A stretch of 64,000 nucleotides of DNA, taken from positions 17,929,223 to 17,993,222 of the forward strand of contig NC_088301.1 in NCBI RefSeq assembly GCF_032854445.1. The letters are read 5' to 3'. The DNA is from Liolophura sinensis. Lineage: Eukaryota; Mollusca; Polyplacophora; Chitonida; Chitonidae. The notes under the pieces were generated by a model. The model was not told where the DNA came from. It did not search any database and was given only the letters and a program-made list of their open reading frames with translations. Positions 1 through 64,000 of the stretch are shown in pieces. Numbering within the stretch: the first letter of the stretch is position 1; every line of letters begins with the position of its first letter. The translations under genes and the position numbers were made by a program.

Positions 1-1940
1 ATGATAAGATGGACATGAAGGTGGGCCTCTAATCGTTCATGGATGTACATTTACTTCACAGTGTAGAATAGTGATAATGATAAGATGGACATGAAGGTGG
101 GCCTATAATCGTTCATGGATGTACATTTACTTCACAGTGTAGAATAGTGATAATGATAAGGTGGACATGAAGGTGGGCCTCTAATCGTTCATGGATGTAC
201 ATTTACTTCACAGTGTAGAATATTGATAATGACAAGGTGGACATGAAGGTGGACCTCTAATCGTTCATGGATGTACATTTACTTCACAGTGTAGAATAGT
301 GATAATGATAAGGTGGACATGAAGGTGGACCTCTAATCGTTCATGGATGTACATTTACTTCACAGTGTAGAATAGTGATAATGATAAGGTGGACATGAAG
401 GTGGACCTCTAATTGTTCATGGATGTGCATTTACCTCACAGTGTACAATAGTGATAATGATAAGATGGACATGAAGCTGGGCCTCAATAGTTCATGGATG
501 TAAATTTACTTCACAGTGTGGAATAGTGATAATGACAAGGTGGACATGAAGGTGGGCCCCTAATCGTTCATGGATGTACATTTACTTCACAGTGTAGAAT
601 AGTGATAATGACAAGGTGGACATGAAGGTGGGCCTCTAATCGTTCATGGATGTACATTTACTTCACAGTGTAGAATAGTGATAATGACAAGGTGGACATG
701 AAGGTGGGCCTCTAATTGTTCATGGATGTACATTTACTTCACAGTGTAGAATAGTGATAATGATAAGATGGACATGAAGGTGGGCCTCTAATCGTTCATG
801 GATGTACATTTACCTCACAGTATAGAATATTGATAATGATAAGATGGACATGAAGGTGGGCCTCTAATCGTTCATGGATGTACATTTACTTCACAGTGTA
901 GAATAGTGATAATGACAAGGTGGAGATGAAGGTGGGCCTCTAATCGTTCATGGATGTACATTTACTTCACAGTGTAGAATATTGATAATGATAAGATGGA
1001 CATGAAGGTGGGCCTCTAATCGTTCATGGATGTACACTTACTTCACAGTGTAGAATAGTGATAATGACAAGGTGGACATGAAGGTGGGCCCCTAATCGTT
1101 CATGGATGTACATTTACTTCACAGTGTAGAATAGTGATAATGATAAGATGGACATGAAGGTGGACCTCTAATCATTCATGGATGTACATTTACTTCACAG
1201 TGTGGAATAGTGATAATGACAAGGTGGACATGAAGGTGGGCCCCTAATCGTTCATGGATGTACATTTACTTCACAGTGTAGAATAGTGATAATGACAAGG
1301 TGGACATGAAGGTGGGCCTCTAATCGTTCATGGATGTACATTTACTTCACAGTGTAGAATAGTGATAATGACAAGGTGGACATGAAGGTGGGCCTCTAAT
1401 CGTTCATGGATGTACATTTACTTCACAGTGTAGAATAGTGATAATGATAAGGTGGACATGAAGGTGGGCCTCTAATTGTTCATGGATGTACATTTACTTC
1501 ACAGTGTAGAATAGTGATAATGACAAGATGGACATGAAGGTGGGCCTCTAATCGTTCATGGATGTACATTTACTTCACAGTGTAGAATAGTGATAATGAT
1601 AAGGTGGACATGAAGGTGGGCCTCTAATTGTTCATGGATGTACATTTACTTCACAGTGTAGAATAGTGATAATGATAAGATGGACATGAAGGTGGGCCTC
1701 TAATCGTTCATGGATGTACATTTACCTCACAGTGTAGAATAGTGATAATGATAAGATGGACATGAAGGTGGGCCTCTAATCATTCATGGATGTACATTTA
1801 CTTCACAGTGTAGAATAGTGATAATGATAAGATGGACATGAAGGTGGGCCTCTAATCGTTCATGGATGTACATTTACTTCACAGTGTAGAATAGTGATAA
1901 TGACAAGGTGGACATGAAGGTGGACCTATAATCGTTTGTG
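1..1940. repeat. 76-bp satellite array, about 25 copies
   Basis: Head-to-tail units of 76 bp (ATGATAAGATGGACATGAAG ... TGTAGAATAGTG) run from the left edge to about 1940. Copies are roughly 95 percent alike and differ at recurring two-state sites: GATAAG/GACAAG, GGGCCT/GGACCT, CGTTC/TGTTC, ACTTCAC/ACCTCAC. The states are mixed along the array, as expected from unequal exchange. The last unit decays at GTTTGTGGATGTAG. The array is open to the left and lies just 335 bp before an LRR exon, so it occupies an intron of peroxidasin. Confidence 0.97.
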
Positions 1941-2274
1941 GATGTAGAAGCGTAACTTCTTTTACGTGTGGCAGGATCAGGTGGTCCACTGCTTGGTGTT
2001 TTTTCTGAGGCACTCCTCCTTCCTGCACTCTAACGATCCTGTAACTGAATTATTCTCGAGAGGAGTGTCAAATATGCCCCCAAGAAAAATAAGTTTTTCC
2101 AGATGTGCGCATCTTAGCCTTTGCTTTAGTACATCGTACATGTACATAGTAAAATTATTTCATAGTGAGCTTTGTGATTATTTTAGCATCAGGAAGGAGA
2201 ATTGATATTGCATATACATGTAAATCAAGACAGACCGTACATAAATATTTATATATTTCTTTTTCGCTGTTTAG

Positions 2275-2346
2275 GTATCTTTACAAAAATGAAATCAGCA
2301 ATATAGAAGGCCGCTCATTTGCTGGGCTGGAGAAGTTGGAGAAACT
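2275..2346 (+). CDS. PXDN: Peroxidasin exon a: leucine-rich repeat
   Basis: Exactly 72 bp between acceptor CTGTTTAG and donor GTAAGT. It encodes one 24-residue LRR beginning [12 protein letters not shown]. It enters with one base completing a codon and leaves with two (CT), the same phase as the next two LRR exons, so LRR exons can be added or lost without a frameshift. By family comparison it corresponds to the third LRR. Earlier coding exons must lie left of the 76-bp satellite. Confidence 0.93.
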
Positions 2347-5300
2347 GTAAGTACAGGTCGCTGGCTGTCCCACAGGCTTGGTATAGTAAAGTTGTAGAAA
2401 AGTCTTTAAGTTTGTCGGAGGCTAAAGAAGCCAATATTCAGACTTATTCTTGTCATCTCTAGAGACCAACCTGTTAAGGATTCTCCTAAAGTCAGTGTCC
2501 TTAATGCGTTGTAACAACATCAGTTTTCGTTTATTTTCACCCACTCCCAGCCATGTACATTAGTTTCCTCTTGTAATGCATTACATGTACATGTAAAGTA
2601 AAGAGATGGTATGAAAATTCTCAAACAGTCTTTCCTTTCATATACATGTATCTATTCTGACTGCAAGCAGGCATATTGAGACTTTGAATTTACATGCTTC
2701 TGTGTGTGCCTGAACAGATATGTTGTGTTCAAGTCTTGGAATTTGATTCATTATTATTTCTGCTGTGTGTGAACATGCACATGTATTGTATTGTGGTTTA
2801 AGAGCAAACCTTTGTGGTTTGTGGTTTTCTTTTGAAGGTAGTTAACATCAAAGTTTTTTTTTCTTTTTGGTTTTCCCATTTTCAAGGTTTTAGGGATGCA
2901 TTTTTTTATTAAATGTTTCCTCTGTTCAAGAAGGTTTAAAGGTTTCATTGGCAAATGGAGGTTTAAAGGTTACATTGGCAAATGAAGGTTTAAAGGTTAC
3001 ATTGGCAAATGAAGGTTTAAAGGTTACATTGCCCGAGAAGGGTTGCAAGGTTTCACTGCCCTTGAGCTATTAATGGTTTTATTGTTTACAATCTTCTCAT
3101 TGTTTCATTGCACTGGTGGGGTTTCTGAACACACACAAACAGAAATTTATATAATTTTGTTTGGGTGGTTAGTTAGAAAGGATGTGTTATCGTACAGTGT
3201 AGTTGTGCTTATCTGTGCAGTATTGTACACATGCCTTTGTGTCACCTGTTTATCACCTGTCATAGTGGACTGTCTATGTACATTTACATGTGGCAAAGAT
3301 TTCAATGTAAAACTCAACACATTCAGTTACACCCGTGTCTTCATACAGCAATGTCCTCCATGGCCAAGGGAGGTTTATAGCATGCCAGTGATGATAGCAT
3401 AATGACCCAGGAGCCTCTCACCAATGTGGCCGCTGTGAGTTCTTCGGCCGAACGTGGGAATGTTTGCCAGCAACCTGCAAATGGTCGTGGGTTCCCCCCC
3501 CCCACCATAGTGCTGGCCACCGGTCTTACAAGTGAGATGTTCCTGAGTACGGTGTAAAATACCAATCAAATAAATAAATAAACCTAAACAGGTATAGGAT
3601 TTAGGTTTGAATATTTTAATAGGGTTTGGCAATTGCTACTGCGAGGATGTTATAAAATATGATATTATTTGAGTGGCAGGGATGGCCACAGTGTTATATA
3701 ATATCAGAATTTTAAAATAGCACATTTGTCTTTCTAGTTGGACTCTCTGGTTTTCTCTGGTTGCTGTCAGGTTTCTTTTCTTTTACTCTCATATAAAGCT
3801 TATCCTCACCATCATACCCTTCACACTGTGTATGTATTAGATGATGCTTGAAAACTGCCTTTAACCCCAGTCATTTATATAAATAAACCATTACTTTTTT
3901 TTTAAATGTACAAACTTACATATATAAAAATTCCGATTGTTGAATTTGTCAGCTATAAAAAAGCCAATCCATCAACCAAACAAAAAAAAAAACTCTATGA
4001 AACCATGGACTGTTTTTGTGAGCTACAAAACACTTTAAATGGCTTTAAATAAACTCTTTAAAAAAAAGTTTCAGAACTAGAGGGAGGCTTGTTCTCCTAA
4101 AGATTCTGTACATTAATCATGTCTGTATAAAACAGATATTTTAATGCTTGTCAGGAGCCAGACTCTATTGAAGTAGGGTGGAATGAAGTGTGCAGCTAAT
4201 TATCTTGTTGTGGCCCCACAGTGGAGCCTGAATCAGTTATCTTGTTTGGGGGCGCTGCCCTCAATTGCCCACCTGGAGAGTTTTGCGTGACAAATTGCCC
4301 CGGGCTTCAACCCAGGAGGAACTCAGCTGTCACTTGCTCCCCTGAACCCAAACAAAGTTGAGGATTATATACTAGATTTTTTTTTCAAAGTTTATTGAAT
4401 TTTGGGTGTACAAATTACCATTCCAGCTCCGCATGTCTAGTTTGAGGACTCAAATCTCAATGGTAGTAATTATGTTTGACACCTCTTATCAGGGTTAAAT
4501 CCATCTTAGATTGATAAATTACTGCTATCGTATGGACTGTCTTTTAGTATTTGACCATTCCCACCATTCCCAATGACACCTCCACATTCTTTTGACATTT
4601 ACTGTTTACCAAGTGGATGAGACAGAGTGGCAAAGATCTTCCTGTACATGTAGGCATGTGTAATATTCATATATGCAAGATTTTGAAATTCACCAAATTC
4701 ACGCCATAAAATTTTTAACTCCTCTCAGCTATATATCCTGGTACCATTACTTATATGTAGTGTTTTGATCAGCAAAATAGTGTTATTTGGGATTTAAATG
4801 ATTTAGGATATTGGGATTCGTGGCACAAAAACATAGATACACGCACAGTGTACTTACAAAAATACACCCACATCCACATATACATGTACAGGTAATCTCA
4901 AATTTATTCCCGGTGTCGTGTTGGTTTGAAACCAATCTATACTGTACACACTGTACCTACTGTACCTATATACATACCCTAAATGACCTGAAAATTGACC
5001 AAAAAAGTGCATCTTTGGAGGCAAATATATGTCGTGAAATATTACTTTTGGTGCTGAAACTTACATTTTCATGTTAGGATACCATCATACCATCCAAACA
5101 AACCTGAAAACACCTGTCTAAAATCTTTAGGACTCTCAGAATGTGGAGACTTGAGCAGTTTAATCATGGATGAAATTTTGGGTCATTTAGGGCATTGAAG
5201 ACCCTATAAATGATTGTTGCAGTAGTCAACTATAAAAAGCCAATGAACCATCGGCCAGAGAGACTCTATAAAACCATGGACTGGTTTTCTGAGCTATGTA

Positions 5301-8300
5301 ACTAAAATTGTTCTGTTTTGTTTCTGTCTGTAATCCTATGTACCGGTAGTTGTTGATAATGTTTGCCTTGTTATCGGATCTTGAACATGTCTGTGTATCT
5401 GGAGGATATTGTGGGGAAAAGCATTTGCATACAGCCTGGTAAAGAAGATAGGAATTAAGTTATCAGATTTGGAACATGATTTACAGCACTGGTGGTAACT
5501 TTCCTGTTCACCTCTAGGATTGTACAATGCTATATTCAGAGTGTACACATCCACATTTAACAGTCAGCTCAACACTTAAAACAGACAATTGGTGTGACAA
5601 GAATTACAGGAACTTGGTGTGGTCAAATATGTGAGTGGTGTCTCTCTGAGAACTTATGATTGGTGTCTCTCTAAGAACATACGATTGGTGTCTCCCTGAG
5701 AACATATGATTGGTGTCTCTCTGAGAACATACGATTGGTGTCTCCCTGAGAACGTATGATTGGTGTCTCCCCGAGAACACATGATTGGTGTCTCTCTGAG
5801 AACATGTACAATGTATGTTTCCATGAGAACATAAAGTTGATGTCTCCCTTAGAACATAAAATTAGATTCTCTCTGAGAACATATATGATTTTTGTGTCCC
5901 TGAGAACATATGTTTTTGTGTCTCCCTGAGAGCAAATGTTTGGTGTCTCCCTGAGAACATACAATTGGTACCTCCCTGAGGACATACTGTTGGCGTTTCC
6001 CTGACAACATATGATTGGTGTCTCCCTGACAACATATGATTGGTGTCTCCCAGAGAACATACGATTGGTGTCTCCTTAAGAACATATGATTGGTGTCTTC
6101 AGAATTACAGAACGTCGGTGTGGTCAAACATACCTATAGTGTGTCTCCTGCATGAAAGTGGACCTAGGTGCATCTAGATCAGAAAATCGATATAGTCAAA
6201 TGTACCTTAAGTGTGTCCCTGCTTGAGAATGGACTTGGTGTGTCTAGATCAAACAATTGGTGTGGTCAGAATTACAGAACCTTGGTGTGGTCAAATGTAC
6301 CTGAAGTGTGTCCCTGCATGAGAATGGACTTGGTGTGTCTAGATCAAACAATTGGTGTGGTCAGAATTACAGAACCTTGGTGTGGCCATGCAACAGACAG
6401 TTGGTTGGTCCACAACAGATTATCGGTGCAGTTTGCAAGGCAGCCTGATTCTGCATGTATTCAATGATTGCTGCTTTGTGACATGTATGGAATTGTCAAT
6501 AACTCCAGAGCTTATAAAGTGCTAACCTACAGGTTTGCCGATGTTAAAGTAGTTCTCCTGAGCTGTTTCTGAAAATACTTTTTGATTTTTTTGCACATGT
6601 GCAAGGCAGAGATTACAATTTGCTTTAACATATTTGCTGTAATAGCTTTATACATATATAAGGTATTGACATTTTGCCAAGTCGATGTTTGGAGAATTCC
6701 AGAGTTGGTGCTTCGTAGGAATTATAGAAAAAGAAGAATAACATGTATCCAAGAAATCCCTGGTAAATTCCTATTGATTTTTTTAAATTTCTTCCAGCAG
6801 TATTATGTTGTATGATTAATAACTGACATCAAAAAATATAATTGCAGATCAGTGAATGGAAATTAATTAAAAGCTTCAAACTTACAAGTTGATTAACATT
6901 GTTATATTGCAAGCTTTTGATTGTGTGTCACTTACAGGGTTAATACATTAATGTACCTGTATGTGCATGAAGATGTCTATGTATAGTTTGTATGCTTGGA
7001 AAGAAAGCCAAAAATAGAGTAATAGTAAAATGAAAATCCACCTTTTATTTGATAATTTTATGATTTTTTTTGGTCTGCTTGTCAAGGCTTTCTTGTCGTG
7101 TAAATTTGTCTTTAACATGAACAAATTGATGGGACAGTCCACAGTTCCTTTGCATTAAGATAATTTTATCGGTTTACTTTTATTTTTGTACCCTCTGACA
7201 ACATGGGAAAAATATCTATTCTGCCCATGAATAAAACAACAATTTGAATTGAAGCAGTTTTATTCTGCATTATACAGTGAGATTTTAGAAAATAACAAAA
7301 TAGTATATGCAGGGAATTTGTATTGAAACAACCTCTTTTTTTTAAGTGAGTATTCTTTATACGTAAATGGCAGTAGATATTTTAAGATGTTGACTTAATT
7401 TATTCTTCTCTGCTAACATCTTGCTTCATGATATTATGGTACATGGATTTGAATTGGTCATGCAAATGCTCATGTCTGTCACTCATGAGTGACCCAAACT
7501 AAAAAAAATAACATTTCATGTTGAAAATGTTTGCGAATGAAAGGTTTCAGATTTATCATAAACACCAGGTCAGATGCACTAGGTATAAGTTACTGCATTT
7601 CACCTGAAGTAGACTTTTTACTAGATCACCCACATTTTGCTTGATTAAGGTGGATTCATCCATTTTATAGGGCTGCTTAAGAATTTTTTTTGTGATTAAG
7701 TTTCTTGTCAGAAAATTTGAGCATTGACATATAAAAATATCATTTTAAGACCTTTTATATACATCTGAAAGTGCATGCTTACTTAGCAAACTTTAGGTGA
7801 AATACAGTAACTGTCAAATCAAAAAAATGAACTGTAGCTCGGACCAAGTGACTGAATTATAAAGAAGTCATGTTGTAGGACTGAAGTCAGGAGCAATGTT
7901 TATGAAGACTCTTAATGTATGGCTGTTGACTGTTGTGACTAACAATTGCTTTATTAACCCCTCTGTCCTAGGCCTTCACTCTGCTGCCTCTCTTTTCAGG
8001 TACATTCACTTTAATAGATTGGAGGAACTGGCTCCAGAGACCTTTGCACATTTACCCTCGTTAGAACGACTGTAAGTGACTACGTATGTATTCTACCTTA
8101 GTTCTAGATTCATGCATGTATGTGTCTGTGTCTGTGATAACATATAGTCATGCTGTAATAGGGGAGCTTTGAGGTCAAACTCTTTAATTATCAATATGAA
8201 ATGTCCCAAGGTACCACGTGATCTGTCAAAATGTTAGGCAAATATTTTTGATTATATTTACTATAACATGGGTGTCTGAAGTTTGACAAGATGGTGTTTA

Positions 8301-11300
8301 AAGTTGACAAAGACGTAGAAGAGAAAACTGCAGAGCTGATATCAGGAAATGTAATTTTCTGAAGTGTTTGAATATGTGCCTCTTGAACATGGGGAGACAG
8401 GTGATCAATAAGTAATGGCAACAACAGTTTTGACCCGTTATACAACAGGAGATTTTTTTTACCTCTAGTGACAAAGAAGAGTTTGAACTCAGAACTGTCC
8501 TATACAGACCACCTTACCCGTCTGGGTGTCTCAAAGTAATTTAACCGTGTAAACTTTTGTGGTTTTGTGTTAACCACAGCTACTGATCTTTGTGACATTG
8601 TCAATGAAACCAGCATTGTGTTGGTGAAAGTTTTTGGTTGCTGATTCTTGTTGTCATTTCTCATTACATTGCATTGAGTTGCCGTGTATTGCTATTGTTA
8701 ACCTTTTGTTCATTTGGCTATAAACAGGTACTCATTGCTTCTCTCTAGGACGTGTTATAATTCATAGAGCATCGTGGTACGAGCAGGTAATGTGCTGCAT
8801 ACCTGTTGGCTACGGTTGGTTCTGGTGCAGTCGACCTTGACTTGTTTCTTTTGTTTATAATGGTGGACAAATATGGCATCCACTACTTGTTGAGTTTGTG
8901 CTGTCTTCTAGCTGTTGCTGGGAAAATGTCCATCGATCAAGTTTATTTTTCCACATGTATCTTTACTGGTATCTGGTTTTGCCATAATTTGTTTTCAGTT
9001 TTCTTATTTTTTTGTCTTTTATTTCAGCATTTTTTGTGCTTTAACTTGTTGATTTTCAGTGCACTGTTTTCGGAGTTGGTTTGGTGATTTTACGAATTTT
9101 GCTTGTTTAGTTCAGACTTATACCAACTTATTATTATTACATGTATTTAATTACCATCTGAATGTGGGTTGGGTGGCTTTCAGGCCGTTATGTTCACATA
9201 TATTTAATTTGGGTTTAATCACGGTTATTTAGTATTTTTTTGTGTTTTCTTGAGTTTGTTTGAAGTTGTCATATGATCAATTTTTCTGTTTTGATGTGGA
9301 AATCTTAGTTCATATGAAAGCCATCCAAATTGCTCAGATGTAAAGTCTGTATACTACAACATGTGTGAACATTGTGCCTCTTTAAATGTAATAGGTGTTA
9401 TAAAAATGAAGTATAGTTATATTATAATGTACTGCAGTTAAAGTTTCTTCAATGGATCGTGTATTTACAAATTAATGTTACTGAAAGATTACAGAGGCAG
9501 TTATGCACATTGTATCTACTCATCAGTCTATGTATGTGGAGAAAAACCAGTCATGTTACACTTACTGTAATTCTTCATCCTTTTCGCTTGTTGACAAGGT
9601 GGTTATTCAAGCAGATTCTGAAGGCATTACTCTGTGATGACTGATAAAATTATACTTTTTGTGAAGCCCTGAAACTGGCCACTCCAGCCATTGTTGGGTT
9701 GAACCCAAAATATAATTAAAAGTGTGTATAAATTGCACTGTATAAATTGGTCTTTTTTTATGCAAAACGGTTGAGGAATTTGGGTACATTTCTATCTTAA
9801 TCAACATTTGGTGAATTTACAGACAGCTAGCAATCACCCTTTAATGGACATCCCAAGATGAAGTTAACTGACTTATACTTAACCTGTAATACACAGTTCA
9901 GCGTTGGTGATACATGTACTTGAGCGTAACAGTTCTCTTGATTCATCAGTGTCATGATGAAAGTGATGTTATACCTCATACACATATACAAGTAAAGGCA
10001 TTTAAATGGAGAACTAAGTTTAAATTTATCAGCTGTAGTAAAAGAGAAGGTATTTAGGCCAACTGTTACATCTAGGGGCAAAGAGACAACAGAAGTACAT
10101 GTACTACATCTTCAATGCAAAGCACAAGGTATTTGAGATTTATTAACGTCAGCCCCACATGTGAAAATGTGTATATTGCAGAAGCATGTGGAGTGTAAAT
10201 ACAGGTGGGGTTTGTTAGACAGGAGCTCGCTGTGGGGAGGTTAATATTTATGGCAGGGTAAATAGATTGTGCCGTGTTTGTTGATGGGTAAACCACAGAT
10301 GATTGTCGTGATACGTTCTGTAGTATGTGTACGTGTGATATCTCACCGGTAAATGCCAGTCACATGTACTTCTTGCCGCCTCGCTTGGCGCTCAGCACTG
10401 AGAACATAGCGCAAGGAAACAGCATTGGTTGGCCAGGTGTCTGTATAATGTGACTGGGAAGGAACGAGTGTCAGGTCTGGTGTCTTCGGTATAATACTTC
10501 AGTGGCATGCCACAACAGGAGGCATTATATGTACTCACACTGAAATACTAGCTCCTTTTCTTTATGTGCCTGGGGACCTCCATGGCTCAGTTGGTTAATG
10601 CGCTACCACAGCGTAATGACCCAGGAGCCTCTCACCAAAGCGGTCGCTGTGAGTTCAAGTCCAGCTCATGCTGGCTTTCTCTCCAGTCGTAAGTGGGAAG
10701 GTCTGGCTGTGGATGGTTGTGGGTTCCCTCCAGACTGTGCCTGCTTTCCTGCCATCATAATGCTGGCTGTCATCATATAAGTGAAATATTCACGGCATAA
10801 AAACACCAATCAAATAAATAAATAAATATTTCATAAAATGATCACAAGATTTTGCCAGGTCATTAATAAAAAAAAAAATCAAAATACTAGCATGACTTTG
10901 GAAGCGTAGAGCCCTGCGAACATTTTGTGATAGAATCACAGGTACACAGCCAATACTCATTGCCCCAGATTTCCCGAGAAATGAAAATAAGACTTGCCCG
11001 AAATGCCAACATCCGAACTGAACAGCTGTTCCAGAAAGTGGATCATTCCAGAAAGGGACACGGTAACCTTTATGTTCTGTCTGTTTACTGACGGTGTAGA
11101 AAGTGGTGCTGATCTTGCATCAGTGTGTGTGCCAAGAATAACAGTGTATACTTATTCTTTATGCCATATGTGTTATGTAACTTGAGTGACTACACTGATA
11201 AGCTATATGTAACTATGTTTTTGTTGGATTCCATCTGGTAAAGTAATTGATGATTGCAATTGTGAACTCAAATGTAAACAACTATCAGAGGATTTTGCTC

Positions 11301-14300
11301 AGAAATGAGTTTTGTAAATATAGAAAGTAGTTTGCAAATATTTAATGTGAATATATCAGTTTTTCCCTTTTTGTGCTGATAATTGTAGTGTTCAGAAAAG
11401 ATGGAAAGTTGTCATCTTACAGCTTTGAAGAAACAGTTGTGGTTGGTAATGACAATTTGCTGTGAGTTCACGTTACATTGGGCACTTTCTGGCTGCTCCT
11501 ATACTCACTCACCTGTTACTTCGTGTACATGTAGGTTTAGTAATAAAAAATACCTAATACTCACAGGTTAGCCTTTTTATGGTGATAGAGCTGCGTCTAT
11601 TCTTTTGTGATCCCGTTTACAACAGCCTCACATCCTTTCGCAACCCAAAAAGTTTATTTTCTGAAACAAATAAAGGTCATAAAATATTACTTTTGAATGC
11701 TGAAACATAATTTTTTCCTGTGCGGGTGTGTCATCCAAGCACGCTTCAAAACAACTTTCTCTAAGCTATAAGATCAATACGACTCTCAAAATCCTCTAAA
11801 AGGAGTAACTTTTAGTCATGGATGAAAATTTAGGTCAGATAAAGTTAACCACCTGTTAAACTACACCCCCAAAACATCTTTGAAACCAGCACCTTGTCCC
11901 TCAACCCTGGGCCTGTCCACCATTTCCGCATTACTTATCTCAAGATGCCTACTTCCTTACCAGGTGGTATAGTGAGACTCTGATCTTCACTCTCTAATTA
12001 CAGTATGTACCCTAAGGTTCTTCAGAGTATTAAGCCTCTTAAGGAGAACCGTTAATGACCATATTGCCCCCAGTGTGTGTAATGAGGGAGATGGAGGAGC
12101 AAAGTGCTCACAAAATCTCAGAACAGCTGTTTCACTTCCTGTGTGTTCAAGGTCAAAAGTTGCTAGTGTGATGGATGCAAGTGTGCAACATATATGTGTG
12201 CTCTCTATTAAAGAAAATAAGTGTGCACTATAATATAGACTTGTGCTTTTATTTTATGCTGATATGTGTATGTGTTTTTTTTTGGGGGGGGGGAGTGGGA
12301 GGGGGATAAGTTGAAGAATCAGTCCTAATTGTTCTTAGTTGATTGTTTTATGCCAAACAGCAATTTATAGGATAAAGATTCTTATTAAAAAATATGTGCA
12401 TGAAAAAAATTGTTTCATTATGCAAGCAGTATCAGATGTCTTTGGGTAATGAAGATCATTTATTGGTGTTTACTATGAACAGTGCTTAGTATCACTGTTT
12501 CCAAGGAGACAGTTTTTCATTATTAATGTCACATTCCAGGAAATATTAAGTTTGATGTATCTTTCACTTTTTACCTTTTGAGCAGCATTATGGAATGTAA
12601 AGTGGTAAGTTTGTGTACCTTAATTTCTTCGGTCCTACAACATTTCATTTTTTTGTGAATTGTACCTTGTGTTACAAAGATAAATGTACTTTTCTTAAGA
12701 AAATCCATTAGATTGTGATAATTATAACAAGATGTGTAAGTTTGAAGAAAAATTTATAACACATGCAATACAATAGTGTTCCTGCAAGTAGGCAGTGTAC
12801 GCCTTTGCATATCACAACACATGATGGTGGTGGTGGTTAAATGTGGTGGCATTATTTTTTTAACTATTTTGTTCATCTGTGTTGTCCAGTGTGTTTTAAA
12901 TATAAATGGAGTTTTTGTGGGAAAGTCCAGTAGATCCAATGGATGCGTAAATGTGAAGAATAAAGTAGGTCAACAGATAACCAGTAATGTGTGATTGTAA
13001 TGGTTATATGATCCAAGTTAATTTTGAAGTTTTTAATATTGATTATACGACTGGTAAAAAGATTGAAGAATTCAGGTATAATTAGTCTTTGTCGGTTGAT
13101 TAACTTTGATGTTGGATTTGTTCCTCTGGTATCAGGTTTTGTTTGGGATTGCTTACCTTCACCAGTGTCAGCACCGCATTAATTGTTCACAGTTGCACTG
13201 AGGCACTTTGCAAGGTCTGCTTGATTTGGAGAAATTTTCTGAATTATTTGATCCACATTCTTGTTGACGAGGAAGAATTCTTGTTGTCCTAGGTCAGTTT
13301 AGGTGAAATTTTTGTGCAGAAAGATTTGTGTTTTAATCAAAGGCAGTTTATTTTGTACCTACAGGGGTGGTAACAAGGCTTGGTCCAAAGCCGAGTTTAA
13401 TCTGTGATATGTATCCCCCTTCCTCTTTAGAACTTACGTAAAGCTGTACTGAATGATGAAGATAAGTTCCACCTGAACATCTCTGGTTTCTCCAAATAAT
13501 TAACCTGTAAACGGTGTTGAAAGATATTTTGACAGTTTAAGATTAGATGATTCTATGATATGCGTTAATTGGCAACATTGTCAGAAACTGCAGTGAAAGA
13601 ATGGTACATTTATGTGCAATAATTTGCCACCACAGATTATAGTGCCTGTGATCCATGATGATAACGGGAGATAATGTCCCGTAATTCATGATGATAATGA
13701 AAATGGGGATGAGGGTGTTACCCGGCCTGGCCTGTTAATGACAGAAGGTTGACAGTCACAGAAATGAGAGATGATGGCAAAATATTTTCCCTGCTTAGTA
13801 TTTACACACAGTATTAACATACATTAGATTAATACAAGGTCAAATAGTGTGAATTATACCAATTGTTTTATAAGTATTTATGCATTTCTCTGTGAAGTGT
13901 AATTTCAATTGAATATTAAAAATAAGTGATGATGTGCGGTAAACTCATTTTATTGGAGCTATTGTAGCATTAATTTCTGACACGAAAAGATAGGAGAATA
14001 TATGCATAGGGCGATGTCATCAAATGATTCAAACAGATGTACACTACATGTAGATACTGGTGTATTTAATACAGTGTTGCTAGCCTTCAGGGGATATCTC
14101 ATGGCTGCAGGTTTTAGATTAATTAAATGAAAAGTTTGATATCTGATAGTATTATTCATCTTCTGCCAGTGCTGGATTTTGTTTTTCCTGGTCAGTAAAT
14201 AAATGTACAAAACAATAAGTGAACACTGCATGTTGGAATGTTGTTCCCATTTGGTGAAAGAGCGACATACGTGCATGTATATACGAAAGATGTCACCAAA

Positions 14301-17300
14301 TGAAAGATCTTCGTTCGTACAGGTTTTATCATGCAGTTCGTTGTGGTTTCTTCATTTACACTTTTGCACATTACAATAAATGGTGGTGGTGCAGGCAAAA
14401 TGTGGTGATATTTTCACCTTGTATTTGTTGTAAATACATGCATGTTTGAATTTTGCTTTAAGAAGAAAGGGAATTATGCAGTTGAACATTAATAGGAATT
14501 AATTCTTTAATTTCTTTCAGTTAATGATTTCATTTTTCAGGATTCCACAGATCGCTCTAAAAAAATACCTCGATAAATTTATTTTTTGGGTATAATATGG
14601 TTTATCAGTTAGTCTGAAAAAACAGTATACTGTGCAAGCAAGGATTAACTGACTTTGAAAGGAAGAAAATAATATAAGTATGGTTTATTTTTTAACAGGA
14701 GAATTTCATTTATGTTGAGGAGCTTGTATACTTGTATGTGTATACTTGTATGTGTATACATGTATGTGTATACTTGTATGTTTATGCTTGTATGTGTATA
14801 CATGTATGTGTATACTTGTATGTTTATGCTTGTATGTGTATACTTGTATGTGTATACATGTATGTGCATACTTGTATGTGTATACTTGTATGTGTATACT
14901 TGTATGTGTATACTTGTATGTGTATACATGTAAATTTTCGTGAGACAGTTAGTGTAAGCTTTGCTCTGCTAGCAGCAGAATTGGCTCTAGGTCAATACCG
15001 AGAAAAACCTTTACCTTTTCTATAAACTCCAGGTACTGAAAACTAGACGACATTAACATTAACTAAATCTACATGTAATAATAATGCATGGTTGTTAAAT
15101 TCCTGTGGGAGTAAAGTAAAGCAACTTTTTCACGTCTTAAATAATTTGAAAATTGTTATTCACGAGAAAATAAAAATATATATTTATTGATGTAAATTTT
15201 TTTCCAGATTTCTTCAGAATAATCAGTTGAAACGCTTACCCCCTGGCGTGTTCGCATATTCCAATAACCTGCGCCGGCTGTGAGTACATTTGTTTCCACG
15301 AATTCATTGTAAACAAAGTAAAATTAAGATTTGGGATATGGTAGTGGATTTGTAATGTAATACTGTCCCATGAAATTAAAACTACCTTTTTTTATCCATT
15401 TTTTTTATCTATATACCTATGAAGTTGAAATTAAGATGTGTAAGTGAAATATTAGCACTGGCTCATGCACTACTGTGGACTATTACCATTTTCTCCCTAA
15501 TTCTTCTAAAATTTGGGACAGATGGAGGTAGTGTTCAAAGTAGAATATTACATTTCTTTGCTAGTCTTTTGGTAAAGTAAAGATATGAGTGTGCTGTTCT
15601 TTGGATGATCTAACTGTGTGGGAAAACTCAATATTCCTGCTAGATTACATATATTTTGGCTAAAATGAGCAGTCTGCATTTAAGTGTCCCAAAATTGAGA
15701 AGAAATACTTAATTTATTGGATCAGTGTTTTCCACCTTATAACATGGTCATGTTTATGGTTTGTATCATTCACCATGCAGTGGTCAACTGCCTGAATGTC
15801 TGGAACTGTGGTCTAGTGAACTTTAAAGGTGGCTGGCCTTTCCATGACTAGACAACACGAGGTGCTGGTTCAGTCTTGTCCTTGTCAGTGCTTATGTGGC
15901 CTCGGTGACAATGATGCTCATGACGCTGTTAACGCAGTCTAAAGATCACTTGTCTTCCACCTCTCTGATGTGCATATCTGTAGGTCAAGGTTGAAAGGTT
16001 TGTCAGGTCCTTGCCAATGGTTGGTGGTTTCCTCTGATACTTGGGTTTGCACCACCCATAAAACTGGCTCGCATGGTATAGGTGAAAAACAGTTGAATAT
16101 GGCATTAAACAACAATTAAATAAATGAATTAAAACCACAGCCTTTGAGAGCTGGATTCTAACATACATGTACTTGACTATAACCTCAAGGGTCAACAGAG
16201 GCCTCTGTGGCTCAGTTGGTTAGCGCGCTAGCATAGCGTAATGACCCAGGAGCCTCTCACCAATGCGATCACTGTGAGTTCAAGTCCAGCTCATGCCTGC
16301 TTCCTCTCCGGCCATACATGGGAAGCTCTTTCCGGTTTAATCCCTCTATAATGCTGGCCGCCATTGCATAAGTGAAATATTCTTAGCGTAAAACACGAAT
16401 GACGTAAAGTAAATAAATCACGTGACAATGGCTCATCAGCTCGTAAGAATTTAGATACAATTTTATGGTCGAATGAAAAAGGACCAATTCCCCATAGATT
16501 AAAACAATACTAGGACTACAGTTTGGTGACTGAGTGTTAAATCTGTATTCTGTGTTTTGTCTACAAGGCGCCTGGACTCCAATGCTCTGATATGTGACTG
16601 TCAGATCATGTGGTTAGCAGAGAAGTTAAAATCTGATCAGACCCATACTCAGGCAGCAGCCACCTGCCAGCAACCACGAGAGCTCCAAGGGAGGTCACTC
16701 ACCAGTATCGCCAATGATGAATTCCAGTGCAGTAGGTACATTTTATGTAGTATCCCTTGATTCTTCTCTGAACAGATTACATTATTCAAGCTGTATGCCA
16801 CAATCTGGGTGTATACCTGTAGGTCACATGTACATTGTTTAGGTCTAGTTCATAGCTTAAATATTACACAGATGTTTATGTCTCAAAGTCGGTTGATCCG
16901 GTTTGTTTGCTGCATCACTCAGCGCTCAACATTGAGAGATTAGAGCAAGGAAACAGGACTGGTTGGCCTGGTGTCAGTGTAATGTTAGGGTGCCTTGTTT
17001 GCTGTCTTCATTCAGCATGATACTTCAATGGCAGCAGCACTTTGTCAGCATGGACTCACCTTGCCACAAGAAGACACAGTGTATGTACACAAACCTATAA
17101 TGAATCCTGTTCGTCCTACAACTGAAAAATTGTTGGGTATGAATTAAGATCAAAGCATACATGTAATATGCATACCAGTACAAATGTTGATTCAAATTAG
17201 ATCAGATTGTGTGCATTTGCTTGCACCTATCATTGTTTGGACACTACTGGTAGAGTGAATTCAGATGTCATATTTTATTATTATTTTATTATTATTCTGT

Positions 17301-20300
17301 GCTAGGACACCTATTGAAATCGTTAAGATTTTTATTATTTTTCTTCCATTTTCTTTGAAAGCTTGTTGAAAGCTTTAAGAGTTGTAAAAGGAAAAGTTTT
17401 CATTGGATGTTGTTGAAATTTGGTGATTTTAGGAACAAGGTTACGAGACAAATTTTGGCTGTTTTTGGTCACATGACATGGCAGCCATCTTGGATTTTAA
17501 TAATCTTCTTTTCAAGAACCAACAGACGGATTCTTTTGACATTTGATGTACTTGTAGAGTGATCCAAATTAGGGCAAGTGTGAAAAAATCCTGGACATTA
17601 ATCGAAAACTTTGCAAGCTAGCCATTGATGGAAGTTATCACGTCTTAAAAAGTGTCTAATTTTGATAACTTTTTCATGCATTCTAGTGTATTTGGCAGTG
17701 CAGATTCCGAATCTGATTTCTAATTTCTGAATCCAATTTTGCCTATCTTTGTAACTTTTTTCAGATATGGTCAAAAATCTCTTTTCAGTTACGTAATTTC
17801 AGTGGCCTGTAACTCAAGAACTCTGGTAGCTAGAAATGTGAAACTCCTAGCAAATTGTAGCCTGAGACGTACTTTTTTTTGGGTGTCAATGGATTTAATG
17901 ATATGATCGATAGTTTTCTTGCTAGAAATTTTAAAATGACTCCAGCTTACTTCAGAAATAAAATTCTAAGCCCGTGCATTCAACATAAACTTTAGAGGTA
18001 ACTGTGTATCACTATACATGTGCTGCAGGTAACCTGCAGGTTGGCCGCCTGTCACTCAAACTAAGAAATGAACAACTCTCCCTCCTCTCCAAAGCTATCA
18101 ACGGGCAATTTTGCATGTTTACACATAATCCAGCCCTGTTCAGAATGCATCATGGGTAATTGTCAACAATCGTGATGGCAGACCCCATACTGTCACTAGT
18201 ATAAGTCCAAAGCCGTGGTCAAATACACCAACAATTGCTACCTGCACATGTACCTTGAGGCATGGCGAGCCCAGAAAATGTAACTCTTATTAGTCCAAAT
18301 TCATCCGTTAAAGAAATACCACAGTTTCCAGTTTGCTTTCAGGTCTAGATCTTATATATCCTCAAGGAAGAGATGGGCTTTAGGATGCTGCACAGAAAAG
18401 TAACCACAAAACCATGACTTTTAAAGAAATCTTTTTTCAAGAAATCAACAAACAACACTGTTTAGACTAAATCATATCTTTATAGTTTCCTAATATTTCC
18501 AGTCAGCTACATATACTCAGTCCTCTCCCACTGTCAAAACAGGCCTGAGCCCAGGGAAACCGCATGGGACACTAGAGTGGGGGGATTTCACACCATGTGT
18601 CAAGCAACCTGACATGTACGTTCTTAACCAGGTGCGGTGATTGCAAAGGCTTAATATGGGCAAGAGGCTGTGGTGGTCTTCAGCACTAGACACATTGTAT
18701 ATGATATCTAGTAGAGTGGGGTCCAAATCCAGTTGATTATTTTTCATTTTTGTCATGGTTTTTCTCCAAGTTGTCCAGTACATGTATTGTACATGAAGGT
18801 TGAATTTGTTGAATTGTCCATTGTCTATGTACTTTGGCAGTTAAATCTAGCTGTTCTCCGTTATGTGTGGTAGCATCTGTTCCAATCGTGGCAAATTAGC
18901 AGAGTGTATTACTTTTATAGTGTTTTCTTATTTGACATTCAATTGGACCTTGATGCTTGATTATCGGAATCGCTGTAAGGAATGTTACAGCTGTAATTAT
19001 TATTATTGTATTTTAAACAGATTTTACAAACCCTTCAGTCAGCCATCTTTAAATGAAGGCCTACACATACATGGAAAATTATTCACTTCCATTTTCACCA
19101 TTAGTTACAGGCCACACCATTTATATTACTGGATGGTTGGTAGACGGGGTCAAAATAGTAGATAAAGGAATATACTGAGCCTTATTATCTGTCTTCATGG
19201 TGTTACACATATGGTAGATACAAGAAGGAGGGACACAAGCATTAATTGACACACTGTCTCTGCTTGAATTTATGGTGTATGGTGTTTTGTTACGGGTGCC
19301 AACATTGACCATCCTTTTTGTCCACTGACGCCTGAGGCAAGTAGACCCCTGCCCCCCTCTCACCCTTCTGGTATTTACCTCGGGCATGCATGGTGGGTGG
19401 AGGGTACACCTGTGCGTGTAAGGATCCAATCATTGGCCAGGCATTGTATGATGTCATCTGAAAGTGTGTCCCAGGACCATTCACTACCTACCCAAACAAA
19501 CACGCTGTAGAAAGCTCAAGCCCTGCTTGAAGAAGGGCTTAGCTTAATGGTGCGACTTCCGAAAGTCAACAGCCCAGTCCGCCTTATAATAATACAGCAG
19601 CCATTCTGTCTTACATTAAAACAAATAGAAAATCCAGCAAGGGTAGTGTGTGTTGATTTTTCTGTCTGCTTGTTCTCCAGATGGAAGGCTCTGTTTACAA
19701 CTGGCTCTGGTTGGTCTGATGTGCAGACAGAGAAGTCCATTACACAGTTTAGCTTCAGAAACAGTGTTTATTAGCTTATGAAGAAGTCATACAGTAGCAG
19801 TTTACTGTCGTGTTTGACACACTGGATACACACTCGTCAATCACTCGGAAATACTTGCACCAGCATATAAATGATCACAATATACTGTTTAATTTTACGG
19901 GAATGTTGTTTTGCAGTCCTTTATTTTCGTAATTTTTTTTTTAACAAGAATCTACCGGTACAGGTTAATAGGGTTGCGGTATATTCACTTTCAGGACTTT
20001 TGAAGGAATCAGCTGTAATTTAATCAGGATTTGTGTGCATGAAATTTAAAGCTTCATGATAAAGTAATAATGTCCTTACAAAGCAGTATTGTCCTGTACC
20101 AGACAGTTGTCACTTGTCCTAAGGTGTTTGAATTCAAGTCCAGCTCATGCTGGTTTCCTCTCCGGCCGTATGTGGGAAGGTCTGCAGCAACCTGCAGATG
20201 GTCGTGAGTTTGCACCCACCATAATGCTGACCGCCGTCTTATAAGTGAAATATTCTTGAGTAGGGTGTATCAAACACCAATCAAGAAAAAAAAAAAAAAA

Positions 20301-23300
20301 ATTCCTAAGGTGTTTAATATGAATCAGAAATTTGAAAGCACCTTGTTGATTTGAAAATTATTGAAATTTTCACGTGTCTACCCATCAGTCACGTGCTTTT
20401 TGCTGTGGGAAGGCAAAGCAATAATGTTATCTGTCGCTGGCGACATGTAAATCATGTCCTGGCAAAACTGTACAAAGAAAATCATGAAACATTTTGTTTA
20501 TAAAGCCAGAGATGGTGTTTTGCGAACTCCTAATGTGATAACAACTTTAACCGATCTTGTCTCCCGATATGCCAGCCTCACACACAGTGCTTCCGAAAAG
20601 GGGTAAAAAGTAAATCATGGTAGTTTTCTGAAACCTTGCGTGGGGTATGGTTTCTATGTTTAATGGAGGTTCCCAAAAAAATGCCAGAAAAGGAACTCTT
20701 CTGCAAAAGGAGTACAGTTCGGACTATAAAGAAACAAAATGTGCATGCAGACTGATATATTAAATTGGAATCACATAAACATGAGAGACTGATGGCAGGT
20801 ATTTCTCTGTGAAATTCGCCTTAGGCCTAACCCGAATGATCGGTTCATTTGCAGTGTATATTGTGCATGTATATTCCTTGTTTGGCAAGGTCATGCTTTC
20901 AGACAGTGTTTTGAATTTAAAGGTTTGTAATAGACATCGCCCATCTTAATACTTTTTTCGATTTCATTCATGGGTATATTTATAGATGTACATGTAGGTC
21001 TACTAGTCGGGAGACCTGCACATCTCACTGTCAGTGACTTGACCCCATGTTGCGAGGATTAGCAACCAGAGCTGTTAGTCCCATGCAGGGTAGTGAAATG
21101 GGTGAGGTGCTTATCACTCTCTTCTGTCATCTTGTGGCCAACTCACATGTGTGAATGTAAACGACAGTAACTCTCATGTGAAACTTCAGGTCATTTACTG
21201 TATCTGTAGGGTCAGGGTACATGTTGTTTGTGTCTGTCACCTTGGAAAGTTTAGCAAAGATTGCAGATGAGAACCAGACCCATGAAAAGTATACTAAGAT
21301 GTTGTCTGACAGTTTATAAACCTTCTCATTCTGTGTCCATGCATACCCTCAATGTCACCAAGGTTGTAAACTACAGCAACACATGACTCTCTGCCAGCAG
21401 GACAGAAGCACAAATTGGCTACGCAGTCCCTATCTTGTTTCATAGGCACTGGCGAAACTGTCCGAATGCTTCCACCTGGTTCCTTTGACCAACATGATGA
21501 CACGGATGGCGTGTACGAGGGCTACTGAACTCAGAATAAGTACACTGAAGCCAGTATATCGAGGGTGTCTACCAGGACTGACTGATCTGTTTCCCAAACT
21601 ACAGGGTCTTCTTTGCTTGGATTGTAAAATACATTTTCTCTTCTTTGCCAGGCAGGCCAAGGTTCACAATGGAGCCGCGTGACGTGGATGTGACATTTGG
21701 GAACACGGCCTACTTTACCTGTCGAGCTGAAGGGGATCCCAGCCCTGAGATAACTTGGCTTCATAACAAGTAAGGTTTGCAGGGTAACCCATGTGATATA
21801 TCATATCTGCAGGCTTCAAATAATGCATGCAGATTTTTGTTTCATGTGCATGTGTCTGTAGGCATATGATTCCGGTGCATGACCAGCAAGGGCAACATTA
21901 TTTCATTTGTCCAATGGATTTTCCTAGTAATGGTTCACATTTTCTTTATGCGTGGTCGTCGTCATATGACCCAAAAAATTGTTGAGTACGATGTTAAACC
22001 CCAAGCACTCACTCTTTATGCGTGGTATTTTATTTGTTTCTGCAGCAATGAGATTGACACAAATGACTCTCGTTACCGTGTGCTGGATGATGGGACATTG
22101 ATGATCCACCGTACAATAGAGAATGACAAAGGCGTGTATGAGTGCGTCGCCAAAAACGTGGCTGGAGAAGCTAAAACATCCGGAGTAGAACTTCGGTATT
22201 TTGGAGACCCAGGTAAATTTGATCTGGCTGTTTTTATCTAAGCCCCTGTGGTTGACTGGTTAGCATGTTGTCACAGCACAGAGACCGAGTTCAGCTCTGG
22301 CTGGCTTTTTTCGCATTGATGGTGAATGGTTGTGGTTTCTGGTTTCCTACCACCATGATGCAGGTCACCATTGTACAGTTAAGTGAAATATTCTTGAGTA
22401 TAGTACAAAACATCAATCAAATCAATAAAACTACCTGTGTACTGTATATACATGTACCTGTGTTCTCCAAGGCTTGTTGCATGTTTGAATCCAATTATGA
22501 CTGGTTCAGTTTGGGTATTTATGATGTGAAGAAATTTGTCAAGTATACCTGCATGTGTACCTGGTTAAAGGTGAAGACTTATTTTCTCATCTGTAAGCCT
22601 GCTTCTCGTTGTTGTACATGCCCTGTGTTTAATATTTTCCTCAGGGTATTACTGTAATGTTAGGAGGAAATTGGCAGGTACATTAGCAAAGAAAGCACCA
22701 GCAGAACCAAGGTCAAAAGCTCTTGTGGAGTTCCCCAGAAGTGTCCATAATGTGCACATATATGTTTTCTCAAAATTTCAGATTTGACACAATTACAATG
22801 ACTTTTATTCTGTACATCCAGTTCCTCCCAATTTTATACGTACCCCTAAAGACGTAACTACAGTGGTTGGTCAGACCATACAGCTGGAGTGTTCTGCAGA
22901 GGGTCACCCCAAACCAGAAATAACGTGGACATTGAACAACAATGCGCTGCCGCTGGATCGGCGCTTCACCGTGCTGTCATCTGGTGCACTGCTGATCTCT
23001 GACATCCATCCTGATGACCATGGAGAGTATCGCTGCACTGCGGTCAACAGTATTGACCGGATCGTGACAGATGTCAATGTGGCCGTGCAGAGTAAGTAGA
23101 TGGAAGTAACTAAATCCTTAAGGCTATGCTTTAATTGTAAAGTGAGGAATTTTGAGGTAGCACACATCTGGGCACTTCCTCTGACCTGCATCTCTAGCTG
23201 TGGTAATTATGGTCCTTGGTGTTTTTGTGGGTCTTTAGAAAGTTGAAGTATTTTGTATGTTTGAGGAATGTTGGATTGATGTTCTTTTAGCTTCAGCTGA

Positions 23301-26300
23301 AAATTTTCATGAAGTTTGTAGTTACATCGTGTTGCTACATAAATGCCAAGTCACCGAAAAGAGACTTTGCCTCTGTCATAAGTTTACACTGAAAGATCTC
23401 TATATCATTTCATTTTGGATAATTACAAGAGGAGTGATTAACTGCAGGAGATTGTTCAATTTTCTGATGAAGTTATGGCATGATGACCTTGCATGAAAAC
23501 ATTGTGAGGATTATTTCATTGATTAGATTTACCTTACATATATGTGATGAGCTATTTTCTTAACCAAAAGTACCAAAATTCACAATTTATTTTTATGAAA
23601 AAGCAGAAACTTAAATTGATGCATTTATACCTAATGGTTGTCTGTATTGTTTAATATCAGGTAAGTGTCTCTTACACTTTTGATGGTTACTCTTCTTCAG
23701 TTCCTCCACTATTTAGGACCAACCCACCACTGGAGGTGGCTGTTTCCTTGGGGGACGTGGCAGAGTTCAGATGTGTGGCTGATGGAAGTCCTGGGGTGAT
23801 CCATTCCTGGTCCAAAGAAGGTAGGTTACCATGGTCATGCTCAGCTAGACCCCTAATAGGCAGCTGACAAATGCAATTTTACTGACGTGATAGCGATGTT
23901 ACCTTGAAGATAGAACAATGTTTAAATTGAAACTGATACATTGTAATATTACGAGTCTTGAATTGACAATAAAAATCAATCTTCAAAGTCAAATTGGGGG
24001 CCTTCATGGCCGAGGGGGTTTCTTAGCATCCCAGCGCATTGCAATGACTCGAGCCTCTCACCAATGCGGTTGCTGTAAGGTCAAGTCTAGCTCATGCTGG
24101 CTTCCTCTCCAGCCATGTGTAGGAAGGTCTGCCAGCAACCTACAGATGATCATGGGCCCTGCCCGGTTTCCTCCAACCTTAATTCTGGCCGCTGTCGTAT
24201 AAGTGAAATATTCTTGAGTACTGCGTAAAACATCAATCGTATAAATAAATAAATATATTTATTTGATTATCTTATTTGTGGTAAACGTTGATTTTCCCTG
24301 CAGTTTTTTTTTTTCCTGTTGGAGACATACATGTGATCAGAAACCATAGATTAAGATGAAAGTCATTGAGAACTCTTAGTGTCGCCAAACCTATAAACAC
24401 AAAATAAAAATGGTGTCATCTAGTGTATGAATTCAAAAGTTTTTGTGGAACTTACAGCATTCTGACTCATGAATCATTGTTCAAGTTTTTGCTTCAAAAC
24501 TATAAATCAACATCAATTTCAGATTGTAATAGGTAATGACTCATGTCTATTTGATGGAGTTGAAAAAGCGAAGATAATAACAGGTAAGATTTTCTCGGTA
24601 CACCCTCAGGAATCTCCCTTGGGAACCGTGGCCGCTATGAGGTGTTGGACGATGGTAAAACTTTAAGGATCTTGAATACCCAGGTGTCTGATGGGGGCAC
24701 GTACAACTGTGTGGCCGAGAATTCCGCAGGCAGGATTGAGGTTTCCGTCGAACTGAAAATTGCCAATCAACGTAAGTACACTTTGTTTATTAGTGAATTT
24801 TAACATTTTCTGTCAGTTTGATTTTAAGTACTTGTGTTAAAGTAACAAGCAAGTGACTGTTTCTTAAAATTAAATGCAGCTACATGTATGTTGTAACTGA
24901 AGACTTGTAAGCCCTGATATTGTGAATGATCTACATGTTAAAGGATTTGCTTGCTGTCTATAGTGATTTTATAATCAGCATTGCGAGTAAATGCATACAT
25001 AGAAAAGCAGGGTTAGTTGCAATTTCCTGACACATCACATACAGAAATTTGTGCCATGTCCAGCAAGCGTGCATTAGTTTACATGTACAACAAGTATTAA
25101 TAGAGAAGATAATAAACCATTTTGGTTTAGGTATTTCGAAAGAGTGGGGAAACAGACCTAGACCATAATAGCGATTTTCTCTGATGTGGTTTGTAACACG
25201 ACCCTAAATGAGCTATGACTCAAGTTTTAATATGGAATTCTTATGAGACAATGGGTTATGCCATGTTAATAGAGAAACTAAGCTTTACAAGGAATACTTG
25301 ATCAATACATATATAAATTTGGTCAGTGTTGTTATCTGTTTCCATCAAGGAGTGAAATCTGCCCATTTGTTGAAGTAGTAGGTCTTGTAGACAGGAGTTC
25401 TATATCATCTGTTGTCGTTCCGCTCTTTCTATAGTTCCCCCCACTTTCACCCGACAGTTGTCCGATGTGGATGCACTTGTCAGCTCTAATGTAGACCTGG
25501 ATTGTGCCGCTACGGGTGACCCACAGCCTCAGGTGAGGTGGCTTCGAGATGGCGTGCCCATCAGGGACTCAAGACGTTTCCAGCTCTCTAATCACATCCT
25601 GCAGATAAGAGGAGTCACCAAAGCTGAGGAAGGGATTTATGAGTGCGTGGCCACGAATGGTGCGGGCGCAGCAAGGTCTTCAATCCGCCTTTGGGTGAGG
25701 AGTAAGTGATACATTATATCAACTTTAATTTTTGCTCCCACCAATTCCATGGATTTCTGTACACGCTCAGGGATATTTCTCGTTGTTAAAGTCAGTGTTG
25801 GTCTTATCAACATTTTATTCATTCCGTTCGTAATTATTCTTCTGTAAACAGTTTATACATGAAACAATAATTTTTCTGAGACAGTGTTCAGTTTTATTTA
25901 ATTTGGTATAAAGCAGTACTGTAGTGACAATGGTAGATATTCTCAGCCGAGTTCAGAAATTCTGTGTATTATCCTCTATGAGATGAAATTTGCTTGCTGT
26001 GTGCAAGTTAGTAGACTAAATGTTTTGTTTTATGAAATAAATGAAATGAATAAATTCCTAACATTAAGTTGCGTGAATGTGGATGTCTTCATGGTGTGAT
26101 GTTGCGTTTCGTGGTGTATGATAATTTTAACATTTGATCTTTTATTACTTGACTGTTGATCTCTTTTTGTGCAGACTCAAACACATCTTACCCTGGTGAT
26201 GCCTTTGTGAGGAACTCTCTCCAGGAAGCCATCAACAGTGTTGACAATGCTGTCAACAATACACTGACCCACCTGCGGGATCGCAGTAGAACGCACTCGG

Positions 26301-29300
26301 TGCAGGACTTGTTGCAGCTGGTGCGTTACCCGTCGCCGACAGCGCTCAGCCTGGCGCGGGCAGCCGAGGTGTTTGAGCAGACGTTGGAGCTGATCCACAA
26401 CCATGTCAGGAATGGCCACAACTACAACACGCACGGGCATGGTGAGGCGCTACACAATTAGTTGTACACAAATTTGTTAAGGTCAAAGGTCAAATTTTTA
26501 GATCATACATGAAAAGGTCTGCTAGAAACCTGTGAATGGTCGTGGGTTTCCCCTGGGCTCTACCTGGTTTCCTCCAACCATAATGCTGGCCGCCATGGTT
26601 TAAGTGAAGTATTCTTGTGTACAACATAAATGTTACAGGAGCGTATTGCTTTTCCTTGCTATTTATGTAGTGAATATGCCAACTTCAACCTGAAAAATAT
26701 ATCCCCTAACTTTCGCGTGGAACAATGCCATACCACCACATGCAACTTTTACTTTTCTCTACAACATCTCAAAAAATCAACCTATCATGACCCCCAGTTT
26801 ATTTGAACAGTGGTTGCTGGAAGATCAAGTCATAGTATTGGGAAGTGGGTGGCGTTAAGTGGTAGGAAATAACTCTGCCAGAAAAGTTTTCAGTTCTATC
26901 TAAATAGACAAATTTCTGATGTATAGGTAATGATTAGGTAGGTAATTAGGACTTGAATTGGCATGTTAAGCTGTACCTTTTGGCTCAGAACTAGGTAAGA
27001 CAAGACTCTGAACTTGGATTAGTTCTTTTCTAGTATTTTGTTTGTTTGTTGATGTCAGGTTCCTTGCAAAGTACATGTTCCATGGTTTTCTTCTTGATTT
27101 CCTCAAGTAAAATAGTCCTGATCATGGCAGAATACACCAGTGAAATAAACAAGTAAATACATGTAATGTTTGAAGTGAAATGCCCATCTGTTTCTGGTTT
27201 GTAGAGCTGTCATACGGGGAATTGGTGTCTCCGAGCCACATACACCTGATTGCCAACATGTCGGGATGTTTACGTCAGCAACCAGACATCGACTGCTCGG
27301 ACATGTGCTTCCACCAGAAGTACCGCATGGCGGACGGCACGTGCAACAACCTGCAGCACCCCACCTGGGGAGCATCTAACATGGCATTCAAGCGGCTGAA
27401 GAAACCGGTGTACGAGAATGGTTTTAATACTCCCATCGGTAAGATGGTGGCTGGGTGGGAATGCTTGCAGAGGTAGAGGCTGCATGCTGGTGAAACTAGG
27501 GTTAATTTCTTGTAAACCATCTTTCGGTTAGACTATGCTTTTTGTTGGGTTACCAGTATTGGGTTTTTGATAGCAAGATAAGTGTTAAAAAAGAAAGAAA
27601 CTTTTTCAAAAATCTGCAACCATCATGATTGATGTGATCAAAATCCTGGGACCCAGAGAGCCAAAGATTGCTCTTGATACAAGAATTTCTGTTGCCTAAA
27701 AAGGCAGCGGGGTGCATCAGAAGAAAATTGAAGCAGGTGATGTCTCCAGCTCTTAAATGGGCACTGGCTAAAAAAATTCTATTTTCAGTATAATATGTGC
27801 ATAAAGCATAGGGCTTATAAGCTCTGTAATAAATGCGAAATAATCTGTGCAGAAATTGACATGCTATATGTGACAAACTGCACGGCCATAATACTACTTG
27901 TTACTATATTGTTCTCTTGCATTTACCTTGTATTAATGTTCCTTTTGTTGCCTGTTTTGCAGGCTGGGATCGAAACAAACTATACAACGGCCATCGCCTT
28001 CCCAGTGCCCGTCTGGTATCTACGACGATGATGTCGTCCCGTCATGTGACCTCGGATGAGAGCAGCACGCACATGTTGATGCAGTGGGGGCAGTTCCTGG
28101 ATCACGACCTGACACTGTCGCCACAGTCTATCAGCTATGCGCGCTTTAGCGATGGTCGCCGATGTAATGACACCTGTGATAACCGCTACCCATGCTTTCC
28201 AATTCCCGTGCCGGGTGATGATCCTCGGATACGAACCCATACCTGTATAGGCGTGTCCCGAAGTAGTGCCACTTGTAGGAGTGGAACCACGTCCCTTTTC
28301 TTCAACACCTTAGCTCCCAGAGAGCAGATCAATGCGCTCACGTCGTACATTGATGCTTCCAATGTTTATGGGAACACGATAGGTGATGCTGAGAGATTGC
28401 GGGACTACGAAGAGGACAAGGGACTGTTGCGAGTAGGGCCTCGTGGGATTGCTGGGAAGCCCCTCCTGCCTTTTGACACCAACGGAATCATAGCCCAAGC
28501 CGACTGTCAGATAGAGAATGGGAAGCGTCATGTGCCATGCTTTCTGGCTGGAGACCATAGAGCCAATGAACAACTGGCTCTCACAGCCATGCACACGCTG
28601 TGGCTACGGCAACACAACACCATGGCAACAGAACTGAAAGAAATTAACTCCCACTGGGACAACAATGTACTCTATCACGAAACCAAAAAGATTATAGGAG
28701 CCATGATGCAGCATATTACATATTCTCATTGGCTACCGGAAGTATTAGGCCCCATTGGCATGGAAAAGTTGGGGCCCTATGAGGGGTATAACCCCAGTGT
28801 GGACCCCACCATCACCAATGAGTTTGCCACAGCTGCATTCAGATTTGGACATTCACTGATCCAGCCAGTCATGTTCCGACTGAATTCCTCCTTCCAGCAA
28901 ATTTCAGAGGGTAACCTTCCACTTCACAGGGCGTTTTTCTCCCCATACCGGCTGATGGAGGAGGGAGGCATTGACCCCCTGCTCAGAGGGATGTTTGGTG
29001 TGGCATCCAAAAAGCGCATGCCTGCGGAGATGATGAACAAAGAACTGACAGAGAAACTGTTTGCCCTAGCCAATCACGTGGGCAAAGATCTGGCCGCGCT
29101 GAATATTCAAAGGGGTCGTGATCATGGAATACCGGGCTACAATGTTTACAGGGAAATGTGCAATATGACCAAAGTGACAAACTTTAATGAGCTGAGGGGA
29201 GAAATACCTGACTGGAACGTACGGAGCAAACTGCGGTCATTGTACGGACACCCAGGTAGGCATAAAATAATGTCAGGTGCAGAAGTATGTACTTCACCTA

Positions 29301-32300
29301 GGATGTGGTCATGGAGACATTTGTTCATATTTATTTGTATATTCCCCCACACTCAGTCCAGCCTTACTACCCAGGGGCATTTGTGGTAAATTTTGCTTGG
29401 GAGCTCTTTGTGCTGTCTAACATTCATGACATTGTTGCTTACGTCATCATTTTGGAGTCATTTGTATGCACAAATTGGAGAGAGTGCTTTGAAGGTTGGC
29501 AGCGTTAAACATTTACAGGAGTTGATTCAAAGAGATACAAAGGGGTATCACAGTCTCTCTTGTAAAGTTCAGTATATACTGTTATTAATACATATACATC
29601 ATACTCTAAATCTTTCAATTTGTTCAGCCGCTAAAGCACTTTTTTCAGTGGAATTTATGCATATAATTATTACAAAAATGATGCTGAAAATGATTTATAT
29701 TCTTTTGGAACATTTAATTAATGACTATATTGGAGAACATGAATTATGGCCTTTGTTATTGTAGATAACGTAGACTTGTTTGTGGGTTTGATGAGTGAAA
29801 ACCCTCTACCTGGCTCTAAGTTGGGCCCCACCCTGATGTGTATGCTGGTTGATCAGTTCAAGAAACTCCGCTCTGGCGACAGGTAAGATAATGCATGTCA
29901 AAAACACCTGTCAATGTCATCAGATTTGATCAGAAAGTTAGTACTACGTGTATGAGCACATCATGCCACAGAAATCATGTTTAAGCAACAATATGACCTC
30001 TACCCTTACAGTAGTTAGATTTATATGGCGGTATGCCGTGAAGTATTCGTTTTAATGATATTTTGAAAAGCAGGGGGTCAAATCTTCTTCAGCAGAGCAA
30101 CTTTTGTTAATTTCAGGATTTTGATTGTGCATACATCGAAACATGAAAAAAAAATTGATAAATTAACTGAAACTTTAGTTGTAACCTCGTCCATACCACT
30201 ATTTGAGCTAGATGTACAGAACATGTAGACATACAATATATTCAGATATTCAATTTGTAAAATTCTTTACACAGATTACCACTTAAAGGTAGCTGTTGCA
30301 TTTTTATCATGCATCGAACACGTAGCATTTGTCATGCATCGTAAGAAGGGGTAAGAGATGAAAACCACTTTGAAAAGCTGTTGCAAGGCAGACTGTCTCA
30401 TGACCTACACCAGTATGATGTGGTTTATACTGGCATTTGTATCGTATCTGTTCTCTCAGCTCTAAGTCTGGGCATAGTCTAAAGGATAAAAAATAAGAAC
30501 TGTATTGTGGTTGCTTGTGCAGTTAGGATAGTCCACAACTGAACAGTTCACTGGTTGAGCTGTGTCGTAATATGACTGAAAAGTTGTTGAGTATGACGTT
30601 AAACCCCAAGCACTCACTTACTGACTGGTTGAGCTAGTGTCATCGTAATTAATTTAAACTGAGTGCATTTTTATGTGTTAATAGCATGATGATTCAGTGA
30701 GGCAGCATTTCAAGTACCAGTGTATGTCAGTCAGTATTGTAGAATCTTAAAGCAAACAGTCTCCAAATATGATAGCTGAACTGTTAATATGTTAAAAGGA
30801 CATCAACATACATGTGAACAAGTACATGTGCTGTAGCTCTGTACAAGGCATGAGTAAACTCCCACTGGCTTTCCTCTGTTCGACTTGCTCTCAAGACTGT
30901 TCTTTTATCACTCCAAGTGAAATCATTTACATACATGTACATTTATGGAACTGGGAATTATGTTTTTGCACAAAACTGAAAAGCGGAGAGCCAGTCTGAT
31001 ATAATTTACATGTATGCGTGTACATGTTGTTGCTCTGTACAGAACATTTATTTGTCTGTTCGGTCTCAGGGCTGTTCATTGGATGCCAGATAACATGAGA
31101 TAGTGTGTACTAGGTTGTGTGTCAATTAAAGGCAAAGAACACGGTAACATTAAGTATATGCCAGATGAAAGACCATCAGACATTGTCCACAAAAATAGTT
31201 GTATTTATTTTTTTAGATTACTGAGTAAAATATATTTAAACCTTTGGATGGTAGCCTTTTCCGACCATGTTGGGACCAGTGACGTTTTTCTCACAAACGC
31301 ACATAAACTGCTAGATGTCATAATTCTAAATGCACATACATATAGATCACGGAATGAACCTTGAAATGAACTGTTTCCGGTAAAAAGTAAGGATGTGACG
31401 TCACTCATATCTTCTGAGTCATTACAGGCCACCGTAGAATCTGAATTTTAAAACCATTTAACTCGGTTGGAAAAATTGTAAAAAAAATATATTAAAATTT
31501 TTTTGTGGACAGTGTTTAATGATCTTCCATCAGATACATTCTTCCTTTTAGTGTTTTCTTTGCCTTGCTTTTATGTCGAATATAAAGTCCCATTCAGCTA
31601 CAGGAACATGCAATGTAAGAGATAACCAGAAATCTTCATATATATATATATGTATATGTACATGTTTATGGTTGTGTTGTGTGTAGGTTTTGGTACGAGA
31701 ACCCTGGTGTATTCAGCCCTGCCCAGCTTGTGCAGATCAAACACTCCTCTCTCTCATCGGTCATCTGTCAGAGCAGTGACAGTATTGAGGAGATCCAGAG
31801 CGACGTCTTCCACATGGCACACCACCCCCAGGATTACCTCTCTTGCTCTAGGATACCCAAACTTGATCTTAAACTTTGGGCTGACTGCTGTGAAGGTTTG
31901 TGTCATTTTAGTTGTTCCCAAAGAAGTCGTCACAAATTCCATGTATTGGTTTTGCTGTTAAGTAGGTTTTGTGAATTCAGCTTCATCAGTCTGTAATTGT
32001 TTTACTGGGGGAATAACCTGAGTTAGTTAGATGACAAATGATCTTATTGTCCTTCTCTGTGGAACCTTTATGACGATTGTCTATTGATATTTTGGCAAGT
32101 ATTAGCATGACGCTGACAATTTAGTGATCTCTCATGTAACAAGGCAACCGGCATAATATGTGACTTGTCATTTCTTTAAGGCCATATAAGCATTGTCCAG
32201 CCATGATGGTACCATGACAAGGAATCTTGATCAGATTGTACTGTACGCCCATTATTCAGGTACAATGGAACATGATCCGACCGTGGTGGGCCCACCATAC

Positions 32301-34253
32301 GCCGACCGTGGAGCCATGATGGGCCTGTATGCGACTGTACTGTACCAATTCAACTTACAGCTTTTAAACTTGAGGTGCATATGTACCAATGATTGGCCCA
32401 GAAGCCTATCATAAAATGGATCCCATTGGGCTGATGTCGTGGTTGTGAAATCTTGTACTGATATAATTTTGCTTGTTTTCTCAGATTGTAACTCTGCAGG
32501 CCAGTTCAATACAATCACTGGTTTGTTCCGTGGACGACGCTCCCCTCAGCACAGTTATCCTAATGACTTTCCTCAAGGCCAGACTGGCTTCCAGCAGGTT
32601 AACATCCCACAGGCTGGCCACACCCACAACATTGCCGCCTCACATAACAATCATATTGACAGCAGTAGCACGCTCGGGACGACCTTCAAGACAGAAATGG
32701 AAGAGTTCACGCGGAGAATGCACGGCATGGAAGGCATGATGCATAAAATGACCAAGGACATCAAAAAACTGAAAAGAAAGGTAAAAAAAAAAGTGAAAAC
32801 AAAAGTAAAAAAAAATGAAAAGAAAGTTTAAAAAAAGTGAAAACAAAGGTAAAAAAAAATGAAAATGGGGGGGGGGGGAAAGAAAAGATAATAAAATAAG
32901 CTATATTTTTGCACATGTATATTTTCATTACTGAGTCCTGTTATGATATGTTGGATGGAATTTTAATTTGATAGTTCAGTAAATGATGCTATCATCGTCT
33001 CAAACTGTATCATTTGCCCGTAAAAGAGCAAGATTAATTCCAAAGATCAACCATATCCAAAGATGTTATTTCCAAAATTCTCTCCAGAGTGAAACTCAAA
33101 ATTAAGAAACATATATCCTACATGTATTACTAGTTCTGGTCATAGGACTGTACAAGAAAAGGAATAATCTCTCAGTAAAATGCTCTCTATCCCCACAGGT
33201 TAGGCGGATAGAGAAAGGCATGGAACACTCAGGAGGTGGCTGCATGGATGAACAAGAAAGGCCACGGAAGAACGATGAGAAGTGGAAAGTGCATGACTGT
33301 AAAACTTGTATATGCCAGGTAAGAGAACAGTTAAGCTTAAATTCACATCATTGTCCCGCAAGAAGTTGATTTCAAATTGCACGCAGTCCCCTTATTAAAT
33401 GAATGGATCGTCCAGGTTAAAAATTCATCAAAAATTCTACCGACCGACAGTGCAACTTACAGCATGTACCAAGCTGGTTGTGACATGTGAAAATCCAGGA
33501 GACTGGCAAGTATAGCCTGTATGTACATGTATTACAGCTAGCCTATAAATCACATTCTTAGACCAGATACAAATCTCTGTTTTTGGCATGAGAAAATTTG
33601 GAATTTTCATAATTAACTGTAGCTAGTATCAGTAGCTACAAAGAGTACTGATTTATAGAATTCAGTATTATGTAAAAACAAGTATGGTGGTGTTCCATCA
33701 AGAGGACCTTACTGTGCACAGTTTCCTCAAGGCTGTCTGTTGTTTCCTCAAGGCTGAATTGCTCCCTCCATGTATTGCATGGTTTCCTCCAAGCTGTGCA
33801 TGGTTTCCTCCAGGCTGTGTATATTTTCCCTCTTAACACTTTCCTTGAGGCTCTGCATAATTTCTTTCGTACTTTGACTGGTTTCCTTTAGGCTATGCAC
33901 CACTTTCTCTAGGCTCTCCATGGTTTTCCCCCAGGCTCTACATGATTTCCTCTAGACGCTGCGCTGCTTCCTCCAGGCTGTCGATGGTTTCCTTTTTGCC
34001 ATGCACAGTTTCCCCCAGGCTCTGCATGGTTTCATCCATCAATACATCCACATTCTGGAATAACAAATAAAGAAATTTGTATGTATATCTGGTTGACATA
34101 GGCTTGTAGTTAAATCGTCATCGTCTACTGTACTTACTGTGGTCTTGTTACTGTTTGCAGAAAGGCCAGGTACAGTGTGACACGATGCTCTGTCCAATCC
34201 CAACCTGTCATGAGCCCCGTAAAATCCCTGACCAGTGCTGTCCTGAGTGCTAA
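2275..34253 (+). CDS. PXDN: Peroxidasin (5' partial, 18 exons in window)
   Basis: Eighteen exons with GT/AG borders and matching phases join to 1370 codons plus TAA at 34251-34253. Domain order: LRR x3 (2275-15279), LRR C-cap (16568-16731), Ig1 (21652-22212), Ig2 (22822-23091), Ig3 (23701-24771), Ig4 (25435-25701), haem peroxidase (26175-31895), RGRR cleavage site and coiled coil (32485-33250), vWC (33224-34250). This order is diagnostic for peroxidasin, a secreted peroxidase that uses H2O2 and bromide to form sulfilimine cross-links in collagen IV of basement membranes. The distal His (28103-28105, FLDHD), the Arg/Glu pair in RANEQ and the proximal His (28850-28852, FRFGHS) are all present, so the enzyme should be active. 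Vertebrate peroxidasins are roughly 1480 aa, so about 100 N-terminal residues (signal peptide, LRR N-cap, first LRRs) are missing to the left. All three LRR exons are 72 bp with the same phase. No frameshift was seen. Confidence 0.96.
2929..3033. repeat. 27-bp tandem repeat, about 3.8 copies
   Basis: Unit AGGTTTAAAGGTTACATTGG followed by CAAATGA, nearly identical copies, with the first and last diverging. Confidence 0.92.
3355..3582 (+). repeat. SINE-A copy (diverged head)
   Basis: Contains ATAATGACCCAGGAGCCTCT, the body CAACCTGCAAATGGTCGTGG and the tail CCAATCAAATAAATAAATAA of the dispersed family described at 60875-61119. The tRNA-like head is degraded and a C9 run interrupts the body. Confidence 0.9.
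5634..6110. repeat. 25-bp minisatellite, about 19 copies
   Basis: Unit GATTGGTGTCTCCCTGAGAA plus CATAC/CATAT. Variants include ACAA for GGTG and single-base changes. It lacks stops on the - strand over long stretches, giving spurious ORFs of 92 and 129 codons. Confidence 0.95.
6089..6388. repeat. 96-bp tandem repeat, about 3 copies
   Basis: Starts ATTGGTGTGGTCAGAATTAC at 6255 and again at 6351, with an older diverged copy from about 6089. It begins inside the 25-bp array and reuses its TTGGTGT core, so it probably grew from it. Confidence 0.85.
8000..8071 (+). CDS. PXDN: Peroxidasin exon b: leucine-rich repeat
   Basis: 72-bp exon after TCTTTTCAG and before GTAAGT. It encodes [15 protein letters not shown] and the rest of one LRR, in the same phase as its neighbours. 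Confidence 0.94.
8157..8504. mobile_element. MITE-like element, copy 1
   Basis: About 348 bp bounded by imperfect terminal inverted repeats: AATAGGGGAGCTTTGAGGTC at the left, and GTTTGAACTCAGAACTGTCC plus TAT at the right, which reads as ATAGGACAGTTCTGAG on the other strand. Inside, next to each end, are CTCTTT- and TTTGTCACT-like matches. A second copy lies at 56033-56404. It has no coding capacity. Lies in the peroxidasin intron. Confidence 0.75.
10366..10540 (+). repeat. SINE-B body fragment
   Basis: GCCTCGCTTGGCGCTCAGCA, then GGTTGGCCAGGTGT and the CACTCACACTG-like end match the body of the SINE-B family (compare 58699-59066 and the variant at 38520). Head and tail are missing. Confidence 0.7.
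10572..10828 (+). repeat. SINE-A copy, near full length
   Basis: tRNA-like head with A box TGGCTCAGTTGG and B box GAGTTCAAGTCC, body CTCATGCTGGCTTTCTCTCC, and tail CACCAATCAAATAAATAAAT. Confidence 0.95.
14722..14935. repeat. 14-bp minisatellite (TGTATGTGTATACT)n
   Basis: About 15 copies of CTTGTATGTGTATA with ACATG and TTATGC variants. Because successive units shift the frame, it produces open frames of Cys/Tyr/Val on + and Tyr/Thr/His on -, which are artefacts. Confidence 0.95.
15208..15279 (+). CDS. PXDN: Peroxidasin exon c: leucine-rich repeat
   Basis: 72-bp exon after TTTTTTTCCAG and before GTGAGT. It encodes [15 protein letters not shown] and the rest of the last LRR; the split codon at its end joins to the RLDSN motif of the C-cap exon. 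Confidence 0.94.
15995..16130 (+). repeat. Old SINE-A 3' fragment
   Basis: GGTTTGTCAGGTCCTTGCCA ... GGCATTAAACAACAATTAAA aligns with the 3' half of SINE-A, with many substitutions. Older than its neighbour. Confidence 0.7.
16199..16418 (+). repeat. SINE-A copy, near full length
   Basis: Head GCCTCTGTGGCTCAGTTGGT, TAGCGCGCTAGC, B box GAGTTCAAGTCC and a diverged tail ending AAGTAAATAAATCA. About 30 bp of the body is missing compared with 52247-52517. Confidence 0.93.
16568..16731 (+). CDS. PXDN: Peroxidasin exon d: LRR C-terminal cap
   Basis: Encodes [20 protein letters not shown] and the following cap. The cysteines CDC, TC and FQC are those of an LRRCT domain. Donor GTAGGT after TGC-A was preferred to GTACAT four bases on, because only the first keeps the frame into the [12 protein letters not shown] start of Ig1. 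Confidence 0.92.
16893..17148 (+). repeat. Diverged SINE-B relative
   Basis: CATCACTCAGCGCTCAACAT, GGTTGGCCTGGTGTCAGTGT and the end ACTGAAAAATTGTTGGGTAT match SINE-B body and tail. The head is gone. Confidence 0.75.
17271..18000 (+). mobile_element. Diverged Helitron-like copy, opposite orientation
   Basis: Starts after an (ATT)n tract. It shows clear similarity to the reverse complement of the tandem units at 44.9-50.6 kb: CATGGCAGCCATCTTGGATT pairs with the units' GGCCGCCATATTGGATT; GCAGATTCCGAATCTG pairs with GATTCCGAATCTG; AGTTACGTAATTTCAGTGGC and GGTAGCTAGAAATGTG also match in order. Many substitutions and indels show an old copy. The 3' hairpin end was not found. Confidence 0.75.
20128..20301 (+). 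repeat. SINE-A copy, 5' truncated
   Basis: Begins at AATTCAAGTCCAGCTCATGC (B box) and runs to CACCAATCAAG followed by A18. The A-box region is missing, typical of incomplete reverse transcription. Confidence 0.9.
21652..21769 (+). CDS. PXDN: Peroxidasin exon e: Ig domain 1, first half
   Basis: Encodes [17 protein letters not shown] and [19 protein letters not shown]: the first cysteine and core Trp of an I-set Ig fold. Acceptor TTTGCCAG, donor GTAAGG. Phase 2 into the next exon. Confidence 0.93.
21957..22012 (+). repeat. Tail-only SINE-B insertion with 14-bp target duplication
   Basis: 56 bp of SINE-B 3' tail (GTCATATGACCCAAAAAATT ... CAAGCACTCAC) is flanked by perfect direct repeats TCTTTATGCGTGGT at 21943-21956 and 22013-22026. 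A recent, extremely truncated retroposition just before exon f. Confidence 0.92.
22046..22212 (+). CDS. PXDN: Peroxidasin exon f: Ig domain 1, second half
   Basis: Encodes [18 protein letters not shown] and [17 protein letters not shown]: the YxC motif closing Ig1, ending in LRYFGDP. Acceptor TTTCTGCAG, donor GTAAAT. A SINE fragment with perfect target duplication ends about 20 bp before this acceptor. Confidence 0.93.
22241..22430 (+). repeat. SINE-A copy, internally deleted
   Basis: Head AGCCCCTGTGGTTGACTGGT, body and tail AAGTGAAATATTCTTGAGTA and CATCAATCAAATCAATAAA. Diverged and shorter than full length. Confidence 0.85.
22822..23091 (+). CDS. PXDN: Peroxidasin exon g: Ig domain 2
   Basis: A complete I-set Ig domain in one 270-bp exon: [15 protein letters not shown], then [15 protein letters not shown]. 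Acceptor ATCCAG, donor GTAAGT. Confidence 0.95.
23701..23820 (+). CDS. PXDN: Peroxidasin exon h: Ig domain 3, first half
   Basis: Encodes [20 protein letters not shown] then [10 protein letters not shown]. Acceptor TTCTTCAG, donor GTAGGT. Too short for routine ORF calling but in phase with both neighbours. Confidence 0.92.
23996..24254 (+). repeat. SINE-A copy, near full length
   Basis: GGGGGCCTTCATGGCCGAGG head, CTCACCAATGCGGTTGCTGT, body and ATAAATAAATAAAT tail. Lies between the two halves of Ig domain 3. Confidence 0.93.
24610..24771 (+). CDS. PXDN: Peroxidasin exon i: Ig domain 3, second half
   Basis: Encodes [18 protein letters not shown] and [20 protein letters not shown]: the second cysteine of Ig3. 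Acceptor CACCCTCAG, donor GTAAGT. Confidence 0.92.
25435..25701 (+). CDS. PXDN: Peroxidasin exon j: Ig domain 4
   Basis: Single-exon I-set Ig domain: [19 protein letters not shown] then [16 protein letters not shown]. Acceptor CTATAG, donor GTAAGT. The last Ig before the peroxidase module. Confidence 0.95.
26175..26441 (+). CDS. PXDN: Peroxidasin exon k: helical linker / peroxidase N-term
   Basis: Encodes [20 protein letters not shown] and then [20 protein letters not shown], a mostly helical segment leading into the animal haem peroxidase domain. Acceptor GTGCAG, donor GTGAGG. Confidence 0.93.
26511..26632 (+). repeat. SINE-A 3' fragment
   Basis: GTGAATGGTCGTGGGTTTCC, CATAATGCTGGCCGCCATGG and AGTGAAGTATTCTTGTGTAC match the 3' half of SINE-A. 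The AAATAAAT tail has decayed. Confidence 0.82.
27205..27438 (+). CDS. PXDN: Peroxidasin exon l: peroxidase domain start
   Basis: Encodes [20 protein letters not shown] and [20 protein letters not shown]: the conserved R.DGTCNN..P.WG signature that opens peroxidase domains of the peroxidasin and thyroperoxidase class. Acceptor TTTGTAG, donor GTAAGA. Confidence 0.95.
27963..29255 (+). CDS. PXDN: Peroxidasin exon m: peroxidase catalytic core
   Basis: The largest exon (1293 bp) carries nearly all the active site. Distal His and haem-linking Asp lie in [14 protein letters not shown] (His codon 28103-28105). [16 protein letters not shown] is the conserved structural motif. [20 protein letters not shown] holds the Arg and Glu aligned with the mammalian peroxidase catalytic Arg and second haem-ester Glu. 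Proximal His is in [11 protein letters not shown] (28850-28852). [15 protein letters not shown] completes the core. All key residues are kept. Confidence 0.97.
29765..29882 (+). CDS. PXDN: Peroxidasin exon n: peroxidase domain
   Basis: Encodes [20 protein letters not shown] and [18 protein letters not shown]. Acceptor ATTGTAG, donor GTAAGA; the split Arg codon continues as [10 protein letters not shown]. Confidence 0.95.
29883..31686 (+). other. Peroxidasin intron after exon n
   Basis: 1.8 kb AT-rich intron. Apart from the SINE tail fragment and a short (AT)n at 31639-31652, no feature was recognised. Confidence 0.8.
30562..30623 (+). repeat. Tail-only SINE-B insertion with 12-bp target duplication
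   Basis: About 62 bp of SINE-B tail (GTCGTAATATGACTGAAAAG ... CAAGCACTCACTTACTG) lies between perfect repeats ACTGGTTGAGCT at 30550-30561 and 30624-30635. Confidence 0.92.
31687..31895 (+). CDS. PXDN: Peroxidasin exon o: peroxidase domain end
   Basis: Encodes [20 protein letters not shown] and [14 protein letters not shown], the terminal helix of the peroxidase domain. Acceptor GTGTAG. The donor GTTTGT is weak, but only it preserves the frame into the next exon. Confidence 0.93.
32485..32780 (+). CDS. PXDN: Peroxidasin exon p: cleavage site and coiled-coil linker
   Basis: Begins with [15 protein letters not shown] then RGRR (codons 32529-32540), matching the proprotein-convertase site known between the peroxidase and vWC domains of peroxidasins. 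A His/Asn/Gln-rich spacer follows, then [20 protein letters not shown] and IKKLKRK, a charged heptad-like helix of the type used for trimerisation. The donor GTAAAA starts an A-rich tract; see findings for intron retention. Confidence 0.92.
32781..32880. repeat. A-rich duplicated tract and poly-G run
   Basis: GTAAAAAAAAAAGTGAAAAC-type segments are repeated three times in diverging form right after the exon p donor, ending with a G12 run. The tract is one long purine-rich strand. Confidence 0.85.
33199..33318 (+). CDS. PXDN: Peroxidasin exon q: vWC domain, first part
   Basis: 40 codons in phase 0, [19 protein letters not shown] then [13 protein letters not shown]. It finishes the helix and supplies the first cysteines of the von Willebrand C domain. 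Acceptor CCCCACAG, donor GTAAGA. Confidence 0.93.
33695..34045. repeat. Degenerate 24-30 bp minisatellite
   Basis: Imperfect units around CATGGTTTCCTCCAGGCTGT fill much of the last peroxidasin intron. Read on the - strand, units encode runs like [11 protein letters not shown]. Units vary in length, so no frame stays open throughout. Confidence 0.8.
34161..34253 (+). CDS. PXDN: Peroxidasin exon r: vWC domain end and stop
   Basis: Encodes [19 protein letters not shown] then [11 protein letters not shown] and TAA. It completes the vWC cysteine pattern (CxxCxC, C, C, C, CCxxC). The protein ends directly after the final cysteine, with no C-terminal tail. Confidence 0.94.
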   Translation, partial: KGQVQCDTMLCPIPTCHEPRKIPDQCCPEC

Positions 34254-35610
34254 GTGCCGGTCACTACTGGACACCCTCTCATTTCCCACACTGCCAATGG
34301 TCACAGAATATAAGTCTTCTCAGGATCTCTTCTCTTGACACAAGCCAAACAAGGATGGCTTTCCCCAGAAAAGCAGATCTAACAGCAATGTTAATGTTTG
34401 CAGGTGTGACAATGCATAGATTGTTTTATGCCGGGAATACTGTATTTCACCTAAAGTTTAGCTTTTAAAAATGTACTTTAATGTGAACATAAAGTGTGCC
34501 ACTATGCATACATCGAAAAAATGATACAGGACAGAGTTATCACAGAAAAATATGTAAAAAAAAAAAACTCTATAAAGGTTTGAAAGCCAAGAAGATTAAG
34601 TTCAGCGCTGGAGATATGGCAGTGATGGACAATTCACTGCAAGTAGCCATGTTGTAGAAGTGCTTATGAACTTGGCCAATCACTAGCGCTGAAAGCGTCA
34701 CGTGATAATTGGCTGTCACATCAAAAACCTATTAGCTCTCGATTGTCAGTGTGGTTTCTTAGTGGGTAGACAGATATTGATGCAATTCAGTGGATTTCGC
34801 AGTTAGCTTAAGTGTCAAGCTGATGAATTTTGGACCGCAGGATACTGTTGTAACTTGTACCGGTGAGCTGGCAAGAAAACCGCCTTGAGAGTAATTGCTT
34901 GACGAAAACTATTGTGACTTTGCATTATTTTTCCCTCAGCAAATTCAGATTTATTGCAAAAATATCTTCCGAAAAACTGATTGTAAGAGTCCCATATCAA
35001 TCAGAAGATCCTGCTATGTTTGGTAAATTCCCTGAAGTCAGTACAGCAAGCTAGGCCAAATGCTTACCCATGCAGGAGAACAAGCAGGACTGCTAAAACA
35101 CAACGCTTGTGTTCTCGAGTGTCGACCTCACAGAGGGCCAAACTAAAAGAAATATCAGCCCTTTGAATATGGAATAGAGCTGGTTGGGTACCGGGCGTTT
35201 TTGTTTGTATCTTCTCATTGTCACATTCTTTAATACCGATGGTACGGAAGAGCTCCTTGGCTTTGTGATGTCACTCTAGATAGGTATAATATGGCAAAAT
35301 GCCGTCACCAAATGGGTGGATAGGTACTGACGATTGCTTGCTGTTTATTTTGTTGATATGTGGTGTCGAATTTTTAAAATATTTTTAGAACATTTCTGGC
35401 ATACTACTTTATTAATTATTTTTGCTTTAATGGCTGACTTTATGTTCACTTTAAGAAGCAATAAAGGCATTCAAATGCTGCTTTACTTTTTATGCCAGCA
35501 CTAAAGTTTTTGTTATAAAAACTTAAGAAATGCACTTTTAAGAAGCACATTTAAGGTGTTCAAATGATACCTTTTAATCCAATAAAAATTTGATCAAACT
35601 TCACATGAAA
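34254..35610 (+). other. PXDN: Peroxidasin 3' UTR and polyadenylation signals (inferred)
   Basis: AT-rich non-coding sequence after the stop. Two AATAAA hexamers, at 35460-35465 and 35581-35586, are the best candidates for transcript 3' ends. The extent is inferred. Confidence 0.5.
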
Positions 35611-37793
35611 CTTTTAAATGGCTCTAGCGAGGAATCATTCAGAATCAAGCAAAATGTATCGCTTAAAAAAAACAAAAGCTGATAGGTGAAATACAGTATT
35701 TACCATATTGCATGTTGTCTCAGAGAGCAGTAAAATACGCATGTAGATTTTCAAACTTAACATGCAATAAGCCAGTATTTAAACACTGTAGACTTTGTGA
35801 CCACTTTATTGTAATGCAATGTATTTTGTCTTTTAACCTTTTTACTCTTTACATTTTGCAAACTGTTCAAGCATTTTTATTATTAATAGTGTTATGATAT
35901 ACAACATATTTACAAAAAAAAAAAACAAACAAAATACATGATATTTAAATATTTCCTGTAGTAACTTTACTTAGACAATTTTTCCTTAGATATCGCCAGC
36001 TTTCTCATCCAGGCTAATCAATGACTACAATCAAAGATACCACTCATTTGCATATATCGATCATAACGACAATGTGCTGGTCACACACGTGTTGGTGAGA
36101 TTTGACGACAGAGTGCTGTACTTAATTATATTGTATAGCAAAGTTAAAATGCAAATCCAGGGATAGTTTTAAAGCATAAATACTTGTTTTTTTTTTAATA
36201 TCGACCTGATTTGTATGGAGGTTTTGAAGTTTTAGGGAGACTATAGAGTACTAAATGTGTGATACTGTAGCTCAACCAGACTTCTATTGGACAGAAGTTC
36301 ATACATGCGTGTTTTAATTGTGCGTCCAGCTGACTCGTGTTGTGTACGAAACTGCTGGCTGCATGTGCCTCTTGTTTAGTTATTGTTTTGTAATAAGGAC
36401 GTTTGACTTTCTGTCAAAATGAACTATTCCGTGTAAATTGTGCTAATGTTTTATCTACGACATTTTATAGTTAATTCTTAACTGATCCATTTATGATCTG
36501 TCTCTGCGGTATGTTTCTGTCATTTTTATACATTTAGGTAGAGCAATATACAATTGGCACATGCCATGAAATAAATTCCTGTATGATGACGGTATAGATT
36601 TTTGTATTTCATGCGTGTTGCAGGATAACATTGCAGTTAAAATGTGATCCCTCAGAAATAGAAATTCCTAATGTTTTTAGGAGTAATGCATATTTAATGT
36701 TTTCTACTGGTATTTTGCAAGAGTTACCTCATTTCTGTGAAATCTTATATCAAGTTAAAACCATCAATATTGTACATGTAGATATATTGTTTATTGAAAG
36801 AACATGTCTTTCAGTTTGTATTCAACAGATTTGAGAGGCTAGAAACAGCATTTAACATAACAAACACCGTAATCCTAATGAGTGAAAAAGTGGAAAATTA
36901 CTGTAGGCAAATAAAATCTGGTGCCTGATGTCCTATTTTCTTGCATCCCACCAGGCATCCAGGTTGATTGCTTCTCATCCAGATCTTTTCCTATTGAAGC
37001 TATTAGTATTGATAGCACCAAATTGTTTGGATTTGTTTGGGGTTTTTTGCCTTCTTTTTTTTTTTTAGGGATGTTGTGGGAGCATGCAAATTAAATGATG
37101 TAATCCTGTTAGCTGATCAGGAGTTTTAAACAGGCAAAATGTTGCATGTTCAAGATTTAATAGATTTTTATGGGTTTTTGTTCACAATCACAGAGGCCAA
37201 ATTTGTTGAAAATAGCAAAATTTTATGATATTCCACCATTGTCTTTAAGAAAAGGTCTATCCTTGGTGTAACACTGCATGGAAATAATCAGGCAGCCTGC
37301 ACTTCTGGTTATCCTGGCCTAATCAGTCAAGTATACACTGACCATTTTATTAGCTGTATGATGCCATCATCAAAGTTTGTCTTTCAACAAACTTTAAAAA
37401 CATAATAAATTATTCTTTCTTTGGTGTTTCTTATACCAAAACAAGACATTACTTGAAAATATGTATGTAATAGGCCTACATTAATGATGTTACTTTGAAG
37501 TATGACACATTTTGTACATGTAGGTACAACTGTTAGTACAGTCAAGATGTAAAGCCTTTTATGTCTGCCAGTGGTTAAAGAATTTCAGTTACTTGTTTGT
37601 GTGTTGTTTTTTTTTTTCAGCACCAAGTCTATAAGTTCTAGAAGATATATTTCGATATATCCATAATAATACTTCACAAGCATTTACACAGTACATGTAC
37701 ATGTGTGTATGACATATATCTTGTGGTGCACTATTTTTTTGTCTTCTGTTCTACCATCATGTGGTTTATGTGACTTGTTTCAGTTTTTTTCTT

Positions 37794-37829
<36 letters not shown>

Positions 37830-38115
37830 GATTTGAGAAATACAGAAATGATCCATAAGCCAAATGTGTTGGTGTTTTTTTTTTTGATTTTTTACAGGAA
37901 TGGGTCAGTAACCAAGTTTAACACGATTATCAGAGGATAAGATTATATCTGAACATAGACCCTGTCATTAGTTGAAATGGTAGATGCTAAGATATGGATA
38001 GTTATTGGTGGAGTTGATTTTTATTCAACACTGATACATGTACGTGTAGCACGTGTTAATGACACTATTTTCAGCATCCGATTCTGTGCTACATCCATAA
38101 AGTGCCATCCTACAG

Positions 38116-38260
38116 GTACATAACAAAACGTACATATAGATAACAGCTTCTATTTATTCAGCGAGCGACATTTCGGATAAAAGTATTAGTACCTATACCG
38201 AAACGTCGCTCACTGAATAAATAGAAGAAGTATCCATAGATTTGTTTTGTTATCCAACTC
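38116..38260. mobile_element. Foldback / palindromic element
   Basis: Two 29-bp arms, 38148-38176 (TTCTATTTATTCAGCGAGCG ...) and 38198-38226, are inverted repeats with two mismatches and a 21-bp loop. A weaker inverted match continues outward on both sides (TAACAAAAC at 38121; GTTTTGTTA near 38245), giving a foldback of about 145 bp. It has no coding capacity. Confidence 0.85.
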
Positions 38261-38519
38261 AACTTCTAAATGCCATTGAAAGAAGTTATAGAAGTTCATG
38301 TAAGTCAGTCAGGTACTCCAAATATACTTACAAGCATAACAACACTATCTGGAAATTCTATGGAATCCTAGTTACCTAGACTTTTCTCTACTTAGGATCA
38401 CATTGGTGTTTATTACTGGCAGGTTTATTGACATGGCTAGCAAGCCAGCACCTCATAGAAATTAGGCAGGATACCCCCACAATCACCATGTCAACTGTGC
38501 TACAGGTAAAGTACTTCAT

Positions 38520-38860
38520 TCGACCACTTTGGTAGCATGATGGTTAGAGTATCTGCCTCAGAGTCATGAGATTCAGGATCAAACCCTGGTCAGGTCATAC
38601 CAACAATTTTAAAAATAGTACTTGTTGTTGCCATGCTTGGTGCTCAGCACTGAAAGGTTAGAGCAAGGAAAAATGACTGGTTGGCCCGGTGTGGGTAAAC
38701 ATGTACTTGTGTTTGGGTGCGGTATCTGGTTGAGTCTCGGCATGGACTCGCCGTGCTGCAAGAAAACACAGTATTATATAATGTACTCACACCTACTAAC
38801 TGACTACCGCTGTCATAGGACTGAAAAATTGTTAAGTACGAGGTAAAATATCTTCACTAT
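38520..38860 (+). repeat. SINE-B relative with a different tRNA-like head
   Basis: Head TGGTAGCATGATGGTTAGAG, then GGATCAAACCCTGG (A- and B-box-like), body GCTTGGTGCTCAGCACTGAA and GGTTGGCCCGGTGTGGG, and tail GACTGAAAAATTGTTAAGTA. The head differs from the GGCCCGGATAGCACAG head of B1-B3, so this is a separate subfamily sharing body and tail. Confidence 0.82.
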
Positions 38861-39845
38861 GCTTTGCTATGGGTGTTATGTACGGTTTAAATTGCTACTC
38901 CCTGATAAAACCAGCACTGGCATAACTGGATAACAGACACTCATTACAGCAAAGGGTATACATTTACACATGTATCTCCTCATACTTTGTTTCATCACAA
39001 AATGAGGTACATGTATGATGAAATATACCTGCTGATATTATAAGCACATGTATCGGTGTTCACGAAGTCAAGTCTTACATTATGAATATGAAGTCACTTT
39101 TATTAGAACACCTACTGGTTCATTTTGATAACATGTACATATTCACATTTCAAGGTAACACTATAAGCTTCAGCAACAGAGCTTGAAATAATTCCAAAAC
39201 AAAATGAAACAGTACAGTTATGTCATTAATCAGTGGCTTAATGAAAAATACAAGAAGTGACCCAAACTGAACATTTCATCAATTCCGCAGGTTAATAGTT
39301 TCTTCTTCAAAACCCATGAAACCAAAGTCATGCAGAAAATAATAAATATCTTCCTGAAATTCCTGTTCCGCAAGATTTTCTGACCACCACAACATACACG
39401 TGGACATCAAATATTTTAAAATGGCTTTGAGCTACACTAGAGGTCCCCCTGAAAAACATGACTAATCTAATTTAAATGTGAGAATGTTGTTAGCCAAAGG
39501 CAATTATAAACACTGTTGGAAAACACGACTTGGAAATTCAGAATCAACAATTGTGAACGTATCAATTCTACATTCCAAGTTACCTGTATGTAATACCTAA
39601 AAAAAAAAATAGAAGAAAGATTTTGAAAAATTTTACTAACAAAATAATGAAGAGAAGATAAAAAGGAAAATTTGATTCAATGTACAGAGAATTATTGAGG
39701 TGATTTTTACGTACATACTGTACTACCTCCCATTTAAATAAAAACAACTTCAGAAGTACATGTTCTGAGTTTGAATTTTTAAAGGAAAAGATCTCTAAAA
39801 ATCGAAGTTGGCATCATTTAATGGACCACTTTAAATATATTTTGA

Positions 39846-40303
39846 TTTATTTTTTCTGAAGAGAGTTAAAGGCGTTCAAATGTTTGAATTCTTAGGTGGG
39901 ATTTATGAACCATACTATCAGAGGTTAGGAACTCGTCACAGGAAGTTTTTCTAACTCTAATTACGACTCTGAATGTTGGAATAACTCTTTTTACCCATGA
40001 GTAAAAGATTACTGAAATACTGTTCTCAAAAATTCCTTCCTTGTTTTGAGGAAAGGTGATGTGATGTCAAGAGTTCCTACATGCTGTCAGTATGGCTCAT
40101 GAAGCTCACTATACAATTTGAATATCTGAATGCCTTTCAACACTTCAAAAAAATCTAAAAAAAATAAATGTCAGTATTTTTACGCATAGCTTTCAGTTGT
40201 CTATGTGATAAACCTTTCTTCATATTTTTAGTTTCTTTTACTTTAAGAAAAGTCTTCATAGGGTAAATTTTTAATTAAACAAAGGCTGAGAATTACTAAG
40301 CCA
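39846..40303 (-). other. Zinc-finger gene 3' UTR (inferred)
   Basis: The nearest - strand AATAAA after the stop codon is at 39846-39851, giving a 3' UTR of roughly 460 bases. The extent is inferred from this signal only. Confidence 0.4.
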
Positions 40304-41632
40304 TTATGCAGGATGCATAGCCCTGACATCAACGCCATGGAAAGTTTTATAATGTCGTACGAGGCTGGTTTTGTGCTTGAATGTTTGAACACACAGAGAG
40401 CAGTCAAACTCTTTCATCCCATCATGAACCTCCATGTGCTTGAGTAGCCCATCACGTCGCGTGAATTTTTTATCACATAACTGACATGGGTGTATCTTAG
40501 CTTGTGTGTGAATTCTCATATGCCGTGAAATGGCGGCATTGTGGGTGAACGTTTTCCCGCACTCATTACACTTGTATGGGCGCTCACCGGTGTGAGTCCT
40601 CTCGTGGTGACGAAGCCCCGCGGACTCGCGAAATGTTTTTGGACACCTGGGGCACTTGTGAGTTTTGAAGCCTGTGTGGATCTTCATGTGTTTCTGGAAG
40701 TACGTGTTGCTGAGGACCTTCCCACAAACCGAACACTCCGTAGACCCTTTTGCCTTTGAGCGTTTCTCATATTTTCGTAGCCAAACTTTTGGATCATCCT
40801 GTGGAATCACTTTTTCAGAGTTTTTCAAGGCCGTTATGTTGGACTTGCCACTTCCCATACAGAGATAACACGGCTCGCGAGTTTTGCCGGGGAAGTTTTG
40901 TTTTCGTTTGTTCCACTTTCGCTCGCAAATTTTTTGACTGAATGTGTTATGTACTTTGAAAACATGTCCTCTGAGAGAGGGCATGTTGTTTACTTCCTTA
41001 CCACAGATAGCACACTGAAAAGGTTTCACGCCCGGGTGTTGTTTCATCATATGATCTTCCCAAGCGACATCCGCTGTGAATTCAGAGTCGCATACAACAC
41101 AGGACGCGCACAGATAACAGCACACTTCATCCGCAGGTACAGCTGATGGAACTGACCTCGCTTCCAAACATCCACTACCCTTCACAACAGACTGAGGAGA
41201 GGACTTAAACGAGCTGGACGCGTCATTGTGTTCCAGCGCCTTTGTCTGTGGACTTGATGCTAAGCCAATTAACTCCCTTGCAATGGCCTCCATCTGGGAA
41301 GACTCTGAGTGTAAAGAGTGTGAGGTGGACTCATCCTGAAAATCGGACTGAAAGTCGTTGACGGAGTTCTCATCGCCACTTTCATCCGGTGTGGTTGCGA
41401 GATCAGACTCAGGCTTGGCACTCTCCACATGTGTCTTGGCATGCTGTTGGAAGTCCGGGAAGCTCGCAAAGTCTTTCTCGCAGACTTTACAGGAGAGGCG
41501 TAACGATGACGCAAGAGCGTTTGGGATGGTGACCTCACTTAGCTCTGGCATGTTGTCCTTCATTGAGATAGTCAGGACTTGTACTGTACACAGCTCTGTT
41601 ACCGGACACACTTCCCTCTCCTGGGGAACAGT
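40304..41632 (-). CDS. C2H2 zinc-finger protein, coding exon 2 (eight fingers)
   Basis: 443 codons including the stop. The frame enters phase 0 at acceptor TGTTGTAG and begins TVPQEREVCPVTELC; there is no ATG before residue MKDN, so an upstream exon is needed. Residues numbered on the joined 493-aa protein: pre-finger block about 65-98; finger 1 (CKVC...H) 99-119; an acidic, Ser-rich stretch; fingers 2 and 3 about 229-279; CXXCXGXG (CYLCMGSG) 306-313; short finger with 11 residues between Cys and His about 351-370; then four regular fingers to about residue 483, one joined by TGERPY. A nuclear, sequence-specific DNA-binding role is inferred from the family. No KRAB, BTB, SCAN or ZAD domain is visible. 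It resembles the protein at 56537-58510. Confidence 0.93.
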   Translation of the reverse strand, partial: TVPQEREVCPVTELCTVQVLTISMKDNMPELSEVTIPNALASSLRLSCKVCEKDFASFPDFQQHAKTHVESAKPESDLATTPDESGDENSVNDFQSDFQDESTSHSLHSESSQMEAIARELIGLASSPQTKALEHNDASSSFKSSPQSVVKGSGCLEARSVPSAVPADEVCCYLCASCVVCDSEFTADVAWEDHMMKQHPGVKPFQCAICGKEVNNMPSLRGHVFKVHNTFSQKICERKWNKRKQNFPGKTREPCYLCMGSGKSNITALKNSEKVIPQDDPKVWLRKYEKRSKAKGSTECSVCGKVLSNTYFQKHMKIHTGFKTHKCPRCPKTFRESAGLRHHERTHTGERPYKCNECGKTFTHNAAISRHMRIHTQAKIHPCQLCDKKFTRRDGLLKHMEVHDGMKEFDCSLCVQTFKHKTSLVRHYKTFHGVDVRAMHPA

Positions 41633-41684
41633 CTACAACACAAAATGTTGATGGAATGATCTAGGGATTAAGAAAGGATGAACA

Positions 41685-41908
41685 TATTTATTTATTTAAC
41701 TGACTGATGTTTTATGCCATACTCAAGAATATTTCACTATGGTGTCAGCCAGCATTATCATGGTAGAAAACTTTGCAGAGCCCGGAGAAAACCATCCGCA
41801 GGTTGTTGCAAGACCTTCCCACATACGGTTGGATAGGAAGCCAGCATGAGCGCTGGGTCATTGCCCCCATGCTGGCGTGCTCACCCCCTTGACCAGGGAG
41901 CCATGACA
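41685..41908 (-). repeat. SINE-A copy
   Basis: Reverse-complement copy: tail TTTATTTATTTAAC at the left, GCCATACTCAAGAATATTTC, body, and the head reading GCCATGACAAG at the right. About 80 percent alike to the intact copies. Confidence 0.88.
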
Positions 41909-42008
41909 AGTATGATAAAACACACACACACAAGGTCCATGTTAAATGTATAGATCTACATGTAACAGGGAACACCAACCTTTGGGTACTTGTTTATTTC
42001 ATGATAAG

Positions 42009-42358
42009 AACGGATAGCACAGTTGGTAGAGCGTCCGCTTTGGGACCGGTAGATCCAGGGTAAATCCTTGATCGAGTCACACCTAAGACTTTAAAACACC
42101 TCGCTTGGCGTTCAGCATGAAGGGGATAGTGCAACGACTGGTTGACCCGTATCAGTATAATGGCTCGGGCGGGGAGGCTTACTTGCCTTCGGTAAGTCGT
42201 CTCAGTGAAGCAGCATTAAAATAAAAGAGCGGTGGAAATCCGTCCTGCAACAAAGGAGGCACATACGCGTACACGCACCCTAATGATTCCTTCGTCGTCA
42301 TATGATTGAAAAATTGTTGAGTACGACGTTAAACCCCAAGCACTCACTCACTCACTCA
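42009..42358 (+). repeat. SINE-B copy 1
   Basis: tRNA-like head GATAGCACAGTTGGTAGAGC, body and tail GTTAAACCCCAAGCACTCAC. ATAAGAAC before it recurs after it as ATAATAAGAAC, a likely target duplication. Confidence 0.93.
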
Positions 42359-42825
42359 TAATAAGAACACCTTTACTTCACTCGATCCATCATTCAGATA
42401 TAGATCCTCCCCAATACAATCACAGCCTCACGTCTACACATACATGCAGCTGTCAGTGGTTCAGCCCAAGCGTAAGGTTTAGAGGTTTCTCAGGTATATG
42501 ATCATGTAAATAGCAACCAGCAGCAGTTTTCTCCAGGAATTCAGCCACCAGTAAGCCTGACTGCTATAATATTCATGTAATTTAACAGGATTTCAGGTGA
42601 ACTTAATAAAATAAAACACTCAAGCAAATATATACCTATTTCTAAAGTGGAAACTGGAAGACATAGCACCTAATCATTTTTATGCACGTACATGCATGTA
42701 TCCTTGCAGTCTGGATCCTAGATCTGTTTACAGCAAATGCAGCTCTTAAAGAAAATGTTTGCTGAAATAAATATTCTGTACCCTATCACTCTGCTCGAAT
42801 TTTGAATTTAATTTCAACACTGGTT

Positions 42826-42957
42826 TGACTTGTTTGATTCAAAAGTTTAAATGGCTGGGTTACTGTTGAACAGTGGTTTTATTTTAGTATTGATGCTGGC
42901 TTTGACAATGTTACATTTCAGGTATTTTTATTGGGAATCTGTGCATACCAAGTGTAA
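42826..42957 (-). repeat. R3 dispersed repeat, copy a
   Basis: AGTTTAAATGGCTGGGTTAC, TGTTGAACAGTGGTTTTATT and GACAATGTTACATTTCAGGT match the R3 copies at 52.8 and 62.1-62.6 kb. SINE-B copy 2 interrupts the region directly to its right, and further R3-like sequence (GCTAGCTTTGGGCTAGAC; CTTCCACGGGGACAATTTCA) resumes at 43355-43525. Confidence 0.7.
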
Positions 42958-42985
42958 GGTACTGTTCCAGCCGTTATTTTAGAGA

Positions 42986-43347
42986 GACCGGCCCGGATAG
43001 CACAGTTTGTAGAGCGTCCGCTTCGGGACCGGTAGATCCAGGATCAATCCTTGTTCGAGTCACAGCTAAGACTTTAAAAGAGGAAGTTGTAACTTCCTCG
43101 CTTGGCATTCGGCATGAAGGGGATAGTGCAATGACTGGTTGACCCATATCAGTATAATGGTTCGGGCGGGGTGGCTTACTTGCCTTTGGTAAGTCGTCTC
43201 AGTGAAGCAGCACTAAATAAAAGAGCGGTGGAAATCCGTCCTGCAAAAAGGAGGCATATTACACGTACACGCACCCTAAGGATTCATTTGTCGTCATATG
43301 ACTGAAAAATTGTTGAGTACGACGTTAAACCCCAAGCACTCACTCGC
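42986..43347 (+). repeat. SINE-B copy 2, inserted in R3
   Basis: Full-length copy from GACCGGCCCGGATAGCACAG to CAAGCACTCACTCGC, flanked by perfect 11-bp repeats TATTTTAGAGA at 42975-42985 and 43348-43358. Confidence 0.95.
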
Positions 43348-43626
43348 TATTTTAGAGAAATTGTCCTCATTGATCTAGGTTACAACGCTTGGTGTTACAT
43401 AGTTATCGACCAGCTAGCTTTGGGCTAGACTTAGCTCAGCTAATATGGGACACTACGCACGATAACATAGCACCCAGCATCTGTTTATACACAGGCTTCC
43501 ACGGGGACAATTTCAGATGATCTTATTAGTATAAAAACTTACACAAATAGCACGTAATCATTTCTATATCTACATACATGTATCCTCCAATCCAAATATT
43601 AAATCTGCACAACTGGAGTTGTAGCG

Positions 43627-44433
43627 CGGACATAAAGCTGTACTGAATGTACACGTACCTGCTGTATGTAGTGGACAATAAAGCCGTACTGTACACATCT
43701 GATGTGTTTATGTATAATGGACATAGAGCTGTACTGTACGTACATGTATCTGCTGTGTACAGTGGACATAAAGCCGTACTGTGTGCATCTGTTGTTTATA
43801 GTGGACATAAAGCCACTCTGCACATATCTGCTGTGTACAGTGGACATAAAGCCGTACTGCAATCATCTGCTGTGTATAGTGGACATAAAGCTACACTGTG
43901 TGCATCTGTTGTTTATAGTGGACATAAAGCCGTACTGCACGTATCTGCTGTGTACAGTGGACATAAAGCTGTACTGTATGTATCTGCTGTGTATAGTGAA
44001 CACAAAGCTGTACTGTACGCATCTGCTGTGTATAGTGGACATAAAGCTGTACTGTATGTATCTGATGTGTACAGCGGACATAAAGCCGTAATGTATGTAT
44101 CTGCTGTGTATAGTGGGCATAAAGCCGTACCGTACGCATCTGCTGTGTAATGTGGAGATAAAGCTGTACTGTGCGCATCTGCTGTGTATAGTGGACATAA
44201 AGCCGTACTGTACGCATCTGCTGTGTATAGTGGACATAAAGACGTACTGCACGTATTTGCTGTGTACAGTGGACATAAAGCCGTACTGTATGCATCTGCT
44301 GTGTATAGTGGACATAAAGCTGTACTGTACGCATCTGCTGTGTATAGTGGTCATAAAGCCGTACTGTATGTATCTGCTGTGTATAGTGGACATAAAGCTT
44401 TACTGAATGTATCTGCTGTGTATAGTGGACATA
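43627..44433. repeat. 39-bp minisatellite, about 20 copies
   Basis: Unit CTGCTGTGTATAGTGGACAT followed by AAAGCCGTACTGTACGCAT, with C/T variants. The 39-bp period is a multiple of three, so frames stay open on both strands (up to 202 codons of a 13-residue repeat). No start, splice or domain evidence supports coding. Confidence 0.95.
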
Positions 44434-44640
44434 GGAAACTTGGTAATCAGGGCCTGTATTTATCAAACATTTTAAGACATAAGTCACAAATTCAAACATG
44501 ACTACAATTAAAAAGTTTTGCCCTAGAACGTTTAAATTTTTTACACTGATTTTTACTACAGAACAATGTACTATCTACAATTTGGGTTTTCTGCTTTCCT
44601 GAATTTGTCCTTTTATGGAGTTACAATTGATGACTTACAA

Positions 44641-44728
44641 TGTAACCCACAACCATACTCTCACTAGTGAGAGGCTCCTGAGTTAATGTGCCGCGCTGGC
44701 GTGCTAACCACCTCACCACTAAGGCCTT
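44641..44728 (-). repeat. SINE-A head fragment
   Basis: Reverse complement of the tRNA-like 5' part: CTCACTAGTGAGAGGCTCCT and GGCGTGCTAACCACCTCACC. The 3' part is missing. Confidence 0.8.
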
Positions 44729-44871
44729 ATTTCCAATTTTATGGAAACTGTCATAAGTGTTTACAATCTGAAACTTTTCGCTTTTAGAATGTAAAAAAAG
44801 GCAAAGCTTCCTTAATATCAGTAGGTGAAAAGCAACAGATCCCCTAAAGACAATACTAAAAACAAGAAAAA

Positions 44872-46670
44872 CTAGAATGGATCTGCGAATAGCAGATCCT
44901 AGGCCGGGATCCCGGATCGGATCGATGACGTTTTCCCTTATTTGTCCTTTGAATGGTGACACAGATCGAAGATTTTCAGCACAGATAGAGTACGTGTGTA
45001 GCGCTTTCCACTCAGTGATGTTTAGGTTTACAGCTGTAACGGTTTTTTTTCTCACCAGACCTCCACATATGTTGAAAAATTGAGCTTTTTCGCATTTTGA
45101 TTGCAATTGGCGGCAAAACTATACGTCGCCATCAAGAAATAAGTCCAGATTCATGATCAGGATGTCAAAGTACGTCGGGTACCATGCTTACAATGCCCGT
45201 GCCTTTATCGTGGTCACAAATGCATTGAAAATGCATCATATAACATGGGGACGTCGAAGAGCAAAATACAGCAAATCGGCCTTTGGACAATATTTGAAGT
45301 ACTGGAACTCCCACATTTATTGACACACTTTAATGATTTTCCGCACGCCTAGAGTACCCAAAAATCCCTTTGTACTCAGTCATTTTCAGCTCCACCTCTG
45401 CAGCAGTCTTGTGTCACGTCACCTCCAAACATGGGCGAAAATTGCACTTTTTCGCACTTTCATGGCAACTGGCGACAAAACTGTGCGTCGGAGAAAGGAA
45501 AAAGCACCAAATTCGTCCTCAGAACATCCAACACGCCTAGCAGCCTGCTTAAAATCTTGAAAGTGACAACATTTTCATCGCCTGACAAATTGCCAAACCT
45601 GGGATCGAACTCTGACATGACTAACACGCGACAGCGGTAAGAGAAAAGAAAGAAAGAAGAAAATTCATAGTGTGTACTTTTATGTCTCAATCCACGACCT
45701 GCCATGCACAGACTCACTGCTCTACTGATATCTAGGCCGTTGTCCGAAAGTCCACACCTGGACCAGGGCACATGTCCATATCTGTCAATCACCCTGACCT
45801 AGTTAGCGTACAGTAAACAAGACACGGTCTGCTCAAAACAAAGCCAACTTTTACAGGCCCACGTCGTTTGCTGTTGTAGTTAGATCTCTTCGCCATCTAA
45901 TAGAGTACTGGAGTTAGATGGAAACTGGAATCAATGTCATCCTACAACCGTTTCGGGAGATCACGGACAGTGTAGGCAAAAGCATCAGGCCAAATACTAC
46001 AAATCCAGTCCATTCCCCATCTAACTCCATGTTAAAGCAATAGGATTCCCATCTTTTTCTAAACAAAAACGGTGTTGTTTTTTAAACGCTTCTAGCGAGA
46101 AAACTATTAATCGGAGCTCAAATCCGTTGACGAATGATCGAAAGAGCGTGTCTTGAACTACATTTTCATGCAATTTGCACATTTCTAGCTGCCTTAGTTC
46201 TCGATTAAAACGCCATTGAAATTACGTAATTTTTTGAGTTTTTTGCTTATATCTCAAAAAGTTACACAGATATCAAAAAAATACAAGCAGATTCGGAATC
46301 AGCAGCTCGAGATACATCAGAATACGTTGAGAACGATTGAACTTTGAGAACTTTTTGTGACGTCACAAATTCGACCAATGACGAACTTCCAGAATTTTGA
46401 CCGGAAGTGAACCATTTTCGCAAACTTTAAAGAACTCGTGACCTACTAGCTGCATGTCAAATTTGAAATCGATCAGTTAAGTGGTTCTGGAGAAGAAGAT
46501 TTTTAAAAGTTTTACACAAAATCCAATATGGCGGCCGAACCACGTGACATAGCAAAAAAATGGAGAATTTGTCCCGAGATATTCACCGCCAAAATATGTG
46601 TGCAAAATTTGGGATCTGTATGTTGTACGGTGAAAAAGTTTCCTTGCTAACAAACTCTGTGAAAAAAAAA
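44872..46670 (-). mobile_element. Helitron-like unit 1 (chimeric interior)
   Basis: On the - strand the 3' end reads hairpin (stem GGATCTGC, 5-nt loop), ATT, then CTAG and T, fitting the Helitron rule of a short hairpin just before CTRR. The 5' end (right) follows (ATT)n and a T-run, starting near TCACAGAGTTTGTTAGC. From about 45660 to 46670 it matches units 2-4. From 44940 to 45660 it carries unrelated sequence holding an internal duplication. No Rep/helicase coding is present, so it is non-autonomous. Confidence 0.7.
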
Positions 46671-46679
46671 TAATAATAA

Positions 46680-47955
46680 CTAGAATGGATCTGCGAATAG
46701 CAGATCCTAGGCCGGGATCCCGGATCGGATCGATGACGTTTTCCCCTTCATGTTCTGTGTTCGAAGGACACATGTTCCACATACACGGCTTTCAAAGTTT
46801 CCATGCGACCTTACACCGTTTGTCACTGAGGCAGTCGGCCGGTCATTTGCATTCCCTCGAATAGATCGGCGAACTTAATGAAGTTAGGCTATGCCCAGTG
46901 AAAAACGGTCGTTCCTTGGGAGACTTAGCCCGCTATTTGTAAGAAATAACGCAAAAACACGACCAGTGTAACAGCAAGTTTGTACATTCACATCTCAATC
47001 CACGACACGCCATGCACAGACTCACGGCTCTCATGATAGCTCGGCCATCAATAGAAAGCCCGCACTTGGGCCACGGCACATGTCCATATCTGTCAATTAC
47101 CCTGGCCTGTTTAACGTGTAGTAAAGAGGACGAGGTCTACGCAAAACAAAGCTAACTTTCACAGTTGCATGCCGTTTACTGTTGTAGTTAGATCTCTACG
47201 CCATCTAATATAGTACTGTATAGCTGAATGTCATCCTACAACGGTTTCGGGAGATCACGGACAGTGTAGCCGAAAGCATCAGGTCAAATACTACAAATCC
47301 AGTCCATTCCCCATCTAACTCCATGTTAAAGCAATAGGATTCCCATCTTTTTCTAAACTAAAACGGTGTTGTTTTTTAAACGCTTCTAGCGAGAAAACTT
47401 TTAATCGGAGCTCAAATCCGTTGACGAATGATCGAAAGAGCGTGTCTTGAACTACATTTTCATGCAATTTGCACATTTCTAACTGCCATAGTTCTCGATT
47501 AAAACGCCATTGAAATTACGTAATTTTTTTAGTTTTTTGCTCATATCTCAAAAAGTTACACAGATATGCAAAAAATACAACCAGATTCGAAATCAGCAGC
47601 TCAAGATACATCAGAATTCGTTCAGAACAAATGAACTTTAAGAACTTTTTGTGACGTCATAAATTCGACCAATGGCGAGCTTCTAGAGTTTTGATCGGAA
47701 GTGAACCATTTTCGCAAACTTTAAAGAACTCATGACCTACTAGTTGGATGTTAAATTTGACAATGATCGCTTCAGTGGTTCTGGAGAAGAAGATTTTTAA
47801 AGATTATACACAAAATCCAATATGGCGGCCGAACCACGTGACATAGCCAAAAAAAAAAAAATATACCCCTAGAAAATTTCCGCTAGATTATGTGTGCAAA
47901 ATTTTGAACTTCTATGTTGAACGGTGTTTGAGTTCTGCTGCTAACAAAATCGAAA
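46680..47955 (-). mobile_element. Helitron-like unit 2
   Basis: 1305 bp from its CTAG to that of unit 3. Same terminal hairpin and GGGATCCC palindrome as unit 1, the same 5' end before a T-run and (ATT)n. Highly similar to units 3 and 4 along its whole length. Carries TGACGTCA at 47652-47659 and CACGTG at 47835-47840. It has no open frame of note. Confidence 0.72.
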
Positions 47956-47984
47956 AAAAAAAATAATAATAATAATAATAATAA

Positions 47985-49258
47985 CTAGAATGGATCTGCG
48001 AATAGCAGATCCTAGGCCGGGATCCCGGATCGGATCGATGACGTTTTCCCCTTCATGTTCTGTGTTCGAAGAACACATGTTCCACATACACGGCTTTCAA
48101 AGTTTCCATGCGACCTTACACCGTTTGTCACTGAGGCAGTCGGCCGGTCATTTGCATTCCCGTGAATAGATCGGCGAACTTAATGAAGTTAGGCTATGCC
48201 TAGTGAAAAACGGTCGTTCCTTGGCAGACTTAGCCCGATATTTGTAAGAAATAACGCAAAAACACGACCAGTGTAACAGCAAGTTTGTACATTCACATCT
48301 CAATCCACGACACGCCATGCACAGACTCACGGCTCTCATGATAGCTCGGCCATCAATAGAAAGCCTGCACTTGGGCCACGGCACATGTCCATATCTGTCA
48401 ATTACCCTGGCCTGTTTAACGTGTAGTAAAGAGGACGAGGTCTACGCAAAACAAAGCTAACTTTCACAGTTGCATGCCGTTTACTGTTGTAGTTAGATCT
48501 CTACGCCATCTAATATAGTGCTGTATAGCTGAATGTCATCCTACAACGGTTTCGGGAGATCACGGACAGTGTAGCCGAAAGCATCAGGTCAAACACTACA
48601 AATCCAGTCCATTCCCCTTCTAACTCCATGTTAAAGCAATAGGATTCCCATCTTTTTCTAAACAAAAACGGTGTTGTTTTTTAAACGCTTCTAGCGAGAA
48701 AACTTTTAATCGGAGCTCAAATCCGTTGACGAATGATCGAAAGAGCGTGTCTTGAACTACATTTTCATGCAATTTGCACATTTCTAGCTGCCATAGTTCT
48801 CGATTAAAACGCCATTGAAATTACGTAATTTTTTTACTTTTTTGCTCATATCTCAAAAAGTTACACAGATATGCAAAAAATACAAGCAGATTCGGAATCA
48901 GCAGCTCAAGATACATCAGAATTTGTTCAGAACAAATGAACTTTAAGAACTGTTTGTGACGTCATAAATTCGACCAATGGCGAGCTTCTAGAGTTTTTAT
49001 CGGAAGTGAACCATTTTCGCAAACTTTGAAGAACTCCTGACCTACTAGTTGCATGTCAAATTTGACAATGATCGGTTCAGTGGTTCTGGAGAAGAAGATT
49101 TTTAAAGATTATACACAAAATCCAATATGGCGGCCGAACCACGTGACATAGCCAAAAAAAAAAAAATATACCCCTAGAAAATTTCCGCTAGATTATGTGT
49201 GCAAAATTTTGAACTTCTATGTTGAACGGTGTTGGAGTTCTGCTGCTAACAAAATCGA
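47985..49258 (-). mobile_element. Helitron-like unit 3
   Basis: 1302 bp to the next CTAG. Nearly identical to unit 2, including the shared CATAAATTCG variant after the CRE-like site (48957-48964). Units 2 and 3 are therefore the most recent duplicates in the array. Confidence 0.72.
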
Positions 49259-49286
49259 AAAAAAAAAATAATAATAATAATAATAA

Positions 49287-50580
49287 CTAGAATGGATCTG
49301 CGAATAGCAGATCCTAGGCCGGGATCCCGGATCGGATCGATGACGTTTTTATCTTCATGTTCTGTGTTCAAAGGACACATGTTCCACATACACGGCTTTC
49401 AAAGTTACCTTGCGACCTTACACCGTTTGTCACTGAGGCAGTCGGCCGGTCATTTGCATTCCCTCGAATAGATCGGCGACCTTAATCATGCTACGCTATG
49501 GCCAGTGAAAACCGGTCGTTCTTTGGCAGATTTAGCCCGCTTTTTCTAAGAAATAAGGCAAAAACACGACCAGTGTAACAGCAGGTTTGTACATTCACAT
49601 CTCAATCAACGACCTGCCATGCACAGACTCACTGCTCCCCTGATAGCTCGGCAATCGTTGGAAAGTCAGCACTTGCACCAGTTCACATGTCCATATCTGT
49701 TAATCACCCTGGACTGTTTAACGTATAGTAAAGAGCACGAGGTGTGCGCAAAACAAAGCTAACTTTTACAGGTCCACGTCGTTTGCTGTTGTAGTTAGAT
49801 CTCTACGCCATCTAACAGAGTACTGGAGTTAGATGGGAACTGGAATCAATGTCATCCTACAACCGTTTCGGGAGATCACGGACAGTGTAGCCAAAAGCAT
49901 CAGGTCAAATACTACAAACCCAGTCCAATCCCCATCTAACTCAATGTTAAAGCAATAGGATTCCCATCTTTTTCTAAACAAAAAACGGTGTTGTCATTTA
50001 AACGCTTCTAGCGAAAAAACTATTAATCGGAGCTCAAATCCGTTGACGAATGCTCGAAAGAGCATGTCTTGTTTTACAATTTCGTGCAGGTTGCACACCT
50101 CTAGCTGCCATAGTTCTTGAGTTACAGGTCATTAAACTTACGTAAGTTTTTTGAGTTTTTTGCTTATATCTCAAAAAGTTACACAGATATACAAAAAATA
50201 CAAGCAGATTCAGAATCAGCAGCTCAAGATACATCAGAATACGTTAAGAACAATTGAACTTTGAGAACTTTTTGTGACGTCACAAATTCGACCAATGGCG
50301 AGCTTCCAGAGTTTTGATCGGAAGTAAACCATTTTCGCAAACTTTAAAGAACTCGTCACTTACTAGCTGCATGTCAAATTTGAAAACGATCGGTTCAGTG
50401 GTTCTGGAGAAGAAGATTTTTAAAGATTTTACACAAAATCCAATATGGCGGCCGAACCACGTGACATAAGAAAAAAACAAAAAATATACCCCTGGAAAAT
50501 CTCCGCCAGATTATGTGTGCAAAATTTGAGACCTCTATGTTGAACGGTGTTAAAGTTCTGCTGCTCACAAAGTCGGTGAA
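49287..50580 (-). mobile_element. Helitron-like unit 4
   Basis: Same ends as units 1-3; interior a little more diverged (ACAATTTCGTGCAGGTTGCA, and TTGAGTTACAGGTCATTAAA in place of the units 1-3 reading). It keeps TGACGTCA (50275-50282) and CACGTG (50458-50463). Its 5' side passes into (AAT)n and then the hairpin repeats. Confidence 0.72.
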
Positions 50581-50607
50581 AAAAAAATAATAATAATAAT
50601 AATAATA

Positions 50608-50789
50608 ATAATAAGAAAAAACAGAACGATAACAATAGGGATCCCGTTCGGGAGAACGGGATCCCTAATAATAAGAAAAAACAGAACAATAACAATAGGG
50701 ATCCCGTTCCGGAAGAACGGGATCCCTAATAATAAGAAAAAACAGAACAATAACAATAGGGATCCCGTTCCGGAAGAACGGGATCCCTA
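50608..50789. repeat. Three 60-61 bp hairpin repeats
   Basis: Each copy is TAATAATAAGAAAAAACAGA, then ACAATAACAAT and a perfect 12-bp stem GGGATCCCGTTC with a 4-5 nt loop. Hairpins lie at 50638-50665, 50698-50726 and 50759-50787. The copies differ only in the loop (GGGA versus CGGAA) and one base in the arm. The TAATAA start continues the microsatellite that ends unit 4. Confidence 0.95.
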
Positions 50790-50991
50790 ATTAAAATTAC
50801 TATTATATACTATGTACCTGGCGCCTGTTTTACAAACTGCACACGATACATGCATTTAACTTCCAAGGCGACCAGTGCTGGAGGCATTACATCGCCATGG
50901 TAGTTACATGTACTTGATAGCGCTTGTGAAACGGACCCCTGATACATAAATGTACAGCACCTTTTTTAAAGTAAATAAAAACACTCCTTAC

Positions 50992-51144
50992 CACATCCCT
51001 TTCATGAGTAACGGCTGTCTCCCCACTGGCTGGATTTGGAAGTGTCTGGGGAATCGTCTGTTCCCCATCAACAAAGACAATTTCATTCGGAATACCAAAA
51101 TTGTCATTTGCTTGGAAAAGTTGGATGAAAGCAGAGTGGTCCAT
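50992..51144 (-). CDS. C2H2 zinc-finger protein, coding exon 1 (start exon)
   Basis: ATG at 51144-51142 opens 51 codons (MDHSAFIQLFQANDNFGIPN ... AVTHERDV) ending in phase 0 at donor GTAAGG, which matches the phase 0 acceptor at 41633-41634. The frame has a TGA 21 bp before the ATG, supporting this start. An acceptor (GCTTTGCAG) at 51172-51180 suggests a 27-bp 5' UTR segment preceded by a non-coding exon further right. The exon has no known domain. Joining is by inference from phase and signal quality; no transcript was available. Confidence 0.72.
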
Positions 51145-51467
51145 TGTACACGTACTGGTATCTCAAGTGACCTGCAAAGCAAATTAACATTTTCTTGATA
51201 TTTATGTACACTGTATTCATTTGAACTTTTGCCCCTTAAGGCTTCCAGTTGGTGGAAGACAAGTCAAGGACCATCTCAAAATGTAACAAACTTACTGCTG
51301 CAGACAAAGGTAGCAAGAAATCATGAAACAATTCTGTACTGCAAAATTTACATAGATGTTACATAATCACTAGGAAGCCTGAAATTGGGAATACTCAACA
51401 GAAATTTTTTTCAGTTTCCTAAAGTCGCCTGCATCGACCCACACAATTCACCTAGTCCAATGAATTT

Positions 51468-51698
51468 GATTTATTGGATTGGTGTTATACACTGTACTCG
51501 AAAATATTACTTTTGATTCTGGATGGTGTCCAGCAATGTGGGAGGAAACCAGACAGAGCCTGGAGGAATTAATCCCCCAACCATTTACAGATTGCTGAAA
51601 GACCTTCCCACGTATGACCGGAACGGAAGCCAGGATGGCACTGATGAAAGGCTCTTAGGTCAATCTGCTGCACTAGCACGGTAACCACTAAAGGCCAC
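51468..51698 (-). repeat. SINE-A copy, diverged
   Basis: Reverse complement with tail side TGATTTATTGGATTGGTGTT, ACTGTACTCGAAAATATTAC, body CCTTCCCACGTATGACCGGA and head GTAACCACTAAAGGCCACAA. Confidence 0.85.
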
Positions 51699-52246
51699 AA
51701 CCACATCCAATGAAAATACATGCACAGTATGACAAGTTTACACCATTGCATATGATTTGTAGAATTTGACATATCCTACTGTGTGTAAACACACTGTCTT
51801 TCTTGTATCAGAAGTCTGGTTGTACGTAATGTTCATTTAGCCTGTTCTGTATTCATTTGAAGAGTCCATCTTACAAATCCTACCATTTCAAAGCCAAATT
51901 CCAAGTGTGAAAACATGTACATGTACATTAATACATGTAAATGTACAAAGTGAGATGCATGTACACATATCTGTCCCAGGTATCCCTCCATCAAACTATA
52001 CAAGCCATGACAGCTGGGGAATCTGCAAAATTCTCCGTCAAAAGCCGGGCTTGAACCTGCACCTCATGTATTACCTGTATATATGCTTTAGCAAGTAATG
52101 TTTCCTGGCAGAATACATGACATGACCACATCCACCCTTCTGTTCACCTTAACCGACTGTCTTCTCGAGGGTTCAACTATAGGTACAGGTACCAAACATA
52201 TAGCTTAACAAACACTGATTGCAATACCCCATCATGTATACCTGTC

Positions 52247-52517
52247 GGGGCCTCTGTGGTTCAGTTGGTTAGCGCCCTAGCGCAACGTAATGACCCAGGA
52301 GCCTCTCACCAATGCAGACACTGTGAGTTCAAGTCCAGTTCATGACGGCTTCCTCTCCGGCCGTACGTTGGAAGGTCTACCCGCAACCTGCGGATGGTCG
52401 TGGATTTCCCCCGGGCTCTGCCCGGTTTCCTTCCACTATAATGCTGGCCGCCCTCATATAAGTGAAAAATTCTTGAGTACGGCGTAAAACACCAATCAAA
52501 TAAATAAATAAATAAAT
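52247..52517 (+). repeat. SINE-A copy, full length
   Basis: Complete head GGGGCCTCTGTGGTTCAGTT, B box GAGTTCAAGTCC, the CCCCCGGGCTCTGCCCGG stem and AAATAAATAAATAAAT tail. ATACCTG precedes it and follows it, a likely target duplication. Confidence 0.95.
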
Positions 52518-52778
52518 GCATACCTGCCCTCGATGTTTAGGGCCCGGTTGTTCAGAAGTGCATTAGCAATTATGCCCAGTATTAACTTTAGTCTGGACTA
52601 TTAGTTTTGTCATTAGTTTAGTATTAGGCCAAGACTGGTATTAAGATATAAGCGTGGCTTAATTTTTAATATGCTTTTGAACAATCTGCATTTCTGCATT
52701 TTCACAGACTTTCTGACCTAGCCTAAAGCTGGCTGGTCAATTTTTACTGGTCAATTTGAATGTAACCTGGAACCCTAC

Positions 52779-52905
52779 CGTACATTTGGTATGCACCTAT
52801 CGGCCAAAATGTCAAAGCCATCATTGGTAACCCATCTTTAAACAGTAATCCAGCCATTTAAACTTTCAAATCAATCAAGCCAAAACAACTTCTGCAATGT
52901 TCGAA
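52779..52905 (+). repeat. R3 dispersed repeat, copy b
   Basis: AATGTCAAAGCCATCATTGG, CAGTAATCCAGCCATTTAAA and CTTTCAAATCAATCAAGCCA match the R3 copy at 62142-62250. Confidence 0.7.
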
Positions 52906-55459
52906 ATTCTAACGTGTGCCAAGTCCTGGCAAGGCAGGGTTTGCGCTGTTATCTTTAGTTAATTGTCCGTGTAGATTACATTAAAGCGAAGCTGGGCATT
53001 ACCATAGAAACGTGCAGCTTAGCTTTGGGCTAGGCTATACACTCAACCAGAGATTCTATCTCTAACCTTCTTGACATACAGTCAAAAACATTACAACTAT
53101 TAACATATTCTACAAAGAACACGAAGCAGAATAGCTACGTGTACTGTGTACATGTGGGTTCCTACAGCAATAGTACTAACATGGCCAATAACAATGCCCT
53201 TCACTGTACAAAGGCAGCCTTAAGTTACTTTTTCTCTGTTCTACTGACATGGTTAAACCAAGGGTAATGGATACGGGTCTCAAAAGCTAAATCACGTCTA
53301 GTACTGGCCCAAAAATCCGGTCTAAGGATTGCTTAAATTTACTGATACGCGGGGACCGCTGGCCATTACCCAACCGTGACAATATTAAAGTTCACAGTCG
53401 ATTCTTTGGCTAGTCTACTACATGTATGTGACTACTATATCAGTATCTGATTTTTATGATCAATATTTTTTTTTTCCTTTTTATCACTCGGACATGTGTC
53501 AGTGGAATTCATCTGATTTGCATGCCCATTTCACTCAAGTGTGTAGCCTCATACTACTACAGTTACACAGTGTAGCCTACCCGCTAGTTTCATGATTTCG
53601 GTAAAATGTGCAGGAATATCACAAGTGTCTCTACACGAAACATTCTTTAGGTTTCACTATACTTTAGTCAGGAAATATAATGAAAAATTACTTCAAAATT
53701 AAAGAAAAAGAGCAGTAAAGCGTTTGTTTTAGGAGAAGATAAATTTACCTGGATTGTGAATTGGACCGCAAACCGACAATTGGGTTGCATTAAAATAGCA
53801 AACTTAAAAGTGTTTTCGGACGTTTATGTCAATTTTTTTTATTTAGACAAAATTTATTAAAAGATTACTTATATTCTTTGGACTTCTATAAATTTTTCTA
53901 ACTGAAGGTTAGTTAATCTGGACGTTTTATTTTGGTCTAATTGACTAATACAATAGTCCATTTCCACTAAAAACCTGCGTTATTAAATACGTAACGCGTA
54001 ACTCGCTTTACCAGCACACGTTTCCGGAAGTTATCGGGTTTGTGGAAACCATTTCGGATGGCAGTGAATGTCAAGTTATTCTCTACTTTTCCACTGGCAT
54101 TTCTCATGTAACAGCCCCCCAGATACATATCTCGTCATTTTGGTGTGGATGTGGAACATTTTCAAGTAAGGTATGCTTGCTTTTCAATGAAATTAACCAC
54201 TTTATATCTCAACAAAATATGTTGTTGGATTTCCGACTGTTGACCCATTTTTTGCGTTATGTCACATGACCGTAATACGTGTATGTCATTTACGAAGTAT
54301 GACACTTCAAAATCACCTGATTCATGGAATTTACATTTTCCTGAAAAATGTAGGGTTTTGCAACACTTCTGTTTTGCACTGATAGCCTGCGTGTGGCAAG
54401 TGTGGACAATATTCATGTGATAGGTTTTGGCCTACAGTAGAAAATCTGTTCCGCTTGTACATCATAAGACTTTTTAACCAACCGCAACCAGCGTTAGGCC
54501 TAGCAAATAATTCATACCGAGAACATTTTGTACATAGTTATTTGTTCCTGTTAGTCATAAATTCATACCCAGATTGTTTGTACTCTGTCTGTGAATTAAA
54601 TACTATAGCATAAAGTTAAGAAACTGAACACTTCAAGTGACATTTGTTTTCATCTACCAGCTTCACATGACCACACTAGTATGAATTGTTTGTCAACTTC
54701 GTGTGATATGTTGGAATACGATTCCCGGGTGGCAGGTCTACATTTGCAACTGGAACAGCATACCAGTTTTGTGATACAAGGGAGATAACTGTCACATAGT
54801 GATGTTTTTTTTGGAGGGGGGTGGGGGGGTTGGATTAAAATCATGGCACAACACTCGGACACCTCCATGTTATGATTAGGGCAAAAAGTTAAAGCTACAT
54901 TGAAGTAATGAGAAAATTGACACGTTTAAATGAATTTCGCCCAATAACACCTGGGATACATGTGAAAACGTGATATATTGTGTGCATGTACCCACAATTT
55001 GAACAGAAGCAATATAAAACGTTGGGCTTAGAGAATAGCAGTAGGCCCTATACTTTCCTCTATGACTTCATCAGTAGTCATGCTATTTATTGTTAGATCT
55101 TAAGATTTTTAGCAGTAGATTTTAAGTGTCCGTCGGTACATTTAGGTAGGTCGTTCTGTCAGTTGACATGTCAGATTGTTGATATTCTACCATGGTGCTT
55201 GAAAGAAGACACCTTTTTCCTGGATATGATAGCGATTGCAGATTTGCACTCGTTATCAGGAAGCTGTAATCTGTGGACTGTGGTCACATATATATTTATG
55301 TATACATGTATATGTGTATTTATGAAATTTTTGTTCTTTGAAAATCATGTACACTATAAATATCTTGTTTACAAATTGACTCTGGTACAAAATTATTTAG
55401 ATACTGATTTGATTTTTGTTTCCACTCCATACTGCTACACAACAATTTTTCACTTTTAT

Positions 55460-55665
55460 TGATTTATTTGATTAGTGTTTTACATCGTACTCAAGAATAT
55501 TTCACTTATACAGCGGTGGCCAGCACTATGGTGGGAAGAAACCAGGCAGAGCTCGGGGAACCCATGACCATCAGCATATTGCTGGCTGACCTTATCACTT
55601 ATGGCCCGAGAGAAAGCCAGCAGAAACTGAACTTGATCTCACAGCAACGTCATTGGTGGCCTCCT
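55460..55665 (-). repeat. SINE-A copy, diverged
   Basis: Reverse complement: TGATTTATTTGATTAGTGTT, CATCGTACTCAAGAATATTT, then body to CAACGTCATTGGTGG. Head incomplete. Confidence 0.85.
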
Positions 55666-56032
55666 ATAACCTCCTCAGCTTAAGAGACCCCTTTTCATAT
55701 TAACAGTGACAGGAGTATCATCAGTATTATGCTGGATACTTGAATGACCGTGGGGTAAAGTTGCCGACAAACCAGATATGTATACTGTACTGGTGGAGAA
55801 CAAATGGTATTCAACGGACGTAAGATAGACCAAATGGTCAAAAGTGCACCATCCAATGTTTATTGTCATCGAGACCCCACAAGCGATGTCATGTCCAAGG
55901 CTGGCTTTGAAGCCACACCTCATGGGTTCCGACAGTTGAAAGGCATTCACATTTAACCACAAGACCTGAGGGCCTGCTACCCCTGGAACACTGTTTTAAT
56001 TGCAAGGAACTGCATTGCCAACACAAGTCAAT

Positions 56033-56404
56033 AATAGGGGAGTTTCGAGTTCGAACCCTTTCATCACCAAAGGCAAAAAAAAAAGGTCCACTGTATCATG
56101 TGACCTGTCAGAAATGTTAGCCAACTGTTGCGGGGTTACCTTTACTATAGCATGCTCGCCTGAAAACAGTTTCCTACAGATCGGTTTAGAGTAGACAAAC
56201 AACGGATGAAACTGAATATTTGTGAACTTGGAAAGCTTCTAAGGAAAAAAGAGATTTCATTTGTGTCTCTGGAATATGGTGAGATTAGTGATAAGTAATT
56301 TAATGTCTACAAAGGTTGCCTAACATTTTTCTTAACTCACATTATACAGGAGGACTGTTTTTACCTTCACTGACAAAGAGGTCTAACTCGAAACTCTCCT
56401 ATTG
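56033..56404. mobile_element. MITE-like element, copy 2
   Basis: About 372 bp with terminal inverted repeats: left AATAGGGGAGTTTCGAGTTC, right AACTCGAAACTCTCCTATT, 15 of the first 16 bases pairing. The interior matches 8157-8504 in TGTGACCTGTCAGAAATGTT (there TGATCTGTCAAAATGTT) and in the TGACAAAGAGG end. It ends 90 bp before the 5' UTR exon of the zinc-finger gene to its right. Confidence 0.78.
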
Positions 56405-56494
56405 TTGAAAGTGCATTATGTCTGTTTAGAACAATTGGTCATTGCTTGATTAACAGTCTGACAGTAAGAGCTATTTTACTGTATATCTTTTCAG

Positions 56495-56536
56495 ATCTAA
56501 GACACCATCTAAGATTGAATTTACATACATTGGAAG
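56495..56536 (+). other. 5' UTR segment of zinc-finger gene 2
   Basis: A strong acceptor (TATATCTTTTCAG) at 56482-56494 lies 42 bp before the ATG, so translation starts in the second or a later exon and the promoter is upstream. Confidence 0.65.
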
Positions 56537-58510
56537 ATGAACCAAGACATTGTGATGAGGGATCAGATTCAAGGAACTGAGCCAAATCAGCATCATCATC
56601 AACAACAACAAGAGGTTTACAACATGGATTTTTCTGAGTTAAAGACCATTTCATACGACACAACAGTGCATCAGCCTCCGGTTTATAGCCATGACAGTGC
56701 AGTGCAATTGATGTCCATGTCCAGCATGAACCCACCTACTGAGGAACCTAGCCTAAATGCTTCAGGCTGCTCTGCACTTGGACCTCAATCAGGGTTTGTG
56801 TTAGAACCGAGTATCCCCTCCCAGAATTCTGGATTGCCAGTCACTGGCGGAGACATGACTGCCCCAGGCTGTGAGAAAACCTTCACTCAGTCATTGCCTG
56901 TCAACTCAACCGACTTAACAACAAAAGCATCCATGAGTGGGGAAACAGGCCCAAGAAAAGAATTTTTGACTTCATCCTGGGATGAGTTTCAGGGTGTCAA
57001 TGGGAATACAGTTGCTGGTTCAGGAGGTACAGTAACAGAATCAAAGGTAGCATCCCTGAACAGGAGCATGGACGGAAGATTAACTGAAGATGCAATGGGC
57101 AGTTTTTTATCTGCACTGCAGTCAGCTCTGTCCCCTGGTGTTCCAGACTTGTCTACAATTTCAACAAAAAGTCTGAGACCCTCCACATTGGACTACCCTG
57201 ATGGGCTCTGTAATTTGCAACTGTTGACTTACACATCTGGAGAGGGCATCCCAAATGTCAAGCTGGTAACAGTAACAGATGCCATTTTGATATCAGTACA
57301 GTTTAAATGTAGACTTTGTGGGAAATCGTTTACATCCCCTGAGGCACTCTCATCTCACAGTAGGTGCCATACTTCAGATACTCAACCAGGGGATTTAGGA
57401 AAACCTGCTGGAAACCTCCCCCATGGTAGACCACCAATCAGTAGACAGATCCGGGAACTAGTGGATGGTATGGTGCCTCAAGCGTTCCATTCTGTGAATG
57501 CAGAAGGTCCATGTGAAGGAAAGCATAGCCAAGAAGGTGTAGAGGCCGAGGCTGCTGGAATAAACTCTGACTTGAATGATACAGAGAATCCAACAGGACG
57601 CCAACGCCATTGTCATATCTGTAACAAAATGTTCCCTAAAGATGAGCTTTGGCGGCATTTCTCAGAAACACACCTGGATTGTAAGGAGTGTCAGTGTTTT
57701 GTGTGTGGTAAGAAGATGAGGACAGACAAGGATCTACTGAGGCATATGATGTCCTTTCACACAGGCCTGAAGGAAGAAACTGTTTACCGATGTGCAGTTT
57801 GTGATAGAAATTTTGCTTCTGAACCCTTCTTGTTAAACCACATGCTACAGATACATCCAGACAAAGGGGACTTAGCATTAGCAAAATCTGACACAAAACA
57901 TTGTGGTTCTGCTGAAAAATTTTTAAAATCATCCTGTGCAAATTGTGAAGGGACAGGGGTGATTTCCAGTGGGAAGCATTCTTGTCGAATATGTAAGAAA
58001 GCACTCGGTGATTCTCGTATGCTGCAGAAACACATGTCGGAGCATTCAGAACAGACAATGTGCACTGTATGCCATAAATTGATTTTCCTCAAGTCTCTGC
58101 CTAAGCACATGATGCTCCACACCAAACCCAAGGCGTGGGAGTGCACCCAGTGTGACCGTGCTTACAGGGACAAGTGCGATCTGAGGAAGCACATGCGTAT
58201 CCACACTGGAGAGAAACCTTACACATGTGAAATCTGTAATAAGTCATTCGCGCACAGCAGCCAGTTGCCGCGCCATCTACGTACACACAGCGGAGAGAAG
58301 CCATACCAGTGTTCACTGTGTCAGAAGGTCTTCTCCAGGAAGTTTGGTTTGCAGCAGCATATGAGTCGCCATGCTGTTGGGAAAGCATTCAAGTGCAGTG
58401 ATTGTGGCAAAGAGTTTCGCGACCACAAAGGGTTAAAGAAACACAGCTTGAAACACAACCATATGCCGGAGCAGGCTGATGTCAGCGCTAACGAATCAGC
58501 TGGGCATTAA
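56537..58510 (+). CDS. C2H2 zinc-finger protein, 657 aa (ten fingers)
   Basis: Uninterrupted 658-codon frame, ATG after GGAAG. Residues 1-220 are Ser/Thr/Gln-rich and likely disordered. A pre-finger block (LCNLQLLTYTSG ... VTVTDA) lies about 224-257. Finger 1 is 256-278 (FKCRLCGKSF). A long linker follows, then fingers 2-4 from C359 on. An isolated CXXCXGXG (CANCEGTG) is at 467-474. Then come a finger from HSCRICKKA, a short finger with 11 residues between Cys and His (CTVCHKLIF), and four regular fingers joined partly by TGEKPY and SGEKPY, the last from C620. Probable nuclear DNA-binding protein; specificity unknown. Layout and several ungapped segments match the - strand gene at 40304-51144, so the two are probably paralogs. 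I do not recognise a vertebrate orthologue. Confidence 0.95.
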   Translation: MNQDIVMRDQIQGTEPNQHHHQQQQEVYNMDFSELKTISYDTTVHQPPVYSHDSAVQLMSMSSMNPPTEEPSLNASGCSALGPQSGFVLEPSIPSQNSGLPVTGGDMTAPGCEKTFTQSLPVNSTDLTTKASMSGETGPRKEFLTSSWDEFQGVNGNTVAGSGGTVTESKVASLNRSMDGRLTEDAMGSFLSALQSALSPGVPDLSTISTKSLRPSTLDYPDGLCNLQLLTYTSGEGIPNVKLVTVTDAILISVQFKCRLCGKSFTSPEALSSHSRCHTSDTQPGDLGKPAGNLPHGRPPISRQIRELVDGMVPQAFHSVNAEGPCEGKHSQEGVEAEAAGINSDLNDTENPTGRQRHCHICNKMFPKDELWRHFSETHLDCKECQCFVCGKKMRTDKDLLRHMMSFHTGLKEETVYRCAVCDRNFASEPFLLNHMLQIHPDKGDLALAKSDTKHCGSAEKFLKSSCANCEGTGVISSGKHSCRICKKALGDSRMLQKHMSEHSEQTMCTVCHKLIFLKSLPKHMMLHTKPKAWECTQCDRAYRDKCDLRKHMRIHTGEKPYTCEICNKSFAHSSQLPRHLRTHSGEKPYQCSLCQKVFSRKFGLQQHMSRHAVGKAFKCSDCGKEFRDHKGLKKHSLKHNHMPEQADVSANESAGH

Positions 58511-58563
58511 AGCTCTCCAAAAATCTGCAATTTTTGCGTGTTCTTGTTTGCTTTCTGAGCTTG

Positions 58564-58569
58564 AATAAA
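58564..58569 (+). terminator. Polyadenylation signal AATAAA of zinc-finger gene 2
   Basis: AATAAA 54 bp after the stop codon and just before a T/G-rich stretch. A short 3' UTR is likely. Confidence 0.65.
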
Positions 58570-58698
58570 GAATTGCATAAAATGCTACTTAGGGTCTCTC
58601 TCAGATTGTCATCATTGTTGGATCTTCAGTGTGTACCTGGTACATAAATATCACACCAGTCATTACATGACATCCAAAAATGATATCCAAATGTACGC

Positions 58699-59066
58699 AC
58701 CGGCCCGGATAGCACAGTTGGTAGAGCGCCCGCTTCGGGACCGGTAGATCCAGGATCAATCCTTGATCGAGTCACACCTAAGACTTTAAAAGAGGAAGTT
58801 GTAACTTCCTTGCTTGGCGTTCAGCATGAAGAGGATAGTGCAGCGACTGGTTGACCCGTATCAGTATAATGGCTCGGGCGGGGCGGCTTACTTGCCTTCG
58901 GTAAGTCGTCTCAGTGAAGCAGCACTAAATAAAAGAGCGGTGGAAATCCGTCCTGCAACAAGGAAGCACATTATACGTACATGCACCCTAATGATTCCTT
59001 CGTCGTCATATGACTGAAAAATTGTTGAGTACGACGTTAAACCCCAAGCACTCACTCACTCACTCA
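58699..59066 (+). repeat. SINE-B copy 3, full length with target duplication
   Basis: From ACCGGCCCGGATAGCACAGT (A box) through GATCAATCCTTGATCGAGTC to (CACT)n. Perfect 12-bp duplication CCAAATGTACGC at 58687-58698 and 59067-59078. The best reference copy for this family. Confidence 0.96.
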
Positions 59067-59433
59067 CCAAATGTACGCCGTCTTATATGTTTTATTTACA
59101 CATATGACGTGTTATTTAAGAAATAATGTTCACGTGAGGGTAGTCTAACGATAGTTTTACGTCAAATCGATGTGGAAGAATTTATATTTTAGGTTGAAGG
59201 CGAAGCCTGAGACTTGGTACTCCTGCAGACCTGCAGCAGAATATCCTTATGTTCCTTATGTTCAGCTTAGCGTACAGTTACATGTACATGTAAATCACCG
59301 ACTTCATGTTAATATAATACACATGATGTCAGAGTGTTTATTAAGGCACAACTACTGTAAGAACCTACCCCGATTCTTACTGCGAGTGGGTACTCTTGGA
59401 ATTAAATGTACATCTATCTTATTCCCACGTTTG

Positions 59434-59668
59434 ACAACTTCGGTGGCCTGGTTGACAGAGCATCCGCCTCGAAGTTGGGAGACCAGGGATCAAACCACTG
59501 GGCGAGGTGTCATGTCTGGTGTATGTCTACGGCATGATGGGTCAGTGGTGGCGGAATGAAGTCTCCCTGCTAAAAGAAGAATCAGTATATGTTGACACAC
59601 CTAATGACTCCTCTTCGTCATACGACTGGAAAATAATTGTTAAATACGACTTCAAACCCAAATCTAAC
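59434..59668 (+). repeat. SINE-B relative, third head type
   Basis: Head GGTGGCCTGGTTGACAGAGC, ATCCGCCTCGAAGTTGGGAG, then AGGGATCAAACCACTGGG. The end TCGTCATACGACTGGAAAAT and TTAAATACGACTTCAAACCC is a decayed SINE-B tail. Confidence 0.75.
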
Positions 59669-60520
59669 ATACATACTACCTTAGTTTTGGGTCGTGGCGG
59701 AATTATTTTGTGCACCTTCAAAAGTGTGTGGGCCAACCTATGTTGTGCACCCCCACCCCCCGCGATGAACAATGGAATTTCAAAAAATCACACACATGGT
59801 ACAGTAATTTTTATATGAATATGTCAGCATCAGTGTGCCTTTTAATTTACACCTATGAGAATGGAAAGAGATCTACTCACTGTTTTAGTTCAAGCTATTG
59901 TCTGAGAAATTTATTAGGTATGCCCTAATTAAGATTTTGTGTGTATCTCAATGTGATTATTTTAAGTATAGTTAAGTACGAATTTGCAGAAATATCACAT
60001 ACCATTTAAGTCAGCACTTGCATAGATGGAGGGAACTGGAAGCCCTGAGGTAAACAGCAGCAATTGGCAAGTTATTAAGAAACTGATGTGAAGACATGCA
60101 CACAAAGTTGCAAGAAATGTTTAACTGTGTCTACAACTTATGGTCACAAAGGCCCTTGCTAAGGCCGAGATTGAATCCTCGCCTTGTGTATTGAAAGACA
60201 AGACCAATCAGCCATGACCTGCTCCCAGTATGAATAAAAACAAACACGTAAATAAATATCTTAAGAGATGATTATGAGTGTGAGACTTTTCATAGGCAGA
60301 GGATGAAGACAAACTAATTGTCTCAAAAAACAAATCAGGTCTCACGATTTCTTTCGATTATTTTATTTTGTAATAAATTATGATTTCTACGAATGTGTTG
60401 GCCGCGTGTAACCCTCTGGGTATACCAGGAAACAGATCATATCTCAGTGACTTTTATTTTTATCATAAATTCTCAACCATTTAAAATTCTTGTTTGATTG
60501 TGAGGAATTGTGTTGATGGA

Positions 60521-60600
60521 ATTTATTTATTTGATGGGTGTTTTACGCCGTACTCAAGAATATTTCACTTATACGACGGCGGCCAGCATTATGATGGAAC
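60521..60600 (-). repeat. SINE-A 3' fragment
   Basis: TTTATTTATTTGATGGGTGT, TTTACGCCGTACTCAAGAAT and ACGACGGCGGCCAGCATTAT: only the last 80 bp of the element, in reverse. Confidence 0.9.
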
Positions 60601-60874
60601 ATACCCATTAGGCCTACAGAATGAAATTCTGGTCTACTTTTAACACAGTCGTCCATTCATAGTCAAAACTAATTCGGTCTTTTTTTTTTAATTTCCTAAT
60701 TGTGAAAATTATTCAGCTGAGATGAGGAAAGGAGAAATTAAAGTGAAACAGTGTATAGTCAGTAAAATTCCAAAGTTTGACACCATATACATGTACATTT
60801 GTTGAAAGTTTGTAGACCCAAAGCTAGGCCTACTTACACGACTTAATTGTTTCTTCTTGTCTTCAATTTTGATA

Positions 60875-61119
60875 GGGGCCTCTGTGGCTCAGTTGGTTAG
60901 CGCGCTAGCGCAGTGTAATGACCCACGAGTCTCTCACCAATGCGGTCGCTGTGAGTTCAAGTCCAGCTCATGCTGGCTTCCTCTCCGGCCGTACGTGGGA
61001 AGGTCTAGCAGCTACCTGCGGATGGTCGTGGGTTTCCTCCCACCATAATGCTGGCCGCCGTCGTATAAGTGAAATATTCTTGAGTACGACGTAAAACACC
61101 AATCAAATAAATAAATAAA
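60875..61119 (+). repeat. SINE-A copy, young, with 12-bp target duplication
   Basis: Head GGGGCCTCTGTGGCTCAGTT (A box TGGCTCAGTTGG), B box GAGTTCAAGTCC, CTCATGCTGGCTTCCTCTCC, tail TTGAGTACGACGTAAAACAC and AAATAAATAAA. Perfect TCAATTTTGATA lies at 60863-60874 and 61120-61131. The best reference copy for the family in this window. Confidence 0.97.
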
Positions 61120-62141
61120 TCAATTTTGATAAATTGTCTTTCATATTTAGATGATTAGCTGATTGTGTTTATACAAAATGACAGTATATATGTTTTGTGT
61201 GTGAGAAAGGGAACATTTTGATGCATGACATTTCTACCCTAATACAGATTTACATGTAACAGTTTACACAGCTAAGCATTTTGTTGTTGTTGTAGGCCTG
61301 CCTAACGTTGGCGTTAGGCACCACCTGAAGTTTGGCCGATCTGTCTCCAAGCGGTCAAACATTGCGTAAATAATTAAATCACGCACCCTAGGCAGCACTG
61401 AAAGTATCACTAGCAAAGATATACATAAGTATATGTGTGTGTCCGCAAACGAAGCTGTAGAACTTCTTGTTGTTTACCTTTTCGAGAAGCCTAGTGATAT
61501 GGCTCACTGAGGAGCGGTCCAGTATCAGGATGACTGAGGAGATTCTTGCTTAAGTGTTACGTGATTGGTTGGTTGACTGTGAGTGGTGTTACCAGTCCAT
61601 ATGTCCAAACTCACGGGGACATTTCTCCGCGCGCTTGTTCAACCACGTTGTTGGCTAGCTTTGTGGTTGGAACTTTATTGAAGGTGGGAATATTTTCGCG
61701 CGAAAGTTTTGTGCTGTGAGAGATATGCGCTCAACAACACCGGAAGGAAACGGACATTCCTGATACGAGCGCGGGTGGACTGTAAATTGTTTGAAAAGTT
61801 GCTCGAATTGTGTAGCCTACTGGTGTAAGTCTAATTTGGATGCATGTTGTTTTCGTAAGTAGACCTTTGCTAAGGCGATGTTCTTGGACAGAATGAAACA
61901 AACCTGTACAGGAAATCTCTCAGATTACAAAATTCCAAGATGGTTGCGTGACATGAACTTAATTCTGAACATGATGACGATCGATGAGGTCAGCCATCAA
62001 CAGCTGCGTTGCAAGGTAGTGCTCAACAGTTAGCCCAAAGCTAAACTGGACCTTCCTACCGTGACTCCAAGATTCGGTCATATAGACTTCCACGCGGACA
62101 ATTTCACTAGGAAAAACTGCGCGAACCCTACCGTTATCTTT

Positions 62142-62250
62142 GCTTTCCACCGATTCCCCAAAACGCCCGAAATGTAATATGTCAAAGCCGACATTGGTAA
62201 ACCATCTTTCAACAATAATCCAGCTGTTTAAACTTTCGGATCGGACAACT
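62142..62250 (+). repeat. R3 dispersed repeat, copy c (left arm of inverted pair)
   Basis: CCACCGATTCCCCAAAACGC, ATGTCAAAGCCGACATTGGT and CAATAATCCAGCTGTTTAAA. The reverse complement recurs at 62468-62580. Confidence 0.85.
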
Positions 62251-62467
62251 TAAATCAATGTCTGCCATGTTTGTAATTTTATTTTTCATTTTCAGGCAAG
62301 ATGATGAGCCACGAATATTTTATCCTACCCAACGTTCTCTTTACGAATTGCACGCCCTGTAAACAGAATTTTGGGTGGAATAAATTTATTGCGGCCCATC
62401 ACCCTCCCCGAAGACGGAAAAAAATCAGAAAAAAAAAAAAGATTCAATCATGGCAAACGCTGATTTG

Positions 62468-62580
62468 AGTTGTCCGATTTTAAAGTTTAAACATCAGGAT
62501 TACTGTTGAACGATGGTTTACCAATGCTGGTTTTGAAATATTTCATTTCGGGCCTTTTAGGGAATCGGTGGATAGCAAAT
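62468..62580 (-). repeat. R3 dispersed repeat, copy d (right arm of inverted pair)
   Basis: GAGTTGTCCGATTTTAAAGT, GGTTTACCAATGCTGGTTTT and AGGGAATCGGTGGATAGCAA pair with copy c, about 80 percent alike over 110 bp, with a 217-bp spacer. Confidence 0.85.
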
Positions 62581-64000
62581 ATAAGTTTATTTATTTTATT
62601 TTTTGTGTCTTGCACTCTGAACCTTGTTTGGGCGTTGTTGTAAGGCTCATAGTGGGGTTCCTGCATAGTCTCTGGTCTCTGTATGGGATCAGCAGTTTTT
62701 ATAGCAAGAATCTGAAAATACAGGAAATACTTCAACTTAGACCTTCGATATAAGTTCAGCCTACAAGTTTGTGTGCAGCATACTGTTAACAGCCTAAGCC
62801 CATGGGTTAACTGACCACCACCCAAAAATATGTTAAGTAAGTCTCTGTACAACTGCCAGTACAATTGACTATCATGCACACTGCCTGACCATTGGGCAGC
62901 CATCTTTGTTATCAACATTTGAATTCACGTGGGATTCATGCAAAGTAAATCAGTATATGCACAAAGATAACACTGCAATATTTATGATAAGCAAAGTTAC
63001 ATTTTTGGAAAAAATGAATTGTGAATAAATTATTCATTACGTGACATTAAGTCAAAGGGCTCACTCTTTATCAGATCACCTGTTTTTACCTTCTTCGTTT
63101 TTTCATAATTTTTTTAACTTTTTGGGAGTCGGACATTAAGATTTTTACATGTTTTTTTGGGTGTGTATGTGTATCACGTGCTGTAACAGTTTCTCACACA
63201 CACTAAAAAAACCGCTAATATATACATTTGGGAATACATTATTTTCGTTATTCTTCACCGGACCTTGTTGAAGTCCATCTTTTTGATATAGGCCTACCAT
63301 CGTTATGTGTTGACCTTTTCACAACGATATTTCGATAGTTAGGTAATTAAACCAAGGTCAAATTAATGCTCTTTTTAATTTGATGAAAAAAGTACCTAAA
63401 ATGCGAAGAAAGCCAGCCATGACTCGATGTACATCAGGCCCTCTACGGAACATTATCCTGCGTTGTAATCGGCTAATAGTGGCGGTTACATCATCCCGCA
63501 CAGTCTTACGTGCTAGACATACTAGACTTGAAAATATCTCCTAAACAGTCCCCCGTGGTTATGAGAAAGCTGTAATTGGTCATCAGTCTGAGAAATACAG
63601 ACCTGGAGCACCACAGGGGGTGCACCTGATGTGCTTCTCTCCAAGTAAACACAGCGACCTGACAAAAAAACAAAATGGTCTTGGGCAAAAATCGGGTACC
63701 ACGCCCGTACACGGTGGGGTGTGTTTAATTTAAGATGGTTTTGCCTATCGCTTAAAACACTTTCTGGACAAATTTGATCAAGCATCCGCCTATATTTGGC
63801 TGGGTATCCCTATAGTGGTATTTTCCTTAAGCAACCTCCTTATCATACTTGAGCAATTCACGTAATTTGCTGAAGTTTTGTGTAGTGTTTGACTTAAGTT
63901 ATTTTCAGAAACACTTTATGTTGGACTTCAGCAAAATACTACCGACTTTAGCTATTTACTGAACTTAAGAAACTTTGTGAAACCTGGCGCAGATCAATTG

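Follow-up and report, generated by a model that had tools for sequence, protein, structure and literature searches.

A conserved pre-finger block in two head-to-head C2H2 zinc-finger genes of Liolophura sinensis, probable old duplicates

What C2H2 zinc-finger proteins do once they are bound to DNA is largely decided by accessory modules (KRAB, ZAD, FiNZ). In the ZAD and KRAB families, an accessory N-terminal module is combined with an array of C2H2 fingers; the ZAD uses four cysteines. FiNZ, from cyprinid fish, is described as a glutamate-enriched N-terminal sequence of 28 amino acids, present in about 700 zebrafish genes (PMC10547256). Expansions of C2H2 genes have been described in cephalopods, with minimum cluster sizes of 20 or 30 sequences (PMC12513265), and C2H2 counts in oyster provide context (PMC12111275).

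The locus described here lies in a 64-kb window of the chiton genome (the window being the whole stretch of DNA analysed) and holds two C2H2 genes that share a block of 34 residues directly ahead of their first finger. The layout recalls ZAD and KRAB proteins, in which an accessory module precedes the C2H2 array; however, neither of these modules, nor SCAN, BTB or PR/SET, is among the Pfam-A matches of the two proteins (E up to 1; 19 and 18 families, with gene 1 entered as its last exon only), and the block has one conserved cysteine where the ZAD has four. FiNZ is the nearest in style: as described (PMC10547256), it too is a brief conserved stretch that precedes the C2H2 fingers and is unlike known domains; the present block differs from that description in being hydrophobic, in adjoining finger 1 and in being seen in two genes. 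Counted by eye, the two 34-residue blocks contain one and two glutamates, FiNZ being compared by description. With the cephalopod expansions, as they are portrayed in PMC12513265, the locus has in common that C2H2 paralogues occur in a lophotrochozoan, but here they form an apparently old pair, there large lineage-specific clusters.

The features of the locus are collected in Table 1. The initial annotation had given the range 40304-58510, and its coordinates are correct: the minus-strand frame ends, stop codon included, at 40304 and the plus-strand frame at 58510. Gene 2 is simple in structure: its coding part (56537-58510, 657 amino acids) is uninterrupted within an open frame spanning 56519-58510, its start codon is the first ATG past the plausible acceptor ttttcag, and AATAAA is found 54 bases 3' of the stop codon. 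The last exon of gene 1 opens 13 residues ahead of the block, at an acceptor of phase 0 that reads either tgttgtag/ACTGTT or, 12 nt later, ccccag/GAGAGG. An upstream exon is required because the similarity to gene 2 starts ahead of the first in-frame methionine of this last exon. Scanning 41640-54399 for donors (at least 20 codons, donor score of at least 3.0) returned just two phase-0 ATG...GT candidates; 50992-51144 is the only one outside repeats, the other lying in a minisatellite. The exon 51171-50992 ends in a phase-0 donor, in agreement with the acceptor phase of the last exon, and 51144-50992 is thus the probable upstream coding exon; joined to the last exon, it yields a predicted protein of 493 residues for gene 1. 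The block begins at residue 65 of this predicted protein and at residue 224 of the gene 2 protein.

Table 1. Coordinates of the features of the two C2H2 genes and of the region between them (positions in the window).
Feature	Position	Strand	Remarks
Gene 1, last coding exon	41632-40304	-	Open frame including stop; 442 codons + stop; PF00096 E 2.7e-29
Gene 1, predicted second exon	50992..51171	-	27-nt leader, ATG at 51144, 51 codons, phase-0 donor gtaagg
Gene 1, coding intron	41633..50991	-	About 9.4 kb, largely repeats including 45669-50669 (self-comparison)
Gene 1, pre-finger block, 34 aa	41492..41593	-	Alignment with gene 2
Gene 1, finger 1	41429..41491	-	C2H2 pattern
Gene 1, short finger + 4 regular fingers, tail, stop	40304..40735	-	C2H2 pattern
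Putative common divergent promoter	53748..54171		Repeat-free, CpG o/e 1.07-1.23, donors at edges, CCGGAAG at 54024
Gene 2	56495..58510	+	Acceptor ttttcag before 56495, ATG 56537, 657 codons + stop, AATAAA at 58564
Gene 2, pre-finger block, 34 aa	57206..57307	+	Alignment with gene 1
Gene 2, finger 1	57308..57370	+	C2H2 pattern
Gene 2, short finger + 4 regular fingers	58061..58456	+	C2H2 pattern

The genes had been reported to diverge with about 5.4 kb between their coding starts; with the predicted gene 1 exon the distance is 5,393 bp from start codon to start codon (56537 minus 51144). Between them, 52912-55453 is repeat-free (self-comparison, E 1e-8), and the CpG o/e of three 500-bp windows in it is 1.21 (start at 53601), 1.07 (53701) and 1.23 (53801), the median of all 635 windows being 0.47. 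The last of these ranks 11 and the first 14; of the ten windows ranked higher, nine lie within or overlap the repeat array found in the intron of gene 1, and the remaining one starts at 62101. A CpG o/e above 1 is thus also found outside promoters in the window, in repeats. Donors at 53748 on the minus strand (among the best 0.21% of GT sites) and at 54166 and 54171 on the plus strand (with ordinary scores of 4.3 and 4.1) face outward from the CpG-rich stretch. Rival donor-like sites are close by on the minus strand at 54316 (4.7) and on the plus strand at 53908 (3.8), the former of which would point back through the putative promoter. The motif CCGGAAG, a core bound by ETS factors, stands at 54024 and occurs six times on the plus strand of the window. 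In the first coding exons, acceptors precede the ATG by 27 nt (gene 1) and 42 nt (gene 2), which implies leader exons upstream.

The genes of a bidirectional-promoter pair have their start sites within about 1 kb of each other, on opposite strands. At the present locus the CpG-rich stretch and the outward-facing donors possibly fit transcription of both genes from a single divergent promoter, through first exons that are untranslated; counting against a shared promoter are the ordinary plus donors, the competing donor-like sites and the CpG-rich repeats elsewhere. It is quite conceivable, if rather less than probable, that each gene has a promoter of its own and that the head-to-head layout is incidental. 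The 5.4 kb between the start codons would agree with this, as would the donor-like site at 54316, which is as good as the donor of gene 1 itself (4.7 vs 4.4), and the unlike CpG depletion of the coding regions (o/e of 0.75 for the last exon of gene 1 vs 0.33 for the gene 2 coding sequence), owing to which joint regulation is not suggested. Counting against separate promoters are the repeat-free, CpG-rich stretch midway between the genes with donors facing both ways and the upstream leader exons that both acceptors imply.

Both proteins match the C2H2 model PF00096 above its curated cut-off (100.2 and 100.3 bits vs 25.2; E 2.9e-29 for gene 2). Beyond what the initial annotation covered, gene 1 has 8 fingers and gene 2 has 10 by pattern, and PF00096 finds seven passing stretches in each. 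The order of parts is common to both: block, isolated finger 1, spacer, middle fingers (two in gene 1, four in gene 2) and a C-terminal run of five fingers. That both proteins end in the same run had been noted before and is borne out in that a short finger (11 residues from Cys to His) is followed by four regular ones in each; as evidence of kinship the run is weaker than it seemed, since the regular fingers are identical at 42 of 106 positions in register (40%) and at 31 of 78 (40%) when shifted. The other offsets of one or two fingers gave 26/78, 18/50 and 16/50 (33, 36 and 32%). The regular fingers thus resemble each other about as much as any two finger arrays do, without register specificity, and common ancestry is argued instead from the shared order of parts, the short finger and the block. 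Of these, the block is the strongest evidence for paralogy, as shifting the regular fingers by one finger in one direction leaves their identity just as high. Short fingers make up 3 of the 18 in the two proteins, the second finger of gene 2 also being short (11 residues, H-x4-H, counted by eye). Aligned as whole proteins by BLASTP, the two are 25% identical across 435 positions (E 2e-43), a value raised by the fingers, and neither the regions before the block nor the spacers after finger 1 show similarity above shuffles between the two genes. Both proteins also carry a C-x2-C-x-G-x-G motif past the middle fingers, 42 and 45 residues upstream of the short finger; it was discarded as a common feature, as 57, 113, 85 and 331 of 1,000 shuffles reached it at widths of 8, 10, 12 and 16.

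The gapless alignment of 42 residues into finger 1 given in the initial annotation is present with 14 identities, ten of which lie before the first cysteine. Of the pattern derived from it, the LC..Q.LT, P, VT and A elements match; the gap between the A and the first cysteine is eight residues, not seven. The block itself comprises the 34 gapless residues ahead of finger 1, with 10 of 34 identical and a BLOSUM62 score of +55. When one block was shuffled 200,000 times with the alignment anchored, the mean score was -21.3 (sd 11.7, maximum 34), and when both N-terminal regions (to the end of the block) were shuffled 1,000 times and the best 34-residue window anywhere was taken, the mean was 21.2 and the maximum 42; in neither test was 55 reached. 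Further, 15 of the 34 columns are hydrophobic in both blocks where 8.0 are expected (0 of 20,000 shuffles), and hydrophobic residues make up a fraction of 0.47-0.50 of the block, compared with 0.25-0.36 of four non-finger stretches elsewhere. Because the hydrophobic columns coincide beyond chance, the block is not ordinary linker, and its similarity is real and statistically solid. The hydrophobic residues alternate, and judged by eye the block is probably of beta character.

No named domain covers the block by Pfam-A profiles or by PDB sequences, in keeping with the earlier remark that the pattern belonged to no domain with a name. At E up to 10, no Pfam-A family was matched by either 34-residue block or by the N-terminal exon of gene 1, and among 177,635 distinct PDB sequences the block profile had one match only, a 16-residue stretch of UBE4B which, at E 1.7, is taken as chance. 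With finger 1 included, the profile matches 289 PDB sequences, and 59 of the 60 matches listed start at position 41 or later, the first cysteine of the finger being position 46. The match to SALL4 (9sq4_C; E 0.00027), among these 60 of 289, reaches back to position 27. NCBIfam matches of both proteins were all far below the cut-offs and to unrelated families, and Rfam had no match in the window. Run against the six-frame translation of the window (2,889 segments), the block profile returned its two source copies plus a third segment at E 0.05, which is taken as chance, so that no convincing third copy was found there. Nor did the block turn up in three scans of viral contigs. Fifteen viral contigs considered as carriers were rejected: with the block at query residues 10-43, 14 of them match residues 37-66 and one matches 43-64, so that the matches cover finger 1 and no more than the final seven residues of the block; the 34 residues upstream of the cysteine score negatively against both blocks in all 15, partly because stop codons lie there. 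In the literature search, neither the block nor the gene pair is named in a title or the start of an abstract among the matches listed. AlphaFold2 gave a pLDDT below 50 over residues 1-38 of a construct with the block at residues 10-43 and over residues 1-260 of the whole protein with the block at residues 224-257, both from a two-row alignment, which is why the low confidence says little about the block.

Pfam models few of the non-finger regions of zinc-finger proteins. It may be, and we consider this possible but doubtful, that both genes belong to an ancient metazoan zinc-finger family already described, of which the block is a known part that Pfam does not model; the block is indeed without a Pfam-A model, and the finger content of the two proteins is ordinary. 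The gene 2 protein has 99 PDB matches with E up to 1e-10, and the 60 listed match on fingers only (residues 496 and beyond); they include ZNF568, Aart, PRDM9, CTCF, ZBTB proteins and others, and the fact that no specific family stands out among them argues against such a membership.

Finger 1 is identical between the genes at 7 of 21 positions (33%), five of which are its C, C, F, H, H core. Outside this core 2 of 16 positions are identical, compared with 10 of 34 in the block (29%), these being small numbers; taken as a whole, finger 1 is conserved to much the same degree as the block, and its non-core positions less so. Half of the identical residues in the 42-residue alignment (7 of 14) are encoded by different codons, which fits old duplicates kept by selection. 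An unlikely alternative is that the block does nothing by itself: it would be a remnant of common descent in the two paralogues, kept only to cap finger 1 on its N-terminal side. The block abuts the finger, with eight residues between the conserved A and the cysteine, its only carriers seen are the pair itself and structure prediction shows no separate fold, all of which would suit a cap; on the other hand, similarity has vanished from the N-terminal region and the spacer, so that selection is needed to explain why the block was conserved, and the non-core positions of the very finger it would cap are less well kept than the block. Finally, that the block similarity reflects chance or convergence of unrelated C2H2 genes is highly improbable and nearly excluded by the shuffles, for even though the regular fingers in register are no more alike than at one offset, the block lies ahead of finger 1 in both proteins and a short finger opens both C-terminal runs.

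The reading we favour, and regard as on balance somewhat probable, is that the genes are old, divergent C2H2 duplicates that lie head to head, have conserved an accessory block and may be served by one putative promoter. The present pair would have arisen by an old duplication of one ancestral C2H2 transcription-factor gene, and both genes would be transcribed outward from a common promoter at about 53.75-54.17 kb via untranslated first exons. The C-terminal finger run would bind DNA, and the block would be a small segment, probably of beta type, that lies against finger 1 or offers a surface for protein contact; the putative contact may serve dimerisation or the recruitment of a cofactor, the role that KRAB, ZAD and FiNZ play elsewhere. 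Counting against this explanation are that the block is carried by two sequences only, that AlphaFold2 on its two-row alignment gives it no confident fold, and that the regions flanking the block and finger 1 lack similarity while CpG depletion differs between the genes.

A bolder proposal, which we put forward tentatively and think rather improbable as it stands, is that the block is an unnamed, zinc-finger-associated interaction module, small and of beta type, that is tied to the N-terminal side of finger 1 and would define a lophotrochozoan or wider C2H2 subfamily, with the two genes as its founding pair, still head to head on one promoter. What is seen so far is a new C2H2 pair of a well-known kind plus an interesting segment, a third carrier of which was found neither in the window nor in viral contigs, and the evidence extends only to two paralogues sharing a segment that is real and under constraint. 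If the proposal is true, a new accessory module outside vertebrates and insects would provide a handle on the little-studied zinc-finger genes of invertebrates.

A C-x2-C-x-G-[TS]-G motif is present in both zinc-finger proteins, at residues 306-313 of the protein encoded by gene 1 (the minus-strand C2H2 gene) and as specified in the table for the plus-strand gene 2; its position is alike in the two, 42 and 45 residues ahead of the short finger that opens the C-terminal five-finger run, and in a shuffle test the similarity was not significant (57/1,000 shuffles at width 8). Among the IMG/VR viral contigs from the scan with the pre-finger block and finger 1, there are 14 (L002-L015) in which one and the same stretch, M(S/N)EFVCRVCGKSFDNRRSFHAHLKAHS, recurs almost unchanged; it is a single C2H2-like finger, and a similar stretch is found in the contig L001.

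Features of the window outside the finger runs, with the shared motif of gene 2
Feature	Position	Strand	Remarks
C-x2-C-x-G-[TS]-G motif	57935-57958	+	gene 2
Haem peroxidase-type frame (animal, PF03098)	27860-29389	+	509 codons open, E 6.7e-142
Tandem repeat, 76-bp unit	1-1946		25.6 copies, 95% matches; begins at window edge
Minisatellite, 39-bp unit	43659-44433		inside gene 1 intron
Long repeated-DNA stretch	45669-50669 and 50606-50791		gene 1 intron
Repeat copy, tRNA-like head (by eye)	58699-59066		just downstream of gene 2
Repeat copies, tRNA-like head (by eye)	42011-42358, 42987-43348		gene 1 intron

The 39-bp minisatellite has a period that is a multiple of three, and several reading frames, from both strands, run through it without a stop; ORF callers can mistake it for a gene, and it gave rise to one spurious exon candidate for gene 1. 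The long array of the same intron contains palindromes of the GGGATCCCG type, AT-rich runs and also a 61-bp tandem unit, and its CpG o/e reaches 1.42 (500-bp windows). In the three copies with the tRNA-like head no tRNA was found by ARAGORN; these copies may represent a molluscan SINE.

The two coding regions contrast strongly in CpG o/e, which is 0.75 in the last exon of gene 1 (40304-41632) whereas it is 0.33 in gene 2 (56537-58510), and this unequal depletion may reflect different germline methylation.
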